From Azadirachta indica (Eukaryota > Streptophyta > Magnoliopsida > Sapindales > Meliaceae): a stretch of 64,000 nt of DNA. Of the stretch, positions 1 through 64,000 are shown one piece after another. Position numbers and translations under genes: made by a program. Location of the stretch: positions 6,750,966 to 6,814,965 of the forward strand of contig CM040446.1 in the NCBI GenBank assembly GCA_022749755.1, written 5' to 3'. Each line of letters opens with the position of its first letter. Within the stretch, counting starts at the first letter, position 1. The notes under the pieces are model-generated. The model made no database searches, had not been told where the DNA came from, and was given only the letters and a program-made list of their open reading frames with translations.

Positions 1-533
1 AAAATTTAACCTAGTGTATGGAGGAGGTAGCCTTGGGTTAATGGGGTGTGTGTCAACTGCCGCACATATAGGAGGAAGTGAAGTCATAGGTATCATACCA
101 AAGGCTTTATCTGCAGGTAACATAACTAGCAAAACAATTGGAGAAGAACTAATGGTCTCAACAATGCATGAAAGAATTGCTAAAATGCTTGATTTTGCAG
201 ATGCTTTTATTGCCTTACCAGGTGGTTTTGGGACCTTAGAAGAAATTTTTCAAATTGCATCTTGGGCACAACTCCACCGTTCGTCAAAAACCCATAGGAT
301 TGTTAAATGTTAATGGTTTCTTTAACAAGTTGTTGTCTTTTCTTGATCATGCTGTAGAACAAAATTTTATTTCACAGATGGCTCGCAAACTCCTCATTTC
401 TGCTCCGACTGCTAATGACTTGATCAATCAGTTGCAGAACTTTGTCTATGAGCTAGATCCAACAATGGCACGATTAGAATGGTTAAGTGAAAGCAGTAAA
501 AAGCGAAAGCTGGATTTGTCGCTTCATTTGTAA
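1..533 (+). pseudogene. LOG-type phosphoribohydrolase, copy A, partial and frameshifted
   Basis: Residues 41-216 of the LOG protein encoded intact at 26108-26758. The frame carries the [10 protein letters not shown] loop and the PGGFGTLEE signature. One extra C in the stretch near 271-277 (ctccac here, ctcac at copy B) shifts the frame: the first frame ends at 313 and the correct C-terminus continues in another frame from about 275 to 533. The rest is almost identical to copy B, so the insertion is either a recent inactivating mutation or a sequencing error. The 5' end lies outside the window. Confidence 0.9.
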
Positions 534-1667
534 ACTTTTCTTATCTCTTTTTTTTCTACTAATTGCATTTTATTATTTTTTTTTCTTTAGTTATTTTTGC
601 TTAAGTTTGTTTCAGGTTTTACTTGTGTTTCAATAACTACTATTTCAGGTAATATTCTCTATATTGTACCTCTTTACATTTAAACATTGGGGACAATGTT
701 GCAATCTGGTTGGGGGGAGTGTAATTGACATAAGTAACCGTTTTTTTTTATACAACTAAAAAAGAAAAAAAATTAGATTCATAATTTGTAAGGATGTAGA
801 GTAAGGAGTAATCTTACTCCTGAGACACATTTTAGTAGATACGCATTATCATTTGTTTTGATTTTTGAATTTCATAACAAAGAATTTATCATTCACTTTC
901 TTTTGGATTGATCAAATATACGAACTCTCACATCATCATCACATAATAAATTATGCTCAAATACTCAATCAGTAAAATATTTATAAACCATCTTTCACAC
1001 ACACACTTTGATACATGACTGTGGATGACATATTGAAATTTTACAATATTTGAGCTTTTTAATTTTGTCAAAGGTAGCAACTAAGGGTTCAAAAAAAAAA
1101 TCTCCAAAAAAAAAAAATAATAAATAAATATTCTAATCAAAACTTTTACTTAGTAACCGGACTTCTTGCCTAATCAGCAGTGAATATTCGCGTAAAACGA
1201 TAAAGTTTTGATATGAATAATTTCATAACCTTAACTCAAGTAATTAAGCCTGTAGGGGTGTTTTAATACCTAATACCCTAAGGCCAACTGGTCTGAGAGT
1301 TATTGGCCCAAAGCTCGCTACATGGGTTAGGTTATGTTATTAAAAAAAAAAAAAAAAAAAAAAAAAGGAGATAGAAATAATCTTTGCCCAAAGAAGTTTA
1401 CCTTGACAAAATTTAGAACCAATGTTGTTTGATTCTAATTAAGTCCCATAACATGTATTAGTTATAAAAAACAAAAAGAAGGTTTATGAATAATTCCACT
1501 GACGAGTATTTGGCACATATATAGTAAATTTTTAAGTGAGAGTTTGTTTATTTTGAGAAGATGAAAAGGAAAAGAATGATTTTTACTTTGAATGTAAATT
1601 CTATAAATCAACTCTAAATGATATTGCTTATATTACTAGGGACTAGTAATAAGCTGGTTGGGGAGTG
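534..1667 (+). other. 3' untranslated region of young element A with two polypurine tracts
   Basis: No gene is visible. It contains a purine tract ending ggttggggggagtg near 707-721 and a second one, ctggttggggagtg, at 1654-1667 that directly abuts the LTR and is the functional-looking polypurine tract. A long A run lies at about 1339-1365. The corresponding stretch in copy B is 26759-27890. Confidence 0.75.
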
Positions 1668-3074
1668 TGATGAATGTTTAAAAGTGTAGGTTTATCAAAA
1701 AAAATATTATGATTTACACTTAATAATGTCCTTCTATTCCCCAATAATGAAGCATATTCCTTTATATTGAATTGTAAAACATGAATTGGACTAAATAATT
1801 GGTTTTGCGCAGGTTTCGTATAATGAGCGTATCTTTCAATCCAAATTATCAATTGATACGATTCTTAGGCTAGACAAACATAAACTCATCATTTCACAAC
1901 TTTGTAAGCCAAAGGTTGGACCAGTTCGAGCAATTAATGGGACGAAATTGGGCTTCAACAGAACTCAAGCACATCTTTGAACCAGCCCAACATGCTTCCG
2001 TATTTGGGCCGTATCTCCCAAAATATGTAACGAAAAATTATATGGTTGAGTGATCTAGAAAGCTGAGAAAGGGATCTAAATTGTTTATTTTTTGTACTTT
2101 CTCAAATTTCAACTGGTCAGTTACCAAAAAGAGCTATCATTCTAGAAGGGCGGTGGAGAAATGCGACTTGAACATATCTGCCTATTTTCAACACAACTCA
2201 TGGTCTAAAATAGAAATAAGAGCGAGATATAGACCATTAGAAAAATGAGTCATCCACCTACAACTTTGAAGAAGGATGCTTTATGAAATTCGGTGGTTTT
2301 CATGGTCAAAAAAATGTTGGAAGTTGGTAAAGCGTGATTAATTAGAAATTGACCAAATTATGTTCACACATGTGGAATGTCTTTTGTTTTATCTATATAA
2401 AGGAAGACGTGGAAGTGGAGGGAGATCAGTTTTGTTTTCCATTTCTATTTTATTGTTGTAATTTGAACTTCAATTAAATGATGTATTTCTAATTTCATAA
2501 TTAGGGCTAAGGGTAAACTTTTGATGATTTTATAGTTTTGTTCTTTGATCTTTTGTTTTGCTCTTCATTGTTAATCTTTTTATTGATTGAGTAGTACTAT
2601 ATTTTGCAAGTGATTTTGAATTGTTAGAAACCTTGATTCATTGTTAACAAATGGTACATTGAATGCTTGGATATTTTCTACATATCAAGAGCAAGACAAC
2701 TTATAGTGTTTCACCATCAACTAAAAGGTAAGTCTTTTGATTTCTTTGTGCTCAAATGTTTTGTTTTCATCATCCAATTAAGAATCACTTCTTTTGATTC
2801 TTAATTGTATTTTTCTTTAAAAAAAAAAAAGATCAAGAATAAGTTCTATACAAATCATTAAAATAGATCCCTAATGCCCTAATATATAAGAATATAGAAT
2901 TTAAATTTGACAATAAGCAAATTCACTCCATTGGAATATTCAGATTTGTAATATTTAGACCTTTGAACTTGTAGACTTAATATAACATATTCCCTGTGGA
3001 CCGACACTCGGACTTCCGAACTTTATTACTTGAGACAACCTATACTTGGGAGTTACAACCTTTAAGTTGTAGCA
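1668..3074 (+). repeat. 3' LTR of young element A
   Basis: A 1.4 kb LTR starting TGATGAATG and ending GTAGCA. It is almost identical to the 3' LTR of copy B and by eye about 98% identical to the 5' LTR at 17845-19250. Its last bases are followed by taact, as in copy B. A 69-codon antisense frame inside it is incidental. Confidence 0.9.
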
Positions 3075-3246
3075 TAACTAATAAGTATTTGGTATATGTA
3101 TAATAAATCTTTAAGTGAGAGTTTGTTTATTTTGAAAAAATCAAAAGAAGAGGAATGATTATTATTTTGGATGTAAATTTTACAAATCAATTATAAATGA
3201 TATTGCTTATATTACTAGGGACTAATAATAAGCTGATTGGGGAGTG

Positions 3247-3930
3247 TGATGAATGTTTAAAAATATAGACATATCAAAAGAAATATTATGATTTAGATTT
3301 AATAATGTTCTTCTGTTCCCCAAAAATAAATCATATTCTTTTATATTGAATTCTAAAACATGAATTGAACTAAATAGTTAGTTTTACGCAGGTTTCGTAT
3401 AATGAACGTATCATTCAATCCAAAATATCAATTGATATGATTTCTGGGCTAGACAAACATAGACTCATTACTTCACAACTTTGTAGGTCAATGCTTGGAT
3501 TAGTTCGAGTAATTAATGAGACAAAATTAGGCTTCAATAGAACTCAAATGCATCTTAAGATTAGCCCAACATGGTATTGTATTTAGGCTGATCTCCCAAA
3601 ATACATACCCAAAAATTATATAGATGGGTTCTCCAAAACCCTAACAAAGAGGTCTAAATGTTTTATGTTTTACACTTTCTCAAATTTCAACTGGTTGGCT
3701 ACCAAAAAGAGCCATCATTCTAAAATAGCAGTAGAAAAATCTAACTTAAACATATCTATCTATTTTCTACACAACTTATGTTCTACAAAATCAACAAGAG
3801 TGAGATATGAACCACTAGAAAGCTGAGTCATCCACCTACAATTTTGAAGAAGGTGATTTCACAAATTTTGATGGTTTTGATATTCAAAAATATGTTGCAA
3901 GTTGGTAGAGTATAATTAATTAAAAATTTA
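3247..3930 (+). repeat. Truncated LTR of the old retroelement, unit P
   Basis: Starts TGATGAATG directly after a polypurine tract (gctgattggggagtg) and matches the first half of the young LTR with many substitutions. Homology stops after about 680 bp, near an attaattaaaaattt stretch; the last half of the LTR is missing. The same truncation occurs in units R, S and T, so it predates the tandem amplification. Confidence 0.8.
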
Positions 3931-4034
3931 GGTACAAATAATAAATTGCAATCTCTATTCCTTTTTTCTGTTAATGAAAAAAAATTTATAAAAGTTAACT
4001 TTACTCTTTTAGTGCCACTATATTAATATGAGAG

Positions 4035-4660
4035 TAGGGATGACAATGGGCCGGGGTAGGGGTGGGGAGGCATGCCCCATTCCCCGCCTCGTTTTCTATT
4101 TTAACTTCCACTCCCCGCTTCATTCCCCACTAAATTTAATGGGATGGGATGGAGAATCCCCCGCACGGGGAATGAGTTCCCATCCCCATATCAATTTCTT
4201 TTTTATAAAAATTAATTTTAATAATATAAGAATTTAATTAATTTAAATAAAAATATTATTGATATATTATTGGAAACACAATATAAAATCTTTTTAATTT
4301 TTAATTTTTTACTTTTTATTTATATATTCTATTTTTTTATAACATTCATTCATGACTTTATAATTTTTTATTACTAATTATATTTAATTATAATATATAA
4401 TTTAAAAAATTATAATATTAAATTATATTTACATATATAAAATTTAATTTATAAATTATAATATATTTATAATATGTTTTATTGGGGAATAGGGTGGGGG
4501 TGGGGTGAGGAGAGGTAAAACAATTCCCGTCCCATTAATAAACTGAGGATTAATTTCTCCCCGTTCCCCGTCCCATTTCCCGTAAATTTATCTGAATTCT
4601 CCGCCGTTGACGGTCGATCCCTATGGGTTTGGGGCCCCGTGGGGAATTTTGCCATCCTTA
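4035..4660. mobile_element. Non-autonomous hAT-like element, unit P
   Basis: A 626 bp element with imperfect terminal inverted repeats (TAGGGATGACAATGG at the left; the right end reads TAAGGATGGCAAAAT on the other strand). It is flanked by a perfect 8-bp direct repeat TATGAGAG at 4027-4034 and 4661-4668. An 8-bp target duplication and the short terminal repeats fit hAT transposons. Both ends are unusually GC-rich (runs of gggg/cccc) while the middle is almost pure A/T. It has no coding capacity; the short frames in the GC-rich ends are incidental. Confidence 0.75.
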
Positions 4661-5609
4661 TATGAGAGCGAACGTACACTTATAAACAAATAATGGAAAC
4701 AAATATGAAAATAACTCAACTTATTTTAACATTATAACAAATTTAAAATCATAATATCTATAATTTAATGCATAAAGTATAGTATTCTTGACAAATAATA
4801 AATTATAAATTTTTGAGACTGTATTTTTGATAGTTAAAAATTATTAGTCATATAAGATTATTTTAACAAGTCATTAGGTTCAGATATTAAACTTTTACAT
4901 GATTTAAGTATAAAATATAAATAGTTAAAGCTGAAAAGGACAAATAGTGAATAGATAAAGATATTTAATTATGAATAAAATATTGATAATAGATCTGAAC
5001 CATAGAAATATTTAGATTTAGATCTGAAAAATATTTAATTCTAGACAAAATATTCATAATAGATTTGAACTTAAGAGATATTTAGATCTGGATTTGAAAG
5101 GTACTTAGATTTGAACCTAGAAGACATTTAATTTAGAGAAATATATTTTTTTTTGTTCACGCCAAATGGTATTACATTTGTACGAGAAAGATATTTTGAG
5201 TAAATTTATTTTGCATTATATCCTAATGATATTTAATTTTCAACCCCAATGATATTTTGATTTGGATTCAATTAATATTTATCCATGAAACCATATAATT
5301 CGTCATCTGTTTATTGGTTAAAACACTGTGTATTCATTTATCATTATTTTTTAGAAATTTATTTTTTATTTAAACTGAATAAATTTTTTTGAAATTTTAT
5401 TTGTATTTACCTTTTCTTAATATTACATTAAAATTTAAATATATGCAATATATGTAATAGAAGTCTAAATATGACAATTTTTCTATATTCCAAAACACCT
5501 AGTATAATTTTTCACAAATTGGGGATCAGCTCATGCTCTATTGTGATGGAAAATTCTACAATATTACAGGACATCTTATCATTATGAGGGATTGAACACA
5601 CTCTCTCAA

Positions 5610-5875
5610 ATGGTTTATCAAAATCAAATATATTAACCATGTATACAATTAACATAAATAAAAAAAATACTTAAATATTTTATCAATGTTAAATATATTA
5701 CATTATGAATACAATTAATATAAATAAAAATAAATACTCAAATATTTTACCAAGATCAAATATTCACCATGTATACGATTAATATAAATAAAAACAAAAT
5801 ATTCAGATATCTTATCAACATCAAATATATTAAACCATATATACAATCAATACAAATAAAATAAATACATACATT
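5610..5875. repeat. Minisatellite with about 65-bp period
   Basis: About four degenerate copies of a unit containing catgtatacaatta, taaataaaaa and attttatcaa steps. Equivalent arrays, with fewer or altered copies, lie in unit R (about 31826-32090), unit S (about 44105-44350) and unit T (about 56065-56305). Confidence 0.6.
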
Positions 5876-5962
5876 TTAGTACACCATAAAGTTTTATTGT
5901 TGTAATAGATTCTCCTTAAATGCGAAATTGACTTTTTTTTTTCCCCACAAATGATGCCAATT

Positions 5963-5994
5963 GTTGATATCAGATTTCGTCACCTGATATCAAC
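5963..5994. repeat. Perfect 11-bp inverted repeat (hairpin)
   Basis: GTTGATATCAG and CTGATATCAAC flank a 10-base loop. The structure recurs at 32180-32211 and 56398-56429; in unit S (44441-44472) one change next to the loop alters the outermost pair. It could be the terminus of an older transposon; no function is claimed. Confidence 0.7.
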
Positions 5995-7473
5995 CAATAA
6001 ATTTATTTGTATATTGAGAAAAAAACCTATTTCTTCTGTTGTTTCTTTCCTTTATATACTCTCGTTGATTCGTTAAATTATTTAAAAAATTAGTTCAAGT
6101 GGGATTTTAAAGGGAGATAATTTAAGATTTAGTAGAATTCTAATTAGAAATAATTCAGTATTCTAGCTTACCTATAATTTAGATAAAAAATGATTTATCT
6201 TAAAAGATTTTTTATTAGATTTGATCTAAATAAAAAATATTGATTAAAGTTTTATGAATTTGAACCTTTATCCTTTATCTTTTAGGCTTTTGTTCTTTAA
6301 TATGGATTGAATAACTATCTTATTGGGTTAATATGCAGATGAAAAATTAACTTAATTTTAAATGTTGAAAAAATGGTCCAACATCATATGCTCGTAATGA
6401 GTTTTTACAACAAAAAATAATTTTTATTTAAATTTATTGTTAATTAAGCAATTTTATTCTCATTATTCTTTAGAATTTTTTGTTAAATTGAACATATTTT
6501 GACATATATATATTTAGTTATTCATCTTATATATATATATATGTATGGATGTATGCATTTCAAAATAATAGAAATATATGTGTGGTACTATAATTGTTTA
6601 GGCCTAAAATCATAGACCGTGAGGTTAATTAAGGATTTAGGTCTTCATGTATGCTTTTTCTTTTAGAAAAATTATTTTTAAAATTTTTTTATTTACAAAA
6701 AATTGATTGCTTAAAAAAGGGAGAGAAAGGGAAAAGGATTCTATTTTTTTTTTATTTTCTAACTTTTAATTCTTTTAAATTTTTAAAAAGAAAAAATTGA
6801 CTACTATAAAAATGGAAGAGAAAAGAAAAAGATTCAAATTTACTATTAGATATTTTAAATTATTTTTTCCTTAAAAGAAGAAATTGATTATTATAAAGTG
6901 AGAGAGAAAAGAAAAATATTCAAATTTACTATTTTAGATTTTTTTAAATTATGTTTTCCTTAAAGAAGAAATTGATTATATAAAAATGGGAGAGAAGGGA
7001 AAAAGATTTCAAATTTATCTTTTTAGATTTTTTTTTTTAATTTTTTCTTAAAGGAAAAAGAAATTGATTACTATGAAAATGAATTAGAAGGCAAAAAAAA
7101 AAAAGAAATTGGAGGAAGGAGAGACTTTTTTTAACCATAAAAAAAAAGGAGAAAAATATTTTATCAACATGAATCTTTGTTTCACTCGAGTTATTTATTT
7201 TTAAGTTCCATTATTTAGATACTTTGTGCTTGATAGGTTGTATTTAAGTTACTTTCCTATGCACATAAAATTTATTTGTTAAGTATTAGTTTAACATTCG
7301 TGCATATAATCATTCATGTAACATAGAAATTTTGGCTTCAACAATAAATAAAAACACTAAATTAAAGATATTAAGCATTCAAATGAATTTAACAAAACAC
7401 AAAGAATCGTTTATTTGAAGGAGTAAACCATGATAAAGGCCATATACTTTTCCCTTAATTTTGCAAGCAGCAC

Positions 7474-7793
7474 TCACTGGCCTTTGTCAACGAAAGAACC
7501 AGAAAGTTTTGGTGGATTACGTAAACATTTACAAGTATTATTCTGACATTTTATCGGTCCCGGACCCGGGCAAATAATTCGGCCAACACAATCATCATCC
7601 TTCGAACATTTAGGTTGAGCTTCCACCAAAGTCTGCAACTCCCCTGAATTAATTCATAACACATCACATAAATATAAATATATAAAAAAATTTATAGACG
7701 AATATAAACTATGATTCATATAGAAAGAAACTGACAAGTTGCAATGATCATGAGAGCCACCACAAAAATCATCTTTGAAGAAATCTTCTCCAT
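7474..7793 (-). CDS. NCR-like secreted cysteine-rich peptide, unit P copy
   Basis: Two exons, read 7793-7736 and 7643-7474, with a 92 bp intron (donor GTCAGT, acceptor TTCAG, phase 1). The 75-residue product starts MEKISSKMIFVV, has a hydrophobic signal segment (residues 8-18) and a likely cleavage after V-E-A at residue 28. The mature part has six cysteines at 32, 38, 44, 52, 57 and 59 (C-x5-C-x5-C-x7-C-x4-C-x-C), an acidic K-D-D-D-C step and a proline-rich C-P-G-P-G-P loop. This layout (signal peptide in exon 1, short intron, cysteine module in exon 2) is that of legume nodule-specific cysteine-rich peptides of the late-nodulin family, which act on bacteroids in the nodule. The gene is short and easily missed by ORF finding because of the intron. 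It could instead be another defensin-like secreted peptide; expression is not shown. Confidence 0.7.
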
Positions 7794-7874
7794 ATGCCTA
7801 TCTGTATCTTGAATATAGTATTGTAACAAAAGTTGCATGCACCTTTAATTTTTTTATTTGATTTTCCCACGGTG

Positions 7875-7882
7875 TATATATA
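7875..7882 (-). promoter_or_regulatory. TATA box of the unit P peptide gene
   Basis: TATATATA lies about 82 bp upstream of the start codon and is conserved in every copy. A CATGCA (RY-type) word lies between it and the ATG. Confidence 0.5.
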
Positions 7883-8586
7883 CAAGAATCAGGTGGAAAA
7901 GAAACTAATGTAGAGATAAATTTAGAATTTAAATCTAGATTTTAACTACCATATATATGAAATAAAATCCATTTTATTAGCAATAAATTTAACTAGTGTA
8001 ATTTATATATTACCGTAATTGGTGGTATTAGATTCTATATATAATTTTAATTGTACAATTTCTAATTCCATTCTATGTATAATTGCCGCATTATAAATAT
8101 ACCAAATTGAAAGTATTGTATGAAGTAAGGAAAAGGCTATACAAGTTGCTAAAGTTTAGTTTATTGGACTGATTAATTTTAATACTTTAAAAAGTACCTA
8201 TAAAAATTTTAATTTATTTAAAAATAATGATTATATCTCTATCAGTAGTAGTTATTTAACAAAAATAATTGTTAAATATTTAAAATTTGACAAAATATAA
8301 TATATTTATCAAAAGTACATTAATAAATAAAATTCATAATATTTTTTTATACATTAATAATGTAATATTTATTAACATATTATAAATTATATATTTTATT
8401 AATATGTTAATAAATATTATAACTAAAATTTAAATTTATTTATTTTATAATATATTAACAATTCAATATTAATTAGATAATAAAAATAAATTATGAATAA
8501 ATATTAGTCTCTCAATAAAATATATTATAATACAACACTTATGATTATTTTATAATTTATATTTACATATAGAAAAATATATAAAA
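7883..8586. other. AT-rich upstream DNA ending at the assembly gap
   Basis: No gene. From about 8300 it is almost pure A/T with palindromic words such as taataaatatta, resembling remains of small inverted-repeat elements. It stops abruptly at the N run. Confidence 0.5.
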
Positions 8587-8686
8587 NNNNNNNNNNNNNN
8601 NNNNNNNNNNNNNNNNNNNNNNNNNNNNNNNNNNNNNNNNNNNNNNNNNNNNNNNNNNNNNNNNNNNNNNNNNNNNNNNNNNNNNN
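8587..8686. other. Assembly gap of exactly 100 N
   Basis: A round-number gap is normally a scaffolding placeholder of unknown true size. The DNA to the left (1-8586) is almost identical to 26227-34805, and the DNA to the right restarts inside another unit. Confidence 0.98.
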
Positions 8687-9156
8687 AAATTTTTTTATTT
8701 ACAAAAAGGATTCTATTTTTTTATTTTCTAACTTTTAATTCTTTCAAATTTTTAAAAACAAAAAATTGATTACTATAAAAATAGAAAAGAAAAGAAAAGA
8801 TTTAAATTTACTATTAGATTCAAAAAAGGGGGAGAAAAATATTTTATCAACATGAGTCTTTCTTTCACTCAAGTTATTTATTCTTAAATTCCATTATTTA
8901 GATACCTTGTACTTGATAGGTTGTATTTAAGTTACTTTGCTATGTACATAAAATTTGTTTGTTAACTATTAGTTTAACATTCGTGCATATAATCATTCAT
9001 GTAACATAGAAATTTAGGCTTCAACAACAAATAAAAACACTAAATTAAAGATATTAAGCGTTCAAATGAATTTAACAAAACACAAAGAATCGTTTATTTG
9101 AAGGAGTAAACCATGACAAAGGCCATATACTTTTCCCTTAATTTTGCAAGCAGCAC
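8687..9156. other. AT-rich spacer right of the gap, unit Q
   Basis: Matches the region before the peptide gene in unit P (about 6680-7473) with deletions of several of the internal 80-90 bp repeats. No gene. Confidence 0.6.
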
Positions 9157-9476
9157 TCACTGGCCTTTGTCAACGAAAGAACCAGAAAGTTTTGGTGGAT
9201 TATGTAAACATTTACAAGTATTATTCTGACATTTTATCGGTCCAGGACCCGGGCAAATAATTCGGCCAACACAATCATCATCCTTCGAACATTTAGGTTG
9301 AGCTTCCACCAAAGTCTGCAACTCCCTTGAATTAATTCATAACACATCACATAAATATAAATATATAAAAAAATTTATAGACGAATATAAACTATGATTC
9401 ATATAGAAAGAAACTGACAAGTTGCAATGATCTTGAGAGCCTCCACAAAATTCATCTTTGAAGAAATCTTCTCCAT
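9157..9476 (-). pseudogene. Degenerate NCR-like peptide gene, unit Q copy
   Basis: Aligns to the unit P gene as exon 1 (9476-9419) and exon 2 (9326-9157). Exon 2 keeps all six cysteine codons, but the splice acceptor has lost its G (TTCAG to TTCAA). The next AG would move the junction by one base and shift the frame. In exon 1 three changes put N, E and K into the hydrophobic signal core (positions 9, 12 and 15), which should abolish secretion. It is the only damaged copy of the five; the unit Q DNA around it is otherwise similar to the others. Confidence 0.75.
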
Positions 9477-10640
9477 ATGTCTATTTGTATGTTGAATATA
9501 GTATTGTAACAAAAGTTGCATGCACCTTTAATTTTTTTATTTAATTTTCCCACGGTGTATATATACAAGAATCAGGTGGAAAAAAAAAACTAATGTAGAG
9601 ATAAATTTAGAATTTAAATCTAGATTTTAACTACCATATATATGAAATAAAATCCATTTTATTAGCAATAAATTTAACTAGTATAATTTATATATTGCCG
9701 TAATTGGTGGTATTAGATTCTATATATAATTTTGATTGTACAATTTCTAATTCCATTCTATGTATAATTGCCGCATTATAAATATACCAAATTGAAAGTA
9801 TTGTATGAAGTAAGGAAAAGGCTATACAAGTTGCTAAAGTTTAGTTTATTGGACTGATTAATTTTAATACTTTAAAAAGTACCTATAAAAATATTAATTT
9901 TTTTAAAAATAATGATTATATCTCTATCAGTAGTAGTTATTTAGCAAAAATAATTGTTAAATATTTAAAATTTGACAAAATATAATATATTTATCAAAAG
10001 TACATTAATAAATAAAATTCATAATATTTTTTTATACATTAATAATGTAATATTTATTAACATATTATAAATTATATATTTTATTAATATGTTAATAAAT
10101 ATTATAACTAAAATTTAAATTTATTTATTTTATAATATATTAACAATTCAATGTTAATTAGATAATAAAAATAAATTATGAATAAATATTAGTCTCTCAA
10201 TAAAATATATTATAATACAACACTTATGATTATTTTATAATTTATATTTACATATAGAAAAATATATAAAATATAATAATAAAACATATTATTCATAAAA
10301 TATATAAACTTATAATATATTAATAAATATTACATTATTAATGTACTATTTATTAATGTATTTTTTATAAATATATTATATTAACTCAAATTTTAAAAAT
10401 TAATTTTTTTTAATAACTAATATTAATAAAATATACTTGTTATTTTAAAATTTTTATAAATATTTTTAAAACTATTAAAATTAATTATTTCAACAAACTA
10501 AACCTTAGGGATTCCAAGTCCTCTCCCCTTAGTTTAATAACTGAAAATGAAATGTTCATCCTGCTTCTCCATAAATAGGTGACACTTACGGCATATATCG
10601 ATGAAAATAAATTCAACACGGATAGTGGGCAAAACTATTT
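9477..10640. other. AT-rich spacer upstream of the unit Q peptide gene
   Basis: Contains the conserved TATA region, then about 600 bp of nearly pure A/T with palindromic taatattaata-type words. No gene. Confidence 0.5.
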
Positions 10641-10648
10641 TTCAAAAT

Positions 10649-10693
10649 TGTTCTTCAAACATTGGAATCATTGGGTTTGGTATTAGTGGTTAG
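10649..10693 (+). pseudogene. Possible relic of a flavin-dependent monooxygenase N-terminus, unit Q
   Basis: One frame reads N-I-G-I-I-G-F-G-I-S-G then stop. This resembles the dinucleotide-binding G-x-G-x-x-G motif at the start of plant flavin monooxygenases. The versions in units S (47479-47532) and T (58322-58426) extend further (S-G-I-A-A-x-K). The fragment is very short, so the family call is tentative. Confidence 0.35.
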
Positions 10694-13139
10694 AAATAAA
10701 CATAGTTAGGAAGACTCTTCCGAGGTCTCTCTTTTCTTCCCTTCATTTCCCTCGTTTGACACTTTCATTTACCTCTCTTTCTCCTCATCAGAGATAGAGA
10801 TTTTCTCCATCTTCCATAAAACATTTATGCTTTCTTTTTGTTTTTGGTTACTCTTTTCTTACTAAAAGCATATTTCCACCTAAATTTAAATTTATTATAG
10901 TATATTTCTATTTGATAAATTTTTTCTACTTAACGATGGTTTATTTCTACTTATCTCTGGATCTATAGTAGTTTTATAGTTTTTTGTTTGATTATATTAT
11001 TGTGGTAGGTTTCTCTTATAGATTTGCAGGTTTTTTGAGGTATGAAGATAAATTTGATAAGGTTATCTTCCAGATTTGAGATTTTTTCTACTACAACAAA
11101 TATATTGTTGGAGATTTATTGTAATATCAATCAGAAAGATCAACGATAAGAAAAGAGAACAGTACTAAGGAGCTATGAAGAATCTTTCTAAAAAGATCTA
11201 ACTTCAAATTTATCTTCTGTATTTTAAAGTTTATTAGCTTGTTAAACTCTTCGAAAACACCAACTGTCAAGATATTTTGTTATTTTCTCCTTATTCTTCA
11301 GTAGATTTAATAAATTTAAGATCTGTCTGATTATTTATTATAATTACTTTTTATAGTATCGTAATTTTTGGCCTAATTCTTCTTCTGATGATCGATTCAA
11401 CCTCTGTTATAGCCATTTCTATACATTCAATATACTCCATGAATAGAGGAATACATAGAGTTAAACATAGTAAAATAAGAAATTAAAAGATTTTGTTGAA
11501 ATTGTTCGTTTGGAAATTTCCCGAAAAGCTAATCATAGGTTCTTCTCTCCATCGGAACAATAGGGCCATTATGCTCATTATTAAACTTGTTGAAGAGATG
11601 AAATAAAACCAAAGTATATCTTTTCTGCACCTATTGGTGTCAATCTACTGTTGTAATCTTTCCTTATATGGAATGAAGGTTTTATGTTATTGCTTTCAAA
11701 TAAAAAAAAAAATCTCACAGGTGATTTTGAAATTTTTTATGAATAGTTTAGAATTAACGTAGATTTAAAAAATAATTTATTTTTATGAACGTTTGTTATT
11801 AAAAATAATTACAATATAACTATATGAGTAATATATTTTAAATAAATATATTGTATTTTACTTAATTTTAAAGGTTTCATAGTAAATTTTATTAGTTATT
11901 GTTGCCTAAAAGTATAATAGTTGTTTTTTAATAAATTAAGACTTTTTATCATGTTTTTTTAAATCATTACGATCAATAATAGTATTAGGTCAGACTTTTG
12001 GGATTAGAAAGATTTCTACCCTTTTGAGAAGAAGATAATCATTCAATTGATATTGTTTTCGTTATTTTCTAATTTAATTATTACATAATGTTATTTCTAT
12101 TTCTAACCAATTGCTAAAAAGAATTGCTGATTTAATTAACAGATGCATGACGAAATTTATTGAATATATGTAAGTTTCAGTTTGGTTAAAATTTACATTA
12201 CATCTTACAACTATTAGGCATGTTTGATTTGAAATTTTGAAAGGAGAAAGAAAGGGGAAGAAGAAAGAAAACAAATAGAAAAAGGAAAGGAATAGAAAAG
12301 GGAATAATATTCCTTTATCTGATTAAAACAAGTAATTATAGAGGGAAAACAATTTATTCTATTTCTCTTAAACCAAAAAGTTCTTTATTTAGAAATTAAT
12401 TATATATTCTTTAATAAATTTTAATTTCCTATTACTTTCATTTCTAAATATAGTTTAATTTACTCTTAAAATTTTAACACTAAAACATCAATTTATTCCA
12501 TAATTTAGTATGATAAATTAAAAAATAAAAATAGTCAATTATTCACAAACATTATAATAGCAATAAAACTTAGCTTTAACTATAAAATTAGTAAGAGTTT
12601 ATTAAATGATTAACTTGCATATTAGAAATTAAATTATAATTATCAAATAAATATAATTAGTTATATACATATTAACAAATAAGTATGAAGTATAACATAA
12701 ATTGAAAGTGGCAATAAGCCTGATACATCCTCCTTGTTTGAGCAAATTCTCCTGATCTCCTTATTATTTTGAAAATACCTCAAAACTCCTTCGATGTTAC
12801 TTCTATTAATGAAAAAGTTTAATATAGTAATTTATCCCAGATTGCTTGCATTAGTGAACAAATTTTAAATGCACGTTAGAAATGATCATAATATAATTTG
12901 ATTTTTATCCAATATTTGTATCAATTTCTAAAAGAATTTTCTACCACAAATAAAAATATAATTTCACATTTATCCATAAAATTAAAAACAACAAAAAGAG
13001 AAGAAAAGGGATCTGGGTTCTTCTTTGACTTTGTTTGTTTTCTCGCTTGCATCTTCTTCTTTTTGGTTCTTCTTCCCCTTCACCTTTGTTTCTTTCCTCA
13101 TAGTCTCTTTTCGTTTTCTTTGTTTATATTGACCAACCA
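10694..13139. other. Intergenic spacer with a poly-A-tailed relic, unit Q
   Basis: No intact gene. About 11085-11712 is a non-coding relic that ends in tttatgttattgctttcaaa followed by an A run, like the 3' end of a LINE or a retrocopy. From 12000 to 13139 the DNA is AT-rich. A 66-codon minus-strand frame at 12074-12274 recurs in units R, S and T but looks low-complexity and unsupported. Confidence 0.4.
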
Positions 13140-14844
13140 GTGAAGTGAATAAGGCTCCTCTTGGGGTGAAGGCTTCTTGAATTATTTTAGATCACAAGAA
13201 ATGATGGACATGGATAGGGCAAGCATTGTACTGGTTCTCGCGGAAGGATAAGGCTAAGCAAAATAAGACTATGAGAGTCTTATGTCTCTTTGTGTGGGAG
13301 ACAAAAGCTACAGTAGCTTCTTCTATTATTTATATTATATATATTTGTAAGGGTTCAGCCCAATTGCGAAGTTCTCATAAGTGAATTTCTGGCTTACTTG
13401 AGTTTGTTATCCTTTTAGGTAAACCGCCCCCTACCCTATTATTCATTCAATAGGCAGGCAGGGAAGCCTAAAGAGTTCCACTTCTTCTCTTTAATTGGTA
13501 TGTATAACTGCTTATTCCACTACTGAAATAAAAAGAAAGTCAAGCAGATGCTCGTAACATGAATAAAGACCAGTGATTCATCCAATCAATCAATCAATAA
13601 GGATCGAAGTGGTCATAAGAAAGGACTTGCCTAGCCTTTTGGCCAGTAATAGAGGAAGAAAGAGGCCTATAACTGGTCAGTAGAAAGTCGAGTCCAGAAA
13701 GTTAGAGATAGGAAAGCATACAAAGTGAACTTCCTTCCTATTCAATTATTTTTCATAAATGTTTTAAGAAAAATTAGAAAGCAACTCGACGGAGGAAGCA
13801 AGAAAGGCAGTTAAACAAAGAAAAGAAAAGTAGGTTTTAGATATTAAACTAAAGAGATTTTAGTCTAAGACTTGAAACTAGCAACTATTAGATCCTTACT
13901 AGATCGCATGACATAACTAAAACATAGCACGTAAAAAGGGATACGTAAAAAGACCCAATTGGATGGATAGAAGCTTGGTTATAGGGGATGCTATAGCGAA
14001 GGCTGAGAATTCTCTCTATCCAAGTACAGCTACTATTTTTTAAGCACCCCTAAGAGTTCTAGTGAAAGCTATCCTTCTAGGGACCTCTCTTATCTGCCAA
14101 CTTATGATGTCAGCGAAAAAAGGCCACTAAATAGATCTCCATCATATCTATCTTCAAATCTATTCTGTGGAAAAGCAGTGAGGCGATCGACCAAATACCC
14201 AGCTTATGACCCGAAATGAGAAGTTACGCTTCTCTGACTATTGCTGAACCTTTTAGTTAGATCTTTAGAGAAAGATGGAAAGAAATAGGTGGCTATGCAA
14301 GGGCCCAATAAGCCATTGAAGACTAACTAAGGCTAATCCACTATAGCCTTCATAATGGCAAATCCCTAGTCAAGAGGAATAGTTGAGCTAGAACATTAAT
14401 CCTACAAAGAGTTGAGTTCCTAATTCCTGAAGCTTCTCTATTTAACGAAATGGGGGCTTGGGCTGAAGGATGGGCTTTTAACAACAATCATCTTGCACTT
14501 TGTTCACTACCACCTATCAGACATCAAACTAATTAGCTAACTTACCCGTAATGACCTAATTGCTAATAAAGTAGACTTGCTTACTTGAGAAAGCTCTTTT
14601 TCCTTGCAACATGATTATCAAAATTGCATTGGCTTTCCCCTGTGTCACTGACATCTCAATTAAAGCTCACTCGATGCCTAGAATCTAGACTTAGGTAGAC
14701 CATGGTAACTTGGCGAGCCACTTACTCATGAGATCTAACCTTGCATCCCATAACTCAACCTACTTTCTCTTTTTTTTTTTTGTTTTAGACTTGGATCAAG
14801 GGACCCAACTCCATATTCCTACTCGAAGATATGGTCATCTGGGC
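13140..14844. other. Probable mitochondrial-type DNA insertion, unit Q
   Basis: Base composition changes here: far fewer A/T runs and many mixed words, with broken frames scattered through it. The style resembles plant mitochondrial intergenic DNA; one broken frame (about 13967-14190) reads as an ORF that is longer in unit U (61334-61609). No recognisable mitochondrial gene or tRNA is seen, so the origin is an inference. It ends in a pyrimidine run and then joins a retroelement integrase tail. Confidence 0.4.
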
Positions 14845-15261
14845 ATGTCACCTTATAAACTTGTTTTTGAAAAGGCATGTCACCTATCTGTGGAATTAGA
14901 ACATAAAGCTTTCTGAGCCATTGAAATGCTTAATTTTAACCTAAGCAAAGTAAGATCGTTGAGAAAAATCTAATTAGATAAGGTGTTTCATGATAAGCAC
15001 ATCATAACAAAATCATTTGAACCTTCATAAAAAGTTCTTTTGTCTGATTCAAGATTGCATCTATTTTTTGGAAAACTTTGTTCAAAATGGACAGGTCCTT
15101 TCATTGTCAAGACGATTTGTCCATATGGTGCAGATGAGATTGAAAACCCAAAAAGTAGCAATATTTTTAAAGTTATTGGACGCCCTTTAAAGCCATTCTT
15201 TAAGAATTTTCCAAGTAAGCTAAAGTCTATCACTCTGAATGAAACTATTTACAACACTTGA
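14845..15261 (+). pseudogene. Integrase C-terminal remnant of the old retroelement, unit R
   Basis: Matches the last part of the young integrase (from M-S-P-Y to the L-N-E-x-x-Y-N-T end). It contains in-frame stops and an internal deletion of about 20 codons shared with unit S. The start is a fusion to the mitochondrial-type DNA; everything 5' of this point (LTR, gag, protease, RT) is missing. Confidence 0.85.
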
Positions 15262-15470
15262 CGATTTTTTTGTTATATATACATTACTTGTTTTCTTGTG
15301 TTATTATTTTATTGATTTCATTTTTGTTTTTAGTTGCTTTCCCAGTCAACTGGCAGATAACGATACTCCGTGAATCTTCAAGTCAGTTCTTTCAATTGCT
15401 TACAATTATTGATACCCAAAAAATAAAAATTCTCTCTCATTTATTTTTCTTTTCATTTCTTCTTTTCATT

Positions 15471-15605
15471 ATGGATGTCATTCTTTCTAGATTGCAAACA
15501 TATTTTCCTTCTTTTCCTAAAGATGTTCTACTAAAAATGTACGCAGTTAGGTATGCAAAATTAAGAATGCTTATGCTTAACGGCATTCTTGAAGATGTGC
15601 ATTGA
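15471..15605 (+). pseudogene. ORF-X of the old retroelement, unit R
   Basis: A 44-residue frame starting MDVILSRLQTYF, the same unrecognised ORF as at 25253-25387. It ends with the TGA shared by most copies. Confidence 0.5.
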
Positions 15606-15767
15606 ATAATTGAAGCAAAGATATGTTTAGCAAGTGAGTTTTCTAATTCATTTGTTTCATACATGCCTAAACATGCCTGGCTTAGGTTAGAGCTCTTTTG
15701 CAAAGAAACGAAGAGCGAAAATATTACAAGTATGTTATAAATGTGCACGATCAACTTGTAACAAGGG

Positions 15768-16097
15768 ATGTTGTTCCCTAGGGATAGACTGAGTAACAAA
15801 GAAGTTAAAATTCAATTCATTAAGGATGGACTGAGTAACGAGTCTTTAAATAATATTCTACTGACTCTTGAGACACATTCTAGTGGATATGTGCAACGTA
15901 AAATTCTCAATTTGTACACGCAATTTCAAAAAGAACATGATCGTTATTGTCTTGGGAATCTAACTTTAAAAGACCTTATTTGCCAATTTATAAGAAAATT
16001 GGATAGGAAGCCAATTCTCGACCCTTAAAGGGCGTTTAAGCCGTTACTGGACGTAAAATTAGAGGAAGATGTGAGACACAATCACAACTATCTGTAA
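15768..16097 (+). pseudogene. ORF-Y of the old retroelement, unit R
   Basis: Frame with I-Q-F-I-K-D-G-L-S and L-E-T-H-S-S-G-Y-V-Q motifs. It is interrupted by a stop at 16026-16028 where other copies read W or Y, then continues to the conserved end at 16097. Confidence 0.55.
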
Positions 16098-16321
16098 ATA
16101 TTAATTTTCAGCTATCATTCTTGAAAATTTTTAGATTCTAATATTAGTTGTTATCTTCGACATTTTTAAGTTTTTTAAATTCAAACTTTTGTGACAACAG
16201 CTGGCATACCCTTGTTGGTTTAGTTAATGCATTTTTTGCTTAAGTTGTATAAATACAGCACCTCAACTTCTCTATTTATATATAAAATTTGAATCACTGA
16301 CAAGAGTAAAAGATTACAAAA

Positions 16322-16969
16322 ATGGAAGGAGCTTTTGTTCATCAATTTAAAACTATTTGTGTTTTGTATGAGTCAAGTCTTGGGAAAGGTGAAGAGTTTG
16401 TAAAAGTAGCAAACAACCTCGGTCGAGTTTTAATTGAGTGAAAACTTAACCCAATATATGTAGAAGGAAACCTTAGGTTAATGGGGTGTGTGTCAACTGT
16501 TGCACATGTAGGAGGAAGTAAAGTTGTAGGTGTTACACCAAAGGCTTTATCTGCAGGTAACATCATTGGCAAAACGATTGGAGAGGAATTAATGGTCTCA
16601 AAAATGCATGAAACAATTGCTAAAATGCTTAATTTTGCAGATGCTTTTATTGCCTTACCAGGTGGTTTTGGGACCTTAGAGGAAATTTTAAGTTACATAC
16701 TGGGCACAACTCACCATTCACCAAAAACCCATAAGATTGCTAAATATTAATGGTTTATTTAACAAGTTGTTATCTTTTCTTGATCATGCTATAGAACAAA
16801 ACTTTATTTCATAGACAACTCGTAAACTCCTCATTTCTGCTCCAACAACTAATGACTTGATCCATCAATTGCAGAATTTTGTCCATGAACTAGACCAAAC
16901 AATGGCACGATTATAATGGTCAAGTAAAAGCAGTAAAAACGTAAGTTGGATTTGTTGCTTCAATTGTAA
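16322..16969 (+). pseudogene. LOG pseudogene of the old retroelement, unit R
   Basis: Starts MEGAFVHQFKTICV and still reads the PGGFGTLEE signature, but is broken by a TGA at 16438-16440 (where the intact copy has R), a frameshift after the signature, a TAG in place of a glutamine codon (F-I-S-stop) and a TAA near the C-terminus. The last two stops are shared by the LOG copies in units S, T and U and so predate the amplification. Confidence 0.9.
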
Positions 16970-17844
16970 CTTTTCTTATTTTTTTACTCATTGCATTTTA
17001 TTATTTTTTTTAGTTATTTTTGCTTATGTTTGTTTCAGGTTTTACTTGTTTTTCAATAACTACCATTTCAGGTAATATTCTCTACATTGTACTCTCTGCA
17101 TTCAAACATTCAAGACAATGTTGCAATCTGGTTAGGGGGAATGTAATTGATATAAGTAGTCATTTTTATGTCACTAGAAAAAGAAAAAAAAAACCCTTTT
17201 AGATTCATAAATTGTAAAGATGGTAGAGTAGGGAGTAATCTTACTCTTGAGACACATCCTAGTAGATATGTATTATCATTTGTTTTGATTTTTGAATATC
17301 ATAATAAAGGATTTATCATTCACTTCCTTTTGAATTGATCAAATCTATAGACTCCCACATCATCATCATATAAAAAATTCTATTCAGATACTCAATCAAT
17401 AAGTATTCATAAACTATCTTTCATATACACACTTTGATACATGATTATGGATAACATATTAGAGTTTTACAATATTTGAGTTCCTTTGTTTTATTAAGGG
17501 TGCAACTAAGAGCTCTTTTGTTTTACGTAATAATCGAGCTTCTTACCTAATCAGCAGTGAATGTTTATGTAAAACGATAAAGTTTTGGTATGAATAAGTT
17601 CGTAACCTTAACTCGAGTAATTAGTCCGTATGGGTGTTTTAACACCTAATACCCGAAGGCCAACTAATCTAAGAGTTATTGGCCAAAAGCTCGCTACGTG
17701 GGTTAATATTAGGCCAAAATAATTTTTGCCCAAAAAAGTTTACCTTGACAAAATTTAGAACTAATATTGTTTTATCCCAATTAAATCTCAAAATGTGTAT
17801 TAGTTACAAAAAGCACAAAAAGATGGTTTGTTAATAACTTGACT
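16970..17844 (+). other. 3' UTR of the old retroelement, left of the nested insertion
   Basis: Non-coding. It matches the first part of the young element's own 3' UTR and the complete old 3' UTRs in units S and T. It is cut at 17844 by the young element and resumes at 29294. The bases tgact at 17840-17844 are the left target duplication. Confidence 0.8.
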
Positions 17845-19250
17845 TGATGAATATTTAAAAGTATAGGTTTATCAAAAGAAATATTATGATTTACACTTAA
17901 TAATGTCCTTCTATTCCCCAATAATGAAGCATATTCCTTTATATTGAATTGTAAAACATGAATTGGACTAAATAATTGGTTTTGCGCAGGTTTCGTATAA
18001 TGAGCGTATCTTTCAATCCAAATTATCAATTGATACGATTCTTGGGCTAGACAAACATAAACTCATCATTTCACAACTTTGTAAGCCAAAGGTTGGACCA
18101 GTTCGAGCAATTAATGGGACGAAATTGGGCTTCAACAGAACTCAAGCACATCTTTGAACCAGCCCAACATGCTTCCGTATTTGGGCCGTATCTCCCAAAA
18201 TATGTAACGAAAAATTATATGGTTGAGTGATCTAGAAAGCTGAGAAAGGGATCTAAATTGTTTATTTTTTTGTACTTTCTCAAATTTCAACTGGTCAGTT
18301 ACCAAAAAGAGCTATCATTCTAGAAGGGCGGTGGAGAAATGCGACTTGAACATATCTGCCTATTTTCAACACAACTCATGGTCTAAAATAGAAATAAGAG
18401 CGAGATATAGACCACTAGAAAGATGAGTCATCCACCTACAACTTTGAAGAAGGATGTTTTACGAAATTCGGTGGTTTTCATGGTCAAAAAAATGTTGGAA
18501 GTTGGTAAAGCGTGATTAATTAGAAATTGACCAAATTATGTTCACACATGTGGAATGTCTTTTGTTTTATCTATATGAAGGAAGACGTGGAAGTGAGGAG
18601 GGAGATCAGTTTTGTTTTCCATTTCTATTTTATTGTTGTAATTTGAACTTCAATTAAATGATGTATTTCTAATTTCGTAATTAGGGTTAAGGGTGAACTT
18701 TTGATGATTTTATAGTTTTGTTCTTTGATCTTTTGTTTTGCTCTTCATTGTTAATTTTTTATTGATTGAGTACTATATTTTGCAAGTGATTTTGAATTGT
18801 TAGAAACCTTGATTCATTGTTAACAAATGGTACATTGAATGCTTGGATATTTTCTACATATCAAGAGCAAGACAACTTATAGTGTTTCACCATCAACTAA
18901 AAGGTAAGTCTTTTGATTTCTTTGTGCTCAAATGTTTTGTTTTCATCATCCAATTAAGAATCACTTCTTTTGATTCTTAATTGTATTTTTCTTTAAAAAA
19001 AAAAAGGATCAAGAATAAATTCTATACAAATCATTAAAATGGATCCCTAATACCCTAATATATAAGAATATAGAATTTAAATTTGACAATAAGCAAATTC
19101 ACTCCATTGGAATATTCGGATTTGTAATATTTAGACCTTTGGACTTGTAGACTTAATATAACATATTCCCTGTGGACCGACACTCGGACTTCCGAACTTT
19201 ATTACTTGAGAAAACCTATACTTGGGAGTTACAACCTTTAAGTTGTAGCA
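17845..19250 (+). repeat. 5' LTR of young element B
   Basis: Begins TGATGAATA and ends GTAGCA. By eye it is about 98% identical to the 3' LTR, most differences being transitions, which indicates a fairly recent insertion. Confidence 0.92.
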
Positions 19251-19256
19251 AGTTTT

Positions 19257-19274
19257 TGGCGCCGTTGCCGGGGA
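19257..19274 (+). promoter_or_regulatory. Primer binding site, tRNA-Asp type
   Basis: TGGCGCCGTTGCCGGGGA lies 6 bases after the LTR and is complementary to the 3' end of plant tRNA-Asp, the primer used by Athila/Tat-type elements. Confidence 0.85.
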
Positions 19275-19331
19275 ATACGGTTTGTATAAAGTTTACTAGT
19301 TCTTGTTTAATTTTCTTTTACTAACTTTAAC

Positions 19332-19366
19332 CTCTAACTCTAACTCTAACTCTAACTCTAACTTCA
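19332..19366 (+). repeat. Short TCTAAC tandem repeat in the element leader
   Basis: About five hexamer steps (ctctaactctaact...) in the untranslated leader. It is similar in length to, but distinct from, the plant telomere unit. Confidence 0.6.
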
Positions 19367-19762
19367 ATATATATTTTTTTTAATTTACTTGTTGTTGTTT
19401 ATTTTTATTGGGAGACTCAGCCGCCCATTTATTTTTACATTATGGTTGGTTCTACATATACCACCTAATTTTTGTTCATGGAAGGCTTTGCCACCTTTCT
19501 TAATTTTTTCTATTACATATTGTGTTGTTATTTTCATTTACAATAATTTTATTAAGAGGAAGGTTATACCACCTCTTTTCTTTTTTTTATTTGTTTTATT
19601 GTGCTAACATTTTACTGTATTGTTTTTATTATTATTATTATTATTATTTTTATGCTTGGATGGTATCGTGATTCTCATTCTCATCGATTGGTGAAAGGTA
19701 ATTCTAAAACCTCCTTTGGAAATTTGTTTGATTCATCTTCAAACTCACACACAACTAACACT

Positions 19763-22303
19763 ATGGCTGAAAATGAAAGTATACAAGGAGAAAATAAAAA
19801 TCATCATGTTCGAACTATGCGTGAATATTTGCAACCTCCTCGAAATTCATCTCTTTCATGCTTTATTTTTCCGCTTAATGCAAATAACTTCAGATTTAAG
19901 CCCGGTATGATTCTTTTACTTCCTAATTTCCATGGCTTAGAGTCTGAGAGTCCTTATTTACATTTGAAAGAATTTGAGGAAGTATGTGCCACATTTATGG
20001 ATCAAACATGTAGTGAAGAAATAATTAAGCTAAAATTGTTTCCTTTTTCTTTAAAAGATAAAGCAAAAACATGGCTTAATTCATTAAGACCTAGATCTAT
20101 AGGCACATGGCAAGAAATGCAAACCAAGTTTTTAAAGCAATTTTTTCCAATACATAAAACGAATGCTTTCAAGAGACAAATTCAAAATTTTTGTCAAAAA
20201 GGAAATGAAACCTATTTTCAATGTTTGGAAAGATTTAAAGACTTGTTGAATTCATGCCCACACCATGGTTTTGAAAAATGGCGTACGATAAGTTTCTTTT
20301 ATGAAGGGTTAACACCAGAGACAAAACAATTTGTTAAAATAATGTGTAATGGTGAATTTTTAGACAAAGACCCAGAAGAAGCTTTAGAGTATTTAGATCA
20401 TTTAGCTGAGAACTCTCAATCCTGGCAAACCACTAGTTCCTCTGAAAATTCAATTAGATCTAATATGACTAGTTCTAATGGGGGTAAATATAATTTGAGT
20501 CAAGAAAATGATCTAAGTGCTAGAATTACAAATTTAACGAGAAAAATTAAAGCCATGGAATTAAGGAAAGTTAAAGAGGTCAAATCTGTGCATAATGATA
20601 AAATTTGTGAAATTTGTGAAGTCATGGGACATTTCACTCAAGATTGTCCAAATATTCCTATTTTTAAAGAAGTGTTGCATGACCAAGCAAATTCTATGAA
20701 TTCCTTCAAAAAGCCTTTTTCCTCTAATTCTCCATATTCTGAAACATACAATCCTGGATGGAGAAATCACCCAAATTTTAGTTGGAGAAATGATAATCAT
20801 GCCCATCCACCACCTCAAAGACCTTCAAATTTTTCATCATACCATTCACCACATTTGAAAACTCTTGAGGAAACATTGCAAACATTCATGCAAGGGCGAA
20901 CAAGCATAAACAATCAAACATCACAAGCCATTGATGATATCAAGAATACACTTTCAACATTGACCTTACCTTTGCGCAGTCAAGAGAAAGGTAAATTTCC
21001 TGCTCAACCACAGTCAAATCCAGTGGGTCAATTTCATGTAAGTGATTCTAACTCAAATGGCATACAGCACGAGAATGCCAACTCTATCACTACTCTCCGA
21101 AGTGGTAAAGTCATTGATAAAACCATTTCTTTGAAAGAGATTAAACCTAAAGAACCATCAAAATTAGTGAGTGAGGAAAATAATGTTGAACCTAAGATGT
21201 GTGATGTTAAAAAATGCCCTATCCCTGCTCTTTTTCCTCAAAAATTGCAACCAATTCAAAAGTTAAACCAAAATTCTGAAATTTTTGAACTTTTTAAGCA
21301 AGTCAAAATTAACATTTCTTTGTTAGATGTAATTAAGCAAGTTCCTTCTTATGCCAAATTTTTGAAAGATTTATGCACTATTAAAAGGAAGCTTAATGTT
21401 CAAAAGAAAGCATTTTTAACTGAGAATGTTAGTTCGATTATTCAACATAACACTCCACCAAAATATAAAGATCCTAGTTGTCCCATCATTTCTTGTGTAA
21501 TTGGAAACTTTAGGATAAACCATGCTTTACTTGATCTTGGTGCAAGTGTTAATTTGTTGCCATATTCAGTGTATGAGCAATTAGGTTTAGGTGAGCTTAA
21601 ACCTACATCTACAACACTTCAACTTGCTGATCGTTTTGTGAAAATACCACGAAGAATACTTGAGGATGTGTTAGTCCAAGTAGATAAATTTTACTTTCCT
21701 GTAGATTTTATTGTCTTAGACACACAACCTGTTTCTAACTCAAGCACCCAAATTCCTGTCATATTAGGACGTCCATTTCTTGCTACATCTAATGAAATAA
21801 TCAATTGTAGAAATGGAGTTCTAAAATTATACTTTGGAAACATGACATTGGAAATGAATGTGTTTAATATTTGCAAGCAACCTAGTGAAAATGATGACAT
21901 GCATGAAGTTAGTTATATCGAGGAACTCGTTCATGACTACTTTAATGTTTCATCTTTTTCTGATCCCTTGGATTCTTGTTTAAATGGTTGCAATGATTTC
22001 AATTTTGATGAAAATTTTGAAGTATCTCATATTTATTCTCTTTTAAAATCTTCTCAGGTTTCGGAAGTTAATGGATGGAGACCAAATTTTGAAGACTTAC
22101 CTCAACGAGCTGATAAACCGATGCCATCGAGTGTTCAACCACTAAAACTTGAATTGAAACCATTACCATCTGACCTCAAGTATGCTTTCTTGGGTGCTAA
22201 TGAAACTTTTCCGGTGATAATTTCTTCTAAACTCAATGCTCTTCAAGAATGTAAGTTACTCGAAATTCTAAGATTGCATAAATATGCCTTAGGATGGCAA
22301 TAG
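19763..22303 (+). CDS. Gag-protease polyprotein of young element B
   Basis: An open frame runs from 19601; the likely starts are ATG at 19652 or ATG at 19763 (M-A-E-N-E-S). The capsid-type gag domain lies at about 19960-20420 (motif F-P-F-S-L-K-D-K-A-K-T-W-L). A CCHC zinc knuckle C-E-I-C-(4)-H-(4)-C is at 20606-20647. An aspartic protease has D-L-G-A-S at 21533-21547 and I-L-G-R-P-F near 21760. The frame ends with L-G-W-Q-stop at 22303 where the RT linker should continue. Comparison of the two frames suggests one G was lost in TGG-GCA, making this a frameshift rather than a natural stop. Coat and maturation functions for a virus-like particle are inferred from the family. Confidence 0.88.
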   Translation: MAENESIQGENKNHHVRTMREYLQPPRNSSLSCFIFPLNANNFRFKPGMILLLPNFHGLESESPYLHLKEFEEVCATFMDQTCSEEIIKLKLFPFSLKDKAKTWLNSLRPRSIGTWQEMQTKFLKQFFPIHKTNAFKRQIQNFCQKGNETYFQCLERFKDLLNSCPHHGFEKWRTISFFYEGLTPETKQFVKIMCNGEFLDKDPEEALEYLDHLAENSQSWQTTSSSENSIRSNMTSSNGGKYNLSQENDLSARITNLTRKIKAMELRKVKEVKSVHNDKICEICEVMGHFTQDCPNIPIFKEVLHDQANSMNSFKKPFSSNSPYSETYNPGWRNHPNFSWRNDNHAHPPPQRPSNFSSYHSPHLKTLEETLQTFMQGRTSINNQTSQAIDDIKNTLSTLTLPLRSQEKGKFPAQPQSNPVGQFHVSDSNSNGIQHENANSITTLRSGKVIDKTISLKEIKPKEPSKLVSEENNVEPKMCDVKKCPIPALFPQKLQPIQKLNQNSEIFELFKQVKINISLLDVIKQVPSYAKFLKDLCTIKRKLNVQKKAFLTENVSSIIQHNTPPKYKDPSCPIISCVIGNFRINHALLDLGASVNLLPYSVYEQLGLGELKPTSTTLQLADRFVKIPRRILEDVLVQVDKFYFPVDFIVLDTQPVSNSSTQIPVILGRPFLATSNEIINCRNGVLKLYFGNMTLEMNVFNICKQPSENDDMHEVSYIEELVHDYFNVSSFSDPLDSCLNGCNDFNFDENFEVSHIYSLLKSSQVSEVNGWRPNFEDLPQRADKPMPSSVQPLKLELKPLPSDLKYAFLGANETFPVIISSKLNALQECKLLEILRLHKYALGWQ

Positions 22304-23728
22304 CTGACATAAAAGGAATTAGTCCTTTGATTTGCACACATAAGATATATTTGGAAGATAATGCCAAATCATCTAGACAAATGCAACGTAGGCTGAATCC
22401 TAATATGAAAGAGGTAGTGAGAAATGAAATTCTCAAACTTTTAGATGTAGGGATCATTTACCCTATTTCTGATAGCACATGGGTAAGTCCTACACAAGTT
22501 GTACTTAAGAAATCTGGAGTTACTGTAGTCAAAAATGAAAATAATGAATTAATTTCAACTAGAACAATTACTAGCTGGAGAATGTGCATTGACTATAGGA
22601 AACTCAATTCAATGACTAGGAAAGATCATTTCGCGTTACCATTCATGGATCAAATGTTAGAAAGGGTAGCTGGAAATGCATTTTATTGTTTCCTAGATGG
22701 GTATTCTGGGTATAACCAAATTGAAATTGCACCTGAAGACCAAGAAAAGACCACTTTCACTTGTCCATTTGGAACTTTTGCATATAGAAGGATGCCATTT
22801 GGATTGTGTAATGCACCAGCTACATTTCAAAAATGCATGCTTAGTATTTTTAGTGATATGATTGAACGATTTCTTGAAATTTTCATGGATGATTTTTCTG
22901 TGTTTGGTGATTCATTTGATGATTGTTTATCTAACTTGGAAAAAGTTTTGATTAGGTGTGAAGAAAAGAATCTTATGCTTAATTGGGAAAAATGTCATTT
23001 CATGGTCACAAATGGTATTGTGCTTGGTCACATTGTCTCATCAAAAGGAATTGAAGTAGATAAATCTAAAATTGAATTAATTGCCAATTTACCTATTCCT
23101 AAGTCTGTTAAAGATGTTAGATCATTTTTAGGACATGTTGGTTTTTATAGAAGATTTATCAAAGACTTTAGTGTTATATCAAGACCATTGTGCAATCTCT
23201 TATTAAAAGATGCTCTCTTTGAGTGGACTGAGTCATGTCAAGAAGCTTTTGTCAAACTTAAAACCATACTAATCTGCTCCTATCATGCAGCCTCCAAATT
23301 GGACTTTACCTTTTGAAATCATGTGCGATGCTAGCGATTATGCTGTTGGAGCTGTTTTAGGACAACGAAAGGACAAGAAACCCTATATGATTTACTATGA
23401 TAGTAAAACCTTAAATAGTGCTCAAATGAACTATTCTACCACTGAAAAGGAATTACTTGCAGTAGTATTTGCATTGGATAAATTTTGATCTTATCTTGTT
23501 GGCTCACCCATTGTGATTTTTAGTGATCATGCAGCATTAAAATATCTTCTTTCAAAAAAGGATTCTAAACCTAGATTGATTAGGTGGATTCTACTACTTC
23601 AAGAATTTGATCTCACAATTCAAGACAAAAAGGGAGTACAAAATGTGGTTGCTGATCTCTTGTCAAGACTTATGTTTGAAGAATTGACTAAGACAACACC
23701 GATTAATGACAATTTCCCTGATGAGTAA
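22294..23728 (+). pseudogene. Reverse transcriptase-RNase H, frameshifted
   Basis: The RT frame runs 22294-23316 with the F-M-D-D catalytic box (variant of Y-x-D-D) at 22882-22893 and the usual upstream F-L-D-G-Y-S-G-Y region. Near 23275 the frame shifts. RNase H continues from 23285 (C-D-A-S-D-Y-A-V-G-A, then T-E-K-E-L-L) and stops at 23486-23488 where an arginine codon (CGA) appears to have become TGA. It resumes from 23489 (F-S-D-H-A-A-L-K) to 23728. In the family this enzyme copies the RNA into DNA. With these lesions the copy cannot make an active polyprotein. Confidence 0.88.
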
Positions 23729-25048
23729 CTTTTCAATGTTTCTATTTTACCTTGGTTTGCTGATATTGTCAATTTTCTTGTTATAGGTCAAATGCCAAAT
23801 CATTGGAATGCTCAAGATAAAAAGAAATTTTTAAGGGAGGTACGCAATTTCTTTTGGGATGATCCATATCTTTTCAAATATTGCCCTGACCAAATTATAA
23901 GGAGATGTGTACCTAACAATGAAATTCAAAATATCATTTCCTTTTGTCATTCTGAAGCATGTGGTGGTCATTTTTCTTCAAAGAAAACTGCTGCGAAAAT
24001 ATTGCAATGTGGATTTTATTGGCCCACCTTATTTAAAGACACAAATATATTTTGTAAAACATGTGACCGTTGTCAAAAATTAGGTGGAATAACTCGTAGA
24101 AACATGATGCCATTAAATCCTATTTTGGTCATTGAAATATTTGATTGTTAGGGTATTGATTTTATAGGTCCTTTTCCATTTTCTTTTGGGTATCAATACA
24201 TTTTAGTTGGAGTTGACTATGTTTCAAAATGGGTAGAGGTAATTTCTTGCAAAAATAATGATTATAAAATTGTTTTGAAATTTTTGAAAGAAAACATTTT
24301 TTCAAGATTTGGAGTGCCTCGAACAATAATAAGTGATGGAGGTTTACATTTTTGTAATAAGCCTTTTGAGAATTTAATGAAAAAATATAGAATTACACAT
24401 AAAGTGTCAACCCCTTATCACCCACAAACAAGTGGACAAGTTGAACTTGCCAATAGAGAAATAAAACATATTTTGAAAAAAACGGTAAAACCGAATCGTA
24501 AGGATTGGTCTTTAAGACTAACCGATGCACTTTGGGCTTATCGAATTGCTTTTAAATCATCACTTAGCATGTCTCCTTATAGACTTGTTTTTGGAAAGGC
24601 TTGTCACCTACCGGTGGAATTAGAACATAAAGCTTTTTGGGCCATTAAAATGCTTAATTTTGACTTAGATAAAGCAGGATCATTGAGAAAACTCCAAATA
24701 GATGAACTCGAAGAAATTAGAAATGAACCTTACGAGAATTCTAGAATTTACAAAAAGAAAATGAAGGTGTTTCATGATAAACATATCATTAGAAAATCAT
24801 TTGAAGCTTCACAAAAAGCTCTTTTGTATGATTCAAGATTGCATCTATTTCCTGGCAAACTTCGCTCAAAATGGACAGGTCCTTTCATTGTTAAGAAGGT
24901 TTACCCACATGGCGCTGTTGAGATTGAGAACCCCAAAAATGGCAATGTTTTTAAAGTTAATGGACACCGTTTAAAGCCATTCTTTGAGAATTTTCCAAGT
25001 GAGTTAGAGTCTATCACTTTGAATGAACCTGTTTACAATACTGGATGA
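23729..25048 (+). pseudogene. Integrase, interrupted by stop codons
   Basis: A TAA at 23726-23728 separates it from RNase H. The zinc-binding H-H-C-C region (C-G-G-H-F ... C-K-T-C-D-R-C) is at about 23940-24080. A TAG at 24149-24151 replaces the expected W before G-I-D-F-I-G. The D-D-E triad is otherwise present: D at 24158-24160, D in S-D-G-G near 24335, E in V-E-L-A-N-R-E near 24440. The C-terminus (R-L-K-P-F-F) ends at 25048 with no chromodomain. An open frame from 24275 to 25048 remains. Confidence 0.88.
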
Positions 25049-25252
25049 TTTTTTTTTTTTTTTGTATACACATTACTTGTTTTCTTGTGTTATTAATTTT
25101 TTTTTTCTTTCCATTGTTTGTTTTCAATTACTTTCCCGGTCAAGTGGCGGATAACGGTACTCCGTGACTCTTCAAGTCGGTTCTTTCAGTTGCCCAAAAT
25201 TACTGATACTCTTTTTTTTCTCTCACTTCCTTTTCTATTCTTTTCTTTCATT

Positions 25253-25387
25253 ATGGATGTCATTCTTTCTAGATTGCAAACATATTTTCCTTCTTTTCCT
25301 AAAGATGTTCTACGAAAAATGTACCAAGCTAGGTGTGCAAGATTAAGAATGCTTATGCTTAACGGCATTCTTGAAGATGTGCGTTGA
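25253..25387 (+). CDS. ORF-X, unrecognised 44-residue frame between integrase and LOG
   Basis: Starts MDVILSRLQTYF and contains K-M-Y-Q-A-R and L-N-G-I-L-E-D-V-R. It ends at TGA, but the next codons (I-I-E-A-K-I-R-L) stay open in the same frame, and in unit U (61765-61983) the frame runs on to 72 residues. It is present in the old relative in the same place. No domain recognised, no signal or membrane segment. It may be the remains of an env-position ORF. Confidence 0.4.
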   Translation: MDVILSRLQTYFPSFPKDVLRKMYQARCARLRMLMLNGILEDVR

Positions 25388-25568
25388 ATAATTGAAGCAA
25401 AGATACGTTTAGCAAGTGAGTTTTCTAATTCATTTGTTTCATACATGCCTAAACATGCCTGACTTAGGTAAGAGCTCTTTTGCAAAGAAATGAAGAGCGA
25501 AAATATTACAAGTATGTTATAAATGTGCACGATCAACTTGTAACAAGGGATGTCGTTCCCTAGGGATA

Positions 25569-25879
25569 ATGTCTACTAACAAAGAAGACAAAATTAAATT
25601 CATCAAGGATGGACTGAGTAAGGAGTCTTTAGATAATATCTTATTGACTCTTGAGACGCATCCTAGTGGATATGTGCAACGTGAAATTCTCAATTTGTAT
25701 ACATATTTCAAAAAGAACGTGATCGTTATAGTCTTGGGAATCTGACTTTAAAAGACCCTATTTGCCAATTTGTAAGAAAATTGGATGGGAAGCCAATCCT
25801 CGACCCATATAGGGCGTTTAAGCCGTTGCTGGACATAAAATCAGAGGAAGATGTGAGCCACAATCACAACTATCTATAA
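25569..25879 (+). pseudogene. ORF-Y, unrecognised frame, frameshifted in copy B
   Basis: Starts MSTNKEDKIKFIKDG. A one-base deletion near 25700 (tatacatatttc here, tacacgcaatttc elsewhere) ends the frame at 25745. The old-element copies in units S, T and U stay open for about 103 residues to the matching end. The consensus is charged with no membrane segment; no domain recognised. It lies about 180 bp after ORF-X and 230 bp before LOG. Confidence 0.5.
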
Positions 25880-26032
25880 ATATCTACTTTTAGCTGTCAT
25901 TGTTGAAATTTTTATGTTTTAGATTCCTATATTAGCTGTTATCTTTGACATTTTTACATTTTTAAATTTTAACTTTTATGACAACAGCTGGCTTACCTCT
26001 ATTGGTTTCATTAATGCATTCTCTTTAAGTTG

Positions 26033-26039
26033 TATAAAT
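26033..26039 (+). promoter_or_regulatory. Candidate TATA box for the retroelement LOG gene
   Basis: TATAAAT, in the context ttgtataaat, lies about 70 bp upstream of the LOG start. The same word (tataaata) is kept in the old copies in units R, S, T and U. It suggests LOG may have its own core promoter instead of relying on LTR transcription. Confidence 0.4.
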
Positions 26040-26107
26040 GCAGGACCTCACTTCTTTATTTTCATAAGAAATTTGAATCACTGACGAGGGTAAAAGACTG
26101 CAAAAAA

Positions 26108-26758
26108 ATGAAAGGAGCTTCTGCTCATCAAATTAAAACTATTTGTGTTTTTTGTGGGTCAAGTTCTGGGAAAGGTGAAGAGTTTGTAAAAGCAGTAGAT
26201 AACCTGGGTCGAGTTTTAGCTGAGCGAAAATTTAACCTAGTGTATGGAGGAGGTAGCCTTGGGTTAATGGGGTGTGTGTCAACTGCCGCACATATAGGAG
26301 GAAGTGAAGTCATAGGTATCATACCAAAGGCTTTATCTGCAGGTAACATAACTAGCAAAACAATTGGAGAAGAACTAATGGTCTCAACAATGCATGAAAG
26401 AATTGCTAAAATGCTTGATTTTGCAGATGCTTTTATTGCCTTACCAGGTGGTTTTGGGACCTTAGAAGAAATTTTTCAAATTGCATCTTGGGCACAACTC
26501 ACCGTTCGTCAAAAACCCATAGGATTGTTAAATGTTAATGGTTTCTTTAACAAGTTGTTGTCTTTTCTTGATCATGCTGTAGAACAAAATTTTATTTCAC
26601 AGATGGCTCGCAAACTCCTCATTTCTGCTCCGACTGCTAATGACTTGATCAATCAGTTGCAGAACTTTGTCTATGAGCTAGATCCCACAATGGCACGATT
26701 AGAATGGTTAAGTGAAAGCAGTAAAAAGCGAAAGCTGGATTTGTCGCTTCATTTGTAA
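26108..26758 (+). CDS. LOG-like: LOG-type cytokinin riboside 5'-monophosphate phosphoribohydrolase, intact, inside the retroelement
   Basis: Encodes 216 residues with no stop or frameshift, the normal size of plant LOG proteins. ATG 26108 is chosen because the alignable region (K-T-I-C-V-F-C-G-S-S-S-G) begins nine residues later; an upstream extension to 26030 has no ATG. Family motifs: nucleotide loop [10 protein letters not shown] at 46-55, I-I-P-K-A-L at 71-76, M-H-E-R-I-A-K-M at 95-102 with the conserved arginine R98, and P-G-G-F-G-T-L-E-E at 113-121 with the catalytic glutamate. LOG enzymes release active cytokinin bases from their nucleotides in the cytosol and nucleus. No introns are seen, whereas plant LOG genes usually have several, so it probably arose from a processed transcript. 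A basic tail (S-S-K-K-R-K) at 204-209 could act as a nuclear signal. Neighbours are ORF-Y upstream and the polypurine tract downstream. Confidence 0.93.
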   Translation: MKGASAHQIKTICVFCGSSSGKGEEFVKAVDNLGRVLAERKFNLVYGGGSLGLMGCVSTAAHIGGSEVIGIIPKALSAGNITSKTIGEELMVSTMHERIAKMLDFADAFIALPGGFGTLEEIFQIASWAQLTVRQKPIGLLNVNGFFNKLLSFLDHAVEQNFISQMARKLLISAPTANDLINQLQNFVYELDPTMARLEWLSESSKKRKLDLSLHL

Positions 26759-27890
26759 ACTTTTCTTATCTCTTTTTTTTCTACTAATTGCATTTTATTA
26801 TTTTTTTTTCTTTAGTTATTTTTGCTTAAGTTTGTTTCAGGTTTTACTTGTGTTTCAATAACTACTATTTCAGGTAATATTCTCTATATTGTACCTCTTT
26901 ACATTTAAACATTGGGGACAATGTTGCAATCTGGTTGGGGGGAGTGTAATTGACATAAGTAACCGTTTTTTTTTATACAACTAAAAAAGAAAAAAAATTA
27001 GATTCATAATTTGTAAGGATGTAGAGTAAGGAGTAATCTTACTCCTGAGACACATTTTAGTAGATACGCATTATCATTTGTTTTGATTTTTGAATTTCAT
27101 AACAAAGAATTTATCATTCACTTTCTTTTGGATTGATCAAATATACGAACTCTCACATCATCATCACATAATAAATTATGCTCAAATACTCAATCATTAA
27201 AATATTTATAAACCATCTTTCACACACACACTTTGATACATGACTGTGGATGACATATTGAAATTTTACAATATTTGAGCTTTTTAATTTTGTCAAAGGT
27301 AGCAACTAAGGGTTCAAAAAAAAAAATCTCCAAAAAAAAAAAATAATAAATAAATATTCTAATCAAAACTTTTACTTAGTAACCGGACTTCTTGCCTAAT
27401 CAGCAGTGAATATTCGCGTAAAACGATAAAGTTTTGATATGAATAATTTCATAACCTTAACTCAAGTAATTAAGCCTGTAGGGGTGTTTTAATACCTAAT
27501 ACCCTAAGGCCAACTGGTCTGAGAGTTATTGGCCCAAAGCTCGCTACATGGGTTAGGTTATGTTATTAAAAGAAAAAAGAAAAAAAAAGGAGATAGAAAT
27601 AATCTTTGCCCAAAGAAGTTTACCTTGACAAAATTTAGAACCAATGTTGTTTGATTCTAATTAAGTCCCATAACATGTATTAGTTATAAAAGCACAAAAA
27701 GAAGGTTTATGAATAATTCCACTGACGAGTATTTGGCACATATATAGTAAATTTTTAAGTGAGAGTTTGTTTATTTTGAGAAGATGAAAAGGAAAAGAAT
27801 GATTTTTACTTTGAATGTAAATTCTATAAATCAACTCTAAATGATATTGCTTATATTACTAGGGACTAGTAATAAGCTGGTTGGGGAGTG
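26759..27890 (+). other. 3' UTR of young element B with two polypurine tracts
   Basis: No gene. An internal purine tract ggttggggggagtg lies near 26934-26947 and the tract ctggttggggagtg at 27877-27890 abuts the 3' LTR. A-rich runs lie near 27315-27350 and 27565-27590. Confidence 0.75.
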
Positions 27891-29293
27891 TGATGAATGT
27901 TTAAAAGTGTAGGTTTATCAAAAAAAATATTATGATTTACACTTAATAATGTCCTTCTATTCCCCAATAATGAAGCATATTCCTTTATATTGAATTGTAA
28001 AACATGAATTGGACTAAATAATTGGTTTTGCGCAGGTTTCGTATAATGAGCGTATCTTTCAATCCAAATTATCAATTGATACGATTCTTAGGCTAGACAA
28101 ACATAAACTCATCATTTCACAACTTTGTAAGCCAAAGGTTGGACCAGTTCGAGCAATTAATGGGACGAAATTGGGTTTCAACAGAACTCAAGTACATCTT
28201 TGAACCAGCCCAACATGCTTCCGTATTTGGGCCGTATCTCCCTAAATATGTCACGAAAAATTATATGGTTGGGTGATCTAGAAATCTGAGAAAGGGATCT
28301 AAATTGTTTATTTTTTGTACTTTCTCAAATTTCAACTGGTCGGTTACCAAAAAGAGCTATCATTTTAGAAGGGCGGTGGAGAAATGCGACTTGAACATAT
28401 CTGCCTATTTTCAACACAACTCATGGTCTAAAATAGAAATAAGAGCGAGATATAGACCATTAGAAAAATGAGTCATCCACCTACAACTTTGAAGAAGGAT
28501 GCTTTATGAAATTCGGTGGTTTTCATGGTCAAAAAAATGTTGGAAGTTGGTAAAGCGTGATTAATTAGAAATTGACCAAATTATGTTCACACATGTGGAA
28601 TGTCTTTTGTTTTATCTATATAAAGGAAGACGTGGAAGTGGAGGGAGATCAGTTTTGTTTTCCATTTCTATTTTATTGTTGTAATTTGAACTTCAATTAA
28701 ATGATGTATTTCTAATTTCATAATTAGGGCTAAGGGTAAACTTTTGATGATTTTATAGTTTTGTTCTTTGATCTTTTGTTTTGCTCTTCATTGTTAATCT
28801 TTTTATTGATTGAGTACTATATTTTGCAAGTGATTTTGAATTGTTAGAAACCTTGATTCATTGTTAACAAATGGTACATTGAATGCTTGGATATTTTCTA
28901 CATATCAAGAGCAAGACAACTTATAGTGTTTCACCATCAACTAAAAGGTAAGTCTTTTGATTTCTTTGTGCTCAAATGTTTTGTTTTCATCATCCAATTA
29001 AGAATCACTTCTTTTGATTCTTAATTGTATTTTTCTTTAAAAAAAAAAGGATCAAGAATAAGTTCTATACAAATCATTAAAATAGATCCCTAATGCCCTA
29101 ATATATAAGAATATAGAATTTAAATTTGACAATAAGCAAATTCACTCCATTGGAATATTCAGATTTGTAATATTTAGACCTTTGAACTTGTAGACTTAAT
29201 ATAACATATTCCCTGTGGACCGACACTCGGACTTCCGAACTTTATTACTTGAGACAACCTATACTTGGGAGTTACAACCTTTAAGTTGTAGCA
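27891..29293 (+). repeat. 3' LTR of young element B
   Basis: Begins TGATGAATG and ends GTAGCA, followed by taact (right target duplication, one mismatch to tgact on the left). Confidence 0.92.
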
Positions 29294-29465
29294 TAACTAA
29301 TAAGTATTTGGTATATGTATAATAAATCTTTAAGTGAGAGTTTGTTTATTTTGAAAAAATCAAAAGAAGAGGAATGATTATTATTTTGGATGTAAATTTT
29401 ACAAATCAATTATAAATGATATTGCTTATATTACTAGGGACTAATAATAAGCTGATTGGGGAGTG

Positions 29466-30149
29466 TGATGAATGTTTAAAAATATAGACATATCAAAAGA
29501 AATATTATGATTTAGATTTAATAATGTTCTTCTGTTCCCCAAAAATAAATCATATTCTTTTATATTGAATTCTAAAACATGAATTGAACTAAATAGTTAG
29601 TTTTACGCAGGTTTCGTATAATGAACGTATCATTCAATCCAAAATATCAATTGATATGATTTCTGGGCTAGACAAACATAGACTCATTACTTCACAACTT
29701 TGTAGGTCAATGCTTGGATTAGTTCGAGTAATTAATGAGACAAAATTAGGCTTCAATAGAACTCAAATGCATCTTAAGATTAGCCCAACATGGTATTGTA
29801 TTTAGGCTGTATCTCCCAAATACATACCCAAAAATTATATAGATGGGTTCTCCAAAACCCTAACAAAGAGGTCTAAATGTTTTATGTTTTACACTTTCTC
29901 AAATTTCAACTGGTTGGCTACCAAAAAGAGCCATCATTCTAAAATAGCAGTAGAAAAATCTAACTTAAACATATCTATCTATTTTCTACACAACTTATGT
30001 TCTACAAAATCAACAAGAGTGAGATATGAACCACTAGAAAGCTGAGTCATCCACCTACAATTTTGAAGAAGGTGATTTCACAAATTTTGATGGTTTTGAT
30101 ATTCAAAAATATGTTGCAAGTTGGTAGAGTATAATTAATTAAAAATTTA
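29466..30149 (+). repeat. Truncated LTR of the old retroelement, unit R
   Basis: Continuation of the old element after the nested insertion; nearly identical to 3247-3930. Confidence 0.8.
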
Positions 30150-30253
30150 GGTACAAATAATAAATTGCAATCTCTATTCCTTTTTTCTGTTAATGAAAAA
30201 AAATTTATAAAAGTTAACTTTACTCTTTTAGTGCCACTATATTAATATGAGAG

Positions 30254-30876
30254 TAGGGATGACAATGGGCCGGGGTAGGGGTGGGGAGGCATGCCCCATT
30301 CCCCGCCTCGTTTTCTATTTTAACTTCCACTCCCCGCTTCATTCCCCACTAAATTTAATGGGATGGGATGGAGAATCCCCCGCACGGGGAATGAGTTCCC
30401 ATCCCCATATCAATTTCTTTTTTATAAATTAATTTTAATAATATAAGAATTTAATTAATTTAAATAAAAATATTATTGATATATTATTGGAAACACAATA
30501 TAAAATCTTTTTAATTTTTAATTTTTTACTTTTTATTTATATATTCTATTTTTTTATAACATTCATTCATGACTTTATAATTTTTTATTACTAATTATAT
30601 TTAATTATAATATATAATTTAAAAAATTATAATATTAAATTATATTTACATATATAAAATTTAATTTATAAATTATAATATATTTATAATATGTTTTATT
30701 GGGGAATAGGGTGGGGGTGGGGTGAGGAGAGGTAAAACAATTCCCGTCCCATTAATAAACTGAGGATTAATTTCTCCCGTTCCCCGTCCCATTTCCCGTA
30801 AATTTATCTGAATTCTCCGCCGTTGACGGTCGATCCCTATGGGTTTGGGGCCCCGTGGGGAATTTTGCCATCCTTA
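30254..30876. mobile_element. Non-autonomous hAT-like element, unit R
   Basis: Same element and same TATGAGAG duplications (30246-30253, 30877-30884) as in unit P. Confidence 0.75.
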
Positions 30877-33685
30877 TATGAGAGCGAACGTACACTTATA
30901 AACAAATAATGGAAACAAATATGAAAATAACTCAACTTATTTTAACATTATAACAAATTTAAAATCATAATATCTATAATTTAATGCATAAAGTATAGTA
31001 TTCTTGACAAATAATAAATTATAAATTTTTGAGACTGTATTTTTGATAGTTAAAAATTATTAGTCATATAAGATTATTTTAACAAGTCATTAGGTTCAGA
31101 TATTAAACTTTTACATGATTTAAGTATAAAATATAAATAGTTAAAGCTGAAAAGGACAAATAGTGAATAGATAAAGATATTTAATTATGAATAAAATATT
31201 GATAATAGATCTGAACCATAGAAATATTTAGATTTAGATCTGAAAAATATTTAATTCTAGACAAAATATTCATAATAGATTTGAACTTAAGAGATATTTA
31301 GATCTGGATTTGAAAGGTACTTAGATTTGAACCTAGAAGACATTTAATTTAGAGAAATATATTTTTTTTGTTCACGCCAAATGGTATTACATTTGTACGA
31401 GAAAGATATTTTGAGTAAATTTATTTTGCATTATATCCTAATGATATTTAATTTTCAACCCCAATGATATTTTGATTTGGATTCAATTAATATTTATCCA
31501 TGAAACCATATAATTCGTCATCTGTTTATTGGTTAAAACACTGTGTATTCATTTATCATTATTTTTTAGAAATTTATTTTTTATTTAAACTGAATAAATT
31601 TTTTTGAAATTTTATTTGTATTTACCTTTTCTTAATATTACATTAAAATTTAAATATATGCAATATATGTAATAGAAGTCTAAATATGACAATTTTTCTA
31701 TATTCCAAAACACCTAGTATAATTTTTCACAAATTGGGGATCAGCTCATGCTCTATTGTGATGGAAAATTCTACAATATTACAGGACATCTTATCATTAT
31801 GAGGGATTGAACACACTCTCTCAAATGGTTTATCAAAATCAAATATATTAACCATGTATACAATTAACATAAATAAAAAAAAATACTTAAATATTTTATC
31901 AATGTTAAATATATTACATTATGAATACAATTAATATAAATAAAAATAAATACTCAAATATTTTACCAAGATCAAATATTCACCATGTATACGATTAATA
32001 AAAATAAAAACAAAATATTCAGATATCTTATCAACATCAAATATATTAAACCATATATACAATCAATACAAATAAAATAAATACATACATTTTAGTACAC
32101 CATAAAGTTTTATTGTTGTAATAGATTCTCCTTAAATGGGAAATTGACTTTTTTTTTTTCCCCACAAATGATACCAATTGTTGATATCAGATTTCGTCAC
32201 CTGATATCAACCAATAAATTTATTTGTATATTGAGAAAAAAACCTATTTCTTCTGTTGTTTTTTTCCTTTATATACTCTCGTTGATTCGTTAAATTATTT
32301 AAAAAATTAGTTCAAGTGGGATTTTAAAGGGAGATAATTTAAGATTTAGTAGAATTCTAATTAGAAATAATTCAGTATTCTAGCTTACCTATAATTTAGA
32401 TAAAAAATGATTTATCTTAAAAGATTTTTTATTAGATTTGATCTAAATAAAAAATATTGATTAAAGTTTTATGAATTTGAACCTTTATCCTTTATCTTTT
32501 AGGCTTTTGTTCTTTAATATGGATTGAATAACTATCTTATTGGGTTAATATGCAGATGAAAAATTAACTTAATTTTAAATGTTGAAAAAATGGTCCAACA
32601 TCATATGCTCGTAATGAGTTTTTACAACAAAAATAATTTTTATTTAAATTTATTGTTAATTAAGCAATTTTATTCTCATTATTCTTTAGAATTTTTTGTT
32701 AAATTGAACATATTTAACATATATATATTTAGTTATTCATCTTATATATATATATGTATGGATGTATGCATTTCAAAATAATAGAAATATATGTGTGGTA
32801 CTATAATTGTTTAGGCCTAAAATCATAGACCGTGAGGTTAATTAAGGATTTAGGTCTTCATGTATGCTTTTTCTTTTAGAAAAATTATTTTTAAAATTTT
32901 TTTATTTACAAAAAATTGATTGCTTAAAAAAGGGAGAGAAAGGGAAAAGGATTCTATTTTTTTTTTATTTTCTAACTTTTAATTCTTTTAAATTTTTAAA
33001 AAGAAAAAATTGACTACTATAAAAATGGAAGAGAAAAGAAAAAGATTCAAATTTACTATTAGATATTTTAAATTATTTTTTCCTTAAAAGAAGAAATTGA
33101 TTATTATAAAGTGAGAGAGAAAAGAAAAATATTCAAATTTACTATTTTAGATTTTTTTAAATTATGTTTTCCTTAAAGAAGAAATTGATTATATAAAAAT
33201 GGGAGAGAAGGGAAAAAGATTTCAAATTTATCTTTTTAGATTTTTTTTTTTAATTTTTCTTAAAGGAAAAAGAAATTGATTACTATGAAAATGAATTAGA
33301 AGGCAAAAAAAAAAAAGAAATTGGAGGAAGGAGAGACTTTTTTTAACCATAAAAAAAAAGGAGAAAAATATTTTATCAACATGAATCTTTGTTTCACTCG
33401 AGTTATTTATTTTTAAGTTCCATTATTTAGATACTTTGTGCTTGATAGGTTGTATTTAAGTTACTTTCCTATGCACATAAAATTTATTTGTTAAGTATTA
33501 GTTTAACATTCGTGCATATAATCATTCATGTAACATAGAAATTTTGGCTTCAACAATAAATAAAAACACTAAATTAAAGATATTAAGCATTCAAATGAAT
33601 TTAACAAAACACAAAGAATCGTTTATTTGAAGGAGTAAACCATGATAAAGGCCATATACTTTTCCCTTAATTTTGCAAGCAGCAC
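30877..33685. other. AT-rich spacer, unit R
   Basis: Near-identical to 4661-7473 of unit P, including the minisatellite (about 31826-32090), the hairpin (32180-32211) and the 80-90 bp repeats (about 32930-33310). A 63-codon frame at 32590 exists only because of a small indel. No gene. Confidence 0.6.
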
Positions 33686-34005
33686 TCACTGGCCTTTGTC
33701 AACGAAAGAACCAGAAAGTTTTGGTGGATTACGTAAACATTTACAAGTATTATTCTGACATTTTATCGGTCCCGGACCCGGGCAAATAATTCGGCCAACA
33801 CAATCATCATCCTTCGAACATTTAGGTTGAGCTTCCACCAAAGTCTGCAACTCCCCTGAATTAATTCATAACACATCACATAAATATAAATATATAAAAA
33901 AATTTATAGACGAATATAAACTATGATTCATATAGAAAGAAACTGACAAGTTGCAATGATCATGAGAGCCACCACAAAAATCATCTTTGAAGAAATCTTC
34001 TCCAT
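33686..34005 (-). CDS. NCR-like secreted cysteine-rich peptide, unit R copy
   Basis: Exon 1 34005-33948, exon 2 33855-33686, same splice sites and 75-residue product as the unit P copy; both exons are identical in sequence to it. The TATA box (34087-34094) is also kept. Confidence 0.7.
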
Positions 34006-37000
34006 ATGCCTATCTGTATCTTGAATATAGTATTGTAACAAAAGTTGCATGCACCTTTAATTTTTTTATTTGATTTTCCCACGGTGTATATATACAAGAA
34101 TCAGGTGGAAAAGAAACTAATGTAGAGATAAATTTAGAATTTAAATCTAGATTTTAACTACCATATATATGAAATAAAATCCATTTTATTAGCAATAAAT
34201 TTAACTAGTGTAATTTATATATTACCGTAATTGGTGGTATTAGATTCTATATATAATTTTAATTGTACAATTTCTAATTCCATTCTATGTATAATTGCCG
34301 CATTATAAATATACCAAATTGAAAGTATTGTATGAAGTAAGGAAAAGGCTATACAAGTTGCTAAAGTTTAGTTTATTGGACTGATTAATTTTAATACTTT
34401 AAAAAGTACCTATAAAAATTTTAATTTATTTAAAAATAATGATTATATCTCTATCAGTAGTAGTTATTTAACAAAAATAATTGTTAAATATTTAAAATTT
34501 GACAAAATATAATATATTTATCAAAAGTACATTAATAAATAAAATTCATAATATTTTTTTATACATTAATAATGTAATATTTATTAACATATTATAAATT
34601 ATATATTTTATTAATATGTTAATAAATATTATAACTAAAATTTAAATTTATTTATTTTATAATATATTAACAATTCAATATTAATTAGATAATAAAAATA
34701 AATTATGAATAAATATTAGTCTCTCAATAAAATATATTATAATACAACACTTATGATTATTTTATAATTTATATTTACATATAGAAAAAATATATAAAAT
34801 ATAATAAAAATAAAACATATTATTCATAAAATATATAAACTTATAATATATTAATAAATATTACATTATTAATGTACTATTTATTAATGTATTTTTTATA
34901 AATATATTATATTATGTCAAATTTTAAAAATTTAATAATTAATTTTTTTAATAACTAATATTAATAAAATATACTTGTTATTTTAAAATTTTGAGATTTT
35001 TTTTCTACTACAACAAATATATTGTAGGAGATTTATTGTAATATCAATCAGAAAGATCAACTATAGGAAAAGAGAATAGTACTAAGGAGCTATGAAGAAT
35101 CTTTCTAAAAAGATCTAACTTCAAATTTGTCTTCTGTATTTTAAAGTTTATTAACTTGTTAAACTCTTCAAAAAACACCAACTGTCAAGATATTTTTTTT
35201 ATTTTCTCTTTCTTCTTCAGTAGATTTAATAAATTTAAGATCTGTTCGGTTATTTATTATAATTACTTTTTATAGTACCGTAATTTTTGGCCTAATTATT
35301 CTTCTGATGATCGATTCAACCTCTGTTATAGCCATTTCTATACATTCGATATACTCCATGAATAGAAGAATACATAGAGTTTAACATAGTAAAATAAGAA
35401 ATTGAAAGATTTCGTTGAAATTGTTCGTTTGGAAATTTCCTGAAAAACTAATCATAGGTTCTTCTCTCCATCGGAACAATAGGGCCATTATGCTCATTAC
35501 TAAACTGGTTGAAGAGATGAAATATAACCAAGGTATATCTTTTCTGCAACTATTGGTGTAAATCTACTGTTGTAATCTTTCCTTATATGAAATGAAGGTT
35601 TTATGTTATTGCTTTCAAATAAAAAAAAAAATCTCACTAGGTGATTTTGCAATTTTTTATGAATAGTTTAGAATTAACGTAGATTTTAAAATAATTTATT
35701 TTTATGAACGTTTGTTATTAAAAATAATTACAATATAACTATATGAGTAATATATTTTAAATAAATATATTGTATTTTACTTAATTTTAAAGGTTTCATA
35801 GTAAATTTTATTAATTATTGTTGTCTAAAAGTATAATAGTTGTTTTTTAATAAATTAAGACTTTTTATCATGTTTTTTTAAATCATTACGATCAATAATA
35901 GTATTAGGTCAGACTTTTGGGATTACAAAGATTTCTACCCTTTTGAGAAGAAGATAATCATTCAATTGATATTGTTTACGTTATTTTCTCATTTAATTAT
36001 TACATAATGTTATTTCAATTTCTAACCAAATGCTAAAAGGAATTGCTGATTTAATTAACAGATGCATGACGAAATTTATTGAATATATGTAAGTTTCAGT
36101 TTGGTTAAAATTTACATTACATCTTACAACTATTAGGCATGTTTGGTTTGAAATTTTGAAAGGAGAAAGAAAGGGGAAGAAGAAAGAAAACAAATAGAGA
36201 AAGGAAAGGAACAGAAAAGGGAATAATATTCCTTTATCTGATTAAAACAAGTAATTATAGAGGGAAAACAATTTATTCTATTTCTCTTAAACAAAAAAGT
36301 TCTTTATTTAGAAATTAATTATATATTCTTTAATAAATTTTAATTTCCTATTACTTTCATTTCTAAATATAGTTTAATTTACTCTTAAAATTTTAACACT
36401 AAAACATCAATTTATTCCATAATTTAGTATGATAAATTAAAAAATAAAAATAGTCAATTATTCACAAACATTATAATAGCAATAAAACTTAGCTTTAACT
36501 ATAAAATTAGTAAGAGTTTATTAAATGATTAACTTGCATATTAGAAATTAAATTATAATTATCAAATAAATATAATTAGTTATACACATATTAACTAATA
36601 AGTATGAAGTATAACATAAATTGAAAGTGGCAATAAGCCCGATACATCCTCCTTGTTTGAGCAAATTCTCCTAATCTCCTTCTTATTTTGAAAGTACCTC
36701 AAAACTCCTTCCACGCTACTTCTGTTAATGAAAAAGTTTGTGGGCTAAGGATAATATAGCAATTTATCCCAGATTGCTTGCATTAGTGAACAAATTTTAA
36801 ATGCATGTTAGAAATGATCATAATATAATTTGATTTTATCCAATATTTGTATCAATTTCTAAAAGAATTTTCTACCACAAATAAAAATATAATTTCACAT
36901 CCATAAAATTAAAAACAACAAAAAGAGAAGAAAAGGGATCTAAGTTCTTCTTTGACTTTGTTTATTTTCTCGCTTGCATCTTCGTCTTTTTGGTTCTTCT

Positions 37001-37064
37001 TCCCCTTCACCTTTGTTTCTTTCCTCATAGTCTCTTTTCGTTTTCTTTGTTTACATTGACCGAC
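34006..37064. other. Spacer upstream of the unit R peptide gene
   Basis: AT-rich DNA to about 34980, then a direct jump to the poly-A-tailed relic (A run ending 35631). Relative to units Q, S and T, the segment with the possible monooxygenase relic is missing. A stretch matching 12000-13139 follows. No gene seen. Confidence 0.5.
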
Positions 37065-38789
37065 CGGTGAAGTCAATAAGGCTCTTCTTGGGGTGAAGGC
37101 TTCTTGAATTATTTTAGATCACAAGAAATGATGGACATGGATAGGGCAAGCATTACACTGGTTCTCGTGGGAGGATAAGGCTAAGCAGAATAAGACTATG
37201 AGAGTCTTATGTCTCTTAGGTGGGAGACAAAAGCTACAGTTGCTTCTTGTATTATTTATATCATATATATTTGTAAGGGTTCAGCCCAATTGCAAAGTTC
37301 TCATAAGCGAATTTCTGGCTTGCTTGAGTTCGCCATCCTTTTAGGTAGACTGCCCCCTACCCTATTATTCATTCAATAGGCAGGCAGAGAAGCCTAAAGA
37401 GTTCCACTTCTTTTCTTTAATTGGTATGTATAACTGCTTATTCCATTACTAAAATAAAAAAGAAAGTCAAGCATATGCTTGTAACATGAATAAAGACCAG
37501 TGATTCATCCAATCAATCAATCAATAAGGATCCAAGTGGTCGTAAGAAAGGACTTGCCTAGCCTTTTCGCCCAATAATAGAGTAAGAAAGAGGCCTATAA
37601 CTAGTCAGTAGAAAGTCGAGTTCGGAAAGTTAGAGATAGGAAAGCATACGAAGTGAACTTCCTTCCTATGCAATTATTTTTCATAAATTTTTTAAGAAAA
37701 ATTAGAAAGGAACTCGACGGAGAAAGCAAGAAAGGCAGTTAAACAAAGAAAAGAAAAGTAGGTTTTAGATATTAAACTCAAAAGATTTTAGTCCAAGACT
37801 TGAAACTAGCAAATATTAGATCCTTACTAGATCACATGACGTAACTAGCACATAGCACGTAAAAAGGGATACGTATAAAGACCGAATTGGATGGATAGAA
37901 GCTTGGTTATAGGGGATGCTACGGCGAAAGCTGAGAATTCTCTCTATCCAAGTACAGCTACTATTTTTTAAGCACCCTTTAAGAGTTCTAGTGAAAGCTA
38001 TCCTTCTAAGGACCTCTCTTATCTCCTAACTTATGATGCCAGCGAAAAAAGGCCACTAAATAGATCTCCATCATATCTATCTTCAAATCTATTATGTGGA
38101 AAAGCAGTGAGGCGATCGACCAAATACCCAGCTTATGACCCGAAAGGATAAGTTACGCTTCTCTGACTATTGCTGAACCTTTTAGTTAGATCTTTAGAGA
38201 AAGATGGAAAGAAATAAGCGGCTATATAAGAGCCTAAAAAGCCATTGAAGACTAACTAAGGCCAATCCACTGTAGCCTTCATAATGGCAAATTCCTAGTC
38301 AAGAGGAATAGTTGAGCTAGAACATTAATCCTATAAAGAGTTGAGTTCCTAATTCTTGAAGCTTCTCTATTTGACGAAATGGGGGCTTGGACTGAAGATG
38401 GGTTTTCAACAACAATCATCTCACACTCTGTTCACTACCCCCTATCAGACATCAAACTAATTAGCTAACCTACCCGTAATGACCTAATTGCTAATAAAGT
38501 AGACTTGCTTACCTGAGAACTTTTTCCTTGCAACATGATTATCAAAATTGCATTAGCTTTCCTTTGTGTCACTGACATCAACCCCTACTTCAATTAAAGC
38601 TCACTCGATGCCTGGAATCTAGACCCAGGTAAACCATGGTAACTCGGCGAGCCACTTACTCATGAGATCCAACCTTGCATCCCATACTCACCTCAACCTA
38701 CTTTCTCTTTTCTTTTTTTTTTCTTTGTTTTAGACTTGGATCTAGGGGCCCAACTCCATATCCCTGCTCGAAGATATGGTCATCTGGGC
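37065..38789. other. Probable mitochondrial-type DNA, unit R
   Basis: About 95% similar by eye to 13140-14844. Small differences (for example gcattacactgg against gcattgtactgg) group it with unit S, while unit Q groups with unit T. Confidence 0.4.
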
Positions 38790-39205
38790 ATGTCTCCTTA
38801 TAGACTTGTTTTTAAAATGACTTGTCACCTACTTGTGAAATTGGAACATAAAGCTTTTTGAGCCATTAAAATGCTTAATTTTGACCTAAGCAAAGCAGGA
38901 TCGTTGAGAAAACTCCAATTAGATAAGGTGTTTCATGATAAGCACATCATAACAAAATCATTTGAACTTTCACAAAAAGTTCTTTTGTCTGATCAAGATT
39001 GCATCTATTTCTTGGAAAACTTTGTTCAAAATGGACAGGTCCTTTTATTGCCAAGACGGTTTATTCACATGGTGCTATTGAGATAGAAAACCCAAAAAGT
39101 AGCAATCTTTTTAAAGTTATTGGATGCCCTTTAAAGCTATTCTTTAAGAATTTTTCAAGTAAGCTAGAGTCTATCACTCTGAATGAACCTATATACAACA
39201 CTTGA
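38790..39205 (+). pseudogene. Integrase C-terminal remnant of the old retroelement, unit S
   Basis: Same fusion point and same internal deletion as 14845-15261, with its own additional lesions. A short open frame (38999-39205) keeps the C-terminal end to Y-N-T. Confidence 0.85.
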
Positions 39206-39415
39206 CGATTTTTTTGTTATAAACACATTACTTGTTTTCTTATGTTATTATTTTATTGATTTCATTTTTGTTTTCAGTTGCTTTCTCAGTCAATTAGCAG
39301 ATAACGATACTCCGTGACTCTTCAAGTCGGTTCTTTCAGTTGCCTACAATTATTGATACCCAGCAAAAAAGAAATTCTATCCCATTTATTTTTCTTTTCA
39401 TTTCTTCTTTTCATT

Positions 39416-39550
39416 ATGGATGTCATTATTTTTAGATTGCAAACATATTTTCCTTCTGTTCCTAGAGATGTTCCACTAAAAATGTACCAAGCCAGTTATG
39501 CAAAATTAAAAATGCTTATGCTTAACGGCATTCTTAAAGATGTACGTTGA
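39416..39550 (+). pseudogene. ORF-X of the old retroelement, unit S
   Basis: A 44-codon frame starting M-D-V-I-I and ending at the shared TGA. Confidence 0.5.
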
Positions 39551-39731
39551 ATAATTGAAGCAAAGATACGTTTAGCAAGTGAGTTTTCTAATTCATTTGT
39601 TTCATACATGCCTAAACATGTCTGGCTTAAGTAAGAGCTCTTTTGTAAAGAAACGAAGAGCGAAAATATTACAAGTATGCTAAAAATGTGCACGATCAAC
39701 TTGTAACAAGGGATGTCATTCTCTAGGGATA

Positions 39732-40043
39732 GTGTCTACTAACAAAAAAGATAAAATTCAATTCATTAAGGATGGTCTGAGTAACGAGTCTTTAGATAAT
39801 ATTCTACTAACTCTCGAGACACATTCTAGTGGATATGTGCAACGTGAAATTCTCAATTTATACACGCAATTTCAAAAAGAACATGATCGTTATAGTCTTG
39901 GGAATCTGACTTTAAAAGACCTTGTTTGCCAATTTATAAGAAAATTGGATGGAAAGCCAATCCTCGACCCTTGGAGGGCGTTTAAGTCGTTACTAGACGT
40001 AAAACCAGAGGAAGATGTAAGCCACAATCACAGCTATCTGTAA
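39732..40043 (+). pseudogene. ORF-Y of the old retroelement, unit S, full-length frame without ATG
   Basis: Open for 103 residues from a GTG that replaces the ATG of the young copy (S-T-N-K-K-D-K-I-Q-F). It shows the undamaged length of this unrecognised protein. Confidence 0.55.
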
Positions 40044-40267
40044 ATATTAATTTTTACCTATCATTCTTGAAAATTTTTAGATTCTAATATTAGTTGTTAT
40101 CTTCGACATTTTTAACTTTTTTAAATTCAAACTTTTGTGACAACAGCTGGCCTACCCTTGTTGGTTTAATTAATGCATTTTTTTCTTAAGTTGTATAAAT
40201 ACAGCACCTCAACTTCTCTATTTTTATGTAAAATTAGAATCACTGACAAGGGTAAAAGATTACAAAA

Positions 40268-40916
40268 ATGGAAGGAGTTTCTGTTCGTCAATTTAAAACT
40301 ATTTGTGTTTTTTATGGGTCAGGCTCTGAGAAAGGTGAAGAGTTTGTAAAAGCAGCAAACAATCTCAATCGAGTTTTAACTAAGTGAAAACTTAACCTAA
40401 TATATGGAAGAGAAAGCCTTAGGTTAATGGGGTGTGTGTCAACTGTTGCACATGTAGGAGGAAGTAAGGTTGTAGGTGTTATACCAAAGGTTTTATCTAC
40501 ATTTAACATCATTGGCAAAATGATTGGAGAAGAATTAATGGTCTCAAAAATGCATGAAACAATTGCTAAAATGCTTAATTTTGCAATGCTTTTACTGCCT
40601 TACCAAGTGGTTTTGGGACCTTAGAGGAAATTTTTCAAGTTACATACTGGGCACAGCTCACCATTCATCAAAAACCCATAGGATTGCTAAATATTAATGG
40701 TCTATTTAACAAGTTATTATCTTTTCTTGATCATGCTGTAGAACAAAGCTTTATTTCATAGATGACTCACAAACTCCTCATTTTTGCTCCAATTGCTAAT
40801 GACTTGATCCATCAATTGCAGAATTTTGTCCATGAACCAGACCCAACAATGGCACGATTATAATGGTCAAGTAAAAGTAGTAAAAGCGCAAGCTGGATTT
40901 GTTGCTTCAATTGTAA
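40268..40916 (+). pseudogene. LOG pseudogene of the old retroelement, unit S
   Basis: Carries the same early TGA as unit R, a one-base deletion just before the P-G-G-F-G-T signature that destroys it in frame, and the two shared late stops. Confidence 0.9.
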
Positions 40917-41975
40917 CTTTTCTTATTTTTTTACTCATTCCATTTTATTATTTTCTTTAATTATTTTTTATTAAGTTTGTTTCAGGTTTTACTTGTTTTT
41001 CAATAACTACCATCTCAAGTAATGTTCTCTACACTGTACCTCTCTGCATTCAAACATTGAAGACAATGTTGCAATCTGGTTAGGGGGAGTGTAGTTGATA
41101 TAAGTAGTCATTTTTATGTCACTAGAAAAAGAAAAAAAACCCTTTTAGATTCATAATTTGTAAAGATGGTAGAGTATGGAGTAATCTTACTCTTGAAACA
41201 CATCCTAGTAGATATGTATTATCATTTGTTTTGACTTTTGAATATCATAATAAAAGATTTATCATTCCCTTCCTTTTAAATTGATCAAATCTATAGACTC
41301 CCACATCATCATCATATAACAAATTCTACTCAGATATTCAATCAATAAGTATTCATAAACAATCTTTCATACACACACTTTGATATATGATTGTGGATGA
41401 CATATTAGAGTTTTACAATATTTGAACTCTTTTGTTTTACGTAATAATCGAGCTTCTTACCTAATCAGCAGTGAATGTTTAAGTAAAATGATAAAGTTTT
41501 AGTATGAATAACTTCGTAGCCTTAACTCGAGTAATTAGTCCGTAGGGGTGTTTTAACACCTAATACCCTAAGGCCAACTAGTCTAAGAGTTATTGGCCAA
41601 AAGCTCGCTACATGGGTTAATATTAGGCAACCAAAAAAAAAAAGAAAAAGAGAAAAAGCCAACGAAAAAAAAGGGGATAAAAATAATTTTTGCCCAAAGA
41701 AGTTTACCTTGACAAAATTTAGAACTAATATTGTTCTATCTAAATTAAATCTCAAAATGTGTATTAGTTGCAAAAAGCACAAAAAGATGGTTTGTTAATA
41801 ACTTGACTAATAAGTATTTGGTACATGTATAATAAATCTTTAAGTGAGAGTTTGTTTATTTTGAAAAGATCAAAAGAAGAGGAATGATTATTACTTTGAA
41901 TGTAAATTTTATAAATCAATTATAAATGATATTGCTTATATTGTTAGGGACTAATAATAAGCTGGTTGGGGAGTG
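40917..41975 (+). other. Uninterrupted 3' UTR of the old retroelement, unit S
   Basis: Non-coding. It contains the empty insertion site (tgact at 41804-41808, followed by aataagtatttgg), which is occupied by the young element in unit R. Two polypurine tracts are present, one near 41078-41093 and one abutting the LTR. Confidence 0.8.
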
Positions 41976-42658
41976 TAATGAATGTTTAAAAATATAGACT
42001 TATCAAAAGAAATATTATGATTTAGATTTAATAATATTCTTCTGTTCCCCAAAAATAAAGCATATTCTTTTATATTGAATTCCAAAACATGAATTGAACT
42101 AAATAATTAGTTTTGCGCAGGTTTCGTATAATGAACGTATCTTTCAATCCAAAAATCAATTGATATGGTTTCTGCGCTAAATAAACATAGACTCATTACT
42201 TCAACACTTTGTAGGCCAAAGCTTGAATTAGTTCGAGTAATTAATGAGACAAAATTAAGCTTCAACAGAACTCAAATGCATCTTCAGACTACCCCAACAT
42301 GGTATTGTATTTAGGCTGTATCTCTCAAAATACATACCCAAAAGTTATACAGATGGGTGCTTCAAAAACCTGACAAAGAGGTCTAAATTTTTTATGTTTT
42401 ACACTTTCTCAAATTTTAACTGGTTGGCTGTCAAAAGGAGCCATCAATCTAAAAGAGTGGTAGAAAAATGCAACTTAAACATATCTATCTATTTTCAACA
42501 CAACTTACGTTCTATAAAATCAACAAGAGTGAGATATGAAGCATTAGAAAGCTGATCATCCACCAACAACTTTGAAGAAAGTGATTTCACAAATTTTGGT
42601 GGTTTTGACATTCAAAAATAAGTTGCAAGTTGGTACAGCATAATTAATTAAAAATTTA
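41976..42658 (+). repeat. Truncated LTR of the old retroelement, unit S
   Basis: Starts TAATGAATG (first TG changed to TA) and ends at the same truncation point as the other units. Confidence 0.78.
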
Positions 42659-42762
42659 GGTAGAAATAATAAATTGTAATCTCTATTCTTTTTTTCAGTT
42701 AATTAAAAAAAATTTATAAATGTTAATTTTACTCTTTTAGTGCCACTATATTAATATGAGAG

Positions 42763-43396
42763 TAGGAATGACAATGGGGCGGGGTAGGGGTTGGGAGGCA
42801 TGCCTCATTCCCCGCCCCAATTTCTATTTTGACTCTCATTCCCCGCCTCATTCCCCACTAAATTTAATAGGATAGGGATGGAGAATCCTCGCATGGGAAT
42901 AAGTTCCCATCCTCATATCAATTTTCCATTTTATATTATTTTTATAAATTAATTTTAATAATATAAGATTTTAATTAACTTAAATAAAAATATTATTAAT
43001 ATATTATTGGAAACACAATATAAGATCTGTTTAATTTTTAATTTTTTACTTTTTATTTATATATTCTTTTTTTATAACATTCATTTATGACTTCATATTT
43101 TTTTTATTACTAATTATATTTAATTATAATATATAATTTTAAAAATTATAATATAAAATTATATTTACATATATAAAATTTAATTTGTAAATTATAATAT
43201 ATTTATATTATGTTTTATTGGAGAATAGGGTGTGGATGGGGTGGGAAGAGGTAAACCAATTCCCGTCCCATTAATAAATTGAGGATTAATTTCTCCCCGT
43301 TCCCCACCCCATTTCCCGTAAATTTATCTGAATTCTCCGCTGTTGAGGGTGGATCCCCATGGGTTTGGGGCCCCGTGGGAAATTTTGCCATCATTA
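42763..43396. mobile_element. Non-autonomous hAT-like element, unit S
   Basis: TATGAGAG duplications at 42755-42762 and 43397-43404; ends TAGGAATGACA and TTTTGCCATCATTA. Confidence 0.75.
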
Positions 43397-45962
43397 TATG
43401 AGAGTGAATGTACACTTATAAACAAATAACAGAAACAAATATGAAAATAACTCAACTTATTTTAACATTATAACAAATTTAAATCATAATATCTATAATT
43501 CAATGCATAAAGTATAGTATTCTTGACAAATAATAAATTATAAATTTTTTAGACTGTATTATTGATAGTTAAAAATTATTAGTCATATAAGATTATTTTA
43601 ACAAGTCATTAGTTCAGATATTAAACTTGTGCATGATTTAAGTATAAAATATAAATAGTTAAAGCTGAAAAGGATAAATAGTGAATAGATAAAGATATTT
43701 AATTATGAATAAAATATTGATAATAGATCAGAACCTTAGAGATATTTAGATTTAGATCTGAAAAATATTTAATTCTAGATAAAATATTTATAATAGATTT
43801 GAACTTAAAAGATATTTAGATCTGGATCTGAAAGGTACTTAGATTTGAACCTAAAAGATATTTAATTTGGAGAAATATTTTTTTTGAAATTTTATTTGTA
43901 TTTACCTTTCATGAATATTACATTAAATTTAAATATATGCAATATATGCAATAGAAGTCTAAATATGACAATTTTTCTATATTCCAAAACACCTAGTATA
44001 ATTTTTTCACAAATTGGGGATCAGCTCATGCTCAATGTGAAGGAAAATTCTACAATATTACAGGACATCTTATCATCAAGAGGGATTGAACACACTCTCT
44101 CAAATATTTTATCAAAATCAAATATATTAACCATGATACAATTAACATAAATAAAAATAAAATACTTAAATAAATTACATTATGTATACAATTAATATAA
44201 ATAAAAATTAATAGTCAAATATTTTATCAAGATCAAATATTCACCATGTATACGATTAATATAAATAAAAACAAAATATTTAGATATCTTATCAACATCT
44301 AATATATTAAACCATATATACAATCAATGCAAATAAAATAAATACATACCTTTTAGTCCACCATAAAGTTTTATTGTCGTAATAAATTCCCCTTAAATGC
44401 GAAATTGAATTTTGTTTTTTCCCCACAAATGATGCCAATTGTTGATATCAGATTTCGTCAACTGATATCAACCAATAAATTTATTTGTATATGGAGAAAA
44501 AAACCTATTTCTTCTATTGTTTCTTTCCTTTATGTACTCTCGTTGATTCGTTAAATTATTTAAAAATTAGCTCAAGTGGGATTTTAAAAAGAGAAAATTT
44601 AAGATTTAGTAGAATTCTAATGAGAAATAATTCAGTATTATAACTCACCTATAATTTAGATAAAAAATGATTTATCCTAAAAGATTTTTTTATTAGATTT
44701 GATCTAAATAAAAAATATTGATTAAAGTTTTATGAATTTGAACCTTTATCCTTTATCTTTTAGCATTTTATTCTTTAATATGAATTGAATAACTATCTTA
44801 TTGGGTTAATATACAGATGAAAAATTAACTTAATTTTAAATGTTGAAAAAATGGTCCAACATCATATGCTCGTAATGAGTTTTTACAAAAAAAATCATTT
44901 TTATTTAAATTTATTGTTAATTAAGCAATTTTATTCTCATTATTCTTTAGAATTTTTCGTTAAATTGAACATATGTCTAACATATATATATTAAGTTATT
45001 CATCTTATATATATATATATATACATATATATGTATGCATGGATGTATGCATTTCAAAATAATAGAAATATATGTGTGGTACTATAATTGTTTAGGCCTA
45101 AAATCATAGACCGTGAGGTTAATTAAGGATTTAGGTCTTCACGGATACTTTTCTTTTAGAAAAATTATTTTTAAAATTTTTTTATTTACAAAAAATTGAT
45201 TGCTTAAAAAAGGGAGAGAAGGGGAAAAGGATTCTTTTTTTTTATTTTCTAAAAATTAATTCTTTTAAATTTTTAAAAAGAAAAAAAAGATTATTATAAA
45301 AATGGAAGAGAAAAGAAAAAGATTCAAATTTACTATTAGATTTTTTAAATTATTTTTCCTTAAAAGAAGAAATTGATTATTATAAATTGAGAGAGAAAAG
45401 AAAAAGATTTAAATTTACTATTTTAGATTTTTTTTAAATTATGTTTTCCTAAAAGAAGAAATTGATTATATAAAAATAGGAGAGAAGGGAAAAAGATTTC
45501 AAATTTATCTTTTTAGATTTGTTTTGAAACTTTTCTTAAAAGAAAAAGAAACTGATTACTATGAAAATGAATTAGAAGGCAAAAAAAAAAAAAAAGAAAT
45601 TGGACAAAGGAGAGACTTTTTTAACCATAAACAAGGGGAGAAAAATATTTTATCAATATGAATCTTTCTTTTGCTCGAGTTATTTATTCTTAAGTTCCAT
45701 TATTTAGATACCTTGTACTTGATAGGTTGTATTTAAGTTACTTTCCTATGCACATAAAATTTGTTTGTTAACTATTAGCTTAATATTCGTGCATATAATC
45801 ATTCATGTAACATAGAAATTTTGGCTTCAACAATAAATGAAAACACTAAATTAAAGATATTAAGCATTCAAATGAATTTAACAAAACACAAAGAATCATT
45901 TACTTGAAGGAGTAAACCATGACAAAGGCCATATACTTTTCCCTTAATTTTGCAAGCAGCAC
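43397..45962. other. AT-rich spacer, unit S
   Basis: As in unit P but with a deletion near 43880 and a shorter minisatellite. The hairpin is at 44441-44472, a longer TA repeat at about 45007-45030, and the 80-90 bp repeats at about 45190-45600. An 88-codon frame at 43884-44150 crosses the deletion and looks fortuitous. Confidence 0.55.
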
Positions 45963-46282
45963 TCACTGGCCTTTGTCAACGAAAGAACCAGAAAGTTTTG
46001 GTGGATTACGTAAACATTTACAAGTATTATTCTGACATTTTATCGGTCCCGGACCCGGGCAAATAATTCGGCCAACACAATCATCATCCTTCGAACATTT
46101 AGGTTGAGCTTCCACCAAAGTCTGCAACTCCCCTGAATTAATTCATAACACATCACATAAATATAAATATATAAAAAATTTATAGACAAATATAAACTAT
46201 GATTCATATAGAAAGAAACTGACAAGTTGCAATGATCATGAGAGCCACCACAAAAATCATCTTTGAAGAAATCTTCTCCATA
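45963..46282 (-). CDS. NCR-like secreted cysteine-rich peptide, unit S copy
   Basis: Exon 1 46281-46224, exon 2 46132-45963. Both exons are identical to those of units P and R although the intron and flanks carry changes (for example one A fewer and a g-to-a change in the intron). The TATA box is at 46363-46370. Confidence 0.7.
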
Positions 46283-49200
46283 TGCCTATCTGTATCTTGA
46301 ATATAGTATTGTAACAAAAGTTGCATGCACCTTTAATATTTTTATTTGATTTTCCCACGGTGTATATATACAAGAATCAGTTGGAAAAGAAACTAATGTA
46401 GAGATAAATTTAGAATTTAAATCTAGATTTTAACTACCATATATATGAAATAAAATCCATTTTATTAGCAATAAATTTAACTAGTGTAATTTATATATTA
46501 CCGTAATTGGTGGTATTAGATTCTATATATAATTTTGATTGTACAATTTCTAATTCCATTCTATGTATAATTGCCGCATTATAAATATACCAAATTGAAA
46601 GTATTGTATGAAGTAAGGAAAAGGCTATACAAGTTGCTAAAGTTTAGTTTATTGGACTGATTAATTTTAATACTTTAAAAAGTACCTATAAAAATTTTAA
46701 TTTATTTAAAAATAATGATTATATCTCTATCCGTAGTAGTTATTTAACAAAAATAATTGTTAAATGCTTAAAATTTGACAAAATATAATATATTTATCAA
46801 CTGTACATTAATAAACAAAAATCATAATATTTTTTTATACATTAATAATGTAATATTTATTAACATATTATAAATTATATATTTTATTAATATGTTAATA
46901 AATATTATAACTAAATTTTAAAGTTATTTATTTTATAATATATTAACAATTCAGTATTAATTAGATAATAAAAATAAATTATGAATAAATATTAGTCTCT
47001 CAATAAAATATATTATAATACAAAACTTATGATTATTTTTATAATTTATATTTACATATAGAAAAATATAAAATAAAAAAAAATAATAAAAATGAAACAT
47101 ATTATTCATAAAATATATAAACTTATAATATATTAATAAATATTACATTATTAATGTACTATTTATTAATGTATTTTTTTTATAAATATATTATATTATG
47201 TCAAATTTTAAAAATTTAATAATTAATTTTCTAATAACTAATATTAATAAACTATAATTATTATTTTAAAATTTTTATAAATATTTTTAAAACTATTAAA
47301 ATTAATTATTTCAATGAACTAAACCTTAGGGATTCCAAGTCCTCTCCCCTTAATTTAATAACTAAAAATGAAATGTTCATCATGCTTCTCCATAAATAGG
47401 TGACACTTACAGCATATATCGATGAAAAGACATTCAACATGGTTAGTGGGCAAAACTATTTTTCAAAATTGTTCTTCAAACAATGGAATCATTGGGTTTG
47501 GCACTAGTGGTATTGCTGCTACTAAAAAGCTTCGCTATTTAGGAAGACTCTTCCAAGGCTTCTCTTTTCTTCCTTTCCTTTCCCCCGTCTGACACTTTAT
47601 TTCCCTCTCTTTCTCCTCGTCGAAGATAGAGATTTTCTCCATCTCCCATAAATCATTTATGCTTTCTTTTTGTTTTTGGTTACTCTTTTCTTACTAAAAG
47701 CATATTTCCACCTAAATTTAAATTTATTATAGTATATTTCTATTTGATAAATTTTATCTACTTAATGATGGTTTATTTCTACTTATCTCTAGATCTGTAG
47801 TAGTTTTATAGTTTTTTGTTTGATTATATTATTGTGGTAGGTTTCTATTATAGATTTGCAGGTTTTTTGAGGTATAAAGATAAATTTGATAAGGTTATTT
47901 TCCAGATTTGAGATTTTTTCTACTACAACAAATATATTGCAGGAGATCTATGGTAATATCAATCAGAAAGATCAACTATAAGAAATGAGAACAGTACTAA
48001 GGAGCTATGAAGAATCTTTCTAAAAAGATCCAACTTCAAATTTAACTTCTGTATTTTAAAGTTTATTAACTTGTTAAACTTTTCAAAAAACACCAGCTGT
48101 CAAGATATTTTATTACTTTCTCCTTATTCTTCAGTAGTTTTAATAAATTTAAGATCTGTCTAGTTCGTTATTATAATTACTTTTTATAGTATCATAATTT
48201 TTGGCCTAATTCTTCTTCTGATGATCGATTCAACCTCTGTTATAGCCATTTCTATATATTCAATATACTCCATGAATAGAGAAATACATAGAGTTTAACA
48301 TAGTAAAATAAGAAATTGAAAGATTTCGTTGAAATTGTTTGTTTGGAAATTTCCCGAAAAGCTAATCATAGGTTCTTCTCTCTATCGGAACAATAGGGCC
48401 ATTATGCTCATTACTAAACTTGTTGAAGAGATGAAATATAACCAAGATATATCTTTTCTGACCTATTGGTGTAAATCTATTGTTGTAATCTTTCCTTATA
48501 TGGAATGAAGGTTTTATGTTATTGCTTTCAAATAAAAAAAAAAAATCTCACTAAGTGATTTTGAAATTTTTTATGAATAGTTTAGAATTAACGTAGATTT
48601 TAAAATAATTTATTTTTATGAACGTTTGTTATCAAAAATAATTACAATATAACTATATGAGTAATATATTTTAAATAGATATATTGTATTTTACTTAATT
48701 TTAAAGGTTTCATAGTAAATTTTATTAATTATTGTTGTCTAAAAGTATAATAGTTGTTTTTTAATAAATTAAGACTTTTTATCATGTTTTTCAAATCATT
48801 ACGATCAATAATAGTATTAGGTCAAACTTTTGGGATTAGAAAGATTTCTACCCTTTTGAGAAGAAGATAATCATTCAATTGATATTGTTTTCGTTATTTT
48901 CTAATTTAATTATTACATAGTGTTATTTCAATTTCTAACCAAATGCTAAAAAGAATTGCTGATTTAATTAACAGCTGCATGACGAAATTTATTGAATATA
49001 TGTAAGTTTCAGTTTGGTTGAAATTTACATTACATCTTACAACTATTAGGCATGTTTGGTTTGAAATTTTCAAAGGAGAAAGAAAGGGGAAGAAGAAAGA
49101 AAACAAATAGAGAAAGGAAAGGAATAGAAAAGGGAATAATATTCCTTTCTCTGATTAAAACAAGTAATTATAGAGGGAAAACAATTTATTCTATTTCTCT

Positions 49201-49984
49201 TAAACAAAAAAGTTCTTTATTTAGAAATTAATTATATATTCTTTAATAAATTTTAATTTCCTATTACTTTCATTTCTAAATATAGTTTAATTTACTCTTA
49301 AAATTTTAACACTAAAACATCAATTTATTCCATAATTTAGTATGATAAATTAAAAAATAAAAATAGTCAATTATTCACAAACATTATAATAGCAATAAAA
49401 CTTAGCTTTAACTATAAAATTAGTAAGAGTTTATTAAATGATTAACTTGCATATTAGAAAATAAATTATAATTATCAAATAAATATAATTAGTTATATAC
49501 ATATTAACTAACAAGTATGAAGTATAACATAAATTGAAAGTGGCAATAAGCCCGATACATCCTCCTTGTTTGAGCAAATTCTCCTAATCTCCTTATTATT
49601 TTGAAAGTACCTCAAAACTCCTTCCACGTTACTTCTGTTAATGAAAAAGTTTGTGGGCTAAGGATAATATAGTAATTTATCCCAGATTGCTTGCATTAGT
49701 GAACAAATTTTAAATGCATGTTAGAAATGATCATAATATAATTTGATTTTATCCAATATTTGTATCAATTTCTAAAAGAATTTTCTACCACAAATAAAAA
49801 TATAATTTCACATTTATCCATAAAATTAAAAACAACAAAAAGAGAAGAAAAGGGATCTAAGTTCTTCTTTGACTTTGTTTATTTTCTCGCTTGCATCTTC
49901 GTCTTTTTGGTTCTTCTTCCCCTTCACCTTTGTTTCTTTCCTCATAGTCTCTTTTCGTTTTCTTTGTTTACATTGACCGACCGG
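46283..49984. other. Spacer upstream of the unit S peptide gene
   Basis: AT-rich to about 47310. A possible monooxygenase relic lies at 47479-47532 (G-I-I-G-F-G-T-S-G-I-A-A-T-K-K). Pyrimidine-rich DNA follows, then the poly-A-tailed relic ending at 48545 and AT-rich DNA. No intact gene. Confidence 0.45.
47479..47532 (+). pseudogene. Possible flavin-monooxygenase N-terminal relic, unit S
   Basis: An open stretch with G-x-G-x-x-G spacing followed by I-A-A-x-K-K, as at the start of plant flavin monooxygenases. Nothing recognisable follows. Confidence 0.35.
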
Positions 49985-51209
49985 TGAAGTCAATAAGGCT
50001 CTTCTTGGGGTGAAGGCTTCTTGAATTATTTTAGATCACAAGAAATGATGGACATGGATAGGGCAAGCATTACACTGGTTCTCGTGGGAGGATAAGGCTA
50101 AGCAGAATAAGACTATGAGAGTCTTATGTCTCTTAGGTGGGAGACAAAAGCTACAGTAGCTTCTTGTATTATTTATATTATATATATTTGTAAGGGTTCA
50201 ACCTAATTGCGAAGTTCTCATAAGCGAATTTCTGGCTTGCTTGAGTTCGCCATCATTTTAGGTAGACCGCCCTCTACCCTATTATTCATTCAATAGGCAG
50301 GCAGAGAAGCCTAAAGAGTTCCACTTTTTCTCTTTAATTACTGTGTATAACTGCTTATTCCATTACTGAAATAAAAAAGAAAGTCAATCATATGCTCATA
50401 ACATGAATAAAGACCAGTGATTCATCCAATCAATCAATCAATCAATAAGGATCGAAGTGGTCGTAAGAAAGGACTTGCCTAACCTTTTTGCCCAGTAATA
50501 AAGTAAGAAAGAGGCCTATAACTGGTCAGTAGAGAGTTGAGTCCGAAAAGTTAGAGATAGGAAAGCATACGAAGTGAACTTCCTTCCTATTCAATTATTT
50601 TTCATAAATTTTTTAAGAAAAATTATAAAGCAACTCGACGGAGGAAGCAAGAAAGGCAGTTAAACAAAGAAAAGAAAAGTAGGTTTTAGATATTAAACTA
50701 AAGAGATTTTAGTCCAAGACTTGAAACTAGCAACTATTAGATCCTTACTAGATCGCATGACGTAACTAGAACATTGCACGTAAAAAGACCGAATTAGATG
50801 GATAGAAGCTTGGTTATAGGGGATGCTACGGCGAAGGCTGATAATTCTCTCTATCCAAGTACAGCTACTATTTTTTAAGCACCCCCTAAGAGTTCTAGTG
50901 AAAGCTATCCTTCTAGGGCACTCTCTTATCTACCACCTATCAGACATCAAACTGATTAGCTAACCTACCTGTATTGACCTAATTGCTAATAAAGTTGACT
51001 TGCTTGCCTGAGAAAGCTCTTTTTCCTTGCAACATGATTATCAAAATTGCATTAGCTTTCCCCCGTGTCACTGACATCAACCCCTACTTCAATTAAAGCT
51101 CACTCGATGCCTAGAATCTAGACCCAGGTAGACCATGGTAACTCGGTGAGCTACTTATTCATGAGATCGAACCTTGGATCTCATACTCACCTCAACCTAC
51201 TTTCTCTTT
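49985..51209. other. Probable mitochondrial-type DNA, unit S
   Basis: As in unit R, but with an internal deletion near 50930 (about 0.4 kb) and a right junction that lacks the integrase remnant. Confidence 0.4.
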
Positions 51210-51397
51210 TTTTTTTCTTGTGTTATTATTTTATTGATTTTATTTTTTTTTTTCAGTTGCTTTCTCAGTCAACTGGCAGATAACGATACTCAGTGAATCT
51301 TCAAGTTGGTCCTTTCAGTTGCCTACAATTATTGATACCCAAAAAAAAAAAAAAAATTCTTTCTCATTTATTTTTCTTTTCATTTCTTCTTTTCATT

Positions 51398-51532
51398 ATA
51401 GATGTCATTTTTTTTATATTGTAAACATATTTTCCTTCTTTTCTTAGAGATGTTCTACTAAAAATGTACCAAGCTAGGTATGCAAAATTAAGAATGCTTA
51501 TGCTTAACAGCATTCTTGAAGATGTGCGTTGA
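51398..51532 (+). pseudogene. ORF-X of the old retroelement, unit T
   Basis: The start codon is changed from ATG to ATA. The frame is otherwise kept to the shared TGA. Confidence 0.5.
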
Positions 51533-51694
51533 ATAATTGAAGTAAAGATAAGTTTAGCAAGTGAGTTTTCTAATTCATTTGTTTCATACATGCCTAAACA
51601 TGCCTAGCTTAGGTAAGAACTCTTTTGCAAAGAAACGAAGAGCGAAAATATTACAAGTATGTTATAAATGTGCACGATCAACATGTAACAAGAG

Positions 51695-52024
51695 ATGTTG
51701 TTCTCTAGGGATAGACTGAGTAGCAAAGAAGATAAAAGTCAATTCATTAAGGATGGACTGAGTAACGAGTCTTTAGATAATATTCTACTGACTCTCGAGA
51801 CACATTCTAGTGGATATGTGCAACGTGAAATTCTCAATTCATACACGCAATTTCAAAAAGAACATGATCGTTATAGTCTTGGGAATCTGACTTTAAAAGA
51901 CCTTGTTTGCCAATTTATAAGAAAATTGGATGGGAAGCCAATCCTCGACCCTTATAGAGCGTGTAAGCCGTTACTAGACGTAAAACTAGAGGAAGATGTG
52001 AGGCACAATTACAACTATCTGTAA
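51695..52024 (+). CDS. ORF-Y of the old retroelement, unit T, open frame
   Basis: A 109-residue open frame from ATG to the conserved N-Y-N-Y-L end. It is the only copy in the window with both an ATG and an unbroken frame. Product unknown; probably an unexpressed relic. Confidence 0.4.
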   Translation: MLFSRDRLSSKEDKSQFIKDGLSNESLDNILLTLETHSSGYVQREILNSYTQFQKEHDRYSLGNLTLKDLVCQFIRKLDGKPILDPYRACKPLLDVKLEEDVRHNYNYL

Positions 52025-52248
52025 ATATTAATTTTTAGCTGTCATTCTTAAAAATTTTTAGATTCTAATATTAGTTGTTATCTTCGACATTTTTATGTTT
52101 TTTAAATTCAAACTTTTGTGACAACAGCTGGCCTACCCTTGTTGGTTTAGTTAATACATTTTTTTCTTAAGTTGTATAAATACAGCACCTCAACTTCTCT
52201 ATTTTTATATAAAATTTGAATCACTGACAAGAGTAAAAGATTACAAAA

Positions 52249-52898
52249 ATGAAAGGAGCTTATGTTCGTCAATTTAAAACTATTTGTGTTTTTTATGGGT
52301 CAATCTTTAAGAAAGGTGAAGAGTTTGTAAAAGCAGCAAACAACCTCGGTCGAGTTTTAACTGAGTGAAAACTTAGCCTAATATATAGAGGAGGAAGCCT
52401 TTGGTTAATGAGGTGTGTGTCAACTGTTGCACATGTATGAGGAAGTAAGGTTGTAGGTGTTATACCAAAGGTTTTATCTGCAGGTAACATCATTGGCAAA
52501 ATGATTGGAGAAGAATTAATGGTCCCAAAAATGCATGAAATTATTGCTAAAATGCTTAATTTTGTAGATGCTTTTATTGCCTTACCAGGTGGTTTTGGGA
52601 CCTTAGAGGAAATTTTTCAAGTTACATCTTGGGCACAACTTACCATTCACCAAAAACCCATAGGATTGCTAAATATTAATAGTTTATTTAACAATTTGTT
52701 TTCTTTTCTTGATCATGCTATAGAACAAAACTTTATTTCATAGACGACTCGCAAACTCCTCATTTCTACTCCAACTGCTAATGACTTAATCCATCAATTG
52801 CAGAATTTCGTCCATGAACCAGACCCAGCAATGGCACGATTGTAATGGTCAAGTAAAAGCAGTAAAAGCGCAAGTTGGATTTGTTGCTTCAATTGTAA
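52249..52898 (+). pseudogene. LOG pseudogene of the old retroelement, unit T
   Basis: Starts MKGAYVRQFKTIC. It has the early TGA shared with R and S, a further TGA after A-H-V, an intact P-G-G-F-G-T-L-E-E stretch in an open frame at 52501-52743, and the two shared late stops. Confidence 0.9.
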
Positions 52899-53984
52899 CT
52901 TTTCTTATTTTTTTACTCATTGCATTTTGTTATTTTTTTTAGTTATTTTTGCTTAAGTTTGTTTCAGGTTTTACTTGTTTTTCAATAACCATCATCTCAG
53001 GTAATGTTCTCTACATTATACCTCTCTGCATTCAAACATTGAAGACAATGTTGCAATCTGGTTAGGAGGAGTGTAGTTGATATAAGTAGTCATTTTTATG
53101 TCACAAGAAAAAGAAAAAAAAAACCTTTTAGATTCATAATTTGTAAAGATGGTAGAGTAGGGAGTAATCTTATTCTTGAGACACATTCTAGTAGATATGT
53201 ATTATTATTTGTTTTGATTTTTGAATATCATAATAAAGGATTTATCATTCACTTCCTTTTGAATTGATCAAATCTATAGATTCCCACATCATCATCATAT
53301 AACAAATTCTACTCAGATACTCAATCAATAAGTATTCATAAACTATCTTTCATATACACACTTTGATATATGATTGTGGATGACATATTAGAGTTTTACA
53401 ATATTTGAGCTCTTTTGTTTTATTAAATGTAGCAACTAAGAGCTCTTTTGTTTTACGTAATAATCGAGCTTTTTACCTAATCAGCAGTGAATATTTACGT
53501 AAAACGATAAAATTTTAGTATGAATAAGTTCGTAACCTTAACTCGAATAATTAGTCCATAGGGATATTTTAACACCTAATACTCTAAGGCCAACTAATCT
53601 AAGAGTTATTGGCCAAAAGCTCGCTACATGGGTTAATATTAGGCAAAAAAAAAAAAAAAGAAAAAGCCAACGAAAAAAAAAGGAGATAAAAATAATTTTT
53701 GCCCAAAGAAGTTTACCTTGACAAAATTTAGAACTAATATTGTTTTATCCCAATTAAATCTCAAAATGTGTATTAGTTGCAAAAAGCACAAAAAGATGAT
53801 TTGTTAATAACTTGACTAATAAGTATTTGGTACATGTATAATAAATCTTTAAGTGAGAGTTTGTTTATTTTGAAAAGATCAAAAGAGGAGGAATGATTAT
53901 TACTTTGGATGTAAATTTTATAAATCAATTATAAATGATATTGCTTATATTACTAGGGACTAATAATAAGCTAGTTGGGGAGTG
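52899..53984 (+). other. Uninterrupted 3' UTR of the old retroelement, unit T
   Basis: Non-coding, with the empty insertion site tgact at 53813-53817 and a polypurine tract (ctagttggggagtg) before the LTR. Confidence 0.8.
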
Positions 53985-54667
53985 TAATGAATGTTTAAAA
54001 ATATAGACTTATCGAAAGAAATATTATGATTTAGATTTAATAATGTTCCTCTGTTCTCCAAAATTAAAGCATATTCTTTGATATTGAATTCGAAAACATG
54101 AATTGAACTAAATAGTTAGTTTTACGCAGGTTTCGTATAATGAACGTATCATTCAATCCAAAATATCAATTTATATGATTTCTGGGCTAGACAAACATAA
54201 ACTCATTACTTCACAACTTTGTATGCTAAAGCTTGGATTAGTTCGAGTAATTAATAAGACAAAATTAGACTTCAACATACCTCAAATGCATTTTCAGACT
54301 AGCCCAACATGATACTGTATTTAGGCTTTATCTCCAAAATACATACCCAAAAATCATACAAATGGGTGCTCCAAAAACCTGACAAAGAAGTCTAAATTTT
54401 TTATGTTTTACACTTTCTCAAATTTCAACTGGTTGGCTATCAAAAGGAGCCATAATTCTAAAAGAGCGGTAGAAAAATGCAACTTAAACATATCTATCTA
54501 TTTTCAGCACAGCCTACGTTCTACAAAATCAGCAAGAGTGAGATATGAACCATTAGAAAGCTGAGTAATCCACCTACAACTTTGAAGAAGGTGATTTCAC
54601 AAATTTTGGTGGTTATGATATTCAAAAATATCTTGCAAATTGGTAGAGCATAATTAATTAAAAATTT
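53985..54667 (+). repeat. Truncated LTR of the old retroelement, unit T
   Basis: Starts TAATGAATG as in unit S and has the same truncation. Confidence 0.78.
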
Positions 54668-54773
54668 AGGTAGAAATAATAAATTGTAATCTCTATTCTT
54701 TTTTTCTGTTAATTAAAAAAAAATTTATAAAAGTTAATTTTACTCTTTTAGTGCCACTATATTAATATGAGAG

Positions 54774-55350
54774 TAGGGCTGACAATGGGGCGGGGTAGGG
54801 GTCGGGAGGCATGCCCCATTCCCCGCCTCATTCCCCACTAAATTTAATGGAATGGGGATGGAGAATCCCCATATCAATTTCCCATTTTATATTTTTTTAT
54901 AAATTAATTTTAATAATATAAGAATTTAATTAACTTAAATAAAAATATTATTAATATATAATTGGAAACACAATATAAGATCTTTTTAATTTTTAATCTT
55001 TTACTTTTTATTTATATATTCTATTTTTTATAACATTCATTCATGACTTCATAATTTTTTATTACTAATTATATTTAATTATAATATATAATTTTAAAAA
55101 TTATAATATAAAATTATATTTACATATATAAAATTTAATTTATAAATTATAATATATTTATGTTATATTTTATTGGGAAATGGGGTGGGGGTGGGGTGAG
55201 GAGAGGTAAACCAATTCCCGTCCCATTAATAAATTGAGAATTAATTTCTTCCCGTTCTCCGTCCCATTTCTCGTAAATTTATCTGAATTCTCCCCCGTTA
55301 AGGGTAGATGCCCATGGGTTTGGGCCCCGTAGGGAATTTTGCCATCATTA
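54774..55350. mobile_element. Non-autonomous hAT-like element, unit T
   Basis: TATGAGAG duplications at 54766-54773 and 55351-55358. It is slightly shorter than the others because of a deletion in the left GC-rich end. Confidence 0.75.
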
Positions 55351-56827
55351 TATGAGAGCAAATGTACACTTATAAACAAATAATAGAAACAAATATGAAA
55401 ATAACTCAACTTATTTTAACATTATAACAAATTTAAAATCATAATATCTATAATTCAATGCATAAAGTATAGTGTTCTTGACAAATAATAAATTATAAAT
55501 TTTTTAGACTGTATTATTGATAGTTAAAAATTATTAGTCATATAAGATTATTTTAATAAGTCATTAGTTCAGATATTAAACTTGTACATGATTTAAGTAT
55601 AAAATATAAATAGTTAAAGCTGAAAAAGATAAATAGTGAATAGATAAAGATATTTAATTATGAATAAAATATTGATAATAGATCAGAACCTTAGAGATAT
55701 TTAGATTTAGATCTGAAAAATATTTAATTCTAGATAAAATATTTATAATAGATTTGAACTTAAGAGATATTTAGATCTGGATCTAAAAGGTACTTAGATT
55801 TGAACTTAAAAGATATTTAATTTGGAGAAATATTTTTTTTGAAATTTTATTTGTATTTACCTTTCCTGAATATTACATTAAATTTAAATATATGTAATAT
55901 ATGCAATAGAAGTCTAAATATGACAATTTTTCTATATTCTAAAACACCTAGTATAATTTTTTCACAAATTGGGGATCAGCTCATGCTCAATGTGATGGAA
56001 AATTCTACAACATTACAGGACATCTTATCATCAAGAGGGATTGAACACACTCTCTCAAATATTTTATCAAAATCAAATATATTAACCATGTATACAATTA
56101 ACATAAATAAAAATAAAATACTTAAATAAATTACATTATGTATACAATTAATATAAATAAAAAATAAATTGTCAAATATTTTATCAAGATCAAATATTCA
56201 ACATGTATACGATTAATATAAATAAAAACAAAATATTCAGATATCTTATCAACATCTAATATATTAAACCATATATACAATCAATGCAAATAAAATAAAT
56301 ACATACCTTTTAGTACACCATAAAGTTTTATTGTCGTAGTAGATTCCCCTTAAATGCGAAATTGAATTTTGTTTTGTCCCCACAAATGATGTCAATTGTT
56401 GATATCAGATTTCGTCACCTGATATCAACCAATAAATTTATTTGTATATGGAGAAAAAAGAAATTGGACAAAGGAGAGACTTTTTTTAACCATAAAAAAG
56501 GGGAGAAAAATATTTTATCAATATGAATCTTTCTTTCGCACTAGTTATTTATTCTTAAGTTCCATTATTTAGATACCTTGTACTTGATAGGTTGTATTTA
56601 AGTTACTTTCCTATGCACATAAAATTTGTTTGTTAACTATTAGTTTAACATTCGTGCATATAATCATTTATGTAACTTAGAAGTTTTGGCTTCAACAATA
56701 AATAAAAACACTAAATTAAAGATATTAAGCATTCAAATGAATTTAACAAAACACAAAGAATCATTTATTTGAAGGAGTAAACCATGACAAAGGCCGTATA
56801 CTTTTCCCTTAATTTTGCAAGCAGCAC
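55351..56827. other. AT-rich spacer, unit T, with a large deletion
   Basis: As in unit S, but after the hairpin (56398-56429) the sequence jumps at about 56455 to the end of the 80-90 bp repeat block. About 1.1 kb present in unit S (about 44495-45590) is missing. The 96-codon frame at 55839-56129 spans the same deletion junction as in unit S and is not a convincing gene. Confidence 0.55.
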
Positions 56828-57147
56828 TCACTGGCCTTTGTCAACGAAAGAACCAGAAAGTTTTGGTGGATTACGTAAACATTTACAAGTATTATTCTGA
56901 CATTTTATCGGTCCCGGACCCGGGCAAATAATTCGGCCAACACAATCATCATCCTTCGAACATTTAGGTTGAGCTTCCACCAAAGTCTGCAACTCCCCTG
57001 AATTAATTCATAACACATCACATAAATATAAATATATAAAAAATTTATAGACAAATATAAACTATGATTCATGTAGAAAGAAACTGACAAGTTGCAATGA
57101 TCATGAGAGCCACCACAAAAATCATCTTTGAAGAAATCTTCTCCATA
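56828..57147 (-). CDS. NCR-like secreted cysteine-rich peptide, unit T copy
   Basis: Exon 1 57146-57089, exon 2 56997-56828; identical coding sequence to the P, R and S copies. The TATA box is at 57228-57235. Confidence 0.7.
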
Positions 57148-60100
57148 TGCCTATCTGTATCTTGAATATAGTATTGTAACAAAAGTTGCATGCACCTTTA
57201 ATATTTTTATTTGATTTTCCCACGGTGTATATATACAAGAATCAGGTGGAAAAGAAACTAATGTAGAGATAAATTTAGAATTTAAATCTAGATTTTAACT
57301 ACCATATATATGAAATAAAATCCATTTTATTAGCAATAAATTTAACTAGTGTAATTTATATATTACCGTAATTGGTGGTATTAGATTCTATATATAATTT
57401 TGATTGTACAATTTCTAATTCCATTCTATGTATAATTGCCGCATTATAAATATACCAAATTGAAAGTATTGTATGAAGTAAGGAAAAAGCTATACAAGTT
57501 GCTAAAGTTTAGTTTATTGGACTGATTAATTTTAATACTTTAAAAACTACTTATAAAAATTTTAATTTATTTAAAAATAATGATTATATCTCTATCCGTA
57601 GTAGTTATTTAACAAAAATAATTGTTAAATGTTTAAAATTTGACAAAATATAATATATTTATCAAAAGTACATTAATAAACAAAAATCATAATATTTTTT
57701 TATACATTAATAATGTAATATTTATTAACATATTATAAATTATATATTTTATTAATATGTTAATAAATATTATAACTAAATTTTAAAGTTATTTATTTTA
57801 TAATATATTAACAATTCAGTATTAATTAGATAATAAAAATAAATTATGAATAAATATTTGTCTCTCAATAAAATATATTATAATACAGCACTTATGATTA
57901 TTTTTATAATTTATATTTACATATAGAAAAATATATAAAATATAATAAAAATAAAACATATTATTCATAAAATATATAAACTTATAATATATTAATAAAT
58001 ATTACATTATTAATGTTTTCTTTATAAATATATTATATTAGGTCAAATTTTAAAAATTTAATAATTAATTTTTTTAATAACTAATATTAATAAAATATAC
58101 TTGTTATTTTAAAATTTTTATAAATATTTTTAAAACTATTAAAATTAATTATTTCAATAAACTAAACCTTAGGGATTCCAAGTCTTCTCCCCTTAATTTA
58201 ATAACTAAAAAGAAAATGTTCATCCTGCTTCTCCATAAATAGGTGATACTTATGGCATATATCCATGAAAATAAATTCAACACGGTTAGTGGGCAGAACT
58301 ATTTTTCAAAATTGTTCTTCAAACATTGGAATCATTGGGTTTGATATTAGCGGTATTGCTGCTGCTAAACAATTTTGCTATTATGATATCTTTGGTTTTA
58401 CTAACCCCCATGAGGAACGTAGTTAGGAAGACTCTTCCGAGGCTTCTCTTTTCTTCCCTTCCTTTCCCCTGTCTGACACTTTTATTTACCTCTCTTTCTC
58501 CTCGTCGGAGATAGAGATTTTCTCCATCTCCCGTAAAGAATTTATGCTTTCTTTTTGTTTTTGGTTACTCTTTTCTTACTAAAAGCATATTTCCACCTAA
58601 ATTTAAATTTATTATAGTATATTTCTATTTGATAAATTTTATCTACTTAATGATGGTTTATTTCTACTTATCTCTAGATCTATAGTAGTTTTATAGTTTT
58701 TTGTTTGATTATATTATTGTGGTAGGTTTCTATTATAGATTTGCAGGTTTTTTGAGGTATGAAGATAAATTTGATAAGGTTATCTTCCAGATTTGAGATT
58801 TTTTCTACTACAACAAATATATTGCTGAAGATTTATTGTAATATCAATCAGAAAGATCAACTATAAGAAAAGAGAACAATACTAAGGAGCTATGAAGAAT
58901 CTTTCCAAAAAGATCCAACTTCAAATTTATCTTCTGTATTTTAAAGTTTATTAACTCTTCAAAAAACACCAACTGTCAAGATATTTTGTTATTTTCTTCT
59001 TATTCTTCACTAGATTTAATAAATTTAAGATCTGTCTGGTTATTTATTATAGTTGTTTTTTATAATATCGTAACTTTTGGCCTAATTCTTCTTCTGATGA
59101 TCCATTCAACTTCTGTTATAGCCATTTCTATACATTCAATATACTCTATGAATAGAGGAATACAAAGAGTTGAACATAGTAAAATAATAAATTGAAAGAT
59201 TTCGTTGAAAATGTTTGTTTGAAAATTTCCCGAAAAGCTAATCATAGGTTCTTCTCTCTATCGGAACAATAAGGCCATTATGCTCATTACTAAACTTCTT
59301 GAAGAGATGAAATGTAACTAAGGTATATCTTTTCTACACTTATTACGTCAGACTTTTGGGATTAGAAAGATTTCTACCCTTTTGAGAAGAAGATAATCAT
59401 TCAATTGATATTGTTTTCGTTATTTTCTAATTTAATTATTACATAATGTTATTTCTATTTCTAACCAAATGCTAAAAAGAATTGCTGATTTAATTAACAG
59501 ATGCATGACGAAATTTATTGAATATATGTAAGTTTCAGTTTGGTTAAAATTTACATTACATCTTACAACTATTAGGTATGTTTGGTTTGAAATTTTGAAA
59601 GGAGAAAGAAAGGGGAAGAGGAAAGAAAACAAATAGAAAAAGGAAAGGAATAGAAAAGGAATAATATTCCTTTATCTGATTAAAACAAGTAATTATAGAG
59701 GGAAAACAATTTATTCTATTTCTCTTTAACAAAAAAGTTCTTTATTTAGAAATTAATTATATATTCTTTAATAAATTTTTAATTTCCTATTACTTTCATT
59801 TCTAAACATAGTTTAATTTACTCTTAAAATTTTAACACTAAAACATCAATATATTCCATAATTTAGTATGGTAAATTAAAAAATAAAAATAGTCAATTAT
59901 TCACAAACATTATAATAACAATAAAACTTAGCTTAAACTATAAAATTAGTAAGAGTTTATTAAATGTTTAACTTGCATATTAGAAATTAAATTATAATTA
60001 TCAAATAAATATAATTAGTTATATACATATTAACTAATAAGTGTGAAGTATAACATAAATTGAAAGTGGCAATAAGCCCGATACATCCTCCTTTTTTGAG

Positions 60101-60511
60101 CAAATTCTCCTTATCTCCTTATTATTTTGAAAATACCTCAAAACTCCTTCGACGTTACTTCTGTTATTGAAAAAGTTTGTGGGCTAAGGATAATATAGTA
60201 ATTTATCCCAGATTGCTTGCATTAGTGAACAAATTTTAAATGCACGTTAGAAATGATCATAATATAATTTGATTTTGATCCAATATTTGTATCAATTTCT
60301 AAAAGAATTTTCTACCACAAATAAACATATAATTTCACATTTATCCATAAAATTAAAAACAACAAAAAGAGAAGAAAAGGGATCTAGGTTCTTCTTTGAC
60401 TTTGTTTATTTTCTCGTTTGCATCTTCTTCTTTTTGGTTCTTCTTCCCCTTCACCTTTGTTTCTTTCCTCATAGTTTCTTTTCGTTTTCTTTGTTTATAT
60501 TGACTGACCGG
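57148..60511. other. Spacer upstream of the unit T peptide gene
   Basis: AT-rich to about 58170. A possible monooxygenase relic lies at 58322-58426, then pyrimidine-rich DNA. The tailed relic is truncated at about 59340 by a deletion that joins it to acgtcagacttttggg, and AT-rich DNA follows. No intact gene. Confidence 0.45.
58322..58426 (+). pseudogene. Possible flavin-monooxygenase N-terminal relic, unit T (longest)
   Basis: The frame reads N-I-G-I-I-G-F-D-I-S-G-I-A-A-A-K-Q and stays open another 17 codons to a TAG. The motif is that of a Rossmann FAD-binding start with one glycine changed to D. The overlapping 62-codon frame at 58326 is judged to be the shadow. Confidence 0.38.
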
Positions 60512-61557
60512 TGAAGTGAATAAGGCTCCTCTTGGGGTAAAGGCTTCTTGAATTATTTTACATCACAAGAAATGATGGACATGGATAGGGCAAGCATTGT
60601 ACTGGTTCTCGCGGAAGGATAAGGCTAAGCAGAATAAGACTATGAGAGTCTTATGTCTCTTAGGTGGGAGACAAAAGCTACAGTTGCTTCTTGTATTATT
60701 TATATTATATATATTTGTAAGGGTTCAGCCCAATTGCGAAGTTCTCATAAGTGAATTTCTGGCTTGCTTGAGTTCGCCATCCTTTTAGGTAAACTGCCCC
60801 CTACCCTATTATTCATTCAATAGAGAGGCAGAGAAGCCTAAAGAGTTCCACTTCTTCTCTTTAATTGGTATGTATAACTCCTTATTCCACTACTGAAATA
60901 AAAAGAAAGTCAAGTAGATGCTCGTAACATGAATAAAGACCAGTGATTCATCCAATTAATCAATCAATAAGGATCGAAGCGGTCATAAGAAAGGACTTGC
61001 CTAGCCCTTTTGCCTAGTAATAGAGTATGAAAGAGGCTTATAACTGGTCAGTAGAAAGTCGAGTTCGGAAAGTTAGAGATAGGAAAGCATACGAAGTGAA
61101 CTTCCTTCCTATTAAATTATTTTTCATAAATTTTTTAAGGAAAATTAGAAAGCAACTCGATGGAGGAAGCAAGAAAGGCAGTTAAACAAAGAAAAGAAAA
61201 GTACGTTTTAGATATTAAACTAAAGAGATTTTAGTCCAAGACTTGAAACTAGCAACTATTAGATCCTTACTAGATCGTATGACGTAACTAGCACATAGCA
61301 CATAAACTGGGATACATATAAAGACCAAATTGGATGGATAAAAGCTTGGTTATAGGGGATGCTACGGCGAAGGCTGAGAATTCTCTCTATCCAAGTACAG
61401 CTACTATTTTTGAAGCACCCTCTAAGAGTTCTAGTGAAAGCTATCCTTCTAGGGACTTCTCTTATCTCCTAACTTATGATGCCAGCGAAAAAAGGCCACT
61501 AAATAGATCTCCATCATATCTATCTTCAAATCTATTCTGTGGAAAAGCAGTGAGGCG
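60512..61557. other. Probable mitochondrial-type DNA, unit T
   Basis: Shares variants with unit Q (gcattgtactgg, ctcgcggaagg). It is shorter, because the last 0.7 kb is missing and it joins the retroelement just after integrase. Confidence 0.4.
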
Positions 61558-61609
61558 ATTTTTTTGTTATATATACGTTACTTGTTTTCTTGTGTTATTA
61601 TTTTATTGA
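61334..61609 (+). other. 91-codon open frame across the organelle-like/retroelement junction
   Basis: Starts M-D-K-S-L-V-I-G-D-A-T-A-K and runs through the mitochondrial-type DNA into the retroelement sequence after the junction at about 61558. In the other units the frame is interrupted. No domain recognised; probably a chance fusion. Confidence 0.25.
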
Positions 61610-61764
61610 TTTCATTTTTTATTTTCAGTTGCTTTCTCAGTCAACTGGCGGATAACGATACTCCGTGATTCTTCAAGTCGGTTCTTTCAATTGCCTATAA
61701 TTGTTGATACCCCAAAAAAGAAATTCTCTCTCATTTATTTTTCTTTTCATTTCTTCTTTTCATT

Positions 61765-61983
61765 ATGGATGTCATTCTTTCTAGATTGCAAACATATTTT
61801 CCTTCTGTTCCTAGAGATGTTCCACTAAAAATGTACCAAGCCAGTTATGCAAAATTAAGAATGCTTATGCTTAACAGCATTCTTGAAGATGTACGAGGAA
61901 TAATTGAAGCAAAGATACGTTTAGCAAGAGAGTTTTCTAATTCATTTGTTTCATACATGCCTAAACATGTCTGGCTTAAGTAA
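61765..61983 (+). CDS. ORF-X of the old retroelement, unit U, long form
   Basis: 72 residues. Where the other copies have CGT-TGA this one has CGA-GGA, so the frame continues through I-I-E-A-K-I-R-L and F-V-S-Y-M-P-K-H to a TAA. This may be the ancestral length of ORF-X. Unrecognised protein; expression unlikely. Confidence 0.4.
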   Translation: MDVILSRLQTYFPSVPRDVPLKMYQASYAKLRMLMLNSILEDVRGIIEAKIRLAREFSNSFVSYMPKHVWLK

Positions 61984-62080
61984 GAGCTCTTTTGCAAAGA
62001 AACGAAGAGCGAAAATATTACAAGTATGCTAAAAATGTGCACGATCAACTTGTAACAAGGGATGTCATTCTCTAGAGATA

Positions 62081-62392
62081 GTGTCTACTAACAAAGAAGA
62101 TAAAATTCAATTCATTAAGGATGGTCTGAGTAACGAGTCTTTAGATAATATTCTACTGACTCTCGAGACACATTCTAGTGGATATGTGCAACGTGAAATT
62201 CTCAATTCATACACGCAATTTCAAAAAGAACATGATCGTTATAGTCTTGGGAATCTGATTTTAAAAGACCTTGTTTGCCAATTTATAAGAAAATTGGATG
62301 GGAAACCAATCCTCGACCCATGGAGGGCGTTTAAGTCGTTACTAGACGTAAAACCAGAGGAAGATGTAAGCCACAATCACAGCTATCTGTAA
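62081..62392 (+). pseudogene. ORF-Y of the old retroelement, unit U
   Basis: Open for 103 residues from a GTG codon; very similar to unit S. Confidence 0.5.
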
Positions 62393-62616
62393 ATATTAAT
62401 TTTCACCTATCATTCTTGAAAATTTTTAGATTCTAATATTAGTTGTTATCTTCAACATTTTTAAATTTTTTAAATTCAAACTTTTGTGACAACAGCTGGC
62501 CTAGCCTTGTTGGTTTAGTTAATGCATTTTTTTCTTAAGTTGTATAAATAGAGCATCTCAACTTCTCTATTTTTATGTAAAATTTGAATCACTGATAAGG
62601 GTAAAATATTACAAAA

Positions 62617-63264
62617 ATGGCAGGGAGCTTCTGTTCGTCAATTTAAAACTATTTGTGTTTTTTATGAGTCAAGCCCTGGGAAAGGTGAAGAGTTTGTAAA
62701 AGCAGCAAACAACGTCGGTCGAGTTTTAACTGAGTCAAAATTTAACCCAATATATGTACGAGGAAACCTTAGGTTAATGGAGTGTGTGTCAACTGTTGCA
62801 CATGTAAGAGGAAGTAAAGTTATAGATGTTATACCAAAGGCTTTATCTGCAGATAACATCATTGGCAAAACGATTGGAGAAGAATTAATGGTCTCAAAAA
62901 TGCATGAAACAATTACTAAAATGTTTAATTTTGCAGATGCTTTTATTGCCTTACCAGGTGGTTTTGGGACCTTAGAGGAAATTTTTCAAGTTACATATTG
63001 GGCACAACTCACCATTCACCAAAAACCTATAGGATTGTTAAATATTAATGGTTTATTTAACAAGTTATCTTTTCTTGATCATGCTGTAGAACAAAACTTT
63101 ATTTTATAGACGACTTACAAACTCCTCATTTTTTCTCCAATTGCTAATGACTTGATCCATCAATCGCAGAATTTTGTCCATGAACCAGACCCAACAATGG
63201 CACGATTATAATGGTCAAGTAAAAGCAGTAAAAGCGCAAGTTGGATTTGTTGCTTCAATTGTAA
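62617..63264 (+). pseudogene. LOG pseudogene of the old retroelement, unit U
   Basis: Frameshifted just after the ATG (one extra base). It lacks the early TGA of R, S and T (TCA there instead). It is open from about 62777 to 63109 including P-G-G-F-G-T-L-E-E with a small in-frame deletion, then has the shared TAG and TAA. Confidence 0.9.
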
Positions 63265-64000
63265 CTTTTCTTAATTTTTTACTCATTGCATTTTATTATT
63301 TTTTTTAGTTATTTTTGCTTAAATTTGTTTCAGGTTTTACTTATTTTTCAACAACTGCCATCTCAGGTAATGTTCTCTACACTGTACCTCTCTGCATTCA
63401 AACATTGAAGACAATGTTGCAATCTGGTTAGGGGGAGTGTAGTTGATATAAGTAGTCATTTTTTTGTCACTAGAAAAAGAAAAAAAAAACCTTTTACATT
63501 CATAATTTGTAAAGATGGTAGAGTAGGGAGTAATCTTACTCTTGAGACACATCCTAATAGATATGTATTATCATTTGTTTTGATTTTTGAATATCATAAT
63601 AAAGGATTTATTATTCACTTCTTTTTTAATTGATCAAATCTATAAACTCCCACATCATCATCATATAACAAATTCTACTCAGATACTCAATCAATAAGTA
63701 TTCATAAATTATCTTTCATATACACACTTTGATACATGATTATGGATGACATATTAGAATTTTACAATATTTGAGCTCTTTTGTTTTATTAAGGGTAGCA
63801 ACTAAGAGCTCTTTTGTTTTACGTAATAATCGAGCTTCTTACCTAATCAGCAATGAATGTTTACGTAAAACGATAAAATTTTAGTATGAATAAGTTTGTA
63901 GGCTTAACTCGAGTAATTAGTCCGTAGGGGTGTTTTAACACCTAATACCCTAAGGCCAACTAATCTAAGAGTTATTGGCCAAAAGGTTGCTACAAGGGTT
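63265..64000 (+). other. 3' UTR of the old retroelement, unit U, runs off the window
   Basis: Non-coding and matches 52899-53640. The insertion site and old LTR would follow beyond the end. Confidence 0.75.

Follow-up and report, generated by a model that had tools for sequence, protein, structure and literature searches.

A multi-copy Athila-like Ty3/gypsy retrotransposon carries a LOG-family frame with altered pocket residues

Introduction

The extra enzyme genes of plant LTR elements have often been reported merely as domain matches. The locus described here, in a window of 64 kb (the whole stretch of Azadirachta indica DNA that was analysed), holds an LTR retrotransposon with a LOG-family frame inside it, and raises the question of whether such a gene has been kept by selection or is carried as a passenger, and of what its product would do. 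The first part of this question is testable, because a single genome shows the number of copies, the ages of the LTRs, the LOG genes of the host and the residues of the active site. An earlier note on this DNA had described an intact cytokinin-activating LOG enzyme encoded by the element; the anatomy that it proposed stands, and the function that it proposed is now in doubt.

Structure and insertion of the element

Judged by its sequence characters, the element in the window, 11.4 kb in length, is an Athila-like Ty3/gypsy retrotransposon with a LOG frame between integrase and the 3' LTR. Its features are as follows (window coordinates, strand, evidence).

17840..17844, no strand: left target-site duplication TGACT (flank comparison; empty site in sibling repeats)
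17845..19250, +: 5' LTR (TGATGAAT...GTAGCA; 97.8% against 27891-29293)
19257..19274, +: primer binding site complementary to the 3' end of tRNA-Asp (tRNA match)
19601..22303, +: gag and aspartic protease frame, 900 aa (PF03732, 1.4e-21; PF13650, 22.7 bits, below the cut-off of 24.3)
22294..23316, +: reverse transcriptase frame (PF00078, 2.5e-29; not in the frame of gag, broken downstream)
23792..24151, +: integrase, zinc-binding part (PF17921, 4e-13)
24275..25048, +: integrase, core and C-terminal part (PF00665, 4.5e-7; 30.5 bits, just below the cut-off of 32.6)
26033..26043, +: splice-acceptor-like TATAAATGCAG, a candidate only, ending 64 nt upstream of the LOG start
26108..26758, +: LOG-family frame (open reading frame, PF03641, TIGR00730, PDB sequence match, modelled fold)
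27879..27890, +: polypurine-tract-like GGTTGGGGAGTG adjoining the 3' LTR (sequence)
27891..29293, +: 3' LTR (alignment of the LTR pair)
29294..29298, no strand: right target-site duplication TAACT (flank comparison; empty site)

The LTR pair is 97.8% identical (26 mismatches in 1407 columns), and the two copies of the target duplication agree at four of five positions. The flanks, when joined with one copy of the duplication included, align unbroken with sibling repeats at 41.6-41.95 kb and 53.5-54.0 kb, which thus represent the empty site. The earlier note's placement of the LOG frame between integrase and the polypurine tract of a Ty3/gypsy element, inside both LTRs and the target duplication, is borne out by the LTR pair and the empty site. 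At substitution rates of 7e-9 to 1.3e-8 per site and year, which come from other plants, the LTR mismatches would make the insertion about 0.7 to 1.3 million years old. The gag-protease, reverse transcriptase and integrase parts of this copy lie in separate, interrupted frames, so that pol is broken, and the LOG frame is open.

The assignment to Ty3/gypsy follows the paired LTRs, the target-site duplication, the primer binding site and the position of reverse transcriptase ahead of integrase. The primer binding site starts at 19257, 6 nt beyond the LTR, and complements the final 18 nt of a tRNA-Asp to which CCA has been added; a matching tRNA 3' end occurs at 16 sites in the genome (control 0), and the one site retrieved was called tRNA-Asp(GTC). 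Within Ty3/gypsy the reverse transcriptase motif presumably resembles that of Athila. A tRNA-Asp primer site just beyond the LTR, as in Calypso and Diaspora, likewise points to the Athila lineage, as a marker that is not unique to it: non-chromoviruses generally use several tRNAs, Asp among them (PMC6317226).

The LOG frame and its protein

The frame at 26108-26758 on the + strand runs from ATG to TAA without internal stop or intron and encodes 216 aa. The window protein scores above the cut-offs of PF03641 (Pfam, 1.2e-40) and TIGR00730 (1e-53). Its best relatives of solved structure are the Arabidopsis proteins At2g37210 (PDB 2a33, 4.5e-64) and At5g11950, and its identity is 51% to AtLOG3 and 49% to AtLOG8; against the bacterial NCBIfam equivalog model CtkRMPhLog it reaches 122.6 bits, the cut-off being 300. 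A structure predicted from an alignment of 46 sequences (mean pLDDT 84) was used in place of a poor single-sequence model (pLDDT 40), and in a comparison with the PDB it matched AtLOG3 2a33 and 1ydh best (TM by target length 0.93-0.95), with the P. aeruginosa LOG among the best matches beside these two Arabidopsis LOGs. By sequence and predicted fold, the window protein is a member of the LOG family.

Copies in the window and in the genome

The window contains six LOG copies, of which one is partial; the five besides the frame described above are listed here.

1..533, +: 3' portion of a LOG with 99.6% identity, from a tandem duplicate of the same element (window self-comparison)
16322..16969, +: older decayed copy (DNA identity 86.9%; 3 stops, frameshifts)
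40268..40916, +: older decayed copy (3 stops, frameshifts)
52249..52898, +: older decayed copy (4 stops, frameshift)
62624..63264, +: older decayed copy (2 stops, frameshifts)

A protein search of the same genome (280.8 Mb, 21 contigs) gave at least 152 LOG matches, scoring having covered 150 of the 389 candidates. Thirty-eight loci were examined, and 34 of these, representing 26 distinct places, match the element; in all 26 places element sequence stands upstream of the LOG and an LTR downstream. Sequence of the 3' LTR follows the LOG in 34/34 loci and pol or integrase sequence precedes it in 33/34, the remaining locus (L038) having element spacer only. The four loci without an element match (L009, L010, L011 and L013) are unrelated intronless LOGs. 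The LOG frame is part of a multi-copy family of elements, and its place in the element is fixed. The frame is thus not confined to the single element from which the earlier note described it.

In a search with the LTR, 40 of 869 candidates were scored, and the 41 LTR matches listed were compared with 150 LOG rows. Among these 41 LTR matches, 14 are situated immediately 3' of a LOG on the list (at 1.13-1.26 kb in 10 cases), 13 stand 5' of one (7 at 6.8-6.9 kb) and 14 have no listed LOG nearby; these last are perhaps solo LTRs.

Several further observations concern the arrangement of these repeats. Blocks 1-8586 and 26227-34799 of the window are 99.5% identical and separated by about 26.2 kb. 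They represent a recent tandem duplication, in which part of the LOG element is included, and much of the remaining window consists of older, more diverged repeats of the same tandem units. Large imperfect palindromes, about 72-74% self-complementary, recur in these units (9834-10508, 34428-34989, 46637-47329 and 57502-58172). Elsewhere in the genome, loci L002 and L004, on different contigs, have a pol deletion in common (23843 to 25128 in window coordinates) and an open LOG, and this deletion form may be a non-autonomous element that spread. A recurring peptide (DGLSNESLDNILLTLET...) lies between integrase and LOG (25259-26000; open reading frames 39732-40043, 51695-52024 and 62081-62392), has a reading frame that is open in copies of greater age and interrupted in the younger element, and showed no convincing relative in Pfam or the PDB.

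Related elements

LOG has been found in Gypsy elements before. The YgdH (LOG) domain occurs in Gypsy consensus sequences of Citrus sinensis and C. clementina and, under a laxer filter, in Gypsy elements of Populus trichocarpa (PMC9289625), in agreement with Steinbauerova et al. 2011, cited there. LOG in a retroelement is therefore not new, although the earlier note knew of no standard retroelement gene set with LOG in it. These citrus and poplar elements likewise have a LOG-family extra domain in Ty3/gypsy; for them, in the parts of that report available, presence alone is given (PMC9289625), whereas residues, lineage and selection are analysed for the present element only. A literature search, mostly of records without full texts, found no other report of LOG-bearing retroelements, and the terms 'lonely', 'cytokinin' and 'lysine decarboxylase' are absent from PMC7264820 and PMC11963269.

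The closest structural parallels are with the Athila lineage, of which Diaspora and Calypso have a tRNA-Asp primer site 5 bp past the LTR; a tRNA-Asp site a few bp beyond the LTR is common to Athila, Calypso, Diaspora and the window element, and Diaspora, at 11.7 kb, compares with 11.4 kb here (PMC1142308). Athila relatives and the window element also have in common a slot between pol and the 3' LTR, and differ in its content, which is an env-like frame in most relatives, nothing in Diaspora and LOG in the window element; in Tpb1-1 the slot holds a degenerate interval named an 'apparent retrogene' (PMC1142308). A host-type enzyme is likewise found as an extra frame in Gypsy elements of Phalaenopsis, in the form of an AlkB-type RNA demethylase that is active in vitro (PMC9289625), whereas the window LOG is a different enzyme, known from its sequence.

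Proposed capture and constraint, and present decay

The reading that we favour, which we hold to be about evenly balanced between right and wrong, is that an Athila-like element captured a plant LOG in spliced form long ago, with the gene constrained for much of its history and now mostly decaying. Such an element would have acquired the gene as a spliced plant mRNA, have placed it between integrase and the 3' LTR, in the slot of the env-like frame of its relatives, and have copied it along with itself ever since; selection would have preserved the LOG for much of a long branch while it was inside the element. The main alternative is that a host LOG retrocopy was caught in the element and has hitchhiked without benefit, drifting since its capture.

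The present state of the copies is one of decay. From 111 copies collected, 86 were kept after removal of those within 0.6% of another, same-place repeats included; the LOG frame is open in 17 of these and lost in 69, and is open in 11 of the 32 copies within 5% of the window copy, in a sample enriched for open frames, many copies having been chosen since the genome search listed no stops in them. Most sampled copies look like insertions that have lost the frame and are decaying neutrally. A dN/dS near 1, which the earlier note had named as a sign against its reading, is partly seen. Against the window copy, LOG gives 0.68 (L074), 0.76 (L069), 1.02 (L070) and 0.64 (L036), and integrase 0.85, 0.68, 0.38 and 0.40 in the same order, with 1-3 stops in each of these four integrase pieces; against five other young copies the values are 0.68-2.25 for LOG and 0.33-1.49 for integrase. 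Fitted on a tree (NG86) to 50 copies of a 54-copy set, with L048, L049, L050 and L037 left out, dN/dS of LOG comes to 0.86 for end branches and to 0.64 (0.45-0.86) for inner ones; controls set one or two bases off frame give 0.41 and 0.49 (end) and 0.37 and 0.67 (inner), matching the inner value, so that the estimates carry mutation bias and are rough figures only. In many LOG copies genome-wide, C-to-T and G-to-A changes have recurred at identical sites, as methylated DNA would show (recurrent-change and indel counts used 83 copies, three of the four older window copies being also excluded); such changes defeat a simple dN/dS and are the likely cause of the off-frame values.

Other measures of recent change agree with drift in the copies sampled, where the substitution pattern is near neutral. 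A count of the McDonald-Kreitman (MK) kind over the 86 copies gave no purifying signal, with nonsynonymous to synonymous variants at 168:61 plus 18 stops among singletons and at 42:11 plus 1 stop among shared variants of single origin (p 0.60), a shared class that may partly derive from segmental duplicates of dead copies; homoplastic variants in LOG stood at 224:87 plus 18 stops. Indel sharing was dropped as proof of selection, since shared to single indels in LOG (0:4, both ends, 26108 and 26757, with the A-run and stop region, excluded) do not depart from those in the flanks (55:143; p 0.58). Measured from the window copy, LOG has a mean divergence of 0.052, similar to the 0.047 of integrase and the 0.053 and 0.061 of two non-coding stretches; a third spacer, at 0.084, is anomalous in the window copy. 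Its spacer at 25049-25560 differs by 6-9% from young copies, the adjacent parts by about 2-6%, as if this stretch had come from another lineage via recombination. Judged on these sequence comparisons, recent constraint on LOG is weak or undetectable.

Drift along the whole branch is harder to accept. The window copy retains 44 of the 52 residues that are invariant across AtLOG3, AtLOG8, the P. aeruginosa LOG and YvdD. Six of its eight losses recur in every one of the 22 listed copies without a stop; the remaining two (residues 30 and 134) are rare across the family. The match to AtLOG3 is concentrated at the invariant sites (44/52 against 55/142 at other sites, p 7e-9). An open frame and the family-wide loss of only 6/52 invariant residues, over a branch of 0.74 changes per residue, are hard to reconcile with drift throughout, and the survival of these residues along that branch argues for older constraint. 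Transversions taken alone also speak against a mere passenger, the rate in LOG being 0.42 of the non-coding value with three stretches pooled. On balance a passenger throughout seems unlikely. L074 deserves mention: its LTR pieces differ at 18 of 629 columns, and its LOG is nevertheless 8.6% from the window LOG, so that part of its divergence predates insertion; the LOG of L074 is open and has lost Pro113 and Glu120.

Active site and substrate

The alteration of the pocket is the most interesting new fact about this family. The window copy retains PGGxGTxxE and the catalytic pair, Arg98 and Glu121, and the description in the earlier note of a full-length, intronless frame with this signature and the conserved arginine is confirmed. 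Across the family Arg98 is retained in 75/86 copies and Glu121 in 84/86. Lys99 has become Ile, and Glu124 has become Gln, each in 82/86 copies and in 17/17 open copies, and Glu80 has become Asn in 85/86. A lysine follows the conserved arginine in all other LOGs compared, where the element LOG has isoleucine, and all 69 bacterial LOGs have Glu at 124 and Lys at 99 (one with this Lys within MPERK). The element LOG thus has the fold, catalytic pair and phosphate loop in common with AtLOG3 and AtLOG8, and is unlike them in Lys99Ile, Glu124Gln and Glu80Asn, and in being intronless and element-borne.

In CgLOG, Arg99 and Glu122 are catalytic, and Lys100 and Glu125, which correspond to positions 99 and 124 here, belong to the adenine and prenyl sites; alanine changes of AMP-binding and catalytic residues, Ser19 excepted, led to near-complete loss of activity, in an account that does not itemise the mutants in the parts available (PMC4979012). 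The element LOGs lack the conserved Lys and Glu of this adenine/prenyl pocket. As the M. marinum LOG likewise deviates at the prenyl site (PMC4979012), the changes need not abolish activity. Ratios of LOG products are reported to differ widely within plants (PMC11593424). From the residues retained and replaced, the hydrolase chemistry of the element LOG may survive, and its base specificity is in doubt.

Old capture followed by constraint would have the following consequences for the enzyme. The gene product, present or past, would be a LOG-fold nucleotide 5'-monophosphate phosphoribohydrolase, presumably active, in which the phosphate loop and the catalytic Arg and Glu were retained and the base/prenyl pocket was altered before the present copies diverged; its substrate preference probably moved from, or widened beyond, the canonical cytokinin nucleotides. 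It would be translated perhaps from a spliced 3' transcript. The AG of the splice-acceptor-like TATAAATGCAG is retained in 27 of 31 copies compared, with CAA in the other 4. One extension, which we regard as improbable, is that the captured LOG with its remodelled base pocket became the element's own nucleotide hydrolase for a non-cytokinin substrate, long kept by selection; if true, such an enzyme might, for example, alter the pool of nucleotides or modified nucleotides to the element's benefit.

It is distinctly unlikely, by comparison, that the frame encodes an active cytokinin-releasing enzyme which favours the proliferation of element-carrying cells. The predicted LOG fold is consistent with it, as is the retention of Arg98 and the whole of PGGxGTxxE in 11/17 open copies (the window copy and 10 of the 16 others), the other six having lost Arg98 or part of the motif; against it stand the two positions whose CgLOG equivalents build the adenine/prenyl site (PMC4979012) and which, uniform in the bacterial LOGs, are replaced in every open copy. 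With two conserved pocket residues replaced, cytokinin release by the element LOG is putative. The replaced pocket residues lead to a sharply defined prediction for biochemistry, and time depth would come from relatives in other plants.

Origin of the frame

In host LOG genes of the same genome, introns fall near residues 32, 64, 75, 108, 132 and 179 (Arabidopsis numbering), and the element frame carries none of these six, so that spliced RNA is its likely source. In a midpoint-rooted tree of 35 rows, the element LOGs form one clade (100/99) on the branch of 0.74, the plant LOGs form one clade, and element and plant LOGs together are split from 23 bacterial LOGs with support of 100/98. The bacterial loci were the best 80 of those listed, less 11 with a stop in the translated stretch or more than 260 residues, giving 69, of which every third (23) entered the tree and 45 the alignment A2. 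A bacterial origin is disfavoured by this inner branch joining the element with plant LOGs, and a single-sequence scan of viral_contigs, a method limited to close relatives, confirmed no viral relative. The plant-side ancestry of the element LOG, read from these sequences, is supported but less firm.

Host exons were sought by an exon-junction scan, which took the conserved exon end FIALPG followed by bases unlike the intronless form and returned 22 sites against 3 in the control, and 11 against 7; six of the 22 are element copies of the genome LOG search. Of ten stretches retrieved, a LOG exon is present in six and absent from four. Together with the host genes whose introns were mapped, these stretches supplied nine different host exons, which agree with the element at 18-21 of 34 residues and with one another at 23-32 of 34, and Lys99 is kept in 9/9; the host-like sites C11:12150066, C10:3447633 and C19:4601144 lie outside this comparison. 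No near host parent of the element LOG was found among the nine exons, within the reach of the scan.

These exons bear on the last alternative, a recent capture from a divergent host LOG paralog in which the pocket changes had already arisen. AU tests do not reject element LOGs placed inside the plant LOGs (p 0.14-0.24), and a distant host gene could hide where genome match lists are filled by element copies; however, none of the nine exons shares more than 21/34 residues with the element or has lost Lys99, and we consider such a capture quite improbable. A divergent host paralog, lost or missed by the scan, could nevertheless explain part of the long branch that the favoured reading, an old capture, ascribes to time inside the element.

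Further intronless LOGs, nearer to host LOGs, occur outside these elements (L009, L010, L011, L013, L039-L043 and L045), and some of them form nearly identical pairs whose members are widely separated on a single contig. Six intronless LOGs, at C7:771342, C7:5951041, C7:6003749, C5:1908254, C5:9103259 and C5:19067772, were considered as sister elements and rejected, because LOG is the sole element protein that matches their flanks (about 1.5 kb); they look like processed copies of host LOGs.
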